Shown here: piece by piece, positions 1 to 46,180 of the stretch | Layout of the letters: each line of letters begins with the position of its first letter | How positions within the stretch are numbered: the stretch's first letter is position 1 | DNA from: a virus | Virus record (IMG/VR): IMGVR_UViG_3300046450_002768 | Location: 1-46,180 of that record | Strand: one strand, 5' to 3' | DNA: 46,180 bases | Position numbers and translations under genes: made by a program | The notes under the pieces: model-generated | The model's database searches: none | Seen by the model: only the letters and a program-made list of their open reading frames with translations | Told to the model about the DNA's origin: nothing

Positions 1-1509
1 ATCATCCAAATCGGTATCATCATTTTGATGAGCGACGATTGATCTAAGATCACCCTTTTCGGTAATGTTAAAGTTGTCTATTTCGAAACATAAATAGTTA
101 CGTCCTGTAATCCATTGTCCATTTTCGCCCCTTCTTCTTACAAAGTCCAAATGACCCACAGCATTACGCCCCATGTGTCTACTTTTCACCACTGTAGCTA
201 TGTGTGTGCCATTTCTAAATGCACTCACATCACGCAATTGCCTTAAATGTTCTGCCTCCTCCTCGCCAATGCCCTCGTCCAAGGCAAGTTCTTTGGCATT
301 TTTAGTCCTTAAGATTACCACCATTTCAGCATACCTTTGTATTCTGTCGGAGTCTGCAATGGCGGTGCTGTCGTCGGCTATCCCTACGCTCCTATTAAAG
401 GAATCACCCGATCTATTTGCTTGGGCCGCAGTTAATACAATTGCATTGGTTTGAACCGCAAGTTGATGTAATTTGTCTACATGGTCACCCAGTGCTTGGT
501 GTTCTCCCCAGTGCCCTTTAACAGATTTTTCATCACACTTAATATAATCATAACAAATTAAAAATGGGTTACCCTCACCCACTTCTCTGTAGTAGAAGTC
601 TAATACTAAAGCTTCGATTTCTTCCATCGATTTGCCGCCGACATATATATGGAATAAATCCGCCTCAGAATCTATTTCATTTGCAGTAGTGTAAACTTGT
701 TCTTTAATTTTTTCATTTTTCCACCATTCATTTTCCTCAAGAGCGTAAACAGGAGCACCTGATAGGGCTGCAAAGAGCCGATGCTTAATAGGCGCACTTC
801 TCATTTCGGTGTCCACCATCAACACTGGTATTTTATGCTCTTTAAGAATATGCCACCCTACATGGTTTAACATGGTCGTCTTACCCTGACCTCCTCGCGC
901 CACCACTACGTGCACTGCACCTTTTCTAAGTTTGCCATAATAATCTGTAAATAATTTATAGGGCCAATCATAACCTATGTCGTTTGGTTTGGGGTTGGCT
1001 GCATTTTCCTCCAACTGTTCAATGTAACCCTTAAATAATTTCTCAGGTTTTTCTTGATTGGCCAAAGGTAATCTTACCTCGTCGGACCATTTTGAATTTA
1101 TTTCATTATGTATATCGTAAAGAGGTTTACTGCTGTTGAGCGAGCTCTCGATTTTCTTAAGAACAGCCTTGGTGTCCCTACGATATTGAAGGTCTCTCAG
1201 TTGGTAGATTAATTCCTCAATACTGTCTTCTTCGGGAGGGTTGAATGAAATACTTTTTACGTACGGACAAAGAGACTTACCCTTTTCATCAGTAATGTTA
1301 TGGGCGTGAATTTTATCAGCTACCGTAATTGAGTCGGTTTTTCTGTCCTCAGATAAGGCATTATGAATTACATCAAATATTGCCTTATGAGAGGGTACGT
1401 GAAATAAATCACGAGTGAGAATCTTTCGGTAACGGATAATTTGAGCAGGATAATTAAGTATGCCGGCTAATACGTCTTTTTCGGTTTCTGTAGAATAGTC
1501 TTTGGTCAT
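1..1509 (-). CDS. dnaB: DnaB-type replicative helicase, C-terminus beyond the left edge
   Basis: Translating the minus strand from the ATG at 1509 gives 503 codons open to position 1, so the gene is partial. The N-terminal ~110 residues resemble a DnaB N-terminal domain. A RecA-fold ATPase follows, with Walker A ARGGQGKTT (Lys about residue 210) and a Walker B-like LICYDYIK near 315. The stretch reading QANRSGD matches the DnaB H3/sensor region. The family is a hexameric 5'-3' helicase that unwinds DNA at the phage replication fork. Upstream lies a 15-bp dyad that may hold its promoter. No primase domain is visible. Confident of the family; the exact DnaB/gp41 subgroup is not resolved. Confidence 0.88.
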   Translation of the reverse strand, partial: MTKDYSTETEKDVLAGILNYPAQIIRYRKILTRDLFHVPSHKAIFDVIHNALSEDRKTDSITVADKIHAHNITDEKGKSLCPYVKSISFNPPEEDSIEELIYQLRDLQYRRDTKAVLKKIESSLNSSKPLYDIHNEINSKWSDEVRLPLANQEKPEKLFKGYIEQLEENAANPKPNDIGYDWPYKLFTDYYGKLRKGAVHVVVARGGQGKTTMLNHVGWHILKEHKIPVLMVDTEMRSAPIKHRLFAALSGAPVYALEENEWWKNEKIKEQVYTTANEIDSEADLFHIYVGGKSMEEIEALVLDFYYREVGEGNPFLICYDYIKCDEKSVKGHWGEHQALGDHVDKLHQLAVQTNAIVLTAAQANRSGDSFNRSVGIADDSTAIADSDRIQRYAEMVVILRTKNAKELALDEGIGEEEAEHLRQLRDVSAFRNGTHIATVVKSRHMGRNAVGHLDFVRRRGENGQWITGRNYLCFEIDNFNITEKGDLRSIVAHQNDDTDLDD

Positions 1510-1522
1510 CTGTTGGCTTGTT

Positions 1523-1551
1523 AGTGTCTGTATTTTTTGATTTTAAGTCAA
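1523..1551 (-). promoter_or_regulatory. Putative promoter/operator of the helicase gene
   Basis: On the minus strand TTGACT (1551-1546) is followed after 17 nt by GACACT (1528-1523), a weak -10. The -35 is embedded in the 15-bp imperfect dyad TTGACTTAAAATCAA (1551-1537), which recurs identically at 34060-34046. The ATG is at 1509, so the leader would be only a few nucleotides. Confidence 0.45.
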
Positions 1552-1555
1552 TGCC

Positions 1556-1972
1556 TTAAAGTAGGATATCAAATTTATGCTTAAAAAAGTCATAAGTTAA
1601 AAGCGGTACTTCCTCTTCTTCAACTTCAATTAAAATAAAGTTATTATTTTTAAGCCATACAGATTTTTCGTAATCCCTTTTAATCCCATCAAGATATTTT
1701 GAGCGAGAATTATTATGAAAAAACTTATTAAAGGAAGAGTGTTGTTTCCCTTGCACTTCAATTGCTATTTTTTTGGTAGCATTAAGAAGGTCGACGCTCA
1801 TTCTGGAGCCAAAAACGGGAAACTCTTCATAAACTATGCAATTTTCCCAGTATGGCTTTAAGAATGATTTTGTTTGAAACTGAACTTTAGAGCGACTTTT
1901 TTTATTCCAATCTATTAGATATTTAGTTACGTTTTTAGACTGCTGCCTTCCGTATATGTTGTATAGTCTCAT
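1556..1972 (-). CDS. PD-(D/E)XK (VSR/DUF559-like) nuclease, putative
   Basis: A 138-residue protein with the pattern MSVDLL...KKIAIEVQGKQH around the middle, followed by RDYEKSVWLKNNNFILIEVEE. This is the D...ExQ and trailing charged helix/strand arrangement seen in VSR/DUF559-type PD-(D/E)XK nucleases, so a nicking, repair or free-standing homing-type endonuclease is plausible. The open frame extends upstream to 2029, but that extension reads the T-arm and acceptor of the tmRNA, so I place the start at the ATG at 1972, 16 bp past the tmRNA 3' end. The N-terminal 40 residues are basic. Function is inferred from the motif only. Confidence 0.6.
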   Translation of the reverse strand: MRLYNIYGRQQSKNVTKYLIDWNKKSRSKVQFQTKSFLKPYWENCIVYEEFPVFGSRMSVDLLNATKKIAIEVQGKQHSSFNKFFHNNSRSKYLDGIKRDYEKSVWLKNNNFILIEVEEEEVPLLTYDFFKHKFDILL

Positions 1973-1987
1973 TTTAATTACATAAAT

Positions 1988-2400
1988 TGGTGGAAGCGGC
2001 GGGAATCGAACCCGCGTCTTTAGAGCCATCGGCTCAGATATACTACAAGCTTAGTCAGTATTATTTAACTCGCTTGGCAGGTTACTGACAAACAGCTTAC
2101 ACGAGTTCGTGGTGCAATTTCTTTAACCTAGCTCGAACCACTCTAAACACTAGGTTTTTGCTCGCTATCGTCGCCCTAGCTCCTTAACGAGCATCTAGAG
2201 TAGGACGGGGCAGAACTTAAGCTGCCAGCGCGGCTTCTTGGAAACCGAAACGTGCGAGAATCTCGTCCGCTTCTGCTACCGAAGGAGCCATGTCAATATT
2301 ACTATTGGCATATATGTTTTAATGGAAGTTTAAAGAGGCCAACCATTATCCTCCGCTTGCAATCTAGCGTAAGAATCTAAATCGAATCCAGTACGCTCCC
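1988..2400 (-). ncRNA. ssrA: tmRNA (transfer-messenger RNA), one-piece
   Basis: The minus strand starts GGGAGCGTACTGGATTCGA, the typical tmRNA 5' end, and finishes GGGTTCGATTCCC (T-arm), CGCTTCC and ACCA. The 7-bp acceptor GGGAGCG/CGCTTCC pairs fully with one G-U, and CCA is encoded. At 413 nt it is of normal one-piece length. An internal frame ends ...ALAA then TAA, the usual proteolysis tag C-terminus. tmRNA with SmpB rescues stalled ribosomes and tags the nascent chain for ClpXP-type proteases; this phage also carries a ClpP. It sits between the recombinase and a nuclease gene. Confidence 0.95.
2217..2288 (-). other. tmRNA tag-peptide reading frame
   Basis: In-frame codons run from GCT (2288) to TAA (2219-2217) and end AALAA. 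The resume codon is not certain: GCT at 2288, GCA at 2276 or GCG at 2270 would give tags of 23, 19 or 17 residues. All are longer than the ten-residue E. coli tag, and the core ADEILARFGFQ is unlike the common ANDE... start. The LAA end is the ClpXP degron. Confidence 0.75.
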
Positions 2401-2407
2401 ATAACGT

Positions 2408-2436
2408 ATGTTACACATGATTTGAATAAAGAGCAA
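2408..2436 (-). promoter_or_regulatory. tmRNA promoter
   Basis: TTGCTC (2436-2431), 17-nt spacer, TAACAT (2413-2408), then 7 nt to the first G of the mature tmRNA at 2400. The predicted start coincides with the mature 5' end, so little or no 5' processing may be needed. Confidence 0.6.
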
Positions 2437-2441
2437 GCATA

Positions 2442-3539
2442 TTAAGATTTTTTCAATACATCTCTAAATTTATGAAATAAATATTTTCCAATCTCCTTAT
2501 TTTCCTCTAGGTATTTTCTTAAGTTATCAATACCTTGATGCTGTTTCTTGAATTCTAATGTGGTTTTTTGTTCTACCTCTTCAATAACTTCGTCGGATAT
2601 CGTCACCCATGCACCTTTAGCCGTAGCCATATCCCACATTAACATCATGTCAACGACCTCATATTCAACCCAGATACTTTTCCCACCTGTCCTGCCATAC
2701 TTAATTGGGTAGCGTACCTCAACCCCAGTTTTTTCGTTGGCGCTTTTTCTAAAAATAACCTTACACCAGTGCCCTAACTGTTCCCCTTTCCCATTAGGCT
2801 GTGTAGAGATTATATCTTTAGACCAGCGTGGTTGAAATTCTAAAATCCAATCACTATAGTGAAGAGCAGCATTACCCCCAGAAGCATTTGTAACTTTGGG
2901 GTCCCCTTTTTCGTATGGATTAATTTTAATCTGACTCCTTACTTGAGAAACCATATAGCAAATATGGCCCTTACTTGCAAATGACAGGGCCATTCTTTTT
3001 AAGAAGTCCGAGGTTAAGAGGGATCCGCCAGCCACTTTAACAGCTTCATCAGAACTCTTTTCTAAATCCCCACGAGGCACCAAGGCATCCATAGAGTCTA
3101 TAATGAACATATATCGTACATCGTGAGGATTATCGTGCACTAGTCCTCTGAAAAAATTTATTACTGATTCAAAAATATTACATTTATATACAAACCATTT
3201 TTCGTCGTTTTGATCAACTCCTGATCTTTCAATCATATCATCAGAAAGTCTACCTTCTGACTTAACATAAATCACCATAGAATTTTCCATCTTTTGAAAA
3301 TTCCTAGCGAAGGATAAGGCGCAAGATGTCTTACCCCCCTCAGTAACCCCTGAGGCTCTAATAACCCCCGGCTTTATACCACCCCCCATTTCAATATCTA
3401 GCTTTAGGCTACCGCTTGAAATGGTGTAATCCCGCTCTTCTTCAAAGTTGTAGTGATCCCCTTTATTTTGACTGAGATACGCTTGAATTTGCCCAAGAGG
3501 CCCCACCGTGCTGGTTTCTTCTTTTTTCTTTTTCTTCAT
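2442..3539 (-). CDS. uvsX: RecA/UvsX-family recombinase
   Basis: 365 residues. RecA-fold core with Walker A GVTEGGKT (residues 64-71), a catalytic-type segment YVKSEGR near 95 and Walker B MFIIDSMDAL near 145. A VSQVRSQIKINPY segment resembles the RecA/UvsX L1 region, followed by NASGGNAALHYSDWI, the L2-like part. The length is close to phage UvsX (about 350-390). The family forms filaments on ssDNA and drives strand exchange in recombination-dependent replication and repair. The start ATG at 3539 overlaps the stop of the upstream glycosyltransferase by 4 nt. The N-terminus is lysine-rich. The tmRNA gene follows immediately downstream. Confidence 0.85.
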   Translation of the reverse strand: MKKKKKEETSTVGPLGQIQAYLSQNKGDHYNFEEERDYTISSGSLKLDIEMGGGIKPGVIRASGVTEGGKTSCALSFARNFQKMENSMVIYVKSEGRLSDDMIERSGVDQNDEKWFVYKCNIFESVINFFRGLVHDNPHDVRYMFIIDSMDALVPRGDLEKSSDEAVKVAGGSLLTSDFLKRMALSFASKGHICYMVSQVRSQIKINPYEKGDPKVTNASGGNAALHYSDWILEFQPRWSKDIISTQPNGKGEQLGHWCKVIFRKSANEKTGVEVRYPIKYGRTGGKSIWVEYEVVDMMLMWDMATAKGAWVTISDEVIEEVEQKTTLEFKKQHQGIDNLRKYLEENKEIGKYLFHKFRDVLKKS

Positions 3540-4735
3540 AAAAGTTTATTTTTAATTTCTACCGCTTCATCTGTTAGTGTCGGGATATTGTGTCTGCGAC
3601 CAAATGCTTCAAACGTATTGGCGATTTGAGATTGTAACTCTCTATTGTGTTCGAAATAACAGTTCAATTCTACGTGCCACGGATCAGTGTCTAAGGGGCA
3701 TGGTGTATTTTTGATTTTAAAAGCGTAAAGGAACGCGTTGTCCCAACTTTCTTTTTGATAAAAATATTTAAATAAAGAGTAAGAAGACTCCATTCGCCGA
3801 GGGTTGAGTAGAGCCGAAGTTGCCCAGTCTTCAACAGCCTCTTCAAATTGATGAAGTCTAAAATGAATCTGCCCTCTCAAATAATAAGAGTACCAATTTA
3901 AACCTGCCTCATCAAAGGTTTCCATGTATTTATTCCAATAATCAAGTCCTCTCCTGAGGAACTGGCCCACCTGATGCTTTCCGTAGGGAAAAAATTGAAA
4001 ACAATATGGATTATCAACAGAAAAACCTGTATAATTAAAAGACTTGGCTAAGTAAAATAAATGGTAACGCTGATCATTCAAAGTTGTACCGTCTCTAAAA
4101 CGTTCATGAAGTTGGTTTTCTAACTTTAAGACATCTTGAAGAAATTTAATGGGGTTGTGGGAAGTATTCCCCGAGCCTAACGCCACGTGCCTAAAGGCGA
4201 ACGGCATATTCCCTTGAACAGGTGACCGTGTTTCTTCGTTACTTGAGCCCTCCTCCTTTTTAAGGTGGATTGTTTCATGAGCCACGTCGTCCGCCCAAAA
4301 CCAAGGCAAAGAAGCTTTCCACAACCACATGCGAGGGACTACATGGTTTCCTGCTTTATAAGTTACACTCCATGATTCATTATCTTGAATGATAGACCAA
4401 TCAAAATTTTCATCCACCTCAATTCCCTCATCTGCATCAATTCTAAGAATATAATCACACTCGTGGGGGCTGGCCTTTAAGAAGTCCCATGAATGTTGTC
4501 TATTTATTCCATGACCCTTCCACCCTATTTTGCTTTGATAAAGTTTACCCGGGATTTTTTCTTTTTCAAAGAAATTTTTGATTATTTCTTGAGTTCCGTC
4601 GGTTGAACCGTTGTCTACCAAAACCCAGTAGTCAATGTAATCTACAGCGCTTTTAAGCATCCTTTCAATAACGGGAGCCTCATTCTGAACATGCGTCCAG
4701 AGACAGAGTTTAACTTTATTTTGCTTTCTTGCCAT
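3536..4735 (-). CDS. Family 2 glycosyltransferase with helical-repeat C-terminus
   Basis: 399 residues. The N-terminal ~110 residues are a GT-A domain: KLCLWTHVQNEAPVIERML, then WVLVDNGSTDGTQEII and a DxD-type ILRIDADEG (about residue 97). This matches GT2 enzymes that use nucleotide sugars and a metal. From about 230 the protein is rich in Trp/Tyr/Phe with helical segments (YSYYLRGQIHFRLHQFEEAVEDW) that look TPR-like, as in many bacterial GT2 proteins. It overlaps its neighbours at both ends and belongs to the carbohydrate operon. The acceptor is unknown; virion, DNA or host-surface glycan are all possible. Confidence 0.8.
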   Translation of the reverse strand: MARKQNKVKLCLWTHVQNEAPVIERMLKSAVDYIDYWVLVDNGSTDGTQEIIKNFFEKEKIPGKLYQSKIGWKGHGINRQHSWDFLKASPHECDYILRIDADEGIEVDENFDWSIIQDNESWSVTYKAGNHVVPRMWLWKASLPWFWADDVAHETIHLKKEEGSSNEETRSPVQGNMPFAFRHVALGSGNTSHNPIKFLQDVLKLENQLHERFRDGTTLNDQRYHLFYLAKSFNYTGFSVDNPYCFQFFPYGKHQVGQFLRRGLDYWNKYMETFDEAGLNWYSYYLRGQIHFRLHQFEEAVEDWATSALLNPRRMESSYSLFKYFYQKESWDNAFLYAFKIKNTPCPLDTDPWHVELNCYFEHNRELQSQIANTFEAFGRRHNIPTLTDEAVEIKNKLL

Positions 4736-5141
4736 TTGATAAAAAGATTTTAGAGTCTACTTCTGTGAGGCCCTTTTTTTGTCTTTCAAAAACTACAGAT
4801 TGGTCATATTTAACTGGATCGGGTAGTGTTAAATCTACCACACTATTTAATTTAAATTCGTTTATTTTTTTATATAGAATTTTTTTACCTTTTCCTGATA
4901 AGAAAAAATTAAGTGAATTAGGGTACCAGTCTAAATTAATTTGAGACCAAAGGTCTAAATTTTCACAAAGAGGCCAAAGTTTTTTTGCTATACCCATTTC
5001 TCTTATCCATTCTCCTGTAGAAAAGAAACTCGGGTCATCTACAAGCTGCCAAATCAATACATGCCATTTATTTCTTAAAACGGGAGGTTTCTGCGTTTTG
5101 CCACTCAGAATTTCACGATATATTTTGTAATGTTGCTTCAC
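4716..5141 (-). CDS. Hypothetical protein between Gmd and a glycosyltransferase
   Basis: 141 residues, not recognised. It begins with GTG at 5141, inside the end of gmd (29-nt overlap), and ends 20 nt inside the next gene. The sequence is Trp-rich (RNKWHVLIWQLVDD, SFFSTGEWIREMGIAKKLWPL) with a basic C-terminus and no signal peptide or membrane helix. No alternative ATG lies near the N-terminus, so GTG is the best start. Its position in an overlapping chain suggests co-expression with the glycan genes. The DPSFFSTGEW segment hints at a small conserved domain, but I cannot name it. Confidence 0.6.
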   Translation of the reverse strand: MKQHYKIYREILSGKTQKPPVLRNKWHVLIWQLVDDPSFFSTGEWIREMGIAKKLWPLCENLDLWSQINLDWYPNSLNFFLSGKGKKILYKKINEFKLNSVVDLTLPDPVKYDQSVVFERQKKGLTEVDSKIFLSNGKKAK

Positions 5142-6201
5142 TTAAGTCATGTTGTACCATTTTTTTGACTAAATTGCAAAAGGAATTTTTAGGTAACCAC
5201 CCTAATTCTTTCTTGGCCTCAGTAGGGTCACCCCATAATAGCTCTACTTCTGCGGGGCGATAAAAGTCTGGGTTGACCTTTACAAGGGTGTATTTATGGG
5301 AACCCTCAAGCCCTATATATTTTTCGTTTAATCCCTCTCCATCCCACTTTCCGTGGAATTCAGCAACCTTAAAGGCTTCTTCAACAAATTCTCTAATAGA
5401 ATGAGTTTCTCCACTTGCAAGCAGGTAATCTTTGGGCCTGTCTTGATTCAACATAAGCCAAATACCGTCTACAAAATCCTCACTATCACTCCAATCTCTC
5501 TTGGCATCAAGGTTTCCCAATTCGATAGGATCAAATACCGCAGGTTGTCCGTGGCGGTTCCTCCAGTTGTCTACACTTTTGATTGCCTGAAATATTTTAG
5601 CAACTCCTTTGGAAATTTTTCTAGTTACAAATTCCTCCCCCCGCTTAACACCTTCGTGGTTAAATAAAATTCCGTGAATAGCGTATAGGTCATAGGACTC
5701 CCTGTAAACTTTTACAAGATGATGTGCGGCACACTTTGACGCCCCATAAGGGCTACGAGGCTTCATGGGGTGCTGCATATCTTGGGGGGAATAATCTATA
5801 TTGCCAAATTCTTCACTGCTTCCAGCGCTATAAAAACGGCAATCGGGCTTAAAATTACGGATCGATTCTAAGCAACGAAGAACCCCTAGTGCATTTACAT
5901 CTAAAACATGAAGAGGCATATCCCAGCTACATCCAACAAAGCTATTAGCTGCAAAATTTACAAAATAATCAGGTTGGATTTTTTTTACAAGCTCATTAAT
6001 ACTAACTTCGTCTGTAAGGTCACCTGACACTAGTTCAAAATTTGGGTTATTTTTAAAATCTTTAATATTAGAAAAATTGGGGGTGGCGGAGCGTCTCATC
6101 ATTCCGTAAACATGATTATCTTCATCGCGGAGCAAATATTCGCTCATGTTGGCTCCATCCTGCCCAAGAACCCCAGTTATAAGAATTTTTCTTTTTTTCA
6201 T
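5113..6201 (-). CDS. gmd: GDP-mannose 4,6-dehydratase
   Basis: 362 residues, the normal length for Gmd. Rossmann motif ITGVLGQDGANMSEYLL at residues 8-24; SAGSSEEFG near 128 supplies the Ser/Glu catalytic pair; YGASKCAAH near 153 has the catalytic Tyr-x3-Lys. RDWSDSEDFVDGIWLML and PKDYLLASGETHSIREF are typical Gmd segments. It converts GDP-D-mannose to GDP-4-keto-6-deoxymannose, precursor of GDP-fucose, -rhamnose or -perosamine. The window also encodes a phosphomannomutase (41217-41933) upstream of this step and a GT10 fucosyltransferase (20708-21637) downstream. No obvious Fcl/WcaG reductase was seen, so the host may complete GDP-fucose or another reductase may act. Confidence 0.92.
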   Translation of the reverse strand: MKKRKILITGVLGQDGANMSEYLLRDEDNHVYGMMRRSATPNFSNIKDFKNNPNFELVSGDLTDEVSINELVKKIQPDYFVNFAANSFVGCSWDMPLHVLDVNALGVLRCLESIRNFKPDCRFYSAGSSEEFGNIDYSPQDMQHPMKPRSPYGASKCAAHHLVKVYRESYDLYAIHGILFNHEGVKRGEEFVTRKISKGVAKIFQAIKSVDNWRNRHGQPAVFDPIELGNLDAKRDWSDSEDFVDGIWLMLNQDRPKDYLLASGETHSIREFVEEAFKVAEFHGKWDGEGLNEKYIGLEGSHKYTLVKVNPDFYRPAEVELLWGDPTEAKKELGWLPKNSFCNLVKKMVQHDLSEATLQNIS

Positions 6202-7307
6202 TCAAAAAGCTTATTAAGATTTTTTTCAAAATCATTATACGGTACATCTTCGTAAGATAAAGATGGGGAGAATTGATCCCGGTGACCCTGTCTTTGTTCT
6301 TTATTCCCCTCCAATTCGCCGTGGGCCAAAAGGGCCGCGACAGAAGAAATTGGAAATGCGGTTGCCTTTTGCATTGCCGTAAAGTTGTTATCGCTAATGA
6401 TTACTCTTTCTTTTTTCCACGAAAGTCCCTTGCTATCTTTAGCAGAAGCCATAATTATTACGGCATCTTCTGTACTAGTCTCGTAGGCTGCACTCTTGTC
6501 AATTAAAGTTCGTAATGTTTTGTCATCAAGCTTACATTTATTCATTAAAAAGTCTATTAGCTTGTGGTGGCCCACCCATCGCAGGGTTTTGTACATACAG
6601 TTTTTTACGCCTCGTCTTTGCATTGATTTTATGGAATGGGCCGCGCCGCCACTTGTACAGAAAGACTCTAGACCTACGCACCCTTCCCACTCAGGTTCCT
6701 CTAGAGTATAATGAGAAAGACCCGGTGTGGTTACTATCTTACCGTTTACCAATATTTCACAATCGTCTCGATATTCATTAAGCAAGCCATCAATAGACCA
6801 CGTTGCCAGATATTTAAGTGGTCCAGAGGGGCGTTTTAATGGAATCCCACCAACCATCATTTCTACCGTATGTACTGGTGCGTGGATTTGGTGGTAGCCG
6901 TGCTCCGCTAAGATGTTAACCCACCCCGGCGCAAGACCTAGGTCGGTCATGACTGGCTTGGTGGCCACTTTTTTGGCGTATTCATTTATGTTATGTGAAA
7001 CATCTACCCTACCCCCAAGATCACAATAACGAATATTATTTTCAATACACCACATACCCACCCCTTGGGTTTGGTGATAGGGTAAGCTGCTTATTACCAC
7101 GTCGGGGGACTCCTCCTTGATAATCTTGTAAATGTCTTCGTTGCCCTCTACCTGAGAGGTCCTAGCTGTTGGCACTAGGGATTGGACATCTGTTAGTGCC
7201 TCTTTAGAAACATCTAATACTTGCGCGTCAAAGTTAAGTTTTGCCATCGACCACGTGATCGCCCGACCCATTCTTCCGCCGCCGCAAATAACAACCTTTT
7301 TTTTCAT
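6198..7307 (-). CDS. Saccharopine/lysine 6-dehydrogenase family oxidoreductase
   Basis: 369 residues. Rossmann motif ICGGGRMGRAITWSM at residues 7-21; TDLGLAPGWVNILAEHGY near 145; GGIPLKRPSGPLKYLATWS near 177; YKTLRWVGHHKLIDFL near 245. These are hallmarks of the saccharopine dehydrogenase C-terminal fold as found in L-lysine 6-dehydrogenases and bacterial saccharopine reductases. The lysine dehydrogenases oxidise lysine to 2-aminoadipate 6-semialdehyde with NAD(P). Its ATG touches the stop of a SET-domain gene and its own stop overlaps gmd. An aldehyde dehydrogenase that could use the semialdehyde lies in the same operon (9176-10729). Carboxynorspermidine-type activity is an alternative. The family is clear, the substrate inferred. 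Confidence 0.75.
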   Translation of the reverse strand: MKKKVVICGGGRMGRAITWSMAKLNFDAQVLDVSKEALTDVQSLVPTARTSQVEGNEDIYKIIKEESPDVVISSLPYHQTQGVGMWCIENNIRYCDLGGRVDVSHNINEYAKKVATKPVMTDLGLAPGWVNILAEHGYHQIHAPVHTVEMMVGGIPLKRPSGPLKYLATWSIDGLLNEYRDDCEILVNGKIVTTPGLSHYTLEEPEWEGCVGLESFCTSGGAAHSIKSMQRRGVKNCMYKTLRWVGHHKLIDFLMNKCKLDDKTLRTLIDKSAAYETSTEDAVIIMASAKDSKGLSWKKERVIISDNNFTAMQKATAFPISSVAALLAHGELEGNKEQRQGHRDQFSPSLSYEDVPYNDFEKNLNKLFE

Positions 7308-7807
7308 TATTCCCTTTCAAAAACTTCAGGGTCAGGTATCGGGGCAATGCCTCGCCCTATCCAGTAACCTTTTCCGTAATTCCATGTTAATTCTGACGCC
7401 TTTTTAATATCAAAGGCCGCATAAAATGTAATCCACCCTTTGTTTGTTCCTTTAATCGATCCGTATTTCCAGTAACAGTTAGGGTGGTCAGCATGGTTGT
7501 ACATCATTGCATACCCTAGTGGTAATAAACACCAACCTTCTTTTTCATGTGGAAAAATATAATCAATTAAAACGCCTTGAATACCTACGGCGTGTTCTAA
7601 TGAAATTGTGGGGCAAATTTCGACGGCATCCCCTTTTTTAAAGTCTTCTCCCGCAAAAACCCCTCGAAGTCCAATTTTGGACTCTTTTATCTCTAACTTT
7701 CCTGTATTGTTATCTATAGAAGGCCCTTCGTGGCAAAAGGTGTCCTTTAGGGAACGGGCTGCCAAAAATGTAGCCATTTTATTGAAATAGTCGTTATCTT
7801 CACTCAT
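7307..7807 (-). CDS. SET-domain protein, putative protein-lysine methyltransferase
   Basis: 166 residues. GLRGVFAGEDFKKGDAVEICP (residues 47-67) is the start of a SET domain, NHADHPNC near 105 is the NHxxxPN motif that binds the methyl donor S-adenosylmethionine, and ASELTWNYGKGYW near 140 holds the ELTxDY-like end of the active site. SET proteins transfer methyl groups to protein lysines. Pre- and post-SET cysteine clusters are absent, as usual in small bacterial or viral forms. Start and stop overlap the HAD and lysine-dehydrogenase-like genes. A second, shorter SET-like gene is at 45752-46063. Targets (virion, ribosome, host protein) are unknown. Confidence 0.75.
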   Translation of the reverse strand: MSEDNDYFNKMATFLAARSLKDTFCHEGPSIDNNTGKLEIKESKIGLRGVFAGEDFKKGDAVEICPTISLEHAVGIQGVLIDYIFPHEKEGWCLLPLGYAMMYNHADHPNCYWKYGSIKGTNKGWITFYAAFDIKKASELTWNYGKGYWIGRGIAPIPDPEVFERE

Positions 7808-8208
7808 TATAACTCTTCAATCCTTTTGGCTTTGTCGTCAATAACCAAGTCGTAAGGGGGTTTCATAAAGAGACCCTTTGTTCCTGTGTGGAGCTCGTGA
7901 AATTTACAGCCCCACTCTTCGAGCTGTTTCCATGTAAAATCATAATAGTCCTTGAGGGAAGAACCACCCCGTGCTGTCCAATAAACAATTTTCCACCCTT
8001 CGTTAAAGAGTTTATTTATTTTAGCAATATTTTCTTGACTTGGCTCCGCTAGGTTGTATTTTCTTTTACCTGAGTAAAAACAAATAGTTTCATCAATGTC
8101 TACAAGAGCGACCTTTTGCTCACCGCTAGGCGCAAACCGGTTCGATTCATGAAACTCTGTGGATTCTGATAATTCTTCGTATTGATTGGCTTCTTCTCCG
8201 TACGTCAT
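7807..8208 (-). CDS. HAD-superfamily phosphatase
   Basis: 133 residues from the ATG at 8208, chosen because it has a GGAAGAG Shine-Dalgarno 6 nt upstream and makes a 4-nt ATGA overlap with the preceding gene; an in-frame ATG at 8223 is possible. Motif I VDIDETIC has the two catalytic Asp residues. WKIVYWTARGG is motif II and the C-terminal MKPPYDLVIDDKAKRIEEL provides motifs III and IV. This compact, nearly capless HAD layout occurs in phosphatases of capsule, LPS and nucleotide metabolism. In this operon it probably dephosphorylates a sugar phosphate or similar intermediate. The substrate cannot be read from sequence. Confidence 0.75.
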   Translation of the reverse strand: MTYGEEANQYEELSESTEFHESNRFAPSGEQKVALVDIDETICFYSGKRKYNLAEPSQENIAKINKLFNEGWKIVYWTARGGSSLKDYYDFTWKQLEEWGCKFHELHTGTKGLFMKPPYDLVIDDKAKRIEEL

Positions 8209-8393
8209 ATTCGACTCTTCCATTTAGTGATTTTCCCTGTTAGTTTGTCTATGTATAGATATATTGCCATATTTTTACCTTCTTTACAATTAAAAAAATT
8301 AATTATTTCAATTAAAAATGGATAACTTTTCTCGCCTATTTTGGGGCCTCCCATTTTAGTTGTTTTTTTTTTGGCTTTCCGTCGTTTTTTCAT
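8205..8393 (-). CDS. Small basic hypothetical protein
   Basis: 62 residues with a very basic N-terminus (KKRRKAKKKTTK) and a C-terminal YLYIDKLTGKITKWKS segment. It starts at the ATG at 8393, overlapping the stop of clpP by 4 nt, and overlaps the HAD gene at its end, so it is embedded in the operon. No family is recognised. The Lys/Arg tail could bind nucleic acid, or the gene could be a remnant; it has no membrane helix. Confidence 0.5.
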   Translation of the reverse strand: MKKRRKAKKKTTKMGGPKIGEKSYPFLIEIINFFNCKEGKNMAIYLYIDKLTGKITKWKSRI

Positions 8394-9166
8394 CGTTTTT
8401 TGCTAGTTCTTTTTCTGGGTTTTTTTCTGGTTCTTTTTTTTGCATGAGAGGTCATTTTCTTCATGGCTTCTGGTAGTTGGGACCTAATTTCGTCAACGAG
8501 TCGCAACTCAACGGCTTCATCTGCACTTATCCACCAATCTTTCCGATCCCAATTTCTTTTTATTTTTTGCTTAGTTAATTTAGATCGTGCTACAAAAATA
8601 TCTAAACACCGTTCCTCTATCCGTTTTACAAACTCCACTTCATCTTCAATTTCAAATGTTTTACCAAAAGCCCCAAAGGCTGCACGATGAATCATAATCC
8701 ATGCTTGGTGACCCGCCCATCGAGTATCTCCCGCCTGCAAAAGAATGCCAGCCATTGATGCAGCCATACCAAGCGTGCCGGTGGTTATGTGGTGACCCTT
8801 ACTTCTTAGGTCTTGAATAAAATCAAATAATTCAAACCCATCAATGATACTACCGCCGGGGCTTGAAAAAATAATTTCAATATCACATTTTGGATGAAGC
8901 CGTGACCATTGCGTGAGGTTTTTCATACACCCAGCCACAGAGGAACCGGTGACCTCCCCGCCAAATCGATATAAAAAATTTTTATCATCAGCAGCGTTAT
9001 CTCGGTCCATGGATCGCCGCAACGCCTCTGTATCCATCTGAGCTTGTTCGGCCTCAGCCTCGGCCTTGAGTGCTTCCGCTAAAATTTTTCGAGTTTCGGC
9101 TTCCGTTCTGGCTATTTCCGCCTTAATCTCTGCCTTACTTTTAGTATCTTTTTCTTCTGAACTCAT
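8390..9166 (-). CDS. clpP: ClpP-family serine protease (S14) with N-terminal coiled coil
   Basis: 258 residues. Residues 1-50 are an Ala/Glu/Lys-rich predicted coiled coil. The protease core follows: IIFSSPGGSIIDGFELFDFI, then TGTLGMAASMAGILLQAG carrying the catalytic Ser, IMIHRAA with the catalytic His, and WDRKDWWISADEAVELRLVDEI supplying the Asp. Length exceeds a standard ClpP (about 200) because of the coiled coil and a Lys/Arg-rich tail. Phage ClpP-like proteins serve either with a Clp ATPase or as prohead maturation proteases. No capsid gene is adjacent, while a tmRNA whose tag ends LAA is, so degradation is a reasonable alternative role. Confidence 0.85.
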   Translation of the reverse strand: MSSEEKDTKSKAEIKAEIARTEAETRKILAEALKAEAEAEQAQMDTEALRRSMDRDNAADDKNFLYRFGGEVTGSSVAGCMKNLTQWSRLHPKCDIEIIFSSPGGSIIDGFELFDFIQDLRSKGHHITTGTLGMAASMAGILLQAGDTRWAGHQAWIMIHRAAFGAFGKTFEIEDEVEFVKRIEERCLDIFVARSKLTKQKIKRNWDRKDWWISADEAVELRLVDEIRSQLPEAMKKMTSHAKKRTRKKPRKRTSKKR

Positions 9167-9175
9167 AACTTTGTA

Positions 9176-10729
9176 TTATTTCATTCCTTGCGGAAATGTT
9201 AACTTATCAGCATGGTTGACCGTCCAGCTAATTTCATGTGTAACCGCTCTAAATGTTCTTGCCGCACTGGGAAATCCGTTTCCAGATTTTTTTACACCAC
9301 CAAAAGCTAGGTGTGATTCTGCGGCAATTGATCCACCGTTCCAGTAAATCATCCCCGCGTCACATTCATCCCTCAAAATTCGAGCTTTACGGAAATCATT
9401 CGTAAGAACACCTACTGCAAGCCCGTAATCAGTATCATTATAAATATCAATGGCCTCTTCCAAGGTGTCAAAAGGGACAATGGCTACATGAGGGCCAAAA
9501 ACTTCCTCTCGTAAATAGGGGGCGTCCTTGCGCCATTCGCTTTTGTATACCATAGGAGTAGAATAGAAAGCCTCATTATCGCCTATGATATTGTACTCTG
9601 GCTTTAATAAAACCTCTGCTTCGGGGTCAGATTCTACCATCTGATTGTAAAGGACTATCTTGTCAAACCCCTGTTGGTTAATGATAGGCCCGTAATATAT
9701 ATCATCATTTGGCGTGATTTCGTCCCACACTATTCCGTCGGGACAGCCAGAGGTTCCCATATTAGAGGTAAAAGGATTCCCCGTTTTCAACTTAGAAGCT
9801 TCTTCGGCGAAGATGTGGGCAAATGTATCGTAAATTGTTCTTTGAACTAAAATACGACTTGAAGAAACACAGCGTTGTCCAGAAAGTTTGAAGGCGCTAG
9901 CAATTGTTGCTGGTATGGTTAAGCTATACTCCACGTCATCAAAAACAATACATGCAGATTTGCTACCTAATTCACATGAAGTAGTTTTATGCCAAGACTC
10001 TGCAGCAACTTTCCGAATATGCTGTCCGACATCGGCACTACCCGTAAAACAAATATGATCGACATCGCCACGAACCAAGAAGTCACCAGCACTACCATCA
10101 CCATGCACCAGATTAATGACTCCATGAGGGATGCCCGCGTCCACATAAATTTGGACAGCCATTTGAGTTGACATTGGGGCATCTTCACTTGGTTTTATTA
10201 CAATTGTATTTCCTTCTACTAATGCTGGGGCTGCGTTCCAAAACATCCCAATCGCCAAAGGAAAATTAAAAGGCGTTACAATAGCTATTACGCCCTTTGG
10301 CTTCCGTAGCATGTAGGAATCTTTATCTTCTACCTCGGAGGCTACGATTTCTCCGTGGGGATATCGCCCTGACCCAAACGCAAATTGAGCCATGTGTAGG
10401 GCCTCGTTGACCTCGGCAATGCTTTCGTTATAAGTCTTACCAGTCTCTAGAGAGATGACCTTCGCAAGTTTTTCTTTTCTTTCTTCTATTAATTTAGCCA
10501 CTTTATTCAAGTAGTCTGAGCGTACAAATCTGCTAACTTTTTTCCATTTTTTAAAAGCGTGCTGAGCGGAAAGGATGGCCTTGTGAACTGAGGCTTCATC
10601 ACTTAAGGGGAAGGTCCCCTGAACCTTCCCTGTTGAAGGGTTTATCTTGGTGTACAGTTTGCCGGGAACCTCCCATTTCCCATTAATATAATTGCGCCCC
10701 TCAAAGTTCTTCATGGTTTCGAGTCTCAT
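9176..10729 (-). CDS. NAD(P)-dependent aldehyde dehydrogenase
   Basis: 517 residues, full length for the ALDH superfamily. TPFNFPLAI (Asn about 155), FTGSADVGQHI, CELGSKSA (general-base Glu about 253) and SGQRCVSSSRI (catalytic Cys about 287) are all present, as is the EEVFGP motif. The GQRC-x2-SRI context and the C-terminal segment ending LTFPQGMK recall ALDH7-type/aminoadipate-semialdehyde dehydrogenases, though P5C or succinate-semialdehyde activity cannot be excluded. It oxidises an aldehyde to a carboxylate. ATG at 10729 overlaps glf by 4 nt. A lysine-dehydrogenase-like gene lies 1.9 kb downstream in the same transcription unit. Superfamily is certain, substrate inferred. Confidence 0.88.
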   Translation of the reverse strand: MRLETMKNFEGRNYINGKWEVPGKLYTKINPSTGKVQGTFPLSDEASVHKAILSAQHAFKKWKKVSRFVRSDYLNKVAKLIEERKEKLAKVISLETGKTYNESIAEVNEALHMAQFAFGSGRYPHGEIVASEVEDKDSYMLRKPKGVIAIVTPFNFPLAIGMFWNAAPALVEGNTIVIKPSEDAPMSTQMAVQIYVDAGIPHGVINLVHGDGSAGDFLVRGDVDHICFTGSADVGQHIRKVAAESWHKTTSCELGSKSACIVFDDVEYSLTIPATIASAFKLSGQRCVSSSRILVQRTIYDTFAHIFAEEASKLKTGNPFTSNMGTSGCPDGIVWDEITPNDDIYYGPIINQQGFDKIVLYNQMVESDPEAEVLLKPEYNIIGDNEAFYSTPMVYKSEWRKDAPYLREEVFGPHVAIVPFDTLEEAIDIYNDTDYGLAVGVLTNDFRKARILRDECDAGMIYWNGGSIAAESHLAFGGVKKSGNGFPSAARTFRAVTHEISWTVNHADKLTFPQGMK

Positions 10730-11703
10730 ATTTTTTTAAGTTTTTGCATCGTTTGTGCAATGGCTGTGTCCATGTCGAGGTATTTATAGGTCGCAAGTCT
10801 ACCTGTAAATATAACATTTTTTTGATGATGAGCAAGCTTTTTGTATTTTTTATAGAGCTTAACGTTGGCCCCGAACTGTTTGGGGTAAAACGGAACATTT
10901 TGTTTGGTGTGTTCGCACGGATACTCCTTGGAAATAACAGTGTTTTCAGTCTTTTGGGAGTGCCAGTGGGAGTGATCAACACTTCTGGTCCAAGATTTTT
11001 TATTACATTCATTTAATTGGAATATGTCGGGGCGGCGACGTGCTGTTTCAAATTGAATAAACAAAGAGCGGTATTCAAGAGCTCCATAACAATAGTCAAA
11101 GTATTCGTCTATTTTCCCTGTATAAACTAATAAATCAAATTTTTGTTTACGCCATTCCTCAGCAAAGCAATTGAGGTTTACCTTTATGTTGTTTAAAATA
11201 TTTTCAAACATGACCGTATAACCGTTTTCAGGAATTCCTTGGTATTTATCGATGTGAAAACACAAACTCGGGTGGTCTCGTAATTTAGGAACGCGATTCG
11301 TGATTGATGGGGGAAGCTTTTCCCACGGGACACCCCACATTTTTTCACTGTAATCTTTGAAGATTAAATTTATGATTTCTTCGGATGTTTTGTGGCCGAT
11401 TATTTTTTGAGCTGCAGGGCCATAAGGTATCGGTATTACACCTTCAGAAGTATTAGCTTTTACCTGCAAGCAAACATTGTTAAATTTTGTATATCGATTA
11501 AGAAATTCCCAAACTTCTTCATTGTTTGTGTGAAAGCCGTGCGGTCCATATTGGTGAACCATTACCCCTTCTATTTTTTTATCATAACAATTTCCAGCTA
11601 TATGGGGTCTTTGTTCAAATATCTCTACATCATACCCATTTTCTTGCAACAGGGTTGCTGCTACGGCTCCCGAAAGACCGCCCCCAACAACGATTGCTTT
11701 CAT
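10726..11703 (-). CDS. glf: UDP-galactopyranose mutase
   Basis: 325 residues. FAD-binding VVGGGLSGAVAATLL (residues 5-19), EIFEQRPHIAGNCYD (about 28-42) and YGPHGFHTNNEEVWEFL (about 53-69) are signature Glf segments. VIPIPYGPAAQ and the C-terminal FTGRLATYKYLDMDTAIAQ complete the pattern. The enzyme interconverts UDP-galactopyranose and UDP-galactofuranose with reduced FAD. It is somewhat shorter than typical Glf (about 370-390), missing part of the middle, but the core motifs are intact. In a phage glycan operon it would supply Galf to one of the local glycosyltransferases. Confidence 0.9.
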   Translation of the reverse strand: MKAIVVGGGLSGAVAATLLQENGYDVEIFEQRPHIAGNCYDKKIEGVMVHQYGPHGFHTNNEEVWEFLNRYTKFNNVCLQVKANTSEGVIPIPYGPAAQKIIGHKTSEEIINLIFKDYSEKMWGVPWEKLPPSITNRVPKLRDHPSLCFHIDKYQGIPENGYTVMFENILNNIKVNLNCFAEEWRKQKFDLLVYTGKIDEYFDYCYGALEYRSLFIQFETARRRPDIFQLNECNKKSWTRSVDHSHWHSQKTENTVISKEYPCEHTKQNVPFYPKQFGANVKLYKKYKKLAHHQKNVIFTGRLATYKYLDMDTAIAQTMQKLKKI

Positions 11704-11705
11704 TA

Positions 11706-12515
11706 TTAAACCAAGTATCCTTTTTCTTTAAGATTATAAACATCTTTTTCAAAATAGGGATAAGTAATGTGGTTGTGGATAAGGGCTCTGGTCGGGGCGT
11801 TGTTTATTTTTTCTTCAGTCCATGGCCAAGGGTCTACGGGGTATTTTGCTTCAATTAATTTTATTGATAAATTTTCATTATCGTTAGCCTTATTATCCCA
11901 TACATCATCTAATTTTCGAACGTCGGGGTCTACCAGCCACCCCCGCGACTTGTTCATGTCATCAGGAAACAATGGGTTAAGTATGCGAGAATGCATAGAA
12001 TCCTGTATGGTACTCGAGTTCTTATTGTGCATTACGCATCGCCACAAATAATCAGCAGCTTGCCGTGAAATTCCACAGAATCTCTCATCCCACAAGCCTA
12101 CGTGCCTTACTGCTTCGGGAAGATAAGAGTGAAACTGATCGCCGTGTCCGTTTTGGACAAAGGAATATTTTTTATGAATCTCCTCTAGCTTTGAAGCCCA
12201 GTCAGGCCTGAATAATGAATCATCTTGACTACAAACAACCACATCACAATGGGGGTTAATTAGGGATCCAAATCCATTAATAAGTGCTTGATTCCAGTTT
12301 CGCGAAAGGTGGCCAGAAGACCAGTCAGGTCTCAGTCCGTTGTGTAAAATATTAACCTTATGTTCAAATTTGGAGTCAAGTCTAATATCTGAATGATTAT
12401 TTATGATATTAATTTCATAATCATATTTAGTCAAATCACTATTAATTAAAGAGTTTAAAGTGGGGTTGAGTCTTCGGTGGCCTTGATAAGTAACAATATA
12501 TACTTTAATTTTCAT
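11706..12515 (-). CDS. Putative family 2-like glycosyltransferase
   Basis: 269 residues from ATG at 12515; an in-frame GTG at 12533 lies inside the SDR gene and is less likely. The N-terminus MKIKVYIVTYQGHRRLNPTL with YEINIINNHS resembles a GT-A glycosyltransferase opening, and DVVVCSQDDSLFRPDWASKL gives the acidic donor-binding motif (about residue 93). GLWDERFCGISRQAADYLWR sits where GT2 enzymes have the W-D/E acceptor site. No membrane helices. It lies between the SDR and glf, so it may transfer the product of either pathway. Donor and acceptor are unknown. Confidence 0.65.
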   Translation of the reverse strand: MKIKVYIVTYQGHRRLNPTLNSLINSDLTKYDYEINIINNHSDIRLDSKFEHKVNILHNGLRPDWSSGHLSRNWNQALINGFGSLINPHCDVVVCSQDDSLFRPDWASKLEEIHKKYSFVQNGHGDQFHSYLPEAVRHVGLWDERFCGISRQAADYLWRCVMHNKNSSTIQDSMHSRILNPLFPDDMNKSRGWLVDPDVRKLDDVWDNKANDNENLSIKLIEAKYPVDPWPWTEEKINNAPTRALIHNHITYPYFEKDVYNLKEKGYLV

Positions 12516-12519
12516 AATT

Positions 12520-13188
12520 TTAATGGATTTCACTATCAGGAAATACGGTTAATTCTTTAAACACAATGCGGCTAGGAGAGTCCATTATGAAGTTTAAAAT
12601 ACGAACTATATCTTCAGGGGTAAGGAGTCGGCTTAAGTCTCCCTTGTAGGGGTTGTTAGGGCCCCATAAAGGGGTCTTAATGCCACCGGGGCATAAATTA
12701 GTAACCTGAACACCCTTTTCGACTAATTCTTGGTTTAAGGAGTCCATAAAGCCCGTTATTCCGTGTTTACTGGCTGAATAGGCAGCTTGGTTCTTTATGC
12801 CGTGTTTTCCTGAAACAGAGGAAATGTTGATGATTCTTCCGCTGCCCATTTTCCCTAAAGCCGCTCGGGTAACAAAAATAGTGCCTTTTAGGTTGGTGTC
12901 TATTATTTGCCCAATCATGTCTGTGCTTTGTTTTGTAAAAGGCATAGACTCGAAGATTGCAGCACAATTAATTAAACAATAAATATTTTCAATTCGGGAG
13001 AAGGCGGCACTAACATCTTTGGGGTTGGAAATATCTGCCTTTACAAATTTAAAGTTAGGCGATCGATATAGGTCTCCTAGGTTATTGTCGTTGCGTGAAA
13101 TTCCAAAAACATTATATTTTTTAGAAAAAAATTCGGCAGCAGCATAACCAACGCCACTGTTTACGCCTGTTATTACCAGATTATTCAT
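12520..13188 (-). CDS. Short-chain dehydrogenase/reductase
   Basis: 222 residues. ITGVNSGVGYAAAEFF (residues 5-20) is the TGxxxGxG cofactor motif, NCAA near 76 the structural NAG-like motif, ISSVSG near 125 carries the catalytic Ser and YSASKHG near 138 the Tyr-x3-Lys. NLCPGGIKTPLW is the usual post-catalytic segment. Classical SDRs reduce or oxidise a carbonyl/alcohol pair with NAD(P)H. It starts 4 nt inside the end of the sugar phosphate cyclase gene, so the two are translationally coupled. By analogy to cyclitol pathways it may reduce the valiolone-type ketone made by that enzyme. Confidence 0.88.
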   Translation of the reverse strand: MNNLVITGVNSGVGYAAAEFFSKKYNVFGISRNDNNLGDLYRSPNFKFVKADISNPKDVSAAFSRIENIYCLINCAAIFESMPFTKQSTDMIGQIIDTNLKGTIFVTRAALGKMGSGRIINISSVSGKHGIKNQAAYSASKHGITGFMDSLNQELVEKGVQVTNLCPGGIKTPLWGPNNPYKGDLSRLLTPEDIVRILNFIMDSPSRIVFKELTVFPDSEIH

Positions 13189-14312
13189 TCTGTAAATTTT
13201 TCAAAAACACCTACAACATCGTGCATTTCGGGGAGGGTGACATCATTAATGAAAACACAACTGCCTAAACGGTTTGGTATTGGAAGATTCTGGTTTCCGT
13301 TGCGATGTTTAGTTGTATCTAACAGGGACTCCCACAGCATTAAAACATTCTTAAAGTAGGGGTGGGTTACTGATAGGTTGCACATTTGGCACAGTTCAAT
13401 AATTCGGTTAAGAGATTCTTTGGAGAGCAACCCCCTATTGTAAGATAGGCAAGATGAGAAAATAATATCTAAGGTGACAGCTTGTCCGTGGGATAAAGAC
13501 GGAACAGTGCTATCTTTAAGGGAGTTCATTTCAACTAGAGGGCTAAAGGAATGCCCGAAGTCCACAACTCTTTCTAAGTTCTTTTCTAAAAGGTCTGGTT
13601 GTAACTCCTGTATCATATCGTGTATGGCATGCGAAATTATCTTATCAGCCGGTCCATCTACTAGAAATTTTTCTTTTATAACTTGAGGTGCATGAGTTTC
13701 TAACAGAGAAAGCAATTTAGTATTTTTAATAACTGCAATTTTTATTATCTCGCCCATTGCCTGATGTATTTCTTGGGGCGGTACTGTTTCGAGAAATGTC
13801 TTATCTAGGTAAACGCCTTGAGGGGCGTAATAGGTACCGAGTCTATTTCTTCTTCCGAAGTGGTTAATGGATGTTTTGACCCCGATGCTGGCATCCACAA
13901 TAGCCAAGAGAGTGGTGGGTACTTTTATGTACGGAACACTGCGGCGAAACAGGTTGGACGCAAACCCAACTATATCCAGCAGTACGCCACCACCCATACA
14001 GATAATCGGTTCGTTTCTTCTGAGAAGTCCAAAGTTTTCAATCGTGTTTAAAATAAACATTAAGGTTTCTATATCTTTTTTTTCTTCTGATATATCAATT
14101 GGAACTATTTTAGCCTCAATGTTGTTGTGTGAGAAATACAAGTGTATCTTTTTCCCAAAGTGAGAAAAAACCTCTGAATCAACAAACAGTAACCTTCGTG
14201 AGGAATCGCCCAATTCCAATAGGCTATTATTGTTGGGGTCTAGGATATTTTTTACGGTTTTAATTGTAAAGGAAACCGGTAAATTAGACTGAACTGTCCA
14301 TCCTGCACTCAT
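13185..14312 (-). CDS. Sugar phosphate cyclase, 2-epi-5-epi-valiolone synthase-like
   Basis: 375 residues with the dehydroquinate-synthase fold. MGGGVLLDIVGFASNLFRR (106-124), VPTTLLAIVDASIGVKT (131-147), NRLGTYYAP (156-164), GEIIK (187-191), DFGHSFSP (251-258) and SHGQAV (274-279) supply NAD and metal sites, with Glu188, His254 and His275 as likely ligands. The LLDIVGF, RNRLGTY and KHRNGNQNLPIP (335-346) versions match the 2-epi-5-epi-valiolone synthase branch (AcbC/ValA type), not DHQ synthase, which has GGGxxGDxxGF. Such enzymes cyclise sedoheptulose 7-phosphate to a C7 cyclitol. Desmethyl-4-deoxygadusol synthase is the close alternative. Flanking SDR, kinase and nucleotidyltransferase genes fit a cyclitol route. 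Confidence 0.82.
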   Translation of the reverse strand: MSAGWTVQSNLPVSFTIKTVKNILDPNNNSLLELGDSSRRLLFVDSEVFSHFGKKIHLYFSHNNIEAKIVPIDISEEKKDIETLMFILNTIENFGLLRRNEPIICMGGGVLLDIVGFASNLFRRSVPYIKVPTTLLAIVDASIGVKTSINHFGRRNRLGTYYAPQGVYLDKTFLETVPPQEIHQAMGEIIKIAVIKNTKLLSLLETHAPQVIKEKFLVDGPADKIISHAIHDMIQELQPDLLEKNLERVVDFGHSFSPLVEMNSLKDSTVPSLSHGQAVTLDIIFSSCLSYNRGLLSKESLNRIIELCQMCNLSVTHPYFKNVLMLWESLLDTTKHRNGNQNLPIPNRLGSCVFINDVTLPEMHDVVGVFEKFTE

Positions 14313-15286
14313 TCTTTTAAAAGGTCTCCCACTAGATAAGAGGCTAGATCATAAAATAAAAACATTTTATCTCGGTCCCCTTTCATCTTAAAGGGTAGCA
14401 TTCTGATGAATTGTGAAACTTCAAAGTATTTCACCATTTTAATTTCATCTTCGGATAATGTTTTTTTCATAAAATCCAAAAATAATATATTAAAATAACT
14501 TATTCCTAGTGGTATGGGAGGACCCTCTTTCCTGTCGTGCCACCGCTGACCATTGGACTCATTATATATTTCGTAATGGCTATTGCAAGACTGTAAAATC
14601 TGAGAATATTCATTATAAATGTTATCTATTATATTTTCCTCATAGGGGTCAATGAAAATAACTTTATTATCCTTCGGTGAATACAGGATGTTTTCTAGAG
14701 TTATGTTGCCATGAGTGTAGCATTCCGTGGTAGAAGTATAGTGAGTAAATCCATACTGACGATAATCCTGCAGGAGAGAGCTTAGGGATGGTATAAGCTT
14801 GCCGTGGAATTTAATAGTAGGGCGATTGTAGTAATTGGAAAATTCTTCATCAATAAAACAATCTTTAATTTTTTTTATTATTTCTTCCTCGTAATAAAGG
14901 TGAAGTGCCTCAGGGCACGAGGGTAGTTGTTTTGAGTGTACAATATTCATAGCCCTTATTATCAGGTTGAAAATTTTTTCTATTTCCTCCTTGTCGTCGC
15001 ACTGCATGAGGTATGACCAGCAATTGTGGTAATTAGCGTAATGTTCTAAATCAAAAAAAGCTCGGTCACCCTCTATGCCGTAACGTATAACCTTGGCGAA
15101 AATGGAAGGGAATAGGAGTTCATATCGTTGTAGCCTCTTAAGTTGGGAGTACCACCTTTGATAGCCATATTCCCTTTCTCTTCTTAAAGAAATCTCCTTT
15201 CTGACGAAGGTGCCGCCTGTCCCGCTTATGAGGTAGGTGCCGGCTAGGGAGCCACCTTTAAGTAGTGTTTTTGTGCTGTGAATCAT
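14309..15286 (-). CDS. APH/choline-kinase-fold phosphotransferase
   Basis: 325 residues. The key segment near 190-215 reads CYTHGNITLENILYSPKDNKVIFIDPYEEN: HGN-x4-N is the catalytic loop and IDP the metal-binding Asp motif of the aminoglycoside phosphotransferase/protein-kinase-like fold. The N-terminal GGSLAGTYLISGTGGTFVRKE resembles the nucleotide-binding loop with its conserved Lys. These kinases phosphorylate hydroxyls of small molecules or sugars. The catalytic residue is Asn where many have Asp, as HGN/HGD variants exist. The gene overlaps the nucleotidyltransferase upstream and the cyclase downstream, so a cyclitol or sugar is the most likely substrate. Confidence 0.7.
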   Translation of the reverse strand: MIHSTKTLLKGGSLAGTYLISGTGGTFVRKEISLRREREYGYQRWYSQLKRLQRYELLFPSIFAKVIRYGIEGDRAFFDLEHYANYHNCWSYLMQCDDKEEIEKIFNLIIRAMNIVHSKQLPSCPEALHLYYEEEIIKKIKDCFIDEEFSNYYNRPTIKFHGKLIPSLSSLLQDYRQYGFTHYTSTTECYTHGNITLENILYSPKDNKVIFIDPYEENIIDNIYNEYSQILQSCNSHYEIYNESNGQRWHDRKEGPPIPLGISYFNILFLDFMKKTLSEDEIKMVKYFEVSQFIRMLPFKMKGDRDKMFLFYDLASYLVGDLLKE

Positions 15287-16007
15287 GAATCTTTAAATCA
15301 AAAAACCCCATAGAGTTTATGTATTCTTGGGGCGTCCCCAGTACAAAGGTATCATTGCCCGTACTTGTGCTTGTTATTTTTACTTTCAGACCATCCTTGA
15401 TCATTTTCATTATAGAATTACTAATGTAGTAATTGTCTGAGTCACTTAAATAATCAAAAGCTAAATTTAAATCTTTGAAAAAATAGCACCCAGACGAGGC
15501 CATGTCAGAAACTAATTGCTTTTCTACGATTGTGGACACCGTGTCGCCATCGGTTAAAACATAACTATAGGCTTCATTGTTAGCAGAAAATACATCTATT
15601 ATACAATCGGAGTGTGTGAGTCTGTTTGAAATACTTTTAAAGTTTCTATTAAGAAGAATGGTATCAATGTTGTGCACTGTTAAGGGTTGTTCGAAAGACG
15701 TTTCCCCTTTTAAAAACTTCAACCCCTCTACAGCGGTAACAGACTGTCCTAGTGTGTCGTCAATAAAGGTAATGTGCTTCCGTGGAAAATTGAACTCTTC
15801 TAGCGTTCTGGAAATCTGAGAATGAAACCTCATGTCTTTCTTATTAGCCACAAGGATTACTTCATTAAACATATTTGTATCTCTAAAAGAAGATAAAATG
15901 TGATGAAGAATGGTTCGGTTAGATAAGGGGAGTAGGTACTTCGGAATTGCGTAGCTAAATTCTTTAAAGCGACTGTACTCCCCTGCCATTGTAAGCATTA
16001 ATACCAT
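15258..16007 (-). CDS. Sugar nucleotidyltransferase (NTP_transferase family)
   Basis: 249 residues from ATG at 16007, placed 1 nt after the upstream stop; a longer frame to 16100 reads into the sulfotransferase gene and lacks the fold. MLTMAGEYSRFKEFSYAIPKYLLPLSNRTILHHIL is a degenerate version of the LAAGxGxRxxPxTxxxPKxLLP signature, with the conserved Pro-Lys and a normal second half, but the glycine loop reads AGEYSRF. HNIDTILLNRNF is the metal-binding Asp region, and MASSGCYFFKD the later conserved strand. The family activates sugar 1-phosphates to NDP-sugars. The altered loop may mean changed nucleotide specificity. Position next to the kinase and cyclase suggests it activates a cyclitol phosphate. 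Confidence 0.72.
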   Translation of the reverse strand: MVLMLTMAGEYSRFKEFSYAIPKYLLPLSNRTILHHILSSFRDTNMFNEVILVANKKDMRFHSQISRTLEEFNFPRKHITFIDDTLGQSVTAVEGLKFLKGETSFEQPLTVHNIDTILLNRNFKSISNRLTHSDCIIDVFSANNEAYSYVLTDGDTVSTIVEKQLVSDMASSGCYFFKDLNLAFDYLSDSDNYYISNSIMKMIKDGLKVKITSTSTGNDTFVLGTPQEYINSMGFFDLKIHDSQHKNTT

Positions 16008-16008
16008 C

Positions 16009-16698
16009 TTATCCCCATGTATCAAATTTGAAGGGGTCTCCTTCGGCGTTTTCGTCTTCCTTGAACCACTTTGAGTTTTGTCCTTTGATGGGCCAATCAA
16101 GTTTGTCTAAGCCATTGAATTCTAGGTTTAAAAACTTTGATAATTGAGGTACAAACAGGTCTGGATCGGTTGTTATTTCTTCATAACTAAACATATACCA
16201 AGGGTACCCTGTCTGTGGAACATTCTCATAAAAGTAAGAAATCCCCCTTTTAACCATATGGAGGTGGGTGTCTAGAGAGTCTGGCGGCCCAAACCGGGAA
16301 TCTCCGTGTTGTTTATATTGCTTGATCCTTGATTTAGTTACTGCGATCCAACTACGGGTGATTCCTAGGAAAACGGGTAAGTAATTTCTCTTTTCTAAGG
16401 TTTCAATTATTGATGGAATATCTACCATTCTGTCGTTATGGGTGGCCCACTGTGGGCTTGCTAAATCAAAAAGCCCCGAGGGTAGTGACCATCTCACCAT
16501 AATCAAATCTTCACTTTCCTCAGGAAGAGACCCGTCCGTGACCTGCCCCTTAAGCCCGCAGCATTTTAGTAGTATCTCTGCCAATAGTTTGGTACCGCTT
16601 ATTTCTGGCCCCAGAACTATATAGGCTCGCCTTTTCTGTTCTAGCAGAGAGTGGGGTGTCTTGGGCAGCCCTTGTGTTATCAGTTCTGTGTTATCCAT
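16009..16698 (-). CDS. Sulfotransferase-like P-loop protein
   Basis: 229 residues. AYIVLGPEISGTKLLAEILLKC (about 25-46) is the 5'-phosphosulfate-binding loop in the form GxxxSGTxLL seen in sulfotransferases. FLGITRSWIAVTKSRIKQY (about 114-132) gives the Arg and Ser positions of the 3'-phosphate-binding site, and WYMFSYEEITTDPDLFVPQLSKFL matches the sulfotransferase YExL-type C-terminal motif. It would transfer sulfate from PAPS to a hydroxyl of a glycan. No PAPS-synthesis gene is in the window, so the host must provide the donor. A second sulfotransferase is at 44406-45116. Confidence 0.65.
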   Translation of the reverse strand: MDNTELITQGLPKTPHSLLEQKRRAYIVLGPEISGTKLLAEILLKCCGLKGQVTDGSLPEESEDLIMVRWSLPSGLFDLASPQWATHNDRMVDIPSIIETLEKRNYLPVFLGITRSWIAVTKSRIKQYKQHGDSRFGPPDSLDTHLHMVKRGISYFYENVPQTGYPWYMFSYEEITTDPDLFVPQLSKFLNLEFNGLDKLDWPIKGQNSKWFKEDENAEGDPFKFDTWG

Positions 16699-17585
16699 TT
16701 TTCTAGCATTACTTTAGGTTCGTAACCTAGCTTAGTTTTAATTTTATTTATGTTAGCCAATGTGGTCTGCGCTTCCCCGGGTCTTGGAGGTATGTATGTA
16801 ATTTCTGAACCCACTAGGTTGGCTATTTCTACAATAGAATGATTAGAGCCTGTTCCGACATTAAAAATTTCTCCCGCAACAGGATCTTTTTCATTGTGGG
16901 GGACAAACGCCGCAAGAATGTTGGCCTGAACCACGTCAGATACATGGGTAAAATCTCGTCGCTGGGTTCCGTCACCCACAACTGTTAATGATTCCCCGTT
17001 CTCTTTTTGTCTCTGAAAAATTCCTATAACAGGTGCGTATTGACCTTTGAGAGGTTGCCTTTCGCCGTACACGTTAAAGTATCTCAACACCACCGTCTCT
17101 AGGCCCCACAGGGTATAATACATCTTACAAAGGTCTTCGGCGGCAACTTTACTCACCGAGTAGGGGTTGAGGCAATCACGTTCCATTTCTTCTGTTAGCG
17201 GCGGCGTGTGTTTTAGGCCGTAACATGATGAAGTGGAAGAATAGACAACTCTTTTAATTTTAAATTGTTTTGCCGCCTGAAGAACATTACACGTGCCGAC
17301 AAAGTTTGTTGAACATGCCTTTTGGGGCCTCTCGAGTGTCGGTTGAATTCTGGATTCTGCAGCCAAGTGAAACACGTAATCTACACCTTTAAAAAGTGGG
17401 CTTATTTTAGAGAAATCTTCTATATCCTCTAGGTGATAAGTTGCCCCGTCATTTTTGAAGAATTCCTCATTGCACTCGGCTGACTCGTTATCTATAACGA
17501 GAACGTCATCTCCAGCATCTACGAGTGAATCTACTATGTGGCTCCCAATAAAGCCGCACCCTCCTGTGACAATACATTTACTCAT
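16680..17585 (-). CDS. NAD-dependent sugar epimerase/dehydratase (GalE-like)
   Basis: 301 residues from ATG at 17585, chosen because the Rossmann motif IVTGGCGFIGSH then begins at residue 5; an extension to 17654 reads the previous gene. HLAAESRI near 77, STSSCYG near 120 with the catalytic Ser/Thr, NPYSVSK near 145 with Tyr-x3-Lys, and RYFNVYGERQ near 172 identify an extended SDR acting on nucleotide sugars, closest to UDP-glucose 4-epimerases and UDP-glucuronate modifying enzymes. It overlaps the cytidylyltransferase upstream by 8 nt. C-terminus GYEPKVMLEKWI is slightly short. The exact reaction cannot be fixed from motifs. Confidence 0.85.
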   Translation of the reverse strand: MSKCIVTGGCGFIGSHIVDSLVDAGDDVLVIDNESAECNEEFFKNDGATYHLEDIEDFSKISPLFKGVDYVFHLAAESRIQPTLERPQKACSTNFVGTCNVLQAAKQFKIKRVVYSSTSSCYGLKHTPPLTEEMERDCLNPYSVSKVAAEDLCKMYYTLWGLETVVLRYFNVYGERQPLKGQYAPVIGIFQRQKENGESLTVVGDGTQRRDFTHVSDVVQANILAAFVPHNEKDPVAGEIFNVGTGSNHSIVEIANLVGSEITYIPPRPGEAQTTLANINKIKTKLGYEPKVMLEKWITQN

Positions 17586-17988
17586 TTTCTTTAATTCTCT
17601 TTCTAAGTTCTGAGGTTGACCATGGATGGTTTCTTTCATGAAAGAATATTTCAATATTTAATTCTTGTCCAGTAAAATCTTTATTCTTGTAGTCAGTTCC
17701 CAGAATGCGAACATCTGGCTTGATTTTCTTAAGTAAGAAAACTAAATCTTCCTCTGTTTCGTAGAGTTCTATTTGGTCTACATATTTTAAGCTTTCTAGT
17801 TGAATTTTACGTTCATCTAGAGATTGGATCGGTTGATTTTTTTCGGGCCTATCTATGGATGGGTCTGACTGTAGGGCCACCACAAGCCAATCACATTGCT
17901 CCCGTGCGTCTTTAAGCATTAAACAGTGTCCTGCGTGTAATAGGTCGAAACAGCTGGCGGTAAATCCGATTTTTAATTTTTTGTACAT
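17578..17988 (-). CDS. Cytidylyltransferase-like nucleotidyltransferase (RfaE-C/TagD family)
   Basis: 136 residues. GFTASCFDLLHAGHCLMLKDAREQCDWL (about 8-35) contains the HxGH signature (HAGH) of the cytidylyltransferase-like superfamily, and PIQSLDERKIQLESLKYVD is the downstream conserved region; STSELRKRI near the end is the ISST-like motif. Relatives attach CMP or AMP to glycerol 3-phosphate, heptose 1-phosphate or ethanolamine phosphate. It overlaps a GHMP kinase of the heptose-kinase type upstream and a nucleotide-sugar epimerase downstream, the order found in NDP-heptose modules. A second HAGH protein lies at 42707-43195. Confidence 0.82.
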   Translation of the reverse strand: MYKKLKIGFTASCFDLLHAGHCLMLKDAREQCDWLVVALQSDPSIDRPEKNQPIQSLDERKIQLESLKYVDQIELYETEEDLVFLLKKIKPDVRILGTDYKNKDFTGQELNIEIFFHERNHPWSTSELRKRIKENE

Positions 17989-18908
17989 AAGTAGGGAATC
18001 TCTGCAACCCCGATTGGTATGTCGAAGGTGGGTTCGTTATAGTTTTTATCACGGAAAATCAAAAAGAAACCACCATTACCTGCCCCACATAAGCGGTGAG
18101 CTAGGGTAGATTTATCTTTATATAAAGAACGATCCATCTCCTTTAGTTTTTCGTTTTCTAAAATAAGAGGGGAAGTGCTTTTTTTGACCTCCCATGACTC
18201 TTGCATTAATCCTAAAAATTTACTTACATCATTCTTTTTTATGGCGTCACTCATGTAACTAACAAAGGGTAAAAGGGCCTCGCTGCGCTTTGTGTCAATG
18301 CTGGACAAAACCTTTGTGGAACTTCTTTGTATTCCTGTTGGGCGAAGATACATTTTAAATTGGTTTAAGAAATCTTTTCTAAGCCCCGCATGGGTAACGC
18401 TTCCGTCTTTAAGGAAAACTAATTGCTTGAGCCCTTCGGTTGCACAGCCATAAATGTCTTGGTAGCCGGTTAAGGGATTAAATTTTCTTTCTAGCTCAAG
18501 TCCAAGCTCGCATATTTCCCATGTATTCATCTGGACATTAAGATGAGTGCTTACTGCCTTGATACAGCTAATTAGATAGGAGGATGAAGAGGCTAGACCT
18601 GAGCCTGATGCAAAAACGTCCGAGTGAAAATTTAAGGTAACAGGGGGGCAGTTGAAGTGCTCTAAGACTACCCTCCCAATGTCGTTGTGGATATCTTTAA
18701 CTTGCTCTACTTCTTCACGTTGAGTGTAGTTCAATAGGTAGGTATTAAGCTTATTGTACCCACCTTTATCTTTAAACAGGGTGATATAAGTATAAATATT
18801 ACAAGGGAAACTTATTACACTTCCGTACCCATAGTTTTCTATAAATTCTTGCAGGTCCGTAGACCCTCCTGCTAAGGATATGCGAGTGGAACACTTACTA
18901 ATTATCAT
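17973..18908 (-). CDS. GHMP-family sugar kinase (HddA-like)
   Basis: 311 residues. STRISLAGGSTDLQEFIENYG (about 7-27) is the N-terminal substrate motif typical of D-glycero-D-manno-heptose 7-phosphate kinases and related sugar kinases. ASGSGLASSSSYL (about 104-116) is the GHMP ATP-binding loop, and HRLCGAGNGGFFLIF (about 274-288) is motif 3. These enzymes phosphorylate the anomeric or other hydroxyl of a sugar with ATP. The following gene is a nucleotidyltransferase that could activate the product. Since both heptose 7-phosphate and the cyclase substrate derive from sedoheptulose 7-phosphate, a C7 theme links this block. Confidence 0.85.
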   Translation of the reverse strand: MIISKCSTRISLAGGSTDLQEFIENYGYGSVISFPCNIYTYITLFKDKGGYNKLNTYLLNYTQREEVEQVKDIHNDIGRVVLEHFNCPPVTLNFHSDVFASGSGLASSSSYLISCIKAVSTHLNVQMNTWEICELGLELERKFNPLTGYQDIYGCATEGLKQLVFLKDGSVTHAGLRKDFLNQFKMYLRPTGIQRSSTKVLSSIDTKRSEALLPFVSYMSDAIKKNDVSKFLGLMQESWEVKKSTSPLILENEKLKEMDRSLYKDKSTLAHRLCGAGNGGFFLIFRDKNYNEPTFDIPIGVAEIPYLCTKN

Positions 18909-19999
18909 GTTTTGTAAAGTTGTAAGATTTTATCTCTTATCGTGGCGTAGCTATATTTTGCAGTATATTTCTCCTCTGCTGCTAGGGAGAGGGTTTGGTA
19001 GTAGGCATCGTTTTGTTCTAGCGTAAGCATTTCTTGTGCATACTCCTGAACACTGTACACCATCTTACCGCAGCCTTCTATTTGCTCTTGGTGACCCATG
19101 TTCATAGCAGGGTGTGATATAACCGGCTTCCCGTGATACAGAGCCTCAATGATCGCAGCAGAGCAAACTTCTCCATCATTACGGGCGTGTGCAAAAACAT
19201 CAATACCGCCGAGAAAATCATGTATATCGTTTACACAACTAGAAAAATCTATAAACTTAATATGAGGGCAATTTATTTGTTCTGCGAATTTTCGGTGTTG
19301 TTCTGATGCGCCCATAATTATGAAATAATTATTTTCATTTTTAATTTGATTATAAGCTTCAAGGGAAACTGGTGAATAAATATCTTCACGGCTCCCTTGG
19401 TGGAATCCATAAACAAAGGCATCTGAGGGGATGCTGAGTTTTTGCCTAAGTAAGCTGGGGGTTTTGGGCGGAACTTTAACTAGGGTGGGTATAACCGTGG
19501 CTTTAGCAATATTGCCTCCGTTCTCGGACCACTGTTTAGCCTGCCATTCACATAATAAAATAACCTTGCTAATGTTAACCTTGTCTTCTCCGTCCTGACC
19601 GTGAATTGTGTCAATTATTTTTGTCTTATTAATAAGATGAAACGGGTACTCGGGGTAACCAGAGCGAGCACTCGAAACATAATCATATTGATTCTCATCA
19701 AAAAGTTCCCAAAAATTAGTATTGATCCATTCATAGGGCGGCCCGCTCCCGTCTTTATTTTGCACGTCTACTTTTATTAGATTAATTTGATGATCCTCCA
19801 TTATTTTTTGTCTAGATTCATCATTATCGGGGTGTATAAACGGGGAACTCCAGTTTATATAAGGGGCGGCATTAGTATAATAGTAATCCACCTCAAACTG
19901 TTGGCTGTTTGATAATATACAGGCAATGTTTTGGAGGTATTTTTCACAACCTCCTGCGGCTAATCCTGCAAATTTAATAAATGCTATTTTTTTCAACAT
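18905..19999 (-). CDS. Family 4-like glycosyltransferase (GT-B)
   Basis: 364 residues. The N-terminal FIKFAGLAAGGCEKYLQNIACIL resembles the glycine-rich acceptor loop of GT4 enzymes. The second domain has VYGFHQGSREDIYSP, then GGIDVFAHARNDGEVCSAAIIEALYHGKPVISHP, where the E-x7-E motif that contacts the nucleotide sugar is replaced by the similar GEVCSAAIIEA pattern. The C-terminus is helical. It retains a sugar from an NDP donor with the anomeric configuration preserved. Stop and start overlap the GHMP kinase and GT25 genes by a few nucleotides. Donor and acceptor unknown. Confidence 0.75.
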   Translation of the reverse strand: MLKKIAFIKFAGLAAGGCEKYLQNIACILSNSQQFEVDYYYTNAAPYINWSSPFIHPDNDESRQKIMEDHQINLIKVDVQNKDGSGPPYEWINTNFWELFDENQYDYVSSARSGYPEYPFHLINKTKIIDTIHGQDGEDKVNISKVILLCEWQAKQWSENGGNIAKATVIPTLVKVPPKTPSLLRQKLSIPSDAFVYGFHQGSREDIYSPVSLEAYNQIKNENNYFIIMGASEQHRKFAEQINCPHIKFIDFSSCVNDIHDFLGGIDVFAHARNDGEVCSAAIIEALYHGKPVISHPAMNMGHQEQIEGCGKMVYSVQEYAQEMLTLEQNDAYYQTLSLAAEEKYTAKYSYATIRDKILQLYKT

Positions 20000-20715
20000 A
20001 CACCTCCGTGGGTTTGCCTATGGTTATCGTCATTTAAAGTTGTTTTATAAAGACCGTTCTCGGACCCCTGTACAACTAAGGGTGGTTCCCACCAGTAGGT
20101 TTTTACATTGTGTAGGTGTAGTTGGTAGCCAAGCTCCCAGTCGCTTATTGTGTTAAAGGGCTTCATAGTAGAGATAATTTTTTCAGCTACTTCTTTACGC
20201 AGGATGTATGAATCGCCACCTCTTGATGCAGGGTGGGGGACTTGATAGGCGTTTATGTTTTCTTTAATAAAATGAGGCGGTATCCTTAACCCGGCGCAAC
20301 ACCCCATGAAGATGGCCCCCCAATCGTTAGGTGTATTGGAAAGAAAAGTGTTAAAAGTTTCAGGAAAATTTTCCACAAACAATACGTCGTCTTCCAGTAT
20401 TAAACCGTAATCAGTACACTTCTCGGCGACACTTTTAATACCAAGGTAATGTTTAATGGTACATGAGATTTCAGCTCGGTTAAGTTTTCGGAAGGGGGCT
20501 GTTTTGACGCCCCAGAGGGGGTCTATTTTGGCGTTATATTCTTCTTCGTTAGTTGAGTACCACTCATTTACAACATCCTCAGTCAGGTCTTCTTGGTCGT
20601 AATCTAAAATATACTCTACCTCTAGGTTGTGTCGTTTAAGGTATTTATCCAACCTCTCTCTTCTTTCCGTGAGTTTGGTATAGTGGAGTACGAAAATTTT
20701 TTCTACATTAAGCAT
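19993..20715 (-). CDS. Family 25 glycosyltransferase (LPS/LOS-type)
   Basis: 240 residues from ATG at 20715, which overlaps the fucosyltransferase stop by 8 nt; a longer frame to 20769 reads the neighbour. EKIFVLHYTKLTERRERLDKYL is the classic GT25 N-terminus, AEISCTIKHYLGIKSV the conserved helix, and DYGLILEDDVLFVENF carries the LEDD donor/metal motif near residue 107. GGDSYILRKEVAEKI near 173 is also conserved. GT25 enzymes add galactose or related sugars in lipo-oligosaccharide or to hydroxylysine. The C-terminus is Cys-containing with no membrane helix. Strong family match, substrate unknown. Confidence 0.85.
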   Translation of the reverse strand: MLNVEKIFVLHYTKLTERRERLDKYLKRHNLEVEYILDYDQEDLTEDVVNEWYSTNEEEYNAKIDPLWGVKTAPFRKLNRAEISCTIKHYLGIKSVAEKCTDYGLILEDDVLFVENFPETFNTFLSNTPNDWGAIFMGCCAGLRIPPHFIKENINAYQVPHPASRGGDSYILRKEVAEKIISTMKPFNTISDWELGYQLHLHNVKTYWWEPPLVVQGSENGLYKTTLNDDNHRQTHGGVC

Positions 20716-21637
20716 TTTTAATAACCTTTTCTTCAAAAAATTTAAGCACAGATGAGGGTAAAAATTCATCTTTGATTTGCTTGTTGTTAAAAAGCGGCTC
20801 CCTGTGATAGCTTAAGTATAGCTCTTCATTGCCGTCTACCTCCAGAACGTGATCCACGAGTTTGTCCATCGACTCAAAGTCATTAAGGTTTATAAAACTT
20901 TTAACATTAAAATCATTAGCACATCTTTCGTCACTCCAATAAATCGGTACCGTCCCGGCTGTCTTGGCATGAAAAAGCTTTTCGGTGTAATACCCTCCGA
21001 CTGGAGAGATAGAATTCTCAAAACAAATAGAAAATTTATACTGAGAGAGCACCTTGTACTTGTTGTACTCTCCGTAGAACCAGTTGTTAAAGGGTTGTCC
21101 ATACCCGTGAACCTCTTTATGTTTGTTTAATTTATTTAAAATTTCCAGACGCCTAGGTACTGGGTTATTAAAAATAAAAGCACAGAACTTGATCTTGGGC
21201 ATAGCGATAGCTGGGTTGCTGTAAATTTGGTTGAGCGGTAATATAAACTGTGGGTTAACGTACCCCCCCTTTTCAAACCAGTCAATTTGAAGAGCCCATA
21301 GAGGCAAGCGGTAATGGCGTGGGTCATTACTGAAATCAAAGGTAAAGGCAAAATCACACTTTCCAATACTATACATGGTGTGTTCTGCTGAGTCGTTGCC
21401 ATAGTTAGGCCTAACATTTTCACCTGAAAAGAAAACCTTTGTGCATCGGTGGTCTTTGTATTTATCTCGGGCACGTTGCTTGGCGTAATCAACAGAAAAG
21501 AATAGAATATCGGGGTCGCCTTCGCTAATTTCAACGTCAAATTTTGAATTCAATAAGTGATAAAAGTAATTATTATCCTTATGGAAGTCTGGCCAGAAAT
21601 CTACAAAATTTATTTTTAATTTAGGTTGCTGAGTCAT
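20708..21637 (-). CDS. GT10 alpha-1,3/4-fucosyltransferase
   Basis: 309 residues. VFFSGENVRPNYG (about 88-100) and the hallmark KFSICFENSISPVGGYYTEKLFHAKTAGTVPIYW (about 203-236) define GT10: the FExS, YxTEK and YWG elements bind GDP-fucose. AFTFDFSNDPRHYRLPLWAL is the conserved middle segment. These enzymes transfer L-fucose from GDP-fucose to GlcNAc or a related acceptor. Gmd and a phosphomannomutase in the same window could help make the donor. The gene overlaps the epimerase upstream by 17 nt and the GT25 gene downstream by 8 nt. Confidence 0.87.
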   Translation of the reverse strand: MTQQPKLKINFVDFWPDFHKDNNYFYHLLNSKFDVEISEGDPDILFFSVDYAKQRARDKYKDHRCTKVFFSGENVRPNYGNDSAEHTMYSIGKCDFAFTFDFSNDPRHYRLPLWALQIDWFEKGGYVNPQFILPLNQIYSNPAIAMPKIKFCAFIFNNPVPRRLEILNKLNKHKEVHGYGQPFNNWFYGEYNKYKVLSQYKFSICFENSISPVGGYYTEKLFHAKTAGTVPIYWSDERCANDFNVKSFINLNDFESMDKLVDHVLEVDGNEELYLSYHREPLFNNKQIKDEFLPSSVLKFFEEKVIKNA

Positions 21638-22682
21638 GTTCGTATTTAACTATCTCTTCAATAATCTGGTCAATGCTGTGGGTTAATTGCCATGAGGGGA
21701 AGTGGTTTTGAAATTTAGAAAAGTCAGTAATGTACCACATGTGATCTCCTGCTCTAGCTTGGGGGCTTAAGGAGTATGAGTCCCACTTTTTGTTGGAGAT
21801 TTTTTTAATTTTATCTATAGCCTCGAGGACGGATACCGAATTGCCTCTTCCGCCCCCTACATTGTAGACTTCTCCTCTTCTTGGTTTTTGGTGGAACTCC
21901 CAGAACATATTAACTAAATCAGCGCTATGTATATTATCCCTGACCTGTTTTCCTTTATACCCAAATATAGTATAATCCTCACCATGCGTAATACATTTTA
22001 CTAAATATGAAAGGAACCCGTGAAGCTCTGCCCCTTTATGGTTTGGCCCTGTGAGGCAGCCACCCCTAAAAACTCCTGTTTTGATATTGAAGCACCTGCC
22101 GTATTCTTGAACCATTATGTCTGCTGCCACTTTTGAGGCTCCAAAAATAGAATGAGTACACTGATCAATAGACATGCCTTCATCAATGCTATAAGGGAGA
22201 CCTTGGGGGTCGAAGCATTCATACCTAGTTTCAAGTTCTGTTAACTTAAGCTTGTTGGGTGTATCCCCGTAAACTTTATTCGTTGAGGTGAAAATGAAGG
22301 TAGCCTCGGGGCAGTATAGGCGGCATAATTCAAGGAGATTCAAGGTTCCTTGGGCGTTAACCGAAAAATCCGTAAGCGGCTCTCTTACAGCCCAGTCGTG
22401 AGATGGCTGGGCGGCGGTGTGGATTATTAGGTCAATGTTCGTTTTTTTAAAAACGAATTCTATGGCACCCATTTCTCTTACATCTAGCGGGAGGCACTGG
22501 TATAAGGGGTACTTGGATTCTAGCCTCTCTTTAATTGACTGAGTTGATGCGTCCCGACCAAAGAAGTAAGCCCGCATATTGTTGTCTACACCAATGACAT
22601 TAAAGCCCAGATCGCTAAAAAATTCAACACACTGAGATCCTATTAAACCTGATGCCCCTGTTATCAATACGTTTTGTTTCAC
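21621..22682 (-). CDS. NAD-dependent nucleotide-sugar epimerase (CDP-tyvelose epimerase-like)
   Basis: 353 residues with a GTG start forming a GTGA overlap with the upstream gene. LITGASGLIGSQCVEFF (residues 5-21) is the Rossmann loop. HTAAQPSHDWAVREPLTDFSVNAQGTLNLLE (about 92-122) is the pattern of the CDP-paratose/tyvelose 2-epimerase branch. TSTNKVYGD gives the catalytic Thr region; the expected YxxxK appears as the later SIFGASKVAAD segment, where Tyr is replaced by Phe. YNVGGGRGNSVSVLE is the C-terminal conserved part. The Phe at the catalytic Tyr position deserves checking. Reaction uncertain; it could be an epimerase or a structural homologue. Confidence 0.8.
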   Translation of the reverse strand: MKQNVLITGASGLIGSQCVEFFSDLGFNVIGVDNNMRAYFFGRDASTQSIKERLESKYPLYQCLPLDVREMGAIEFVFKKTNIDLIIHTAAQPSHDWAVREPLTDFSVNAQGTLNLLELCRLYCPEATFIFTSTNKVYGDTPNKLKLTELETRYECFDPQGLPYSIDEGMSIDQCTHSIFGASKVAADIMVQEYGRCFNIKTGVFRGGCLTGPNHKGAELHGFLSYLVKCITHGEDYTIFGYKGKQVRDNIHSADLVNMFWEFHQKPRRGEVYNVGGGRGNSVSVLEAIDKIKKISNKKWDSYSLSPQARAGDHMWYITDFSKFQNHFPSWQLTHSIDQIIEEIVKYEHDSAT

Positions 22683-23485
22683 CCGAGCCCCTTTTTGTTG
22701 ACGTATTGTGGGAAAAGAATTGTATCTGGGTTGAAGTCTTTCCAGATAGAATCATAAAGTTCCTTAGAGAGAGTAATATTTTTTAATTCAGACCAGTCAT
22801 TTAATACTAAAAATGGCATATCTTTATAAAAATCCATATTTATACTTTTTGTAACTATGGGAATTGTTTTTAAATATAGAGCTTCCCAGTGTTTATGGCA
22901 ATCTATTCCATTGCCGTTAGGGGAGAGGGCAAAGTAGGACTCTGACATAGTGTTCAGATAAGTTGGAAAGTCTACCCTGTCGGCGTTTTGTAGCCCCGTC
23001 TCTTCTAAGCACGAAAGTCTTTCCCGTGGGTTAGTCCCTATGTCAAAATTAACATAAACTAGGGAGGTCTTCCTGTATGTCGCTGGTTGGGATTCGAGGA
23101 TCACCTTGCTAACCTCATTGGGGCTTCCGTGCGCCCATTTAGGGTTAGCCAGCCCTATTGGAATTGATTCGAGCTTAGGGTGCTTAAGGTTTATGTTTTG
23201 TCCATACCATTTCTCTACCAATGGGTGGTCGATGAATTGGCGAAATCTTTCATCAATAGCCTCATCGGAGTTATGCGTAATTACCGTAAAGGGGAAGTCT
23301 AAATGGATGTGTTCAAAAAACGGAAATGTGTACTCTGTTTTTATGAAGACATAATTATTTTCTACGTCATCTCGTACCTTAAAATTGAAGTGGTGTTCTC
23401 TGGCGGATGTATAGTGGCCACAGGAGTATTTGCAAATACTTTTGAATGCGTTACCGCTTAGATATTTATAGTTATTTTTTTTCAC
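22679..23485 (-). CDS. Exostosin-like (GT47-type) glycosyltransferase, putative
   Basis: 268 residues from a GTG start (GTGA overlap). The most informative segment, SESYFALSPNGNGIDCHKHWEALYLKTIPIV (about 186-216), matches the exostosin-type C-terminal motif SPRGNGxDxHRxWExLxxGxIPIV. HPKLESIPIGLANPKWAHG near 121 resembles the strand before the donor site. No signal peptide or transmembrane helix. Exostosin-like enzymes are inverting transferases; here it would add a sugar to the phage-specified glycan. Family assignment rests mainly on this motif. Confidence 0.62.
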   Translation of the reverse strand: MKKNNYKYLSGNAFKSICKYSCGHYTSAREHHFNFKVRDDVENNYVFIKTEYTFPFFEHIHLDFPFTVITHNSDEAIDERFRQFIDHPLVEKWYGQNINLKHPKLESIPIGLANPKWAHGSPNEVSKVILESQPATYRKTSLVYVNFDIGTNPRERLSCLEETGLQNADRVDFPTYLNTMSESYFALSPNGNGIDCHKHWEALYLKTIPIVTKSINMDFYKDMPFLVLNDWSELKNITLSKELYDSIWKDFNPDTILFPQYVNKKGLG

Positions 23486-24342
23486 CGTGTGGCAATTGCG
23501 CTAATTATATCGTATATTTCTTGACGTTTGTTTGTCATTTCGGCTATTAGTTCTTCGCCGTCCTTATTAAACCACGGTTCGTGGGATGCGCCTAGTAGGT
23601 TGTTGAATGCAACCTTTACGTTCATCATTTTAGCCTCTAGAACCATTCGACCACAGGTCTCGGGGGTTTTTGGCCAAAACACCAAACTTTGGTTTTTTGA
23701 AATTTTACGTAAAAAAGATTCGTAATCCGCGTCAAATATTAGTTCATAATCCATCTTATTGTCTATGCAAAATTTAATAGCTTCTGGGGTTCCTTTTTCC
23801 GCATAGTGAGATTTAACCACAGAGCTCATGGGTTTTTTGTCTCCATCGGAAAGGTCACGCATCACGGCCAGAGCTTCAAGCGACCAAAGGTTGCCTGAAA
23901 AATTTAAAGTCTTAACATTGTCTTTTAAATTTTTGTCGTAAATTTTTTGTTGTAAACTGGATTGGCAAATTACAGATTTAGCTGCCCTGAAGAAATCTAC
24001 ACAAATCAATTCATTTTCGGGGACTATAAAATTGTCGTATCTGGCGGGGTTCATGTGGTTAACGAACTTATAATCATGGGCGTAAATAATGTATTTTAAT
24101 TCCTCAAATTCCTTAAGCATTTCAATGGACGAGAAACGAAAAAAATTAGAAATTATAAAAAATGAATCTTTTTCTTTTTTAAGGAAATCCGAAGTCACAT
24201 CGGGGCTTTTAAGCTTAACTATCTCTTGACCGTTGGCCTTAAATATATCAATAAGAATTTCATCATTAAGAGCGGCCCCGCCAGCGTGCCCCCCGCCAGC
24301 TAAGTCTTCTGAGAAAAAGTCATTAATTAAAATATAACGCAC
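23482..24342 (-). CDS. GT-B-like glycosyltransferase, first gene of the glycan operon
   Basis: 286 residues, GTG start at 24342. The N-terminus YILINDFFSEDLAGGGHAGGAALND resembles a GT-B acceptor loop, YIIYAHDYKFVNHMNP is near 84, and VFWPKTPETCGRMVLEAKMMNVKVAFNN (about 221-248) is a donor-site E-x7-E-type motif (P-x2-ETxGRMVLEAK). It is the first gene of the chain that runs leftward for about 20 kb. A dyad-containing putative promoter is directly upstream and its -10 lies about 5 nt from the GTG, so the message may be nearly leaderless. Donor unknown. Confidence 0.66.
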   Translation of the reverse strand: MRYILINDFFSEDLAGGGHAGGAALNDEILIDIFKANGQEIVKLKSPDVTSDFLKKEKDSFFIISNFFRFSSIEMLKEFEELKYIIYAHDYKFVNHMNPARYDNFIVPENELICVDFFRAAKSVICQSSLQQKIYDKNLKDNVKTLNFSGNLWSLEALAVMRDLSDGDKKPMSSVVKSHYAEKGTPEAIKFCIDNKMDYELIFDADYESFLRKISKNQSLVFWPKTPETCGRMVLEAKMMNVKVAFNNLLGASHEPWFNKDGEELIAEMTNKRQEIYDIISAIATR

Positions 24343-24347
24343 ACTTA

Positions 24348-24376
24348 ACTGTGCTCATTTTTTGATCTTAAATCAA
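24348..24376 (-). promoter_or_regulatory. Putative promoter/operator of the long glycan operon
   Basis: Minus strand TTGATT (24376-24371), 17-nt spacer, CACAGT (24353-24348). The -35 is part of the 15-bp dyad TTGATTTAAGATCAA, a variant of the element at 1537-1551 and 34046-34060. The -10 is weak and its identity uncertain. It precedes the GTG at 24342. Confidence 0.4.
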
Positions 24377-24426
24377 TCTTTTTTTGCAGAAAAAACAAAC
24401 CTATATTGAGCAGCTTGTCCGTTGCT

Positions 24427-24720
24427 TTACTTGCTATTGAGGTCATCTATTTTTTCTTCAAGTTTGTCGAATCTATGGTGTACGGTTTTGACTAGATTGT
24501 GGAAGTCGTCCTTCGTGGTATATTTTTCAGGGAGGGTTAGCGCAAGGGTACTTAGGTCTTTGCGTAACAGTTTCATGTCATCTTCATGGTGCATCCATAA
24601 CGCTTCTCTTTCCCTGTCTATTTCATCAAGGCGACCCCAGAACGTTTTAAGGAGAAACCCTCCAAAGAAAGTAATTATACCCGCAACGGTATTAAAGAAA
24701 AATTGAAAGTCAACTTCCAT
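24427..24720 (-). CDS. Small membrane/coiled-coil protein, holin-like
   Basis: 97 residues. One hydrophobic segment, FFFNTVAGIITFFGGFLL (about 7-24), is followed by an acidic/basic helical region and a coiled coil ending VHHRFDKLEEKIDDLNSK. LPEKYTTKDDFHNLVK is the pattern common in small phage proteins annotated near lysis genes. The topology fits a single-pass membrane protein with a cytoplasmic or periplasmic coiled coil, so holin, antiholin or spanin-like roles are possible. No endolysin is adjacent. It is divergent from the plus-strand gene at 24788, separated by 67 bp of AT-rich DNA. Confidence 0.6.
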   Translation of the reverse strand: MEVDFQFFFNTVAGIITFFGGFLLKTFWGRLDEIDREREALWMHHEDDMKLLRKDLSTLALTLPEKYTTKDDFHNLVKTVHHRFDKLEEKIDDLNSK

Positions 24721-24776
24721 AATAGTATTTACACTTGTATTTTAGCTAGTCTTATATATTTTTTAAAAAAATAGTG

Positions 24777-24782
24777 TAATAT
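24777..24782 (+). promoter_or_regulatory. Putative -10 element for the plus-strand island
   Basis: TAATAT lies 5 nt before the ATG at 24788, in 67 bp of AT-rich DNA between divergent genes. No good -35 is present at 16-18 nt. The spacing predicts a leaderless or nearly leaderless transcript. Confidence 0.35.
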
Positions 24783-24787
24783 TTACT

Positions 24788-25036
24788 ATGATGAAGCGGG
24801 GCACATTGACTAAATATCGTAATGGAACGTGGTATATTGGTAAAAAGGAAGAAAACAAGCATAAAGTAACCACTTCTCGAGAAGCGAACCTTCTTGTTGT
24901 AGAAAAAACATGCACAACAAAAACAAAGACCATGGAAGAGTATGATTCTTCACTCTTTTATTTAGCAGCCACACTCGTTGTTCTGGCAGTTATTAATGCC
25001 GCTTTAGTTGGGGTTGTAGTGTTATCTGTTTTTTAG
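24788..25036 (+). CDS. Small single-pass membrane protein
   Basis: 82 residues, not recognised. The first 45 residues are polar and basic (TKYRNGTWYIGKKEENKHK); the rest is one hydrophobic helix, FYLAATLVVLAVINAAL continuing to the end, so the N-terminus is probably cytoplasmic. The start is ATGATG, with a TAATAT -10 five nucleotides upstream. It begins a three-gene island on the strand opposite to its surroundings, typical of small phage early or accessory genes. Confidence 0.55.
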   Translation: MMKRGTLTKYRNGTWYIGKKEENKHKVTTSREANLLVVEKTCTTKTKTMEEYDSSLFYLAATLVVLAVINAALVGVVVLSVF

Positions 25037-25046
25037 AAAGAAAGAC

Positions 25047-25262
25047 ATGCATTATAATGCTTGCCCTTACTGTGAGGCCTCTCCTGAGGCGTGCCTTCTT
25101 CTAGTAAAACTAGATATACGAAGTTGTAAATACCAAAAAGAAGAATCGTGTGAGGAGAAACATAAGTGTAAAGAGGTGATGTTGTGTCAGGTATGTAGCA
25201 GTCAGTTTATGCCAACTAAGAGTTTTTTAAAAGAGACAAAAAGAAAAATTAAAGATGGTTAA
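25047..25262 (+). CDS. Cysteine-rich small protein, putative zinc-binding
   Basis: 71 residues with ten cysteines, including CPYC and CQVC pairs (residues 6-9 and about 49-52), CKYQKEESCEEKHKC between them, and a basic C-terminus (KETKRKIKDG). Two C-x2-C knuckles could form a zinc ribbon. Function is not recognised; small zinc-binding phage proteins often bind nucleic acid or host factors. ATG at 25047 is 10 nt after the preceding stop and the stop overlaps the region just before the next ATG, so the three genes are one unit. Confidence 0.55.
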   Translation: MHYNACPYCEASPEACLLLVKLDIRSCKYQKEESCEEKHKCKEVMLCQVCSSQFMPTKSFLKETKRKIKDG

Positions 25263-25580
25263 ATGAATTTTTATTTAAAAAGCTATATTAACAAACTCAA
25301 GGGTCACTGTTGTCGCCTTGGGTTTAGGATTCGTTTTGCAGAAACTGGCCGAAATACCACAGCTATAGTTTATAATAGTGAAGTCGAAAAAATCATTCTT
25401 TTAAACCTAGAAACTGATATTTACGGAGGGATTCCTGAGATTAGAGCTTACTTGGTTAACCCGCCGCGCTACCGCTGGGCTAGTGCAGAAGGGTTTACCC
25501 TAGATCAAATGATGGAATTAAAAAGGGAGAGGGTTTTCATAGAGGTGGACGCTTCAAGGACCGCTAATTACCTGCTCTAG
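25263..25580 (+). CDS. Hypothetical protein
   Basis: 105 residues, not recognised. It starts at the ATG one base after the upstream stop. The N-terminal 25 residues are basic (YLKSYINKLKGHCCRLGFRIRF), followed by alternating strands (TTAIVYNSEVEKIILLNLETD) and an acidic C-terminus, suggesting a small soluble alpha/beta protein. It ends 5 bp before the convergent nrdB stop with no visible terminator between them. Confidence 0.5.
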   Translation: MNFYLKSYINKLKGHCCRLGFRIRFAETGRNTTAIVYNSEVEKIILLNLETDIYGGIPEIRAYLVNPPRYRWASAEGFTLDQMMELKRERVFIEVDASRTANYLL

Positions 25581-25585
25581 TTTAA

Positions 25586-26593
25586 TTAAAAATCATCTTT
25601 AAGCGTACCAGAGTTTTGGTAATCTTTTACCTTTCTTTCGAAGAAATTTGTCATAGCCCCTGTGTCCACTACTTCTGAGAGCCACGGGAATGGGTTGTGG
25701 TCGCTCTTAAATCGAAAATCAACGTTTATTCCCTCTAGACGCCTGTTACCTATGTATTCCATGTAGTCTATAAACATTTCAGCATTCAAGCCAAGAATTC
25801 CACGCGGAAGAACATCATGTGCGTATTGTATCTCCAGTTCCACAGCCCTTTTTACGTGTTCTACTGTTTCTTGTTCGAACTTCTTGGTCCACACGGCAGG
25901 GTACTGTTCTTTAATGGTATTGATTAAGTAGGTTCCAAACTGAATATGTAGGGTTTCATCCCTTAACGTGTAACGAATTTGGTCTGAAAGTCCCGGTAAT
26001 TTGTTTTGTCGACCCAGCGCAAGTAACATGGCAAATCCGCTAAAGAAAAAGGTGCCCTCACATACAATGTAATAGGTAATCAAGTTACGGAGAAACTCTC
26101 TCTTGCCTTCTGTGGTTTTAGTGCTGAAGTCTGATCTGTTAACGTCGGCGGTTATACCCATCAAGAACTCATCTTTAGCTTTAATACTTGGGATGTTTAA
26201 GTAAGCCTCGTAAACATCAGCAACCTTGAGGCCGAACGAGTCACAGCACGTAACAACAGTCCAGTTGTGTAGGGACTCCTCGTACGCCTGTCTTAGGATA
26301 TACTGGCGACACTCTGGGTCGGTTACCCACTTGGCTACTGTGAGTAATAAGTTGTTACCTACTAATGATTCACTCCCAGCGAAGAACCCGAGACATCTTT
26401 TGACGAGTAACTTTTCGTCGTCCGTCAACTGTCCGTTTTTCCATTGGCCTACATCCGTGCTCATGTTTATTTCTGATGGGGACCAATTATTAGCCACCCC
26501 CTTGAGAAATAAGTCCCATGCTAGTTGGTGTTTGTGGGGTAAAATTTGATTTACTCCAACTATCTCTTCTCCAAGTATTGATCCATCTTTCAT
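25586..26593 (-). CDS. nrdB: Ribonucleotide reductase class Ia, small (beta) subunit
   Basis: 335 residues. Di-iron ligands appear in FFAGSESL, AYEESLHNWTV and CEGTFFFSGFAMLLAL, with the later RDETLHIQFG providing the last Glu/His. A metal-site-proximal Tyr lies in the AYEESLHNW context as in phage NrdB. The C-terminal tail ending LKDDF docks to NrdA. Its job is to hold the tyrosyl radical used to reduce ribonucleotides to deoxyribonucleotides. Its ATG overlaps the nrdA stop by one base. Supplies dNTPs for phage replication. Confidence 0.93.
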   Translation of the reverse strand: MKDGSILGEEIVGVNQILPHKHQLAWDLFLKGVANNWSPSEINMSTDVGQWKNGQLTDDEKLLVKRCLGFFAGSESLVGNNLLLTVAKWVTDPECRQYILRQAYEESLHNWTVVTCCDSFGLKVADVYEAYLNIPSIKAKDEFLMGITADVNRSDFSTKTTEGKREFLRNLITYYIVCEGTFFFSGFAMLLALGRQNKLPGLSDQIRYTLRDETLHIQFGTYLINTIKEQYPAVWTKKFEQETVEHVKRAVELEIQYAHDVLPRGILGLNAEMFIDYMEYIGNRRLEGINVDFRFKSDHNPFPWLSEVVDTGAMTNFFERKVKDYQNSGTLKDDF

Positions 26594-29055
26594 TATTGAC
26601 AGCTTTCACATGTGGGGTCTATGATCGAGCAAGACTCATCAGCAGTCCCGCTACTATCGCTAGTACCTGTATTGTTATTATTATTGTTATCGCCAGACGA
26701 AGATTTTTCAATTTTGCTTGCACTTTTATTCCTTAGGTAATAGGTACTTTTGAGCCCCCTTTTTCTTGCATGGAAGTAAAGGTCGTTTAAATATTTAAGG
26801 GACGTATTGTCGTTAAAAAGATTAAGCGATTGACCCATGTCGATCCATTTTTGCTTGGCCGCTGCATTATCAATTAATTTAAACTGATCTTGACTAAAGG
26901 CGTTCTTAAACCTGTCTTTTAAATCTTGGGGGATATCAAGGTCTCTAACGTCTCCGTCTACCGCCTTTAGGGCTTCAATAAAGTGGGAGCTCCATATGCC
27001 AAGTTCTTTGCACTCTTTAACAAACCATTCATTAATAATCGTCAGGTTTCCGCTTTTATTTTCATAAACGAATAAAACTGAAAAATCTGGCTCAATGCAG
27101 GGGGCGCATCCTTGAATGTAAGATATAGTTGCCGTGGGCGCAATTGCCATTGTGTTGCTGTTACGCATTCCGTAGTCTTTAATGTGAGCCCTTAAGGTTT
27201 TCCAGTCAACTTCAGGGGTGAATTTTTTTCCTCTATGAACTAGTGGTTTTTCGTTCAGGTAGTCCATTAACCCCTTATAGGTATCAATCGGTAACATGTC
27301 TTTGTCCCAAAGGGAATTTTCATAAGTCGAGTACGACCCACGCTCTTTACTAAGCTTGCTTGAGTTTAAGATACAATGGTAAGAGATAAACTCATACAGT
27401 TCGTCTGAAAACTTAACTGCATCGTCTGATGAAAAATCAAGTTTATAAGAATGGAAAACGTCTGCCCACCCCATGCTTCCTGCGCCCACTGGTCTGTGGG
27501 CCATGTTGGATTTCTTGGATTCTTGAGTGGGGTAAAAATTAAGGTCCACTACGTTATCAAGCATACGTAACTGTATAGCTATGGTTTTGCTTAGTTGCTT
27601 GAAATCTAGTTTCCCGTTAGGTTTAAGATGCTCCTTGAGGTTGACGGAGCTCAGGTTGCAGACGGCTGTTTCACCCACCTCGCTCTTAATGCCCCCTTTG
27701 TATTTAGAGGGCTTTGTGTGTAGGAAAATCTCAGTACATAGGTTGGAGCTGTGTATTACCCCTTCGTGACTGTTTGAGTACCGAAGATTGGAATTATCTT
27801 TAAAAGTAATCCATGGGTGACCTGTCTCGTATAATGCACGTAACATCTTCTTCCATAGATCTTTGGCGTTTATTTTTTTATAATTTTTTATAGCCCCTTC
27901 GTCCGCCATCCTGCAAAAAGACTCGTATTTTTTATCAAAGTCTGACCCGTAAAGTTCATGGAGCTCGCCGGCATCAACTGGTGAAAACAAATACCACTCT
28001 TTACCTTTTTCTATATAGTCAAAGAATAAATCAGGAACCCAGTTGGCTGTATTTAAATCATGACAACGCCTACGTTCGTCACCAGTATTTTTCTTGAGTT
28101 CAAGGAAATCTTCAATATCTAAGTGCCAAGGTTCCAAGTAAGCGCATCCAGCACCGGGCCGTTTACCTCCTTGGTTAACGGCTACAAGGAGGTCGTTGTA
28201 AATCTTAAGCCAAGGTACAAGCCCGCTGGAGGTGCCGTTTGTGCCCTTAATGTGAGACCCAGCAGAACGAAAATTAGTAACGTCGAAACCTAGGCCTCCT
28301 GCAAATTTTGATTTTCTAGCCTCTTGCCACGCACCCTCAAAGATTCCATCAATGGAGTCCTCGAAAGTGTTAAGATAACAGGAGCTAAGTTGGCTTCTCT
28401 GACTGCCACTGTTAAATAATGTTGGGGTGGAGCAGCAGAGTTTAAATGTAGACAGGGCGTCATAAAATTCTATGGCTTTTTTTTCTTTATCTTCTTCATT
28501 TAAAGCCAGACCCATTGCAACCCTCATCCAGAATGATTGAGGTGATTCTAAACGCCTCTCGTCAGAGTGTAGAAAGTAGCGATCATAAAGAGTCTGTAGT
28601 CCTAGGTATTTAAATTTATAATCCCTGTCAATAACTAAGGATTCAGACAGTTTTTTTAAATCAAAATCTAAAAGTTTTGAATTGAGACGTTCCTCTTTCA
28701 CCAACTTCTTAATATTGCTTACGAAGGATAGCCTGTATTGGTGATCAAACGAGTCCTTATCTACACTAGTACCGAAGACCTCTTTGTGGATATTCCCTAA
28801 GAGGAGTCGTGCAGCCACATAGGAATAATTAGGCTCCTTTTCTATCTTTTGGCGAGTGGATAGGATGAGCGCAGAGTCTATCTCCTTTGTGGGTATTTTA
28901 TCATAAAATTGAACGTGGGCATCTAGTACAATTTCACTAGGAGAAACGTTTTCTAAATTAACACACGCACGTTCGGCGCATTTATTTATTTTTGAAATGT
29001 CAATCTTTTCAAGTCGTCCGTTTCGTTTTTTTACATTAATTGATGAAGGGCTCAT
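26593..29055 (-). CDS. nrdA: Ribonucleotide reductase class Ia, large (alpha) subunit
   Basis: 820 residues. N-terminal ATP-cone (NVKKRNGRLEKIDISKI and on to about residue 90), then the barrel: SQRSQLSSCYLNTFEDS has the first redox Cys, NLCTEIFLH and the later AVCNLSSVNLKEHL the conserved strand, and NTMAIAPTATISYIQG the active-site finger. The C-terminus DPTCESCQ has the Cys pair that re-reduces the active site. A low-complexity linker of Ser/Asn/Thr with six Asn in a row (about 780-805) precedes this tail. Forms the active enzyme with NrdB just downstream. Confidence 0.93.
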   Translation of the reverse strand: MSPSSINVKKRNGRLEKIDISKINKCAERACVNLENVSPSEIVLDAHVQFYDKIPTKEIDSALILSTRQKIEKEPNYSYVAARLLLGNIHKEVFGTSVDKDSFDHQYRLSFVSNIKKLVKEERLNSKLLDFDLKKLSESLVIDRDYKFKYLGLQTLYDRYFLHSDERRLESPQSFWMRVAMGLALNEEDKEKKAIEFYDALSTFKLCCSTPTLFNSGSQRSQLSSCYLNTFEDSIDGIFEGAWQEARKSKFAGGLGFDVTNFRSAGSHIKGTNGTSSGLVPWLKIYNDLLVAVNQGGKRPGAGCAYLEPWHLDIEDFLELKKNTGDERRRCHDLNTANWVPDLFFDYIEKGKEWYLFSPVDAGELHELYGSDFDKKYESFCRMADEGAIKNYKKINAKDLWKKMLRALYETGHPWITFKDNSNLRYSNSHEGVIHSSNLCTEIFLHTKPSKYKGGIKSEVGETAVCNLSSVNLKEHLKPNGKLDFKQLSKTIAIQLRMLDNVVDLNFYPTQESKKSNMAHRPVGAGSMGWADVFHSYKLDFSSDDAVKFSDELYEFISYHCILNSSKLSKERGSYSTYENSLWDKDMLPIDTYKGLMDYLNEKPLVHRGKKFTPEVDWKTLRAHIKDYGMRNSNTMAIAPTATISYIQGCAPCIEPDFSVLFVYENKSGNLTIINEWFVKECKELGIWSSHFIEALKAVDGDVRDLDIPQDLKDRFKNAFSQDQFKLIDNAAAKQKWIDMGQSLNLFNDNTSLKYLNDLYFHARKRGLKSTYYLRNKSASKIEKSSSGDNNNNNNTGTSDSSGTADESCSIIDPTCESCQ
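26671..26690. repeat. ATT/GTT trinucleotide microsatellite in nrdA
   Basis: A run of near-perfect trinucleotides encodes the poly-Asn linker of NrdA on the minus strand. Length change here would alter the linker without frameshift. Confidence 0.7.
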
Positions 29056-29110
29056 ATCTTTTGGGGCTGCCTCTATGATTACATTTTTTTTACCCTAAAG
29101 AAAGAAAAAA

Positions 29111-30376
29111 CTAAATGTTTCTTCCACCTGCGGGTATTACCCCCTCCTGAAGCTTAACTAAGTGGGCTTTTGTGTAGGGTATCCAGTGTGTTTTGTGGTA
29201 ATCGCTAGGATAGTAGTCAAGAATCCTGTTTAGTTGAAACTTGACTGGGGAATTTATGAACGCCCCTTGCTGTTGCTTTGTGTAATACCAGAAACTATTA
29301 GCATTCCAGAAGGATACGTGAGTGGGGTCTTGGAATGCTCCTCGGCCATCGGTGCTGGGGACTTCTATAATGGCCCAACCATTCGGGGCGAGACATCGGT
29401 AAATCTCCTTCATGGTGGTGAGGGGGCTCTTTAGATGTTCTATTGCGTCTTGGCACCTAAACACCCCAACACTATTGTCTTCAAATGGCCAAGGGGTTTT
29501 GTCTAGGTCAGCTACTATGTCTACGTCGTCGTATTTATATGCGTCCACCCCTATGAATCCGCGTGGCTTAGATGCGTGGCAACATAAGTCTATTTTTTTT
29601 AAATTATTAATATCCGACCATTTAGATGCCATCGCTAGGATATATTTATCGTGGAGCTCTCTGGTCAGTCCTTGTATCTTTGAATTTTTTTCACCATAAC
29701 AAGTGTTTTCATCATGTCGCCAATAAATATACAGGGGTTTTTCAATATGGGTGACACTTCCTTCTATGTATGTCCTGCATAATAGTTCGTGGTCATCTAG
29801 TACGTCCATGTCGGGGTTGTGGCCACCGATCTTTAGGTAGAAATCCTTTTTCCATGCACGTACATGGTTTGGAGCGTACCAAATATATCCGAATGAAATT
29901 GGATTAGGCGGAAAGGCTCGCGAGGCAATGTGCCCTGTTCTCTCACAAGTATAATATTCCCACCCTCCGTCCTTAGAGTAAGGGGCAATTGATTCGCCAC
30001 TGGACTCAACGATGTCAATATCATCAGAGTAGTAAAAATCAGAGTTATTTTTTATGTCATGGAGATGTATTTCCTCTAGGCAATCAGGGCTTAATTCATC
30101 ATCGTGATCTAACTCTACTAAGATTTCCCCCTCTGCACTTTCACAACATATTTTTTTTAAAAGACCGATTTTATCAGTAGATTCCTCATGCCGTAAAATC
30201 TTGTATTTAATCTTAGCTCTGCCTATTTTCTCTGTAAGTTCGGCCTGTGAGTTAAGTGCCTCTCCGTTCAGGCAAATAATCCACTCGAAGTCTTTAAAGG
30301 ACTGAGCTTGGAGTGATTTAAGCGTTCTGTCTATTCGCTTTATAGTGTGCGATGGTGTAAAAACTGAAAATCTCAT
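29111..30376 (-). CDS. GT2 glycosyltransferase fused to a SAM methyltransferase
   Basis: 421 residues. Residues 1-230 are a family 2 glycosyltransferase: FSVFTPSHTIKRIDRTLKSLQ, EWIICLNGEA and ILVELDHDDELSPDCLEE with the DHDD donor motif near 92, then YIWYAPNHVRAWKKDFY. Residues about 260-420 are a class I methyltransferase: RGFIGVDAYKYDDVDIVADL, then EDNSVGVFRCQDAIEHLKSPLTTMKEIYRCLAPNGWAIIEVP. One polypeptide could thus transfer a sugar and methylate it or a neighbour. ATG at 30376 overlaps the preceding stop by 4 nt. Located upstream of nrdA in the same direction. Confidence 0.8.
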   Translation of the reverse strand: MRFSVFTPSHTIKRIDRTLKSLQAQSFKDFEWIICLNGEALNSQAELTEKIGRAKIKYKILRHEESTDKIGLLKKICCESAEGEILVELDHDDELSPDCLEEIHLHDIKNNSDFYYSDDIDIVESSGESIAPYSKDGGWEYYTCERTGHIASRAFPPNPISFGYIWYAPNHVRAWKKDFYLKIGGHNPDMDVLDDHELLCRTYIEGSVTHIEKPLYIYWRHDENTCYGEKNSKIQGLTRELHDKYILAMASKWSDINNLKKIDLCCHASKPRGFIGVDAYKYDDVDIVADLDKTPWPFEDNSVGVFRCQDAIEHLKSPLTTMKEIYRCLAPNGWAIIEVPSTDGRGAFQDPTHVSFWNANSFWYYTKQQQGAFINSPVKFQLNRILDYYPSDYHKTHWIPYTKAHLVKLQEGVIPAGGRNI

Positions 30377-30747
30377 GATCCAAGAAGGTCGTCTCGTATT
30401 TTGTCGTCTTGATGTTTTAATCCTTTTCGCTTTGTGGAATAATCCTTAAAGTATTTACTCTGAACGGGATCAGTCCCGTCTCCTCGTTCGTGCTTTCTTT
30501 TATCGCTTAACTCTTTAGATAAGTCCCACATTTCCCCCACACTTGTACCCTTTAAGTCCTTTGTCCGTGCCACAAAATCGTCCGATGAGTTGGGGTTTAC
30601 CCCTAAAGGGATACATGTGTGCGGGGAAGTAAATACGCGATTCCACTTAACTCCATTTTTATCGAGATATACATGATCTTCCTTCATGCGTTGCTGCACG
30701 TCTTTAGTTTCTCCAGTGTCGGGGTGCTGAAAGGAATATATAGGCAT
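30373..30747 (-). CDS. FmdB-like protein lacking zinc-ribbon cysteines
   Basis: 124 residues. MPIYSFQHPDTGETKDVQQRMKE resembles the start of FmdB-type zinc ribbons (MPxYxFxCxxCGxxFE), but His-Pro-Asp-Thr replaces the C-x2-C and the only Cys lies near 46, so no zinc knuckle can form. The C-terminal half is charged and helical (GEMWDLSKELSDKRKHERG). Similar Cys-less forms occur as phage hypotheticals. It overlaps the GT2-methyltransferase gene. A structural or scaffold role is as likely as regulation. Confidence 0.55.
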   Translation of the reverse strand: MPIYSFQHPDTGETKDVQQRMKEDHVYLDKNGVKWNRVFTSPHTCIPLGVNPNSSDDFVARTKDLKGTSVGEMWDLSKELSDKRKHERGDGTDPVQSKYFKDYSTKRKGLKHQDDKIRDDLLGS

Positions 30748-30756
30748 TATTTTAAT

Positions 30757-31833
30757 TTATTTAATGATTTTTAAAAGTTGGTCAAGTGTTTTTTCTACAG
30801 TGAAGGTTTCTTGGATTTTAATACCCTCTTTATTAACACGGGATTTCGTATGTCTCTTTATGGCTTCCTCGCACCCAGAAATGAAATCGTCTTCATTAAA
30901 ATCATAAATTAAACCTTGGTTGAAGGGTTGTCCTTTTTTAAAGAAGATTCCGTCATAAACCTCTATCTTGCCGCTTGGGTTAATAAGGACACTATTTTCG
31001 TTAGTAGCCCATTCCTTGTAACCGCTTGCGTTAAGGATCACACTGTGCTTGCCGAGCGCCACCGAGTGGAATTCTGGCAAACCCCACCCTTCCCCGCCTG
31101 ACATACCCAAGATGATATCTGCGGAATTAAGGTAGTCATTGTAAACTTCGTTACTAGGCATGTGACCTAGGAATTGAATGTTAAAGTACGGTTTTCCTTC
31201 AAGGCAATCTGAAAAGGAGCCTTTATTTTGCTCTTCACTTAAAAAGTGGTTAAATAAAGTACACTGAAGGAAATATTTTTTATTGTTCCCGAATTTTTTT
31301 GCCCATGCTTGGATAATTTTTTTGTGATGTTTCCTTTTTTCGAATTTACCGCAGAGGTTGAAAACTATTCTTCCGTCATCAAAATACTTCTTATCTAGTT
31401 TTTTGAAATTATACTTATCGAAGGCGAGAGGGACGACGTGGCTTTCGACCTGAAACTGATTGAAAATTTCTTGAGAATAACGACTAGTGAAAATTAACTT
31501 GTCACAGTTTTTTGCCGTATTAATTTCTGCCTTTGTGGGTTGGTCGAGCTCATAGAATGTAAGTAGGTGGTGTTTTTTACTGAAGGAATCTAAGCCCCCG
31601 TTAAGGTGCCATAACTTAAGGGTTGGGTTGTCGCGAGAGTGCTCATGGAACTTACCCACACATTCATTGAGCTTTTGGGTAAAGCCATCATCTTTGGATT
31701 GAGCCGAGAGGTCAAGGTTGCCAATGACAAAAAGGGGAGGAGACTTTTTTTGCTCAAAAAGGCCTCTCATGAGCAGGGTCGAAACCTGCCCAAAAGAGAC
31801 CGTGTTAATAGGAAAATTAACAGAGAAGTTCAC
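30757..31833 (-). CDS. Family 4-type glycosyltransferase
   Basis: 358 residues from a GTG start that shares bases with the preceding TAG. FTSRYSQEIFNQFQ and HVVPLAFD precede the second Rossmann domain, which starts VFNLCGKFEKRKHHKKIIQAW. HMPSNEVYNDYLNSADIILGMSGGEGWGLPEFHSVALGKHSVI (about 237-279) contains the GGEGWGLPEFHSVA E-x7-E-like donor motif. This layout is typical of retaining GT4 enzymes. It differs from the other GT4-like gene at 18905. Substrate unknown. Confidence 0.8.
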   Translation of the reverse strand: MNFSVNFPINTVSFGQVSTLLMRGLFEQKKSPPLFVIGNLDLSAQSKDDGFTQKLNECVGKFHEHSRDNPTLKLWHLNGGLDSFSKKHHLLTFYELDQPTKAEINTAKNCDKLIFTSRYSQEIFNQFQVESHVVPLAFDKYNFKKLDKKYFDDGRIVFNLCGKFEKRKHHKKIIQAWAKKFGNNKKYFLQCTLFNHFLSEEQNKGSFSDCLEGKPYFNIQFLGHMPSNEVYNDYLNSADIILGMSGGEGWGLPEFHSVALGKHSVILNASGYKEWATNENSVLINPSGKIEVYDGIFFKKGQPFNQGLIYDFNEDDFISGCEEAIKRHTKSRVNKEGIKIQETFTVEKTLDQLLKIIK

Positions 31834-32114
31834 TATAGAACGTCCTCGTCATTTTGAGATTCACTTGATGTGTTCTCTGACGCATTTTCCTGTTGAGGTG
31901 GTGTGGATGAGTAAACGCAGTAATCAGGGGCCTTCTCGTTGCTGGTTTTGTTCTTGTTCTTGAACACAACAACCTTGACCTTTGCCTCGCTTCCGTCATC
32001 AAGCTTCAGGGTAACATGCCCCGAAAGATAACTTTGCCCTTTTTGGCTTTGCCTTTTCCAAAAGGCACCCATTTCACGTTTAGTCCACTCACTTTCTTTA
32101 TTTTGTTCGCTCAT
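31833..32114 (-). CDS. DUF736-like small protein
   Basis: 93 residues. EWTKREMGAFWKRQSQKGQSYLSGHVTL, then KVKVVVFKNKNKTSNEKAPDYCVY resemble the DUF736/phage pattern in which a GxFxxxxxGxYxG strand set is followed by NAPDYRVY. It is a small beta-rich soluble protein with a Ser/Glu/Asn-rich disordered tail. Function unknown; similar phage proteins are found near DNA-metabolism genes. It shares bases with the GT4 start codon, so the genes are co-translated. Confidence 0.6.
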   Translation of the reverse strand: MSEQNKESEWTKREMGAFWKRQSQKGQSYLSGHVTLKLDDGSEAKVKVVVFKNKNKTSNEKAPDYCVYSSTPPQQENASENTSSESQNDEDVL

Positions 32115-32147
32115 GTCTCCTGACTATATCTATATTTTTATTAGATG

Positions 32148-32759
32148 TCAATAATTTTTTTGCCAATTTAAAAAATCTTTAATAACGTCCCTGATTAATG
32201 TTTTTTTGATTTCTCCTAGATCACCCTTTATCATTTCCCATTCCACTAAGTAATCAGCCTGTTGCTGTAGTTTTGGGTTTTCCCTTGTCTCCTCTTCATT
32301 AGCGGGCTGGACGAAACATTGCTTATTTCCTGACATACTAAAATTTGAAATATGCACTAAAATACCATTCATTTCCTTCTTGAGCCAGATGGATTCGTCT
32401 TTTGGATACTCATCGTATCGAATGTCGGTAATTACCAGAAAGTCGGGGGTCGTGCCAGAGGTGGTCGCCTCAAAGGTGAATTTTTCCATCTTTGCTTGAA
32501 GCTTTTCAATCCAGTACCTCCCGTTTGTCTGTTTTCTTTTTAAGGAACCGTGAGCTACGAGGGCTGGTCTAATTAAATTCTTGTCATCCCTTGTACATGA
32601 AACTGGATCAATACCGAAGTGTTCCTTTATGTAAGGGCTTGCTTCACCTTTAAGTGCATCAGCTAAGGAGAAACGTTTACATGGCACTTGGCTGGCTAAT
32701 AAATCATAGAATAAGTCTTTGCCAGAACCAGCAACGCCCGAGAGTCCGATTATTTTCAT
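32148..32759 (-). CDS. Deoxynucleoside monophosphate kinase (T4 gp1-like)
   Basis: 203 residues. GLSGVAGSGKDLFYDLL (5-21) has the Walker A loop, FSLADALKGEASPYIKEHFGIDP (about 35-57) and LVAHGSLKRKQTNGRYWIEKL follow as in the T4 dNMP kinase family. DFLVITDIRYDEYP is the Walker B-like strand. It phosphorylates dNMPs to dNDPs, feeding the nucleotide pool together with NrdAB and dCMP deaminase of this window. ATG overlaps the upstream glycosyltransferase by 4 nt. Confidence 0.85.
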   Translation of the reverse strand: MKIIGLSGVAGSGKDLFYDLLASQVPCKRFSLADALKGEASPYIKEHFGIDPVSCTRDDKNLIRPALVAHGSLKRKQTNGRYWIEKLQAKMEKFTFEATTSGTTPDFLVITDIRYDEYPKDESIWLKKEMNGILVHISNFSMSGNKQCFVQPANEEETRENPKLQQQADYLVEWEMIKGDLGEIKKTLIRDVIKDFLNWQKNY

Positions 32760-33562
32760 TCTTTTATAGTGTCGTCAATGGTTAAATCATCGAAATTAAT
32801 GATCTTAGAAACATCACCAGTATACTCAAATTTTCCTAAATGGTCAAGCTTAATCGTCGGGTCTAGCCATACTTTACCTCCCGAATTTTGCCATCTTCTG
32901 CAAAATGTGAAATCTTCTGAAAGGTAATTGTTGTTATTTTCCGTGTCATGCATTGTGTCAAAGAGGCTGTATAGGTTTTCTTTTAATAAACTCATCTTAA
33001 TAGGATCGCTAACATCTGACCGATAACCTGTCTCTAAGTCACCAGTATAATGAAGCTCGGGGTGAGCATCCTGCATTGCGGCAATCGCCTCTCTTTTAAT
33101 CATCATAAAGCCAGTACCGCAATCTGTCACCTCTACTAGCTTTTCTTTACTATTAGTTTGAGCTTCAGGGGGGAAATTAATTACATATTCAATGGGGACT
33201 TTCTTTAACGGATAAGCCCCGCAAGTTACCCCCCTGTCCGCTTTTAGGAGCTTGAAGGCTGACTCGGGGCTAAACCGAATGTCTGCATCAATAAAAAGTA
33301 AGTGGGTAGAATTACTGGCCATGAATTCTGCAACAATATGATTCCTACCACGAGGTATTAAACTTTCGTTCCCTGCAAGGTATATTTCAACAGGGATGCC
33401 CGACATTAAACACTGAAATGTTACGTTCAAAAGTCCATTGACATACTCTTGAGCCAGCATTCCTCCATAACACGGGGTGCCTATGAATATTTTGTAATTT
33501 TTTTCTTTTACTTGTTCTAGTGTTAGAGATGACTGCAGGTTTTCGTCCTTAAGGTATTCCAT
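32756..33562 (-). CDS. GT-A glycosyltransferase (phage Anp1/GT2-like)
   Basis: 268 residues. KIFIGTPCYGGMLAQEYVNGL, RGRNHIVAEFMASNSTHLLFIDADIRF (DxD about residue 94) and CGTGFMMIKREAI (about 148-160) form the GT-A pattern widespread in marine T4-like phages. LSEDFTFCRRWQNSGGKVWLDPTIKLDHLGKF (about 215-245) holds the acceptor-site ED and the C-terminal metal His. First gene of the leftward unit that carries dNMP kinase and nrdAB. A long gene-poor leader lies upstream. Glycosylation target not determinable. Confidence 0.8.
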   Translation of the reverse strand: MEYLKDENLQSSLTLEQVKEKNYKIFIGTPCYGGMLAQEYVNGLLNVTFQCLMSGIPVEIYLAGNESLIPRGRNHIVAEFMASNSTHLLFIDADIRFSPESAFKLLKADRGVTCGAYPLKKVPIEYVINFPPEAQTNSKEKLVEVTDCGTGFMMIKREAIAAMQDAHPELHYTGDLETGYRSDVSDPIKMSLLKENLYSLFDTMHDTENNNNYLSEDFTFCRRWQNSGGKVWLDPTIKLDHLGKFEYTGDVSKIINFDDLTIDDTIKE

Positions 33563-33656
33563 ATAGAAAACAATAAATCAAAATAAAATAAAATCAAATA
33601 TTAATTATAATTTAATAAAGTTAACAGGGAACCTTATGACCATTTTCCTTTAGGAT

Positions 33657-33690
33657 AAAAAAGAGATAACCCCCCACACGGAGGGGTTAT
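33657..33690 (-). terminator. Rho-independent terminator, minus strand
   Basis: Stem ATAACCCC/GGGGTTAT (33690-33683 with 33673-33666), 8 bp with a 9-nt loop, followed on the minus strand by CTC and six T (33662-33657). Confidence 0.65.
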
Positions 33691-33857
33691 GACCCTTTTC
33701 CTCTGAGGCCCAAAAATTTTAAAGTGAATGGGAGACACGAGATACGATCACGTCGAACTGCCTGCCTAAAACCATCTCCCTATGCCGGGCATTTTAGGTG
33801 AAGAAAATGTGCTAAAAACTTCTTACAGCAGTAACCCACAACACACGGGGGTAATGC

Positions 33858-33882
33858 CAAGGTGTCTAACCTTGATTTTTTT
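33858..33882 (+). terminator. Possible rho-independent terminator, plus strand
   Basis: CAAGGT (33858-33863), 5-nt loop, ACCTTG (33869-33874), then A and seven T (33876-33882). The 6-bp stem is short. No plus-strand gene lies upstream, so it may end antisense transcription or belong to a plus-strand small RNA. Confidence 0.45.
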
Positions 33883-34031
33883 GAAAGAACCTAACGGAAC
33901 TTTAACGGTATCTGCCTTAGGTGTGGGGGACCGTCGTGGATTTTTACATCCGCCCTGACCCTGAAGGTCTCACTAAGGCCAAACTCTACTGTTTTCTCTC
34001 AGCGAGCTTAAAGGGGTTGAACCTTTCGATG

Positions 34032-34060
34032 AAAGTATCCGCTCCTTGATTTTAAGTCAA
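34032..34060 (-). promoter_or_regulatory. Putative promoter with 15-bp dyad
   Basis: TTGACT (34060-34055), 17-nt spacer, TACTTT (34037-34032); GATACT two bases closer is an alternative -10. TTGACTTAAAATCAA at 34060-34046 is identical to the copy at 1551-1537. The -35 overlaps the end of the 34057-34470 gene. Confidence 0.5.
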
Positions 34061-34470
34061 TCCTTTTGTGAGTTTTCTTTCTCAATGAAGTAATCGATCA
34101 TAAAGGTTAAGTTAAGCAAATCCCGTGAGTGGATTTCGGCAGGGTCACATACATCCTGAAAATCCTTAACCCTCTCACAGAATTCATTTATCTGAATTGA
34201 TATCTTAAGTGCAAGAGGGTGGTTAACAGAGACATCCTGATCTACTGAGTCCAGTGTTTTTTTTAATATATAATATTCTTTACCCTCAAAGGATTCCCGA
34301 GCAACAAGCCCGCTTTGCTCAAACTCTCCGAGTGCCGCAGAGAAAGAAGCCTTATCCGCCCCTTCGTCTTCAGTAAGGACGATAGCCTTCTGGAAGTGAT
34401 CTTCCATACAGAAAACATCATTATCACGAAACCATTGATACAAAGTGATAGAGGAATCAAAAACTGTCAT
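34057..34470 (-). CDS. Hypothetical protein with winged-helix-like N-terminus
   Basis: 137 residues from ATG at 34470; the frame extends to a GTG at 34485 that lies in the palindrome and is less likely. TLYQWFRDNDVFCMEDHFQKAI, then FSAALGEFEQSGLVARESFEGKEYYILKKTL looks like helix-helix-wing, reminiscent of a winged-helix DNA-binding domain (about residues 9-75). The C-terminus is helical and acidic. It is divergently transcribed from another winged-helix-like gene across an 80-bp control region with a perfect palindrome, so a regulatory role is plausible but not shown. Confidence 0.5.
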   Translation of the reverse strand: MTVFDSSITLYQWFRDNDVFCMEDHFQKAIVLTEDEGADKASFSAALGEFEQSGLVARESFEGKEYYILKKTLDSVDQDVSVNHPLALKISIQINEFCERVKDFQDVCDPAEIHSRDLLNLTFMIDYFIEKENSQKD

Positions 34471-34484
34471 AATTAAGCTTATCA

Positions 34485-34500
34485 CAATAAATATTTATTG
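34485..34500. promoter_or_regulatory. Perfect 16-bp palindrome, candidate operator
   Basis: CAATAAATATTTATTG is its own reverse complement. It lies in the 79-bp divergent region between starts at 34470 (minus) and 34550 (plus), 11 bp upstream of the plus-strand -35. All-AT core, typical of phage operators. Confidence 0.5.
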
Positions 34501-34511
34501 CAAAAAAAGAA

Positions 34512-34540
34512 TTGACTTATCTTAAAAAAACAATTAATAT
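34512..34540 (+). promoter_or_regulatory. Promoter of the rightward operon
   Basis: TTGACT (34512-34517), exactly 17 nt, TAATAT (34535-34540). The predicted start is within a few bases of the ATG at 34550, so the message should be leaderless or nearly so; no Shine-Dalgarno precedes it. Confidence 0.72.
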
Positions 34541-34549
34541 TACCCTAAC

Positions 34550-34798
34550 ATGAGCACACAACTAAACACAGAAAATGTGAAGCCCCTCGTTAAAAGGGGC
34601 AGAAAACCAGTCAGCGTAACGTGGCCCGACGAGGAGTTCACAGCAAGTGAACTGTCCGACAGTATGGGAGACAAGCTTTCAAGGGTTTCGGTTCATACCA
34701 AAATTAACAATGCCCTTGAAGATGGCGAGTTGGTACTGGTCAGGGTCGTTAAGAGTAAAATGGGCAGACCTCATTCTATCTACAGAAAGGTTTCCTGA
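34550..34798 (+). CDS. Small winged-helix-like DNA-binding regulator
   Basis: 82 residues. VKRGRKPVSVTWPDEEFTASELSDSM (about 13-38) starts with an AT-hook-like KRGRKP, followed by a helix-turn-helix-like SELSDSMGDKLSRVSVHTKINNALEDGELV and a basic wing KSKMGRPHSIYRK. This is a classic small winged-helix layout with two GRP/GRK basic patches. It would bind DNA in the minor and major groove. First gene of the rightward operon, under a strong promoter beside the palindrome, so it may autoregulate. Family not named; the fold is inferred. Confidence 0.6.
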   Translation: MSTQLNTENVKPLVKRGRKPVSVTWPDEEFTASELSDSMGDKLSRVSVHTKINNALEDGELVLVRVVKSKMGRPHSIYRKVS

Positions 34799-34872
34799 TG
34801 TTGTTTCTTGGCGTAGTGACCTTGGCGTTTGGCCTGTCAATCATTTGGGAGGTTGCCTTTGGCGGACACTAG
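34798..34872 (+). CDS. 24-residue membrane microprotein, putative
   Basis: ATG at 34798 overlaps the stop of the regulator gene as TGATG and the frame runs to TAG at 34872. The peptide is almost wholly hydrophobic (LFLGVVTLAFGLSIIWEVAF), enough for one membrane helix. Its end overlaps the TTG start of the deaminase, and the deaminase Shine-Dalgarno lies inside it. Coupling and hydrophobicity support it; length makes chance possible. Confidence 0.45.
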   Translation: MLFLGVVTLAFGLSIIWEVAFGGH

Positions 34873-35350
34873 ATTAAGCTGGGAAAAATACGCTCTCGGG
34901 TTAGCCGAGGCGGCTTCCTTGAGGAGCGAAGACCCCTTTGTTAAGGTTGGAGCTTGCGCCCTTAACCGTGACCATATGGTTTTGGGCGTTGGCTATAACG
35001 GTCTGGCGTCTGGCAAGGACGTTGACTGGGAATTATTCAGCCGCGACCAACGTCGCCCCGTGATGCTTCACGCTGAAATGAACTGCCTTTCCCTCTGCAC
35101 GAAGGGGCAGGTTGAGATTTTAGCAATAACCCTCTTGCCATGCTCCCACTGCGCGACTATGATTGCTGGGTATGGGATCCCCACTGTGGTTTATAGAGAT
35201 GACTACAAGTTAGACGAAGGGGCAAGAGAAATTTTTAAATTTTATAACATTGACTTACTTCAGATTACAGAAGAAGATACCGAAGAGTTTTCCCTAGGAG
35301 AAACTAGGAGTGTCATCCTTGAAGACAATAATGATATTAGAGTTGGATAA
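34859..35350 (+). CDS. Deoxycytidylate (dCMP) deaminase
   Basis: 163 residues from a TTG start at 34859, preceded at 6 nt by GGAGG, the best ribosome site near; a TTG at 34829 lacks one. HAEMN (about 75-79) and PCSHC (about 103-107) are the zinc-binding motifs, with the catalytic Glu between His and Met. SWEKYALGLAEAASLRSEDPFVKVGACALN is the conserved N-terminus of the family. It converts dCMP to dUMP, supplying substrate for dTMP synthesis, and fits with the NrdAB and dNMP kinase genes. The C-terminus (residues 120-163) is acidic. Confidence 0.87.
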   Translation: MADTRLSWEKYALGLAEAASLRSEDPFVKVGACALNRDHMVLGVGYNGLASGKDVDWELFSRDQRRPVMLHAEMNCLSLCTKGQVEILAITLLPCSHCATMIAGYGIPTVVYRDDYKLDEGAREIFKFYNIDLLQITEEDTEEFSLGETRSVILEDNNDIRVG

Positions 35351-35696
35351 CTTTTTAATGCAGCCTTTCTTGGGCGCTCTCCTGCTGCTCGTATGGTTTA
35401 GGACTAATGCGGTGGTAGAATACCTAGAGCTACTGTGTCTCGGGGGGCGTTTCTTAAAGGATTTTAAAGAAAAATCTTCACGAGAAGGGCTAGACTTCAA
35501 AGGATATATTTTACTTTACAAAAATTGTTTCCTTGTTAGGTTACTCTGTTGCCCGATTTGCCTTGGGGTTTGGGTTAATATATTTTTATGCTTAGGTTTT
35601 GAGAATTTTGAAAAATATTTTGTTTATACTGTTACTTCTTTAATCCTTTATTATACTATGGTTTTATTGGGAGGTGGTTCTAATGAGAAAAATTGA
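35331..35696 (+). CDS. Multi-pass membrane protein, DUF1360-like
   Basis: 121 residues from the ATG at 35331; a TTG at 35319 behind AGGAG, or a GTG at 35310, are alternatives. It overlaps the deaminase by 20 nt. Hydrophobic segments at about 8-22 (LMQPFLGALLLLVWF), 65-87 (LVRLLCCPICLGVWVNIFLCL) and 94-113 suggest three membrane helices. LLCCPICLGVW is like the CPxCLGxW motif of the DUF1360 membrane family. Function unknown. Confidence 0.55.
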   Translation: MILELDNFLMQPFLGALLLLVWFRTNAVVEYLELLCLGGRFLKDFKEKSSREGLDFKGYILLYKNCFLVRLLCCPICLGVWVNIFLCLGFENFEKYFVYTVTSLILYYTMVLLGGGSNEKN

Positions 35697-36282
35697 CTTT
35701 AACGAAATGATGCAGTTGCTATCGATGGGGGGCATAGACTGCAACCCCGAAGAGGTCCCTCTTCTTAATAGTCTAAACAATTGTCTCCAACAAACCATCG
35801 AATCTCTTGCGACGAAAGGGGAATGCTGTAAGGGCGACTCCGATCCGCTACCTAATGTCAATCAGGTGAAGTCGTGTTGGGGCGACTACGAGGCCGTGCG
35901 TAAGATTACCCATTGTGACTCTCGATATCATGAACGTTTACACGTAGCAATAAATGAGACATTTGAGCTTGTGCCGATTGGGGATGGCGTAATCATTCCT
36001 CAACCACACGAACTTTTACATATGGTTAACGTAAAACATAAGATTACAGATTTAACAAAGGAAGAAAAAGATCACCTTCACCTGCTTAGTTCTCGCAAGG
36101 CTGCAATGGACGGAGCCTGTTGCCAAATGCGTAAACAGTGGGATGGGGAGCTGAAAGCTGCATACAGGACTCTGGTTGACTCTCTGAACGAGAAGTCCCC
36201 CCTAGTAATAAACCTTAAAAAGGCCGAAGATATAGATTCATTGTATTTTTATTTAGATAACGTACATCTCAAAACATTATGA
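35683..36282 (+). CDS. Hypothetical protein
   Basis: 199 residues from ATG at 35683, 8 nt behind GGAGG; a GTG at 35674 is upstream of the site and less likely. Not recognised. The middle has Cys/His residues (ECCKGDSDPL, HCDSRYHERLH, LHMVNVKHK) that could bind metal, and the C-terminal part is helical and charged. Start overlaps the end of the membrane protein by 14 nt. Operon member; no membrane helix. Confidence 0.55.
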   Translation: MRKIDFNEMMQLLSMGGIDCNPEEVPLLNSLNNCLQQTIESLATKGECCKGDSDPLPNVNQVKSCWGDYEAVRKITHCDSRYHERLHVAINETFELVPIGDGVIIPQPHELLHMVNVKHKITDLTKEEKDHLHLLSSRKAAMDGACCQMRKQWDGELKAAYRTLVDSLNEKSPLVINLKKAEDIDSLYFYLDNVHLKTL

Positions 36283-36470
36283 CAGTAAAACTTGAAATGA
36301 ATAAAAAAATGCTAGGTAAATCCGTAGAAGTAGACGGTGACTGGCAAGGGGTCGTTGAAAAGGTTCTCGACGAAGAAACCTTTCTGGTAAAAGACCTAGA
36401 AACCCTTGAAACGAGGCCAGTGAGCATCTTTGACGTGCGATCCACTTCACCGCACCGCCACGCCCCATAA
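36279..36470 (+). CDS. Small beta-rich hypothetical protein
   Basis: 63 residues, ATG overlapping the preceding TGA by 4 nt. GKSVEVDGDWQGVVEKVLDEETFLVKDLETLETRPVSIFDVR reads as alternating strands, compatible with a small SH3/KOW-like barrel. No family is recognised. It is the last gene before the promoter at 36476. Confidence 0.5.
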   Translation: MTVKLEMNKKMLGKSVEVDGDWQGVVEKVLDEETFLVKDLETLETRPVSIFDVRSTSPHRHAP

Positions 36471-36475
36471 AAAGC

Positions 36476-36503
36476 TTTACTTTAAATCAAGAAGGAGTAA
36501 AAT
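36476..36503 (+). promoter_or_regulatory. Putative promoter carrying a dyad variant
   Basis: TTTACT (36476-36481), 16 nt, TAAAAT (36498-36503); ATG at 36513 is 9 nt further. TTTACTTTAAATCAA (36476-36490) matches the 15-bp repeated element at 13 of 15 positions. Confidence 0.5.
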
Positions 36504-36512
36504 AGAAAACCT

Positions 36513-36758
36513 ATGAGTAATACCAAAGATAAACCAAGTAATGCGAGTGACCAAGATTCGCCCACAGATCAGCCCAAAAAAGGGATGATGACCGTTAACA
36601 TGACGTATGCACGTCTGGCTCTCTTACTCGTCGCACTAAACCTCCTGTTTACGGGTTATGCGATTGTAAAGTTGGACGGAGCCTCTTCTGAGGCCCCTCC
36701 TGAGGTGCCCGCGAGGATGATGCCCACCGATTACACCCAGCCCCCAGAGGGGGTTTAG
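36513..36758 (+). CDS. Small single-pass membrane protein
   Basis: 81 residues. A polar N-terminus (SNTKDKPSNASDQDSPTDQPKK) is followed by one helix, ARLALLLVALNLLFTGYAIV (about 33-52), and a Pro-rich C-terminus. Likely N-in/C-out topology by the positive-inside rule, with lysines before the helix. Not recognised. Its last codons form a CCCCC-AGA-GGGGG hairpin followed by TTT. It has its own promoter. Confidence 0.5.
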   Translation: MSNTKDKPSNASDQDSPTDQPKKGMMTVNMTYARLALLLVALNLLFTGYAIVKLDGASSEAPPEVPARMMPTDYTQPPEGV

Positions 36759-36875
36759 GACCCCTCGCTGTCCCCTCGCTGTATTAGTGTCGCTGCAAAT
36801 CCTCGACACTAACTGGCCTTTAGGCCAGAACACACCACCGGTGTTCTTATCCGCCGGCTACAGCGAGGGGGCTTT
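36741..36875 (+). ncRNA. Multibranched structured RNA or complex terminator
   Basis: Between two genes the plus strand can fold as a four-way junction: an 11-bp closing stem CCCCTCGCTGT/ACAGCGAGGGG (36860-36870), a 9-bp hairpin TTAGTGTCG/CGACACTAA (36784-36812), CTGGCC-TTTA-GGCCAG (36813-36828) and ACACC/GGTGT (36832-36844). The closing strand exists twice in tandem, so it can pair in two registers. CCCCC-AGA-GGGGG (36741-36753) overlaps the previous stop. The last stem is followed by GCTTTTACTT, so termination is one role. It is not a tRNA: no T-loop or CCA. Confidence 0.55.
36761..36782. repeat. Tandem 11-bp direct repeat
   Basis: CCCCTCGCTGT is repeated twice without spacer (36761-36771, 36772-36782); its reverse complement occurs once at 36860-36870. 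Confidence 0.9.
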
Positions 36876-36878
36876 TAC

Positions 36879-36907
36879 TTGATATTTTAATAATTGCCCC
36901 GTATCAT
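36879..36907 (+). promoter_or_regulatory. Promoter of the nucleotide-sugar dehydrogenase gene
   Basis: TTGATA (36879-36884), exactly 17 nt, TATCAT (36902-36907), then 6 nt to ATG at 36914. No Shine-Dalgarno; the transcript should be leaderless. Confidence 0.65.
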
Positions 36908-36913
36908 AACTAT

Positions 36914-37771
36914 ATGAAGCACACAAAATTTAAATTAGGCATTTTAGGGAATGGATATGTGGGTCAAGCGACTCAACTTTTAGGGGGCGAGCTGATCGAG
37001 TGTATAGCGTATGACAAAGACCCCGAGAAGTGCAACCCAAAGAGCACGACGATTGATGACTTAAAGGGGTGTGATTTTGTTTTTGTTTGTGTTCCTACCC
37101 CAATGAAAAAAAACGGGGTGTGCGATTTATCCATAGTTAAAGCGGCCATTAAGGATTTGACTCGGCACGGCATTAGGAAAAAGAAAATTATTCTCCGTTC
37201 TACAGTTCCCGTGGGGACTTCAAAAAAATTAAAGGTTCACTTTATGCCTGAGTTCTTAACAGAAAGAAACTGGAGAGAGGATTTCTACAATAATAACCTA
37301 TGGGTGTTTGGGTACGATACCTCTCTGGATGCTGGTAGTGTTGAAAAATTAAATAATTTAATTTGCACAGCTCGAGATCAGGGGTCAATAAAAAATGCTA
37401 AGACCACCTTTGTTTCCACGAGGACAGCGGAATTTATTAAATACGGGCGCAACTCTTTCCTAGCGGTTAAGGTTTCTGTTTTTAATGAACTTGAGGAATT
37501 TTGTGGTAAAAACGACATTTCATATTCCGTAGCAGCAAACCTTATTGGCTCAGATGAGAGAATCGGGATGAGCCATACTGCTGTGCCGGGACCCGATGGC
37601 CACAGAGGGTATGGCGGGACGTGTTTTCCAAAGGATATATGCTCCATGTTGCATCAACTAAAAAAGAGTAAATGCAATTCTATGGTCTTAAAGGCTGCGG
37701 AAAAAAGAAATATCACAGTAGACAGGCCCGAAAAAGACTGGGAAAAGAACAAAGGTCGCGCAGTTAGTTGA
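36914..37771 (+). CDS. UDP-glucose/GDP-mannose dehydrogenase family protein, short form
   Basis: 285 residues. GILGNGYVGQAT (8-19) is the NAD loop, VFVCVPTPMKKNGVCDLSIV (about 56-75) and ILRSTVPVGTSKKL (about 91-104) the conserved N-domain, and GPDGHRGYGGTCFPKDICSML (about 227-247) the catalytic-Cys motif. It oxidises a nucleotide hexose to a uronic acid in two steps. Family members are usually about 390-440 residues; here the third, UDP-binding C-terminal domain is missing or minimal, so altered substrate recognition is likely. The start has its own near-leaderless promoter. Upstream is the cloverleaf RNA. Confidence 0.82.
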   Translation: MKHTKFKLGILGNGYVGQATQLLGGELIECIAYDKDPEKCNPKSTTIDDLKGCDFVFVCVPTPMKKNGVCDLSIVKAAIKDLTRHGIRKKKIILRSTVPVGTSKKLKVHFMPEFLTERNWREDFYNNNLWVFGYDTSLDAGSVEKLNNLICTARDQGSIKNAKTTFVSTRTAEFIKYGRNSFLAVKVSVFNELEEFCGKNDISYSVAANLIGSDERIGMSHTAVPGPDGHRGYGGTCFPKDICSMLHQLKKSKCNSMVLKAAEKRNITVDRPEKDWEKNKGRAVS

Positions 37772-37835
37772 TTTTCTGGTGATTTTACTTGTTTTTTTTA
37801 TAAAGTAGGTGTACTTTATTAAAAGGTACCTCATT

Positions 37836-38783
37836 ATGAAGAAAATATTTTTGGCTTCTCTTATTGTTTTTTTTGCTTTCCCGATTAGGCATACCGCTGG
37901 AGCAGAAAAGTCCCCGTCTACATCAGAACACTTGCAAAATGTATCTGTGACAATCAGGTCTGAGGGCGAATTTTCCAATGGGGAGGGGTCTGGTGTTATT
38001 TTTTCACGAAAAGACGCGAAAGGGAATTTGGTAAATTTTGTATGGACTGCTGGGCATGTTGTTGACAACCTTCGATCCACCAGAAAGGTGCTGGTCGGCG
38101 GTGCACCTAAAACCCTAGTGGAATTCAAAGACCCACTGGTTGTTAAGGAGATTAGACAAGGAGGTAGAACTGTTGGCAGATTACAAATGGACGCCGAGGT
38201 ATTGAAGTACAGCGACGCCACGGACGGCCACGACCTTGCACTACTACGGGTTCGTAAATTTAATTTTGTTAAGGATAGCGTAACATTTCATCTTGATGAA
38301 GGGATCCCCACTCTGGGAACTGATCTTTTACACGTTGGAAGTCTGCTTGGCCAAATGGGCGCAAACAGCATGACTGATGGAATTTATTCCCAGCACGGTA
38401 GAATTTTAAAACAATTAAATAAACATATTTTCGACCAGACGACTTGTGTGGCGTTTCCCGGCTCTAGCGGGGGAGGGGTATACCTTAAAAAGGACGCCAA
38501 ATATATTGGTATGCTTGTAAGGGGGGCAGGAGAGGGGTTCAATCTAATCGTTCCTGTTCGGCGTATGCAAGAATATTGTACGAAGCATGACATTATGTGG
38601 GCCCTGAACGCAAAACTTCCAATGCCCTCGGACGAAGACCTAAAAAAGATGCCCATTGAAAATAGCCCAAAAGAGCACGAAGAGGCTAAAACCGCGAGCA
38701 GGGTTGAAGCTGAAAAATTGTTTCCGTTCAGACTTCGGGTAACCTATCCTAAAATTTTAATCATTAAAGAAAAAATAAAATAA
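37836..38783 (+). CDS. Secreted trypsin-like serine protease
   Basis: 315 residues from ATG at 37836 with AAGG 9-12 nt upstream; a GTG at 37809 is less likely. Residues 1-23 form a signal peptide: KK, a hydrophobic core (FLASLIVFFAF) and AGA before the predicted cut. The triad is His74 in WTAGHVV, Asp133 in DGHDLALLRV and Ser211 in FPGSSGGGVY, all intact. The C-terminal 60 residues are charged, with no PDZ domain. It should act in the periplasm or outside the cell. A signal peptidase I gene lies 1 kb away. Roles could include degradation of envelope proteins, virion maturation or superinfection control. Confidence 0.85.
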   Translation: MKKIFLASLIVFFAFPIRHTAGAEKSPSTSEHLQNVSVTIRSEGEFSNGEGSGVIFSRKDAKGNLVNFVWTAGHVVDNLRSTRKVLVGGAPKTLVEFKDPLVVKEIRQGGRTVGRLQMDAEVLKYSDATDGHDLALLRVRKFNFVKDSVTFHLDEGIPTLGTDLLHVGSLLGQMGANSMTDGIYSQHGRILKQLNKHIFDQTTCVAFPGSSGGGVYLKKDAKYIGMLVRGAGEGFNLIVPVRRMQEYCTKHDIMWALNAKLPMPSDEDLKKMPIENSPKEHEEAKTASRVEAEKLFPFRLRVTYPKILIIKEKIK

Positions 38784-38819
38784 TGAAAAAAATATTATTA
38801 TAAAGGTGTAACATCTTAT

Positions 38820-39368
38820 ATGCAAGAGGGCTTTACAGAGATTGACTTTACAGAGCAAATCTTAGCTAACGAGGGGTTAGCCAAGACGTTTACCACCAAA
38901 CGTCGTAACGACCTGCCAGATGGTGATTTTGCATACATAGCTCCCGGTGGTAAAAAGGTGGACGGCAAAACAGAACCCCGTTCCCTTCGCCACTTCCCCA
39001 TCCCCGATGCCGCTCACGTAAGAAACGCATTAGCGCGACTTCCACAATCTAAGCTGTCGCCAGAGGTAAAGGCCAAAATACTGAAAAAACTCAAATCAAA
39101 AGCTAAAGAATACGGAATTGAGGTTTCGGATACTTGGAAAGACAGCGGGGTTACAAAAGCTTATCACGAGGATATGGAGGAACATTTCAAAGGCATGAGA
39201 GAGAATCTGCGCGATAGAATGGACAACCAAGATTCCTATGATACAAAACACGAGACTTTACGTGAGTTACGAAAACACCATCAAGGTGCTATAAAAAATA
39301 TTGATCAAGAAATAAAAAGTTTAACGAAGGACAAATCCGAGGACACAGGCGACTTGGGTAACGAATAA
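38820..39368 (+). CDS. DUF6582-like phage head-region protein
   Basis: 182 residues. RRNDLPDGDFAYIAPGGKKVDGKTEPRSLRHFPIPDAAHVRNALARLPQSKLS (about 28-80) is the characteristic DUF6582 segment, found in phage proteins near prohead protease and scaffold genes. The C-terminal 80 residues are charged and helical, likely coiled coil. Its N-terminal EIDFTEQI is repeated at the end of the next protein. ATG at 38820 has AAAGG about 15 nt upstream. Confidence 0.68.
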   Translation: MQEGFTEIDFTEQILANEGLAKTFTTKRRNDLPDGDFAYIAPGGKKVDGKTEPRSLRHFPIPDAAHVRNALARLPQSKLSPEVKAKILKKLKSKAKEYGIEVSDTWKDSGVTKAYHEDMEEHFKGMRENLRDRMDNQDSYDTKHETLRELRKHHQGAIKNIDQEIKSLTKDKSEDTGDLGNE

Positions 39369-39372
39369 TAAA

Positions 39373-39576
39373 ATGCCCCTTCCCTCTCCTCACGGCAAGC
39401 AGAGTCGTAAAGACTTTATCTCAGAGTGCATGGATAACGATGTAATGGGTAAAGAGTTCCCAGATTCTCAACAAAGATACGCGGTATGTACGTCACGTTG
39501 GCAGGATTCTAAGGCCAACATAGTAGAAGTAGATTTTACAGAACAAATAAAAAAAATAAAAGAAGACAAGGACTAG
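39373..39576 (+). CDS. Small phage head-region protein (PLPxPHGxQSRxxFxxxCM type)
   Basis: 67 residues. MPLPSPHGKQSRKDFISECMDNDVMGKEFPDSQQRYAVCTSRW is a compact pattern common in tailed phages as a separate gene or as part of prohead-core/protease polyproteins. Its tail NIVEVDFTEQIKKIKED repeats the DFTEQI motif of the preceding protein, which may be a shared binding peptide or a trace of domain rearrangement. ATG 39373 lies 4 nt behind the previous stop. Ends beside the convergent 39573 gene. Confidence 0.65.
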   Translation: MPLPSPHGKQSRKDFISECMDNDVMGKEFPDSQQRYAVCTSRWQDSKANIVEVDFTEQIKKIKEDKD

Positions 39577-39773
39577 TCTTCAACCCGTACCACAGTGTGA
39601 GCCACCCTTCTGTCTTGTGTAAACCCCTCTTCATACAAATACTCTAAAATGGTCATTTCTAGATTTTCTGGTAGATTTAGGCACGGATCATATATATAAA
39701 CCCTATCCCCGGTCCAGTGTTCGCCCCTTTTAATTTCTACAACGTAATTCTGAACTATTAGATTGTGATTCAT
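39573..39773 (-). CDS. Small protein, paralogue of 40339-40521
   Basis: 66 residues. RVYIYDPCLNLPENLEMTILEYLYEEGFTQ is clearly related to KIKIFDPSSELEDDKAIAIVQYLYDEGFLE in the plus-strand gene 570 bp away. ATG overlaps the signal peptidase stop by 4 nt, so both are one minus-strand unit. Function unknown; small alpha/beta protein without membrane helix. Confidence 0.6.
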   Translation of the reverse strand: MNHNLIVQNYVVEIKRGEHWTGDRVYIYDPCLNLPENLEMTILEYLYEEGFTQDRRVAHTVVRVED

Positions 39774-40318
39774 AAACCATAAACCTTACCTATAATATCG
39801 TTTTGATCTATTTTACCGTACCATGATATCGCCCGATTATCCCCTATGACCCAATATTCTCTTAAGTTTAAACTAACTTCCGACTCATTCACAAAGAAAT
39901 AGATGGGCTTTCCGTCATCATCAAGGAAGTCAATACTCACTTGGTACTCCCCAAGTTCGTCCCTGTAAAGGTCCCCGTTGACTATAATATAACCTTCAAT
40001 AATTTCAACAGTGTCCCCGGGTATACCAATAATTCGTTTTATTAAAATTTCATTACCCGACACACAAATAACCACATCTCCTCGCTCGGGCCGTTCATTC
40101 TCATAAAAATGTTTATTAACCAACACCACATCCCCGTTACCCAATGTGTCGTGCATACTTTGACCATCAATTTTAAATATTTTATAATGATTATTTAAAA
40201 GTATCAGAAAAGAGAGCAAAAGAAGCAGAATTGACACTTTTGTGAAGGGGCTCCTTCTAAATGGTTTTTTAAAAAAATTTAAAATTTTTTTCATTTTTTC
40301 TCTTTTATTATTACACAT
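39770..40318 (-). CDS. lepB: Signal peptidase I
   Basis: 182 residues. One N-terminal membrane helix (VSILLLLLSFLILL, about 28-41) is followed by box B IDGQSMHDTL with nucleophile Ser53, box D LIKRIIGIPGD with general-base Lys93, and box E VIGDNRAISWYG. This is a complete S26 Ser/Lys dyad enzyme with single-pass topology and catalytic domain outside the cytoplasm. An ATG at 40294 (24 nt in, behind AAAAGAG) is an alternative start. It releases secreted proteins from their signal peptides; one candidate client is the protease at 37836-38783. Phage-encoded copies are unusual. Confidence 0.88.
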   Translation of the reverse strand: MCNNKREKMKKILNFFKKPFRRSPFTKVSILLLLLSFLILLNNHYKIFKIDGQSMHDTLGNGDVVLVNKHFYENERPERGDVVICVSGNEILIKRIIGIPGDTVEIIEGYIIVNGDLYRDELGEYQVSIDFLDDDGKPIYFFVNESEVSLNLREYWVIGDNRAISWYGKIDQNDIIGKVYGL

Positions 40319-40338
40319 TTTTATGTGTAATTTTATAT

Positions 40339-40521
40339 GTGAGGGTTATTACAGCAAAAATTTGCGGGTATAAGGTAAAAATTTATAAAAGAAAAATAAA
40401 AATTTTTGACCCCTCTAGCGAATTAGAGGACGACAAGGCAATTGCCATTGTCCAATACTTGTATGACGAAGGGTTTCTAGAGGAAGAAGCCCATATAGAT
40501 TGCGAAATCATCAATGAATAA
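40339..40521 (+). CDS. Small protein, paralogue of 39573-39773
   Basis: 60 residues from a GTG start at 40339. VITAKICGYKVKIYKRKIKIFDPSSELEDDKAIAIVQYLYDEGFLEEE aligns with the minus-strand 66-residue protein in its central 30 residues (xFDPxxxL...YLYxEGF). The pair brackets the signal peptidase gene in opposite orientations. Function unknown. Confidence 0.58.
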   Translation: MRVITAKICGYKVKIYKRKIKIFDPSSELEDDKAIAIVQYLYDEGFLEEEAHIDCEIINE

Positions 40522-40560
40522 CCTCCTTATTCAGGGCATAAGTAATCTATGTGTAAAACA

Positions 40561-40589
40561 TTGACTCGTTCTCAAAAAGACCCTACCAT
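40561..40589 (+). promoter_or_regulatory. Promoter of the 40.6 kb plus-strand operon
   Basis: TTGACT (40561-40566), exactly 17 nt, TACCAT (40584-40589), then 6 nt to ATG at 40596. The predicted start is at the ATG, so the transcript is likely leaderless. Confidence 0.65.
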
Positions 40590-40595
40590 AGGGGT

Positions 40596-40934
40596 ATGAA
40601 GACCGAGGATAAATTACATTTCAGGGCTAAGGTTTTGCACGACTCAATTGAGTGGTGGAAAACTGAGATGGCTTACTGGGTACATCAATCTGATAAATTC
40701 GAAGACAACCTAGATGACCCAGACTACGAAGATGCGATGTCTGAAATTTCAAATGCCATGAGATACCTTATCTTAAAAGGCGAGTGGGAAAACCATGAGC
40801 TTGCTGACCTACAAGAGGATATAGCTAAATATGAAATCAGTAAAGCCTTCAAATCTAAAACTATGAATTCTCCCGAGCCACCAAAAAAAACACTTAAAAA
40901 TCTAAAAATGAAAAAGAAAAATGAAAAAAAATAA
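40596..40934 (+). CDS. Hypothetical helical protein
   Basis: 112 residues, not recognised. FRAKVLHDSIEWWKTEMAYWVHQSDKFEDNLDDPDYEDAMSEISNAMRYLI is helical and acidic; the C-terminal 30 residues are Lys-rich (PKKTLKNLKMKKKNEKK). Its end overlaps the next ATG by 14 nt. First gene after the 40561 promoter. Confidence 0.5.
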   Translation: MKTEDKLHFRAKVLHDSIEWWKTEMAYWVHQSDKFEDNLDDPDYEDAMSEISNAMRYLILKGEWENHELADLQEDIAKYEISKAFKSKTMNSPEPPKKTLKNLKMKKKNEKK

Positions 40935-41220
40935 TTCTTTTAAATTTAAAAATACAAAAGGAATTGAATATGATATTTCATTTCGTAAGCCCGACAAACG
41001 GGCTTATGGAGATGCTGATGGAGTATGTTACCCCCCTGAAGATAAGCACCCTAAAATTTTCATAAACCCAAATCTGACATCACAAAACGAACTCAATACG
41101 ATTATACACGAATTAGCCCACGCCTTTTTCTGGGACAAATCAGAAAGGGCTGTAGAAAGGTTTGCAAGTACCTGTAGTCATTTTTTATGGAATAATCGTT
41201 GGCGAAAAATTAGGAGATGA
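40921..41220 (+). CDS. HExxH zinc metallopeptidase-like protein
   Basis: 99 residues. NELNTIIHELAHAFFWDKSERAVERFASTCSHFLW (about 57-91) contains HELAH with a following Glu-rich helix, the zinc-binding and catalytic pattern of SprT/ImmA-type metallopeptidases. It is very small, with no other domain, so it may be a minimal protease or a zinc-binding non-enzyme. The N-terminal half is a strand/turn region. Overlaps both neighbours by 4-14 nt. Confidence 0.62.
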   Translation: MKKNNSFKFKNTKGIEYDISFRKPDKRAYGDADGVCYPPEDKHPKIFINPNLTSQNELNTIIHELAHAFFWDKSERAVERFASTCSHFLWNNRWRKIRR

Positions 41221-41933
41221 GCAAAGATTCAATTTATTTATTTGACATTGATGGTACCTTAACTAACCCGACTCAGCCTATGGAGGAAAGGGATGTGTTT
41301 GACTTTTTAAGTTGGTGCGTAGGGAAGAATTTTTTTCTTGTCGGTGGAGGTTCCCATGATAAAATTTGTTCCCAACTTCCATTAAGTATCATAAACAGGA
41401 GTAAGGGTATTTTTAGTTCTATGGGAAATCGCTTGGTTGTAAAGGGTCGGGTTATTTATCAGAATAAATGGAAGCCTCCTGTGAAATTATTGAGTGAACT
41501 TTTGTTATGGCATCAAAAATCTCCTTACCCCGACAAGGGTAAGGATTTCTATGAAACTAGAGACGGTATGTTGAATTTCTCTGTCATAGGAATTAATGCC
41601 TCTATTCTGAGGCGACAAAGGTATGCAGGGTGGGACTCCTTTTCACAGGAAAGGAAAACAATACAAAGGAGTCTGCAAAAAAAATTTCCATCCTTAGACG
41701 TTCGAATTGGGGGGCAAAAAAGTATTGACGTACAACCGCAGGGGTACAATAAGTCTCAAGCGTCTAAATGGATAAGAAAAAACTATTCTAAAAAAATGAT
41801 CTTCATTGGAGACAAATGCTTCAAAGGTGGGAATGACCATGATATATGTCAAGACCTAGAAAAAAATAATGATGGTAAATGGTTTAATGTAAAAAATCCC
41901 GAAGAAACTTTTAGAATATTAAATATTAAATAA
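41217..41933 (+). CDS. Eukaryotic-type phosphomannomutase (HAD superfamily)
   Basis: 238 residues. IYLFDIDGTLTNPTQPMEE (6-24) is the HAD motif I. FFLVGGGSHDKICSQLP, FSSMGNRLVVKG, ETRDGMLNFSVIG (about 113-125), RIGGQKSIDVQPQGYNKSQA and MIFIGDKCFKGGNDHDICQD (about 193-212) align segment by segment with the PMM family of eukaryotes (RNGMLNVSPIGR, GGQISFDVFPxGWDK, GDKTxxGGNDYEI). It interconverts mannose 6-phosphate and mannose 1-phosphate on the way to GDP-mannose, and Gmd, present at 5113-6201, uses GDP-mannose. This family differs from the bacterial ManB type. Confidence 0.85.
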   Translation: MSKDSIYLFDIDGTLTNPTQPMEERDVFDFLSWCVGKNFFLVGGGSHDKICSQLPLSIINRSKGIFSSMGNRLVVKGRVIYQNKWKPPVKLLSELLLWHQKSPYPDKGKDFYETRDGMLNFSVIGINASILRRQRYAGWDSFSQERKTIQRSLQKKFPSLDVRIGGQKSIDVQPQGYNKSQASKWIRKNYSKKMIFIGDKCFKGGNDHDICQDLEKNNDGKWFNVKNPEETFRILNIK

Positions 41934-41935
41934 TA

Positions 41936-42115
41936 ATGAATACTAGAAAAAAAATTGCGATAGAGCTAGTCGATCAGTTAATTGAAGAGGCTCACAGGCA
42001 AGATCTTAAGTTTAAACAACACTGTATTTCTCAGGGAAAGGGCTCGAGTGCTCAAGGAGAAAGTTTCATGCTTTTTCACTTAAAAGCCTTAAAGAAACTT
42101 GTAGGGGATATTTAA
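41936..42115 (+). CDS. Small hypothetical protein
   Basis: 59 residues from the ATG at 41936, two nt after the mutase stop, to TAA at 42115 which overlaps the next ATG. IAIELVDQLIEEAHRQDLKFKQH and MLFHLKALKKLVGD are amphipathic helices. Not recognised. Tight packing on both sides supports a real gene. Confidence 0.55.
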   Translation: MNTRKKIAIELVDQLIEEAHRQDLKFKQHCISQGKGSSAQGESFMLFHLKALKKLVGDI

Positions 42116-42678
42116 TGTTTTTCTCTCTTTCAACAATTAAGTGCGATTATGAACTACCTTTGTCGGCCGAACAATTGTCTTTTGACAACATAAACTGGAG
42201 TAGTAAAGATTTTACGTCGCCCTCCCTTGACGGTGGTGGCTACACAATAGAAGAAGACGGCCAAATATATGAAGAAATTCTTGAGGCCGAACATGACGAG
42301 GAGACAGGGGAAATCACGTATAAAGATAATGGCATTAGAAAACTTGAGTATACAGGGGAAATTAGGTTTAACCTTCTCCATGTGACAGAGGAAGAAGACC
42401 TATGGGTGGAATTTATTGCATGGGTCAGGAAAGGGGATTTAAAAGAAATTTACCTTGAAGAGTGGTCTCTCTCCGCAAACGAGGAACGAAAAGAAAGAGA
42501 GGACAAATTTAAGCGTAATCTTAGCAAGAATTTAAATTCTGAAAAAAAATGGTGGCACCCTCTTTATACTATTTATTCGTTGGGCGTACGGTGTGTTTAT
42601 GGCATTATTAAGTGGGTCTTAATTAAAACATTACAGCTAGTCACCTTTATTTTCAAAAAATTTCTTGACCTTTCTTAA
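42115..42678 (+). CDS. Hypothetical protein with C-terminal hydrophobic helices
   Basis: 187 residues, starting with ATG overlapping the previous TAA. Residues 1-125 are acidic and strand-rich (DGGGYTIEEDGQIYEEILEAEHDEETGE). The C-terminus WWHPLYTIYSLGVRCVYGIIKWVLIKTLQLVTFIF (about 146-180) is hydrophobic with basic residues, suggesting one or two membrane-associated helices. No family recognised. Confidence 0.5.
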   Translation: MFFSLSTIKCDYELPLSAEQLSFDNINWSSKDFTSPSLDGGGYTIEEDGQIYEEILEAEHDEETGEITYKDNGIRKLEYTGEIRFNLLHVTEEEDLWVEFIAWVRKGDLKEIYLEEWSLSANEERKEREDKFKRNLSKNLNSEKKWWHPLYTIYSLGVRCVYGIIKWVLIKTLQLVTFIFKKFLDLS

Positions 42679-42706
42679 AAAAAAACATTTAATAAGATCA
42701 ATCAGC

Positions 42707-43195
42707 ATGATTACTACTAATACATTTAAGCTCGTAACATTAGAACAGTTAAAGGAAAACCGTGAGTATTTAAACATGGGGGGGTTAGGCCTTGTGGTTG
42801 GAACCTTTGATTTGTTTCACGCGGGGCATCTAGACCTTCTTGAGTGGGCCAAGAGATCAGTGGATACATTAGTTATTGGTGTGAAAAGTGATGTACTTTG
42901 TGAAAATAAAACTATTTATCCTGAAAGAGATCGTTTGGATATTCTACTGAGAATGCCCTCTGTAGATTTTGTTTGTATTGTGGATGATGTGAAGGAAATT
43001 ATTAAGCTAGTTAATCCAGAGTTTTACCTGAAGGGCCCTCACTCTAATTTTGAATCATTGAGTGAGGAAGAAAAAGACGGCCTTGGACTATCAGGTTCCG
43101 TAACTGGAGAGATAGAAACTAAAATCAAGTTTGGACCCCTGACAAGGGATATTTCCAAAAAAATAATTTTAGAGAAAATTCGTGGACAAAAATAA
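42707..43195 (+). CDS. Cytidylyltransferase-like nucleotidyltransferase (RfaE-C-like)
   Basis: 162 residues from ATG at 42707; the open frame extends to 42665 inside the previous gene. KLVTLEQLKENREYLNMGGLGLVVGTFDLFHAGHLDLLEWAKRSVDTLVIGVKSD (about 8-62) has the VGTFDLFHAGH signature and the following NxD-type strand of the heptose-1-phosphate adenylyl- or glycerol-3-phosphate cytidylyltransferase group. PERDRLDILLRMPSVDFVCIVDD follows, as in RfaE. It activates a phosphorylated alcohol or sugar with ATP or CTP. A paralogous fold is at 17578-17988. It could act on a heptose made with the GHMP kinase. Confidence 0.8.
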   Translation: MITTNTFKLVTLEQLKENREYLNMGGLGLVVGTFDLFHAGHLDLLEWAKRSVDTLVIGVKSDVLCENKTIYPERDRLDILLRMPSVDFVCIVDDVKEIIKLVNPEFYLKGPHSNFESLSEEEKDGLGLSGSVTGEIETKIKFGPLTRDISKKIILEKIRGQK

Positions 43196-43733
43196 ACTTC
43201 ACCTCTTAAACAAGACCAGAACTTATTTGGTGGGGCATATGCAGTATGCAAGTGGTAGGGATTGGCGTGAGTATGTAGAGGGAGAGCTTGAACCCCTAGG
43301 GGTAAGAATTTTTAACCCCTACAAAAAGCCGTTTGTTAAAGACGTCGAAGAAGACGAGGAAACTCGCCTTTCATTAGCCCATTGCCAGAAACATGGGTAC
43401 TTCAATGATGTTGCTGAAAGGATGAGTCTTGTGCGAAGTTATGATTTGAATTTAGTTGATAGGTCTGATTTTATTATTGCTCATATTTTGCCAGAGGTGG
43501 CTAGCTGGGGGAGCGCAGAGGAACTTGTTACCGCTGTTAGAATGAAAAAACCAATTTTTATTTCTATGGAAGGGGGTAAACACGCAACCCCCCTTTGGAT
43601 GATGGGCATGCTGCCGCATCGTTATATTTACGACTCTATTGAAGAGGTCGTTGATATGGTTAAACAAATTGACTCTGGTGAGAAAAAAATAGACAGCGAC
43701 AGGTGGAGACTTCTGAGGGAGGATTTAAGATGA
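43182..43733 (+). CDS. Nucleoside 2-deoxyribosyltransferase-like protein
   Basis: 183 residues from GTG at 43182, overlapping the previous gene. TYLVGHMQYASGRDWREYVEGELEPLGVRIFNPYKKP (about 14-50) and the later DLNLVDRSDFIIAHILPEVASWGSAEELVTAVRMKKPIFI (about 87-127) match the pattern of nucleoside 2-deoxyribosyltransferase-like proteins (GxM, DxxD and GxxxE segments), which cleave or exchange the glycosidic bond of deoxynucleosides. The ASWGSAEEL element provides the likely catalytic Glu. Phage relatives may scavenge bases or make modified nucleotides. Family moderately confident. Confidence 0.65.
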   Translation: MDKNKLHLLNKTRTYLVGHMQYASGRDWREYVEGELEPLGVRIFNPYKKPFVKDVEEDEETRLSLAHCQKHGYFNDVAERMSLVRSYDLNLVDRSDFIIAHILPEVASWGSAEELVTAVRMKKPIFISMEGGKHATPLWMMGMLPHRYIYDSIEEVVDMVKQIDSGEKKIDSDRWRLLREDLR

Positions 43734-44419
43734 AATTAGATTATAAAAAACTTGAAGAGGTTGAGTTGATTGAGTTTTGCCAAAAGGGTGATCAAAACGC
43801 CTTTGAGGAACTTGTCACAAGGAATAAAGAATACTTAAATTCATGGATAATGCGTTTTACAAAAGGGAACGCAGATCTCAGCAAGGAAACCTTTCAACTA
43901 ACCCTAATAAAAAGTTGGCAAAAGATCAGTCAGTTTAAGTTTAAATCCACCTTTAAAACATGGGCCTGTTCTATTGCTCGTAACAATTTTTATGATCTTT
44001 GGGCTATAAAAAAACGAAGGGAGGGAAGGTTTTTTTCCACGGAAGTTGACGTAGATTTACAAGGAAACCGTGCTGATGCGGTCTCCCCTCTTCATATGGT
44101 CAACGGTGAGGCTCATTTCAAGGGGATCAGGATAGAACAGGGTGGCTTGATTGACTCAGAGACGGCCAGTAAAAAGAAAATGGACGCAGATGAAAAACAA
44201 GAAAACATTAAATTAGGAAAAGAGTTATTAGCTAAGATTGCCCCAAAACATCGAGAGGTATTAGTTTTATACGAATTGGAAGGATTGTCATACCCAGAGA
44301 TCGCAAAGGTTATACACGCCCCACTGGGCACTGTTATGTCTCGACTTTTTTATGCTCGCAAATATGTAAACAGGATTTGGAAAAGCTCAAAAAAAAATAA
44401 TCAAGATGATATCAGATAA
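43730..44419 (+). CDS. ECF-type RNA polymerase sigma factor
   Basis: 229 residues from ATG at 43730, 7 nt behind GGAGG and overlapping the previous stop as ATGA. Region 2: AFEELVTRNKEYLNSWIMRFTKGNADLSKETFQLTLIKSWQKISQFKFKSTFKTWACSIARNNFYDLWAIKKRR (about 23-96), with the core-binding and -10 helices. Region 4: LLAKIAPKHREVLVLYELEGLSYPEIAKVIHAPLGTVMSRLFYARKYVNRIW (about 171-222), a helix-turn-helix for the -35. Regions 1 and 3 are absent, as in ECF sigmas. It would redirect host RNA polymerase to a subset of promoters, perhaps late genes. No anti-sigma gene is adjacent. Confidence 0.87.
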   Translation: MKLDYKKLEEVELIEFCQKGDQNAFEELVTRNKEYLNSWIMRFTKGNADLSKETFQLTLIKSWQKISQFKFKSTFKTWACSIARNNFYDLWAIKKRREGRFFSTEVDVDLQGNRADAVSPLHMVNGEAHFKGIRIEQGGLIDSETASKKKMDADEKQENIKLGKELLAKIAPKHREVLVLYELEGLSYPEIAKVIHAPLGTVMSRLFYARKYVNRIWKSSKKNNQDDIR

Positions 44420-45116
44420 AAAGAAATTTATTTTTATTCACCCTCCAAAAGTGGGGGGAAACACCATCCATTCTCTTTTAAAAGATTATTACTCCCCTAA
44501 TGTGAAGACATTTGATAATCGAGCCGGTAATGGTCAAGGGAAAATGGTATATCGAGATAGGGAGGGAGATATGGACAAACATGCAACATTAAGTGACCTA
44601 TATAAAATGTTCCCCCACGCCACCGACTATTATAAAATTTCGGTTATGCGTAACCCGTGGGACAGAACGGTATCGTGGTTTTCGTGGTGGCACGGGGCTA
44701 CGGCTGCCGAGGATTCATGTAGGGACTTTAGGAACTTCGTTCAAGAGCTCGCGTTTCCCTATTGTGGGGGGGAAGTTCCTAACTTTCTGCGTTCCAAGCC
44801 TTTTGCGCCTACTGATGCTGAACACCTACCATCCTGTCACAACTTGGCCCTTCAACCCCTTGCAACGTGGTGGCTTCACGAAGGGTGTTTAGATGTTAAT
44901 TTTTTGATTAAATTTGAGAATTTTGAAAATGGCTTGCGTGAGGTATGTAAAAAATTTGACATTGCGCTTGGAAAAATACCCAAGCTTAATACTTCTCATA
45001 ATAAAAATTACGTGGAGTTTTATAAAAATAAAGGTAAGTTCGATGAGGAAACAATTGAAAAGGTGCGAATGTTGTTTAAAAAAGATTTAAAAATAATAAA
45101 TTATAATTTTATTTAA
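44406..45116 (+). CDS. Sulfotransferase (Sulfotransfer_2 type)
   Basis: 236 residues. FIFIHPPKVGGNTIHSLL (8-25) is the 5'-phosphosulfate-binding motif (HxPKxGGTS), and KISVMRNPWDRTVSWFSWW (about 77-95) the 3'-phosphate-binding motif (VxRNPxDRxxS). The middle is rich in Trp and Cys, with HLPSCHN and CDxxE-like elements. The enzyme transfers sulfate from PAPS to a sugar hydroxyl. Overlaps the sigma factor gene by 14 nt. With the sulfotransferase-like protein at 16009, the phage appears able to sulfate its glycans. Confidence 0.82.
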   Translation: MISDKKKFIFIHPPKVGGNTIHSLLKDYYSPNVKTFDNRAGNGQGKMVYRDREGDMDKHATLSDLYKMFPHATDYYKISVMRNPWDRTVSWFSWWHGATAAEDSCRDFRNFVQELAFPYCGGEVPNFLRSKPFAPTDAEHLPSCHNLALQPLATWWLHEGCLDVNFLIKFENFENGLREVCKKFDIALGKIPKLNTSHNKNYVEFYKNKGKFDEETIEKVRMLFKKDLKIINYNFI

Positions 45117-45132
45117 ATTAATAAGGTATTTT

Positions 45133-45762
45133 ATGAAAGCTAAAAAATGCATTTTATGTAAGAAAAAGCCGGCCTCGCTACCGCATGGGCGCTGCATTGT
45201 CCGTAACCCAGATTATTGTGGTGCATGCAGAAGTATTTGTCCTGAAATGGTGGAACACGTTGCTAAAAGATCTAAAGCGTGGCGGTTCACAAACAAAAAC
45301 CGTATTAAAAAGAACCTAATAAAAACTCGTCCCCGTAGGCTATCAATGATGAAAAAATGGAGGAAAAAAAGCAAGGGAGGCGAATTCTGCCAGCAAGCTT
45401 ACCAGCAGGACTACCGTTCTCAGCCCGAAAAAAAAGCGATTAGGGCTGCCCTTCAAATGAAGAGGGAATCCTTGAAAAAGGGCGCAACTTTACCTGATAG
45501 TGATTTTGAAAAAATCAAAGAACTTTACGTCCTAAGAAGTGTTATGTCCCAAGAAAGTGGAATTGTTTATCAGGTAGACCACATAGTCCCCCTCTCTATA
45601 GGAGGGGCTCACCACCAAGACAATCTACAAATTATTACAAAAGAAGAAAACTCCCTTAAATCTGACATATGGAATCCCGAAAAATACCCAAATCAGCTAA
45701 CTGCTAAATGGGCCGATAGTGCACTTGCCAGAAAAAACAAAAAAAAATTCAATGTTGAATAA
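45133..45762 (+). CDS. HNH endonuclease
   Basis: 209 residues. The N-terminus CILCKKKPASLPHGRCIVRNPDYCGACRSIC has two Cys pairs for a zinc site. The C-terminal YQVDHIVPLSIGGAHHQDNLQIITKEENSLKSD (about 148-180) is a clear HNH motif: DHIVPLS, GG and NLQ, with the final His/Asn part. The region between is strongly basic. Free-standing HNH proteins in phages are usually homing endonucleases or DNA-packaging helpers. It overlaps the next start by 11 nt. Confidence 0.82.
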   Translation: MKAKKCILCKKKPASLPHGRCIVRNPDYCGACRSICPEMVEHVAKRSKAWRFTNKNRIKKNLIKTRPRRLSMMKKWRKKSKGGEFCQQAYQQDYRSQPEKKAIRAALQMKRESLKKGATLPDSDFEKIKELYVLRSVMSQESGIVYQVDHIVPLSIGGAHHQDNLQIITKEENSLKSDIWNPEKYPNQLTAKWADSALARKNKKKFNVE

Positions 45763-46063
45763 TATAGTTATTTTTGAAAAGAGTGAATGCCACGGTAGAG
45801 GGTTGATTGCCACAAAAGATATCCCAAGTGGAAAACAAATACACATGACACATGTTTGGAGCGATACACACAACACATGGGTAAACATTAAACCTAATTG
45901 TATGTATAACCATTCTAAAATAAAGGAAAATTCAGAAATAAAAACTATAAATAATACTAAAATTTTAATTACATCCAGAGACATATTCGCCGCAGAAGAA
46001 CTTTTTGTAGATTTTACAAAAGATAAAGATTTAGAGCAACCCGAAAAAGATTGGAAAGAATAA
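45752..46063 (+). CDS. Small SET-like protein
   Basis: 103 residues from ATG at 45752. HGRGLIATKDIPSGKQIHMTHVW (about 13-35) is the SET-domain opening, PNCMYNHSKIKENSEIK contains the NHS motif, and SRDIFAAEELFVDFTKD the AGEEL-like end. It is shorter than usual SET proteins and lacks a clear ELTxDY tyrosine, so activity is doubtful. Related in fold to the 7307-7807 gene. Operon member after the HNH gene. Confidence 0.6.
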   Translation: MLNNIVIFEKSECHGRGLIATKDIPSGKQIHMTHVWSDTHNTWVNIKPNCMYNHSKIKENSEIKTINNTKILITSRDIFAAEELFVDFTKDKDLEQPEKDWKE

Positions 46064-46068
46064 ATAAT

Positions 46069-46180
46069 ATGAAAATACTAAGTCAAAGCAAAAAAGGTAC
46101 CAAAATCCTCCTAGAGAACCACGAAGCAATGCTTGCATTCACTAAGGAGGGCATGAAGGTCTCCACTCCAGCAGTTTTTT
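46069..46180 (+). CDS. Hypothetical protein, cut by the right edge
   Basis: ATG at 46069 opens a frame of 37 complete codons running off the window (KILSQSKKGTKILLENHEAM...). It is 5 nt after the SET-like stop. Too little is visible to name it. Confidence 0.4.
   Translation, partial: MKILSQSKKGTKILLENHEAMLAFTKEGMKVSTPAVF

Follow-up and report, generated by a model that had tools for sequence, protein, structure and literature searches.

The virus from which the analyzed DNA stems likely possesses a functional one-piece tmRNA that would be transcribed from a promoter of its own (GTGTAAnAT), take part in host-aided ribosome rescue and append a degradation tag of 30 residues, for which a second role is probable. 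The DNA, an IMG/VR virus record with a length of 46,180 bases and a GC content of approximately 40%, is referred to as the window and belongs to an uncultured, mostly marine phage lineage. Its genes include those for a RecA/UvsX-like recombinase, a ribonucleotide reductase, a head-maturation-like protease with a ClpP fold and a sigma factor; a terminase was detected in five of ten long relatives. A long conserved helical tag on divergent viral tmRNAs, hairpins formed by the tag codons and a promoter of the leaderless class appear to be new; none of them was found to be described in the open-access literature searched. Conserved across viral tmRNA bodies of which only about half of the bases agree, and not detected in the tmRNAs of the bacterial and archaeal genomes scanned, the tag provides a handle on the purpose of phage tmRNAs, and the receptor of the peptide could be fished out directly. 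A promoter common to the tmRNA and to apparently leaderless mRNAs suggests how a structured RNA whose 5′ end is already nearly mature could be produced during infection, and GTGTAAnAT defines a regulatory motif of this uncultured lineage.

The tmRNA gene is located at positions 1988..2400 on the minus strand, with G1, the mature 5′ end, at 2400 and the CCA terminus at 1990-1988. The covariance-model search suggested by an earlier note on this DNA was run and matched the Rfam family RF00023 over the full model (1-374) with 141 bits, compared to a gathering score of 47, and an E value of 2.4e-55. Together with the ARAGORN prediction, this bore out the statement of that note that a complete one-piece tmRNA is present. 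The acceptor stem (GGGAGCG/CGCUUCC) harbors a G3-U70 pair, which is an established alanine identity element, as well as A73 and the encoded CCA, and the U70 position was maintained in the relatives compared. The full-length Rfam match, G3-U70 and CCA are shared with the bacterial one-piece tmRNA (ssrA, RF00023; E. coli), as are the resume codon GCC (Ala), a stop codon in H5 and a tag ending in LAA. What separates the RNA of the window from bacterial ssrA is its location on a phage, a tag of 30 aa compared to the most frequent length of 10 aa in the tmRNA database (PMC11915505), a promoter element immediately in front of the mature 5′ end, and the lack of a detectable smpB gene in the virus records. 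Because SmpB was found in none of the 23 viral records, which are possibly fragments, while the control was positive in 10 named genomes, the tmRNA presumably uses the SmpB protein of the host.

One-piece tmRNAs of phages are already known. Phage G and the mycobacteriophages Bxz1 and Wildcat, like the window phage, possess a complete tmRNA in their genomes (PMC4131195). The tag of phage G (AKLNITNNELQVA) comprises 13 aa compared to 30 aa in the window, and a search with a mycobacteriophage tag gave no match. The marine phages Melnitz and Mosig also contain a tmRNA, for which, as for that of the window, a role during infection has been proposed (PMC9004378). However, theirs is a permuted two-piece molecule of the alphaproteobacterial type linked to a riboswitch, whereas the window tmRNA consists of one piece, and a riboswitch was not detected in the window. 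A DNA search of annotated phage records did not yield a match.

The tag is encoded by 30 codons at 2220..2309 on the minus strand (ANSNIDMAPSVAEADEILARFGFQEAALAA), followed by TAA at 2217-2219. Both ARAGORN and Rfam placed the resume codon GCC at 2309, and the frame agrees with the alignment of the relatives and with purifying selection. The end of the tag is hydrophobic and of the LAA type, and the earlier note had read it correctly as ALAA. The 17 to 23 residues assigned to the peptide, by contrast, match a start inside the frame, and the ANDE-type start declared missing gave way to an ordinary AN start, since the tag begins with ANSN at GCC. ARAGORN tags of several relatives were likewise shortened at an internal codon, which was corrected by full-length alignment. 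While the AN start and the LAA end are ordinary, the length of 30 residues is unusual, being three times the usual one. For 43 distinct tags of tmRNAs found by a 5′-end pattern, the median length was 21 aa, according to ARAGORN calls of which a few are shortened. The tags of relatives terminate with VAA, LVA, MAV or AVAV, in two cases (L016, L035) with VE. In E. coli, LVA and AAV ends are functional, AAV being slower (PMC9382460). By analogy, most ends of the relatives should be compatible with a ClpXP-type recognition, which is doubtful for the VE ends. In searches with the tag, annotated phage records gave only a chance match to a DNA primase (E 2), and Pfam, PHROGs and PDB no significant family. 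AlphaFold2 predicted an extended start and two helices, a longer one (residues 11-21) and a short one (26-29), which are separated by a turn at Gly22 (mean pLDDT 80).

To collect relatives, a protein search with recA was performed, which resulted in 56 viral loci, and more were obtained by means of a tag pattern and a tmRNA 5′-end pattern. A profile search and frame reading led to a family of 52 distinct viral tmRNAs, whose tags have a length of 29-35 aa and represent 49 distinct peptides. The tag frame is conserved in all 52 sequences, whose consensus is ANxNVDMAPS(L/V)AEADAILAKFG... with Asp6, Ala8, Ser10, Glu13, Ala14, Asp15, Leu18, Ala19 and Gly22 being invariant. A dN/dS of 0.18 was determined over all 52 tag sequences. 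Since a search with the tag pattern inevitably favors loci with the motif, the selection test was repeated on 23 distinct sequences (the window and those of the recA search) that had been found without this pattern; all of them have the motif and the 16-codon core gave a dN/dS of 0.22. As judged from these comparisons, the tag peptide is under purifying selection (dN/dS approximately 0.2). The strongly diverged tmRNAs of L081, L066, L070 and L198, with Rfam scores of 79-150 bits, are only 48-51% identical to that of the window in their bodies but 66-79% identical in the tag; L198 had been found by the 5′-end pattern and not by the tag pattern.

The tag codons also form two putative RNA hairpins. 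Hairpin A (2270..2284, minus strand) pairs CUUC (Pro-Ser) with GAAG (Glu-Ala), while hairpin B (2255..2265, minus strand) reads CGAG-AUU-CUCG with Glu and GCGA-UUC-UCGC with Ala. Because the hairpins constrain the codons, Glu at core codon 8 is encoded by GAG in 25 of 25 cases, though GAG makes up 33% of the phage's Glu codons, and Ala at this position by GCG in 24 of 26 cases, though GCG accounts for 14% of the Ala codons. Each hairpin is fully formed in 51 of the 52 sequences, compared to means of 14 (A) and 12 (B) expected when synonymous codons are drawn according to the codon usage of the genome, and of 39 (A) and 17 (B) when they are drawn from the pool of the tag codons. Double compensations were identified as well (CCC with GAG in L081, GCA with CTT in L138 and L120). 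In L198, the peptide APSVAEA contains a Ser encoded by AGT and hairpin A as drawn cannot form. From the 51 sequences with hairpins and the peptide of L198 retained without hairpin A, it can therefore be concluded at the sequence level that constraint acts on the peptide and, for most members, on the RNA as well.

Alignment of the upstream regions revealed a sole conserved block, GTGTAAnAT, behind which an AT-rich stretch extends up to G1. In the window, the element (GTGTAACAT, 2408..2416, minus strand) begins 16 nt before G1. Of 50 distinct upstream regions, 33 contain a GTGTA that starts 13-17 nt before G1, and 17 are devoid of it at this position; the background-based binomial probability of this count is vanishingly small, a figure that overstates the case because the sequences are related. 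Similar elements exist 14 nt in front of four other start codons of the window, namely GTGTAATAT (24774..24782, plus strand; ATG at 24788), GTGTAAATA (24726..24734, minus strand; ATG at 24720), a second copy of GTGTAACAT (38806..38814, plus strand; ATG at 38820) and GTGTAATTT (40325..40333, plus strand; GTG at 40339). The 14-nt spacing leaves no space for a ribosome-binding site in these four genes. In the 56 loci and the window, GTGTAA precedes the open ATG of 44 ORFs by exactly 14 nt, compared to 0-5 ORFs at every other distance; the 44 ORFs with a GTGTAATTA-like motif correspond to 39 distinct sites (window and L002-L057). Among the control motifs, only GTTTA showed comparable peaks at single distances (39 at 16 nt, 27 at 33 nt). 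Because of the exact position before 44 ORFs, GTGTAAnAT looks like a -10-type promoter for leaderless mRNAs, which is the simplest reading; a conserved -35 region was not found upstream of the tmRNAs.

By analogy with the leaderless genes, transcription of the tmRNA would start somewhere between approximately 3 nt before and 1 nt after G1. A leader of 1-3 nt is possible, since the spacing between motif and G1 amounts to 13-17 nt, whereas it is constant at 14 nt for the leaderless genes. The earlier note had proposed a TTGCTC-N17-TAACAT promoter initiating at the first G. This string is literally present upstream of the tmRNA, but TTGCTC is only shared with the 97% identical L002, and a consensus sigma-70 promoter scan did not report the pair. 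What remains is a dedicated promoter whose start would coincide with the mature 5′ end or be at most approximately 3 nt away from it, by which the window tmRNA may avoid RNase P. Read as TTGCTCTTTA, the TTGCTC region matches boxA, with the consensus TGCTCTTTA, equally well. The T4 late promoter TATAAATA occurs only inside genes. It may be that a phage sigma factor reads GTGTAAnAT, since one to four sigma-like domains per record were detected in 15 of 17 long relatives.

The genes adjacent to the tmRNA lie on the same strand in the order recA - tmRNA - nuclease. The recombinase gene (2442..3539, minus strand) is separated from the tmRNA by 41 nt, and the ATG of a Vsr/I-Bth0305I-like nuclease of 138 aa (1556..1972, minus strand) follows 15 nt after the CCA. 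In 16 loci in which the tmRNA directly follows recA, the distance between them is 11-90 nt, compared to 11-812 nt when all 27 loci having recA upstream are considered. In 17 loci, the ATG of the nuclease gene is located 5-15 nt behind the CCA. At loci devoid of the tmRNA, the nuclease gene still follows recA within approximately 1.4 kb in 28 of 31 cases, often with an ATGA overlap. With a promoter of its own, the tmRNA thus represents a cassette that was inserted between the coupled recA and nuclease genes, and three relatives without a tmRNA at the recA slot have one elsewhere. tRNA genes in the corresponding region downstream of recA were seen at 7094 in L013, at 7105 in L016 (tRNA-Arg) and at 7526 in L012 (tRNA-Val); those of L013 and L016 occupy the very slot of the tmRNA, and upstream of all three genes the GTGTAA element is absent.

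The AF2 model of the nuclease has a pLDDT of 94, and its nearest folds are I-Bth0305I and Vsr (Foldseek E 0.03-0.13). The protein may be a nuclease acting in recombination, or else a homing endonuclease that has become fixed. Residues VD, EVxGxQH and RDxxK are conserved in it, and nearly all relatives have the gene behind recA. That it is a mobile homing endonuclease which moves together with the tmRNA was rejected as the main reading. The 28 of 31 tmRNA-less loci in which the nuclease gene follows recA make it therefore a conserved neighbor of the latter.

Several other explanations have to be weighed against a functional tmRNA with its own promoter and a selected tag. The short distance to recA on the same strand, the missing motif in 17 upstream regions and the lack of a conserved -35 would fit a tmRNA that is produced mainly by read-through of the recA operon and, in the manner of most bacterial tmRNAs, processed at the 5′ end by the host RNase P, GTGTAAnAT not being its promoter. 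Yet the motif is the sole block conserved upstream despite differing neighbor genes, and at its fixed distance from the start codons of other genes it cannot be a signal for tmRNA processing, which makes read-through unlikely. It is also conceivable that the tag is merely that of an uncultured host whose tmRNA was acquired by the phages, without anything phage-specific about it; a resemblance to bacterial tmRNAs is frequent among those of phages (PMC9004378). When 84,980 species genomes of bacteria and archaea were scanned with a permissive tag pattern, a single match resulted, in Trinickia, without a tmRNA in the locus; as ATA and TTR codons lie outside the pattern, this absence is strong but not absolute. 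Moreover, the viral tmRNA bodies bearing the tag share only about half of their bases with one another, and an origin from the host is judged to be quite unlikely.

As to the purpose of the tag, the hairpins, which far exceed the synonymous-codon expectation and show compensatory changes, would be in line with a sequence kept only for the RNA structure of its codons, the peptide being irrelevant beyond the LAA end. This is very unlikely, since the invariant Ser10 uses all four TCN codons, the invariant Gly22 varies in the third base, dN/dS is low and L198 retains the peptide with an AGT codon that breaks hairpin A. Even more improbable, close to negligible, is that a phage ClpP steers or degrades the tagged proteins, a partnership the earlier note had raised. 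A protein of the ClpP fold, whose Ser-His-Asp triad seems intact, is indeed encoded 6 kb from the tmRNA. However, its best PHROG matches are head-maturation proteases, only 7 of 28 related viral records contain such a ClpP-like protein, and a ClpX-type AAA+ partner (AAA_2) scored above the cut-off in none of 23 viral records, possibly fragments. More room, though tentatively, might be given to a dual-purpose tag: a helical targeting peptide that would direct products to a fate chosen by the phage (adaptor, protease, sequestration) instead of mere degradation by the host, with codons building the two hairpins and the tmRNA being launched leaderless.

According to the preferred reading of a functional tmRNA, transcription would take place during infection from the compact -10-type promoter, so that little or no 5′ trimming would be needed. 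The 3′ end would have to be cut from a longer transcript, because there is no terminator between the tmRNA and the nuclease gene. Host AlaRS would charge the molecule, which host SmpB and EF-Tu would bring to ribosomes that have stalled on mRNAs which are broken or lack a stop codon, where translation would restart at GCC and append the tag. Its hydrophobic -ALAA end would direct the product to ClpXP-type proteases of the host, while the remaining part, DMAPS(L/V)xEADxILAxFG, a predicted helix-turn-helix, probably has a second role, e.g., as contact to an adaptor or unfoldase, because the peptide is conserved across very divergent phage tmRNAs. The upstream regions without GTGTA and the tag ends of L016 and L035, poor classical degrons, speak against this reading.

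A second group of viral one-piece tmRNAs with long tags (AEDNTSDLLAEAEYIFNNADEFLAGVEDYALAA) was found in L151 and its relatives L133, L156, L148, L159, L162, L193, L201, L183, L118 and L187. Their tags, of approximately 32-35 aa (AEDNTSDLLAEAEYIFNNADEFL...ALAA), resemble that of the window in belonging to the 33-aa class and in the LAEA(D/E)xI core. In a gapped alignment, the identity to the window tag is 48%, and the upstream element before G1, GATCTTTGAAATTT, is a different one. The two tags may be distantly related, their homology being uncertain.

Other viral tmRNA families (L112, L116, L125, L142, L147, L169, L139, L165 and others) often carry a GTTCTTTnAAA-like sequence upstream, and TTCTTT lies 8-25 nt before G1 in 27 of 44 distinct upstream regions of unrelated viral tmRNAs. 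This sequence is similar to boxA, an element for antitermination in the leaders of rRNA, and TATAAT exists farther upstream in some of these loci. Hence, unrelated viral tmRNAs may carry a boxA-bearing leader; nothing specific on boxA in conjunction with tmRNA was found in the literature searched. In the window, 494 bp at 33563-34056 are without a called ORF and contain several possible GC-rich hairpins, with no match in Rfam. Half of the fragment (3536-24342, minus strand) is occupied by sugar-nucleotide, glycosyltransferase and epimerase-like genes, together with a gene for a SET-domain protein (7307-7807).

Follow-up and report, generated by a model that had tools for sequence, protein, structure and literature searches.

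A four-gene bacteriophage cassette with an EEVS-type cyclase and its proposed role in the synthesis of activated C7-cyclitols

Described C7-cyclitol pathways and the phage locus

C7-cyclitol pathways based on EEVS cyclases are known chiefly from the secondary metabolism of actinobacteria, with gadusol as the animal example. A close described counterpart of the locus analysed here is the NDP-cyclitol branch of acarbose and validamycin biosynthesis (AcbC, AcbN, AcbU and AcbR), which cyclises, reduces, phosphorylates and nucleotidylates, as is proposed for the phage cassette; in acarbose the same chemical logic leads to GDP-valienol, the product of AcbR, whose step follows that of the kinase AcbU (PMC9200736). 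The phage locus departs from these systems in that its kinase belongs to a distinct APH-fold family and in that the cassette is phage-borne and lies in glycan islands. Moreover, the acarbose-type ROK 7-kinase, 2-epimerase and dehydratase are absent from the four core genes and from the ten module proteins that were scanned, so that a preliminary description of this DNA went too far in equating the locus with the ‘same set’ of enzymes as in acarbose and validamycin. As protein families, the cyclase, C1 reductase, kinase and nucleotidyltransferase of the acarbose-type set are present.

Among viruses, a ‘3-dehydroquinate synthase’ was reported earlier from the prasinovirus OtV5 and its relatives; the gene belongs to the same superfamily as the phage cyclase, comes from algal viruses and is annotated as DHQS, and as far as the available text of these accounts goes no cassette is described (PMC2386258, PMC5371798). 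No paper joining a sedoheptulose 7-phosphate cyclase and a phage was found in the open-access literature, nor was such a pathway found there under cyclitol and bacteriophage or carbasugar and phage, and absence there is not proof.

The window, i.e. the whole stretch of DNA that was analysed, is an IMG/VR record of 46,180 bases and a fragment of a phage genome. It encodes a UvsX-like recombinase, a ClpP-type head maturation protease, a ribonucleotide reductase, a dNMP kinase, a sigma factor and a tmRNA. A close relative, the 99.8-kb contig G002 (locus L062), adds a DNA polymerase, a DnaB-type helicase, rIIA, a clamp loader and a tail fibre. The cassette and its flanking glycan genes are as follows.

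10726..11703, minus strand: UDP-galactopyranose mutase, flanking glycan gene (PF03275, 9.8e-53)
11706..12533, minus strand: GT2-like glycosyltransferase next to the SDR (PF00535, E 1.3e-3, below cut-off)
12520..13188, minus strand: short-chain dehydrogenase/reductase (SDR), core gene 4 (PF00106, 1.5e-39; YxxxK motif by eye)
13185..14312, minus strand: putative EEVS-type sedoheptulose 7-phosphate cyclase, core gene 3 (ValA as best PDB match, fingerprint, tree)
14309..15286, minus strand: APH-fold small-molecule kinase-like protein, core gene 2 (AF2 fold, family matches)
15258..16007, minus strand: sugar-1-phosphate-type nucleotidyltransferase (NTP transferase), core gene 1 (PF00483, 8.5e-6, over cut-off)
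16009..16698, minus strand: ORF, sulfotransferase-like by eye only (no Pfam or PHROG match)
16680..17585, minus strand: NAD-dependent sugar-nucleotide epimerase/dehydratase, GalE-like, flanking (PF16363/PF01370, ~1e-54)
17578..17988, minus strand: RfaE-domain-II-like nucleotidyltransferase, flanking, not core (TIGR02199, 4e-27, below cut-off)
17973..18908, minus strand: GHMP kinase, HddA-like heptose kinase, flanking, not core (PF00288, 2e-9)
18905..24342, minus strand: glycosyltransferase/epimerase block (GT1-like, GT25, GT10 fucosyltransferase, more transferase-like ORFs and an epimerase)

The ORFs named in the preliminary description were recovered at their places on the minus strand. The nucleotidyltransferase is indeed present, and ortholog starts put its first codon at the ATG at 16007 rather than at 16100. 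The NAD epimerase, missing from the earlier gene list, starts at the ATG at 17585 (the ORF call was 16680-17654). Glycosyltransferases flank the module on both sides (11706-12533 and from 18905 onward), and none lies inside 12520-18908, where they had been placed. Within the core, the kinase and cyclase genes and the cyclase and SDR genes each overlap by 4 nt.

The class of the cyclase

The 375-aa cyclase carries the DHQ_synthase fold in a scan of Pfam, NCBIfam and PDB (E 2e-32), and its closest solved relative by sequence is ValA, an EEVS (285 bits, 40% identity). An AlphaFold2 model of the protein (pLDDT 92) also gave ValA as its best fold match (TM 0.91/0.95, E 2.9e-34), followed by DDGS (E 2.0e-32) and DHQS (E 1.1e-24). 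The phage protein resembles ValA in fold, metal ligands, fingerprint residues and the C-terminal motif KHRxGxQxxPxP, one of two cyclase motifs quoted in the preliminary description, both of which are real. Unlike ValA, to which it is ~40% identical, it falls in a separate viral clade and has no secondary-metabolite cluster around it.

Two sites are reported to distinguish EEVS from DDGS (PMC4426668). In the alignment the class-diagnostic residues D251, P258 and H336 of the window cyclase correspond to D281, P288 and H360 of ValA, and residues E188, H254 and H275 were checked along with D251 and H336. The two discriminating sites, which we take to be 281 and 360, agree with this alignment. The D/P/H fingerprint is present in all 38 viral and all 50 actinobacterial EEVS sequences, and a larger collection of retrieved loci holds 83 different EEVS-type viral sequences, of which 82 carry the full triad. 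At the same positions DDGS has A/P/T, with Ala and Thr at the two diagnostic sites, DHQS has N/H and lacks the last His, and EboD retains a His at the Pro site. DDGS (of mycosporine synthesis) and EboD belong to the same superfamily as the phage cyclase and act on related substrates, and both lie outside the viral clade.

In a tree of 52 sequences the viral cyclases form a single clade (support 100/99), joined there by copies of three cellular sources: a Halomonas genome and two MAGs, one of Myxococcales and one of Woesearchaeota. The split from DHQS has a support of 100/98. The viral cyclases stand within an EEVS and DDGS superclade (99/95), with EboD outside this part of the tree, which gives no firm order among the viral, actinobacterial EEVS and DDGS branches. 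A plain DHQS (AroB) is thus ruled out by tree, fingerprint and fold, residues of the Asn268/His275 type being absent; a DDGS or EboD identity is ruled out by the residues, though the tree leaves the branching of DDGS open. Together, these data provide good support for assigning the 375-aa protein to the EEVS-type sedoheptulose-7-phosphate cyclases, as first proposed, and not to the dehydroquinate synthases. The preliminary description had looked to phylogeny and structure prediction for a decision, and had held that placement in the DHQS clade or loss of the neighbouring genes in related phages would tell against it; the cyclase groups with EEVS and DDGS at a clear distance from both DHQS and EboD, the model lies closest to ValA, and the neighbours are conserved. 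Other viral contigs carry a separate DHQS-type cyclase.

The cassette, its kinase and its carriers

Four genes, in the order NTP transferase, APH-fold kinase, EEVS and SDR, make up the core, which is a mobile phage cassette. Neighbourhoods were taken from two IMG/VR viral scans and one genome scan, and lineages, defined at <90% identity, numbered 17 (15 viral and 2 cellular); the broadest cyclase scan reached 117 viral contigs. Throughout the 17 lineages the kinase is directly upstream of the cyclase and the NTP transferase is always near it, mostly at position -2, and the SDR follows in most. The coupling of cyclase, kinase, nucleotidyltransferase and reductase suggested earlier from the window is therefore upheld and extends to 15 viral lineages. 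Among 77 loci found with the cyclase, the kinase is present in 75, the NTP transferase in 73 and the SDR in 75, and every exception, including the four NTP transferase and two SDR loci, is at a contig edge. As an independent test of coupling, viral contigs were searched with the kinase family only: in the 76 newly fetched loci EEVS adjoins the kinase in 76 and the NTP transferase stands beside it in 73. In one subgroup NTP transferase and kinase are separated by two further genes, for a RuBisCO-like protein and a cupin. The Myxococcales copy has, after the cyclase and at the usual place of the SDR, a fusion of an aldo/keto reductase with a methyltransferase, so that a reduction step is retained there through a different enzyme.

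The surrounding glycan genes are less constant. The GHMP kinase (1.4e-22 against NF049969, below cut-off) and the RfaE-like cytidylyltransferase (CTP_transf_like domain, E 6.6e-14), which had been counted into the cyclitol pathway, are found in just 2 and 3 of the 17 lineages, respectively, and were rejected as core genes; they look heptose-type and probably form a separate sugar branch, which would use the same precursor. No one glycosyltransferase is common to all lineages. The GT2-like gene is conserved in the lineage of the window, L060 and L062, and is a candidate transferase in that lineage only; the commonest candidate is a small glycosyltransferase-like family, phrog_13607, found near the cassette in 11 of the 15 viral groups. 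The ORF at 16009..16698 is kept in L062 (80%).

The window kinase (325 aa) itself has no Pfam match; of 20 family members, 11 match fructosamine kinase and five match APH. Its AF2 model (pLDDT 92) matches methylthioribose kinase, the N-acetylhexosamine 1-kinase NahK, maltokinase and APH(2''). NahK phosphorylates its sugar at the anomeric position and so supplies a nucleotidyltransferase. KGGSLxxT, K30 and D213 are invariant in the family, so that the APH fold, Gly-rich loop (KGGS), Lys and metal Asp are all in place. The catalytic Asp of the APH HGD motif is not: it is replaced by Asn within HGNxTLEN, invariant in 20/20 members, and the HGN signature extends to the cellular copies. An invariant Glu immediately precedes the metal-binding Asn. 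In the pseudokinase-like SelO a catalytic Asp occupies the position matching E198 of the kinase, and by this comparison E198 may be the catalytic base. From its sequence the HGN kinase may work differently or be dead, which is the main weakness of the pathway proposed below. Among 299 genomes of the Rhodanobacter MAG's phylum only weak APH-like matches to the kinase family were found; 193 genomes of the Woesearchaeota MAG's phylum gave one full-length match, in the same MAG as L004.

The carriers are many uncultured bacteriophages, large T4-like ones included. All viral copies of the cassette come from metagenomic contigs. The gene for the T4-type major capsid protein gp23 is present in 10 cassette contigs (56-172 kb), to which the matches of a terminase search are confined, and one such capsid protein is 67% identical to cyanophage capsids and 66% to that of the pelagiphage HTVC008M. 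With gp23 and other phage genes on the same contigs, contamination or host DNA was rejected. As a sign of cyanophages, psbA and psbD were looked for in 16 contigs and were absent from all of them. The 394-kb contig L063 holds one cassette copy and, by eye, an IF-3-like gene. Among the cultured phages of INPHARED there is none with the cassette and no relative of the kinase family, and the cyclase matches reach just 24-31% identity, those with an annotation being dehydroquinate synthases; the cyclase falls in no PHROGs family.

A proposed route to an activated cyclitol, and its alternatives

Starting from the observed cyclase class, enzyme fold and fingerprint, gene order and coupling, and phage context, we propose that these phages draw on the sedoheptulose 7-phosphate of the host to make an NDP-C7-cyclitol and that a glycosyltransferase places the cyclitol on a glycan, a reading that we consider, on balance, likely. 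By its class, EEVS would convert host sedoheptulose 7-phosphate to 2-epi-5-epi-valiolone, and the SDR, presumed to act in ketone reduction, would turn the ring ketone into a carba-sugar polyol. The APH-fold enzyme, with its unusual active site, would place a phosphate on a ring hydroxyl, and the NTP transferase would convert the phosphorylated cyclitol to the NDP-cyclitol; such an activated product is strongly suggested. Such a chain is chemically sound, since acarbose biosynthesis runs one (PMC9200736). With no acarbose 7-kinase, epimerase or dehydratase in the phage core, the product should be a polyol simpler than valienol. Finally, a neighbouring glycosyltransferase, differing between phages, may transfer the pseudo-sugar to a glycan. 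A host surface polysaccharide or virion glycan would be the most likely acceptor, because the phage copies lie in glycan islands and the archaeal (Woesearchaeota) copy lies, by eye, between flippase-like and glycosyltransferase-like genes. Attachment to DNA or the virion, as raised in the preliminary description, is not supported.

The cassette might instead yield a free C7-cyclitol that acts as a sugar-mimic inhibitor or as a UV screen and is no building block of glycans. Known EEVS and DDGS products are indeed mostly free metabolites (acarbose, validamycin, gadusol), and the Halomonas relative adjoins, by eye, kinases of the PfkB/ROK type and a transporter-like gene; however, the nucleotidyltransferase is a constant partner, glycan genes lie all around, and no methyltransferase/oxidase or ATP-grasp partner is common to the 17 lineages. 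We regard this alternative as unlikely. Marginally less probable still is that the cyclase uses sedoheptulose 7-phosphate and forms another product (EVS-like, DDGS-like or a new stereoisomer), with the remainder as proposed. The separation of the viral clade from that of ValA, the unsettled tree order with DDGS and the subgroup with the RuBisCO-like protein and cupin are consistent with this, whereas every ValA-type fingerprint residue that was checked is kept.

That kinase and nucleotidyltransferase form a separate LicA/LicC-like pair, adjacent to the cyclase by chance or through shared regulation, seems quite improbable: bacterial loci of 3.5-3.8 kb do combine APH-like proteins and an NTP transferase without EEVS, but the kinase family was never without EEVS in the 76 viral loci and has its own HGN signature, cellular copies included. 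An ordinary DHQS, as in the automatic labels aroB and DHQ_synthase, or host DNA in a chimeric contig is scarcely credible given the tree, fingerprint and fold, the phage genes that share these contigs, and the many independent contigs that carry the cassette.

Under the proposed route to a glycan-bound cyclitol, a conserved phage cassette with a history of repeated transfer would represent a novel type of viral auxiliary pathway, and would supply small soluble enzymes for making activated carba-sugars. It would also show carba-sugar nucleotides as natural glycan donors outside antibiotics. That phages build and attach carba-sugars, hexose-like glycan units without the ring oxygen, is a tentative idea that we hold to be possible rather than probable. 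If true, such units would be uncuttable by glycosidases and depolymerases, and the carba-sugars would give the surface of the host or the virion a new coat against rival phages or enzymes of the host.

Genes accompanying the probable cyclitol cassette

Members of phrog_13607, a glycosyltransferase-like family of unknown function, lie close to the NTP transferase-kinase-EEVS-SDR cassette in 11 of the 15 viral groups, and this family is a candidate for the cyclitol transferase.

L107:7583-8290, L063:5796-8965, L083:11753-12526 and L110:11058-11903, phrog_13607 members

In a phage subgroup, two further genes separate the NTP transferase gene from the kinase gene. One product, of 372-412 aa, resembles the RuBisCO large subunit (PF00016, 4e-33); the other is small and cupin-like by eye. 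They may provide an isomerase/epimerase acting on the cyclitol or its precursor.

L103:4290-5795, also L090-L110 group, RuBisCO-large-subunit-like and cupin-like proteins

Other genes of the window and its relatives

The presence of HddA-like and RfaE-like genes suggests a second branch, towards heptose, leading off sedoheptulose 7-phosphate in this phage.

17578-18908, minus strand, HddA-like GHMP kinase and RfaE-domain-II-like nucleotidyltransferase
44406-45116, plus strand, galactose-3-O-sulfotransferase-like gene (phrog_3347, 5.9e-19)
1988-2400, minus strand, phage-borne tmRNA; predicted tag unusually long at 30 aa (ANSNIDMAPSVAEADEILARFGFQEAALAA)

In two relatives, a 183-aa gene, VOC-like by eye, separates the gene for UDP-galactopyranose mutase from that for aldehyde dehydrogenase; it is missing from the window, where the corresponding site is at about 10701-10729.

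L060:3716-4267 and L062:13563-14114, 183-aa gene

A second viral cyclase family

DHQS-type cyclases, which carry the N/H fingerprint, form a second family on viral contigs that is unrelated to the cassette.

L311-L313, L319-L321, L324, L327 (358-kb contig), L329, L336, L346 and L347, DHQS-type cyclase loci

This family may be connected with the '3-dehydroquinate synthase' reported from prasinoviruses (PMC2386258, PMC5371798).
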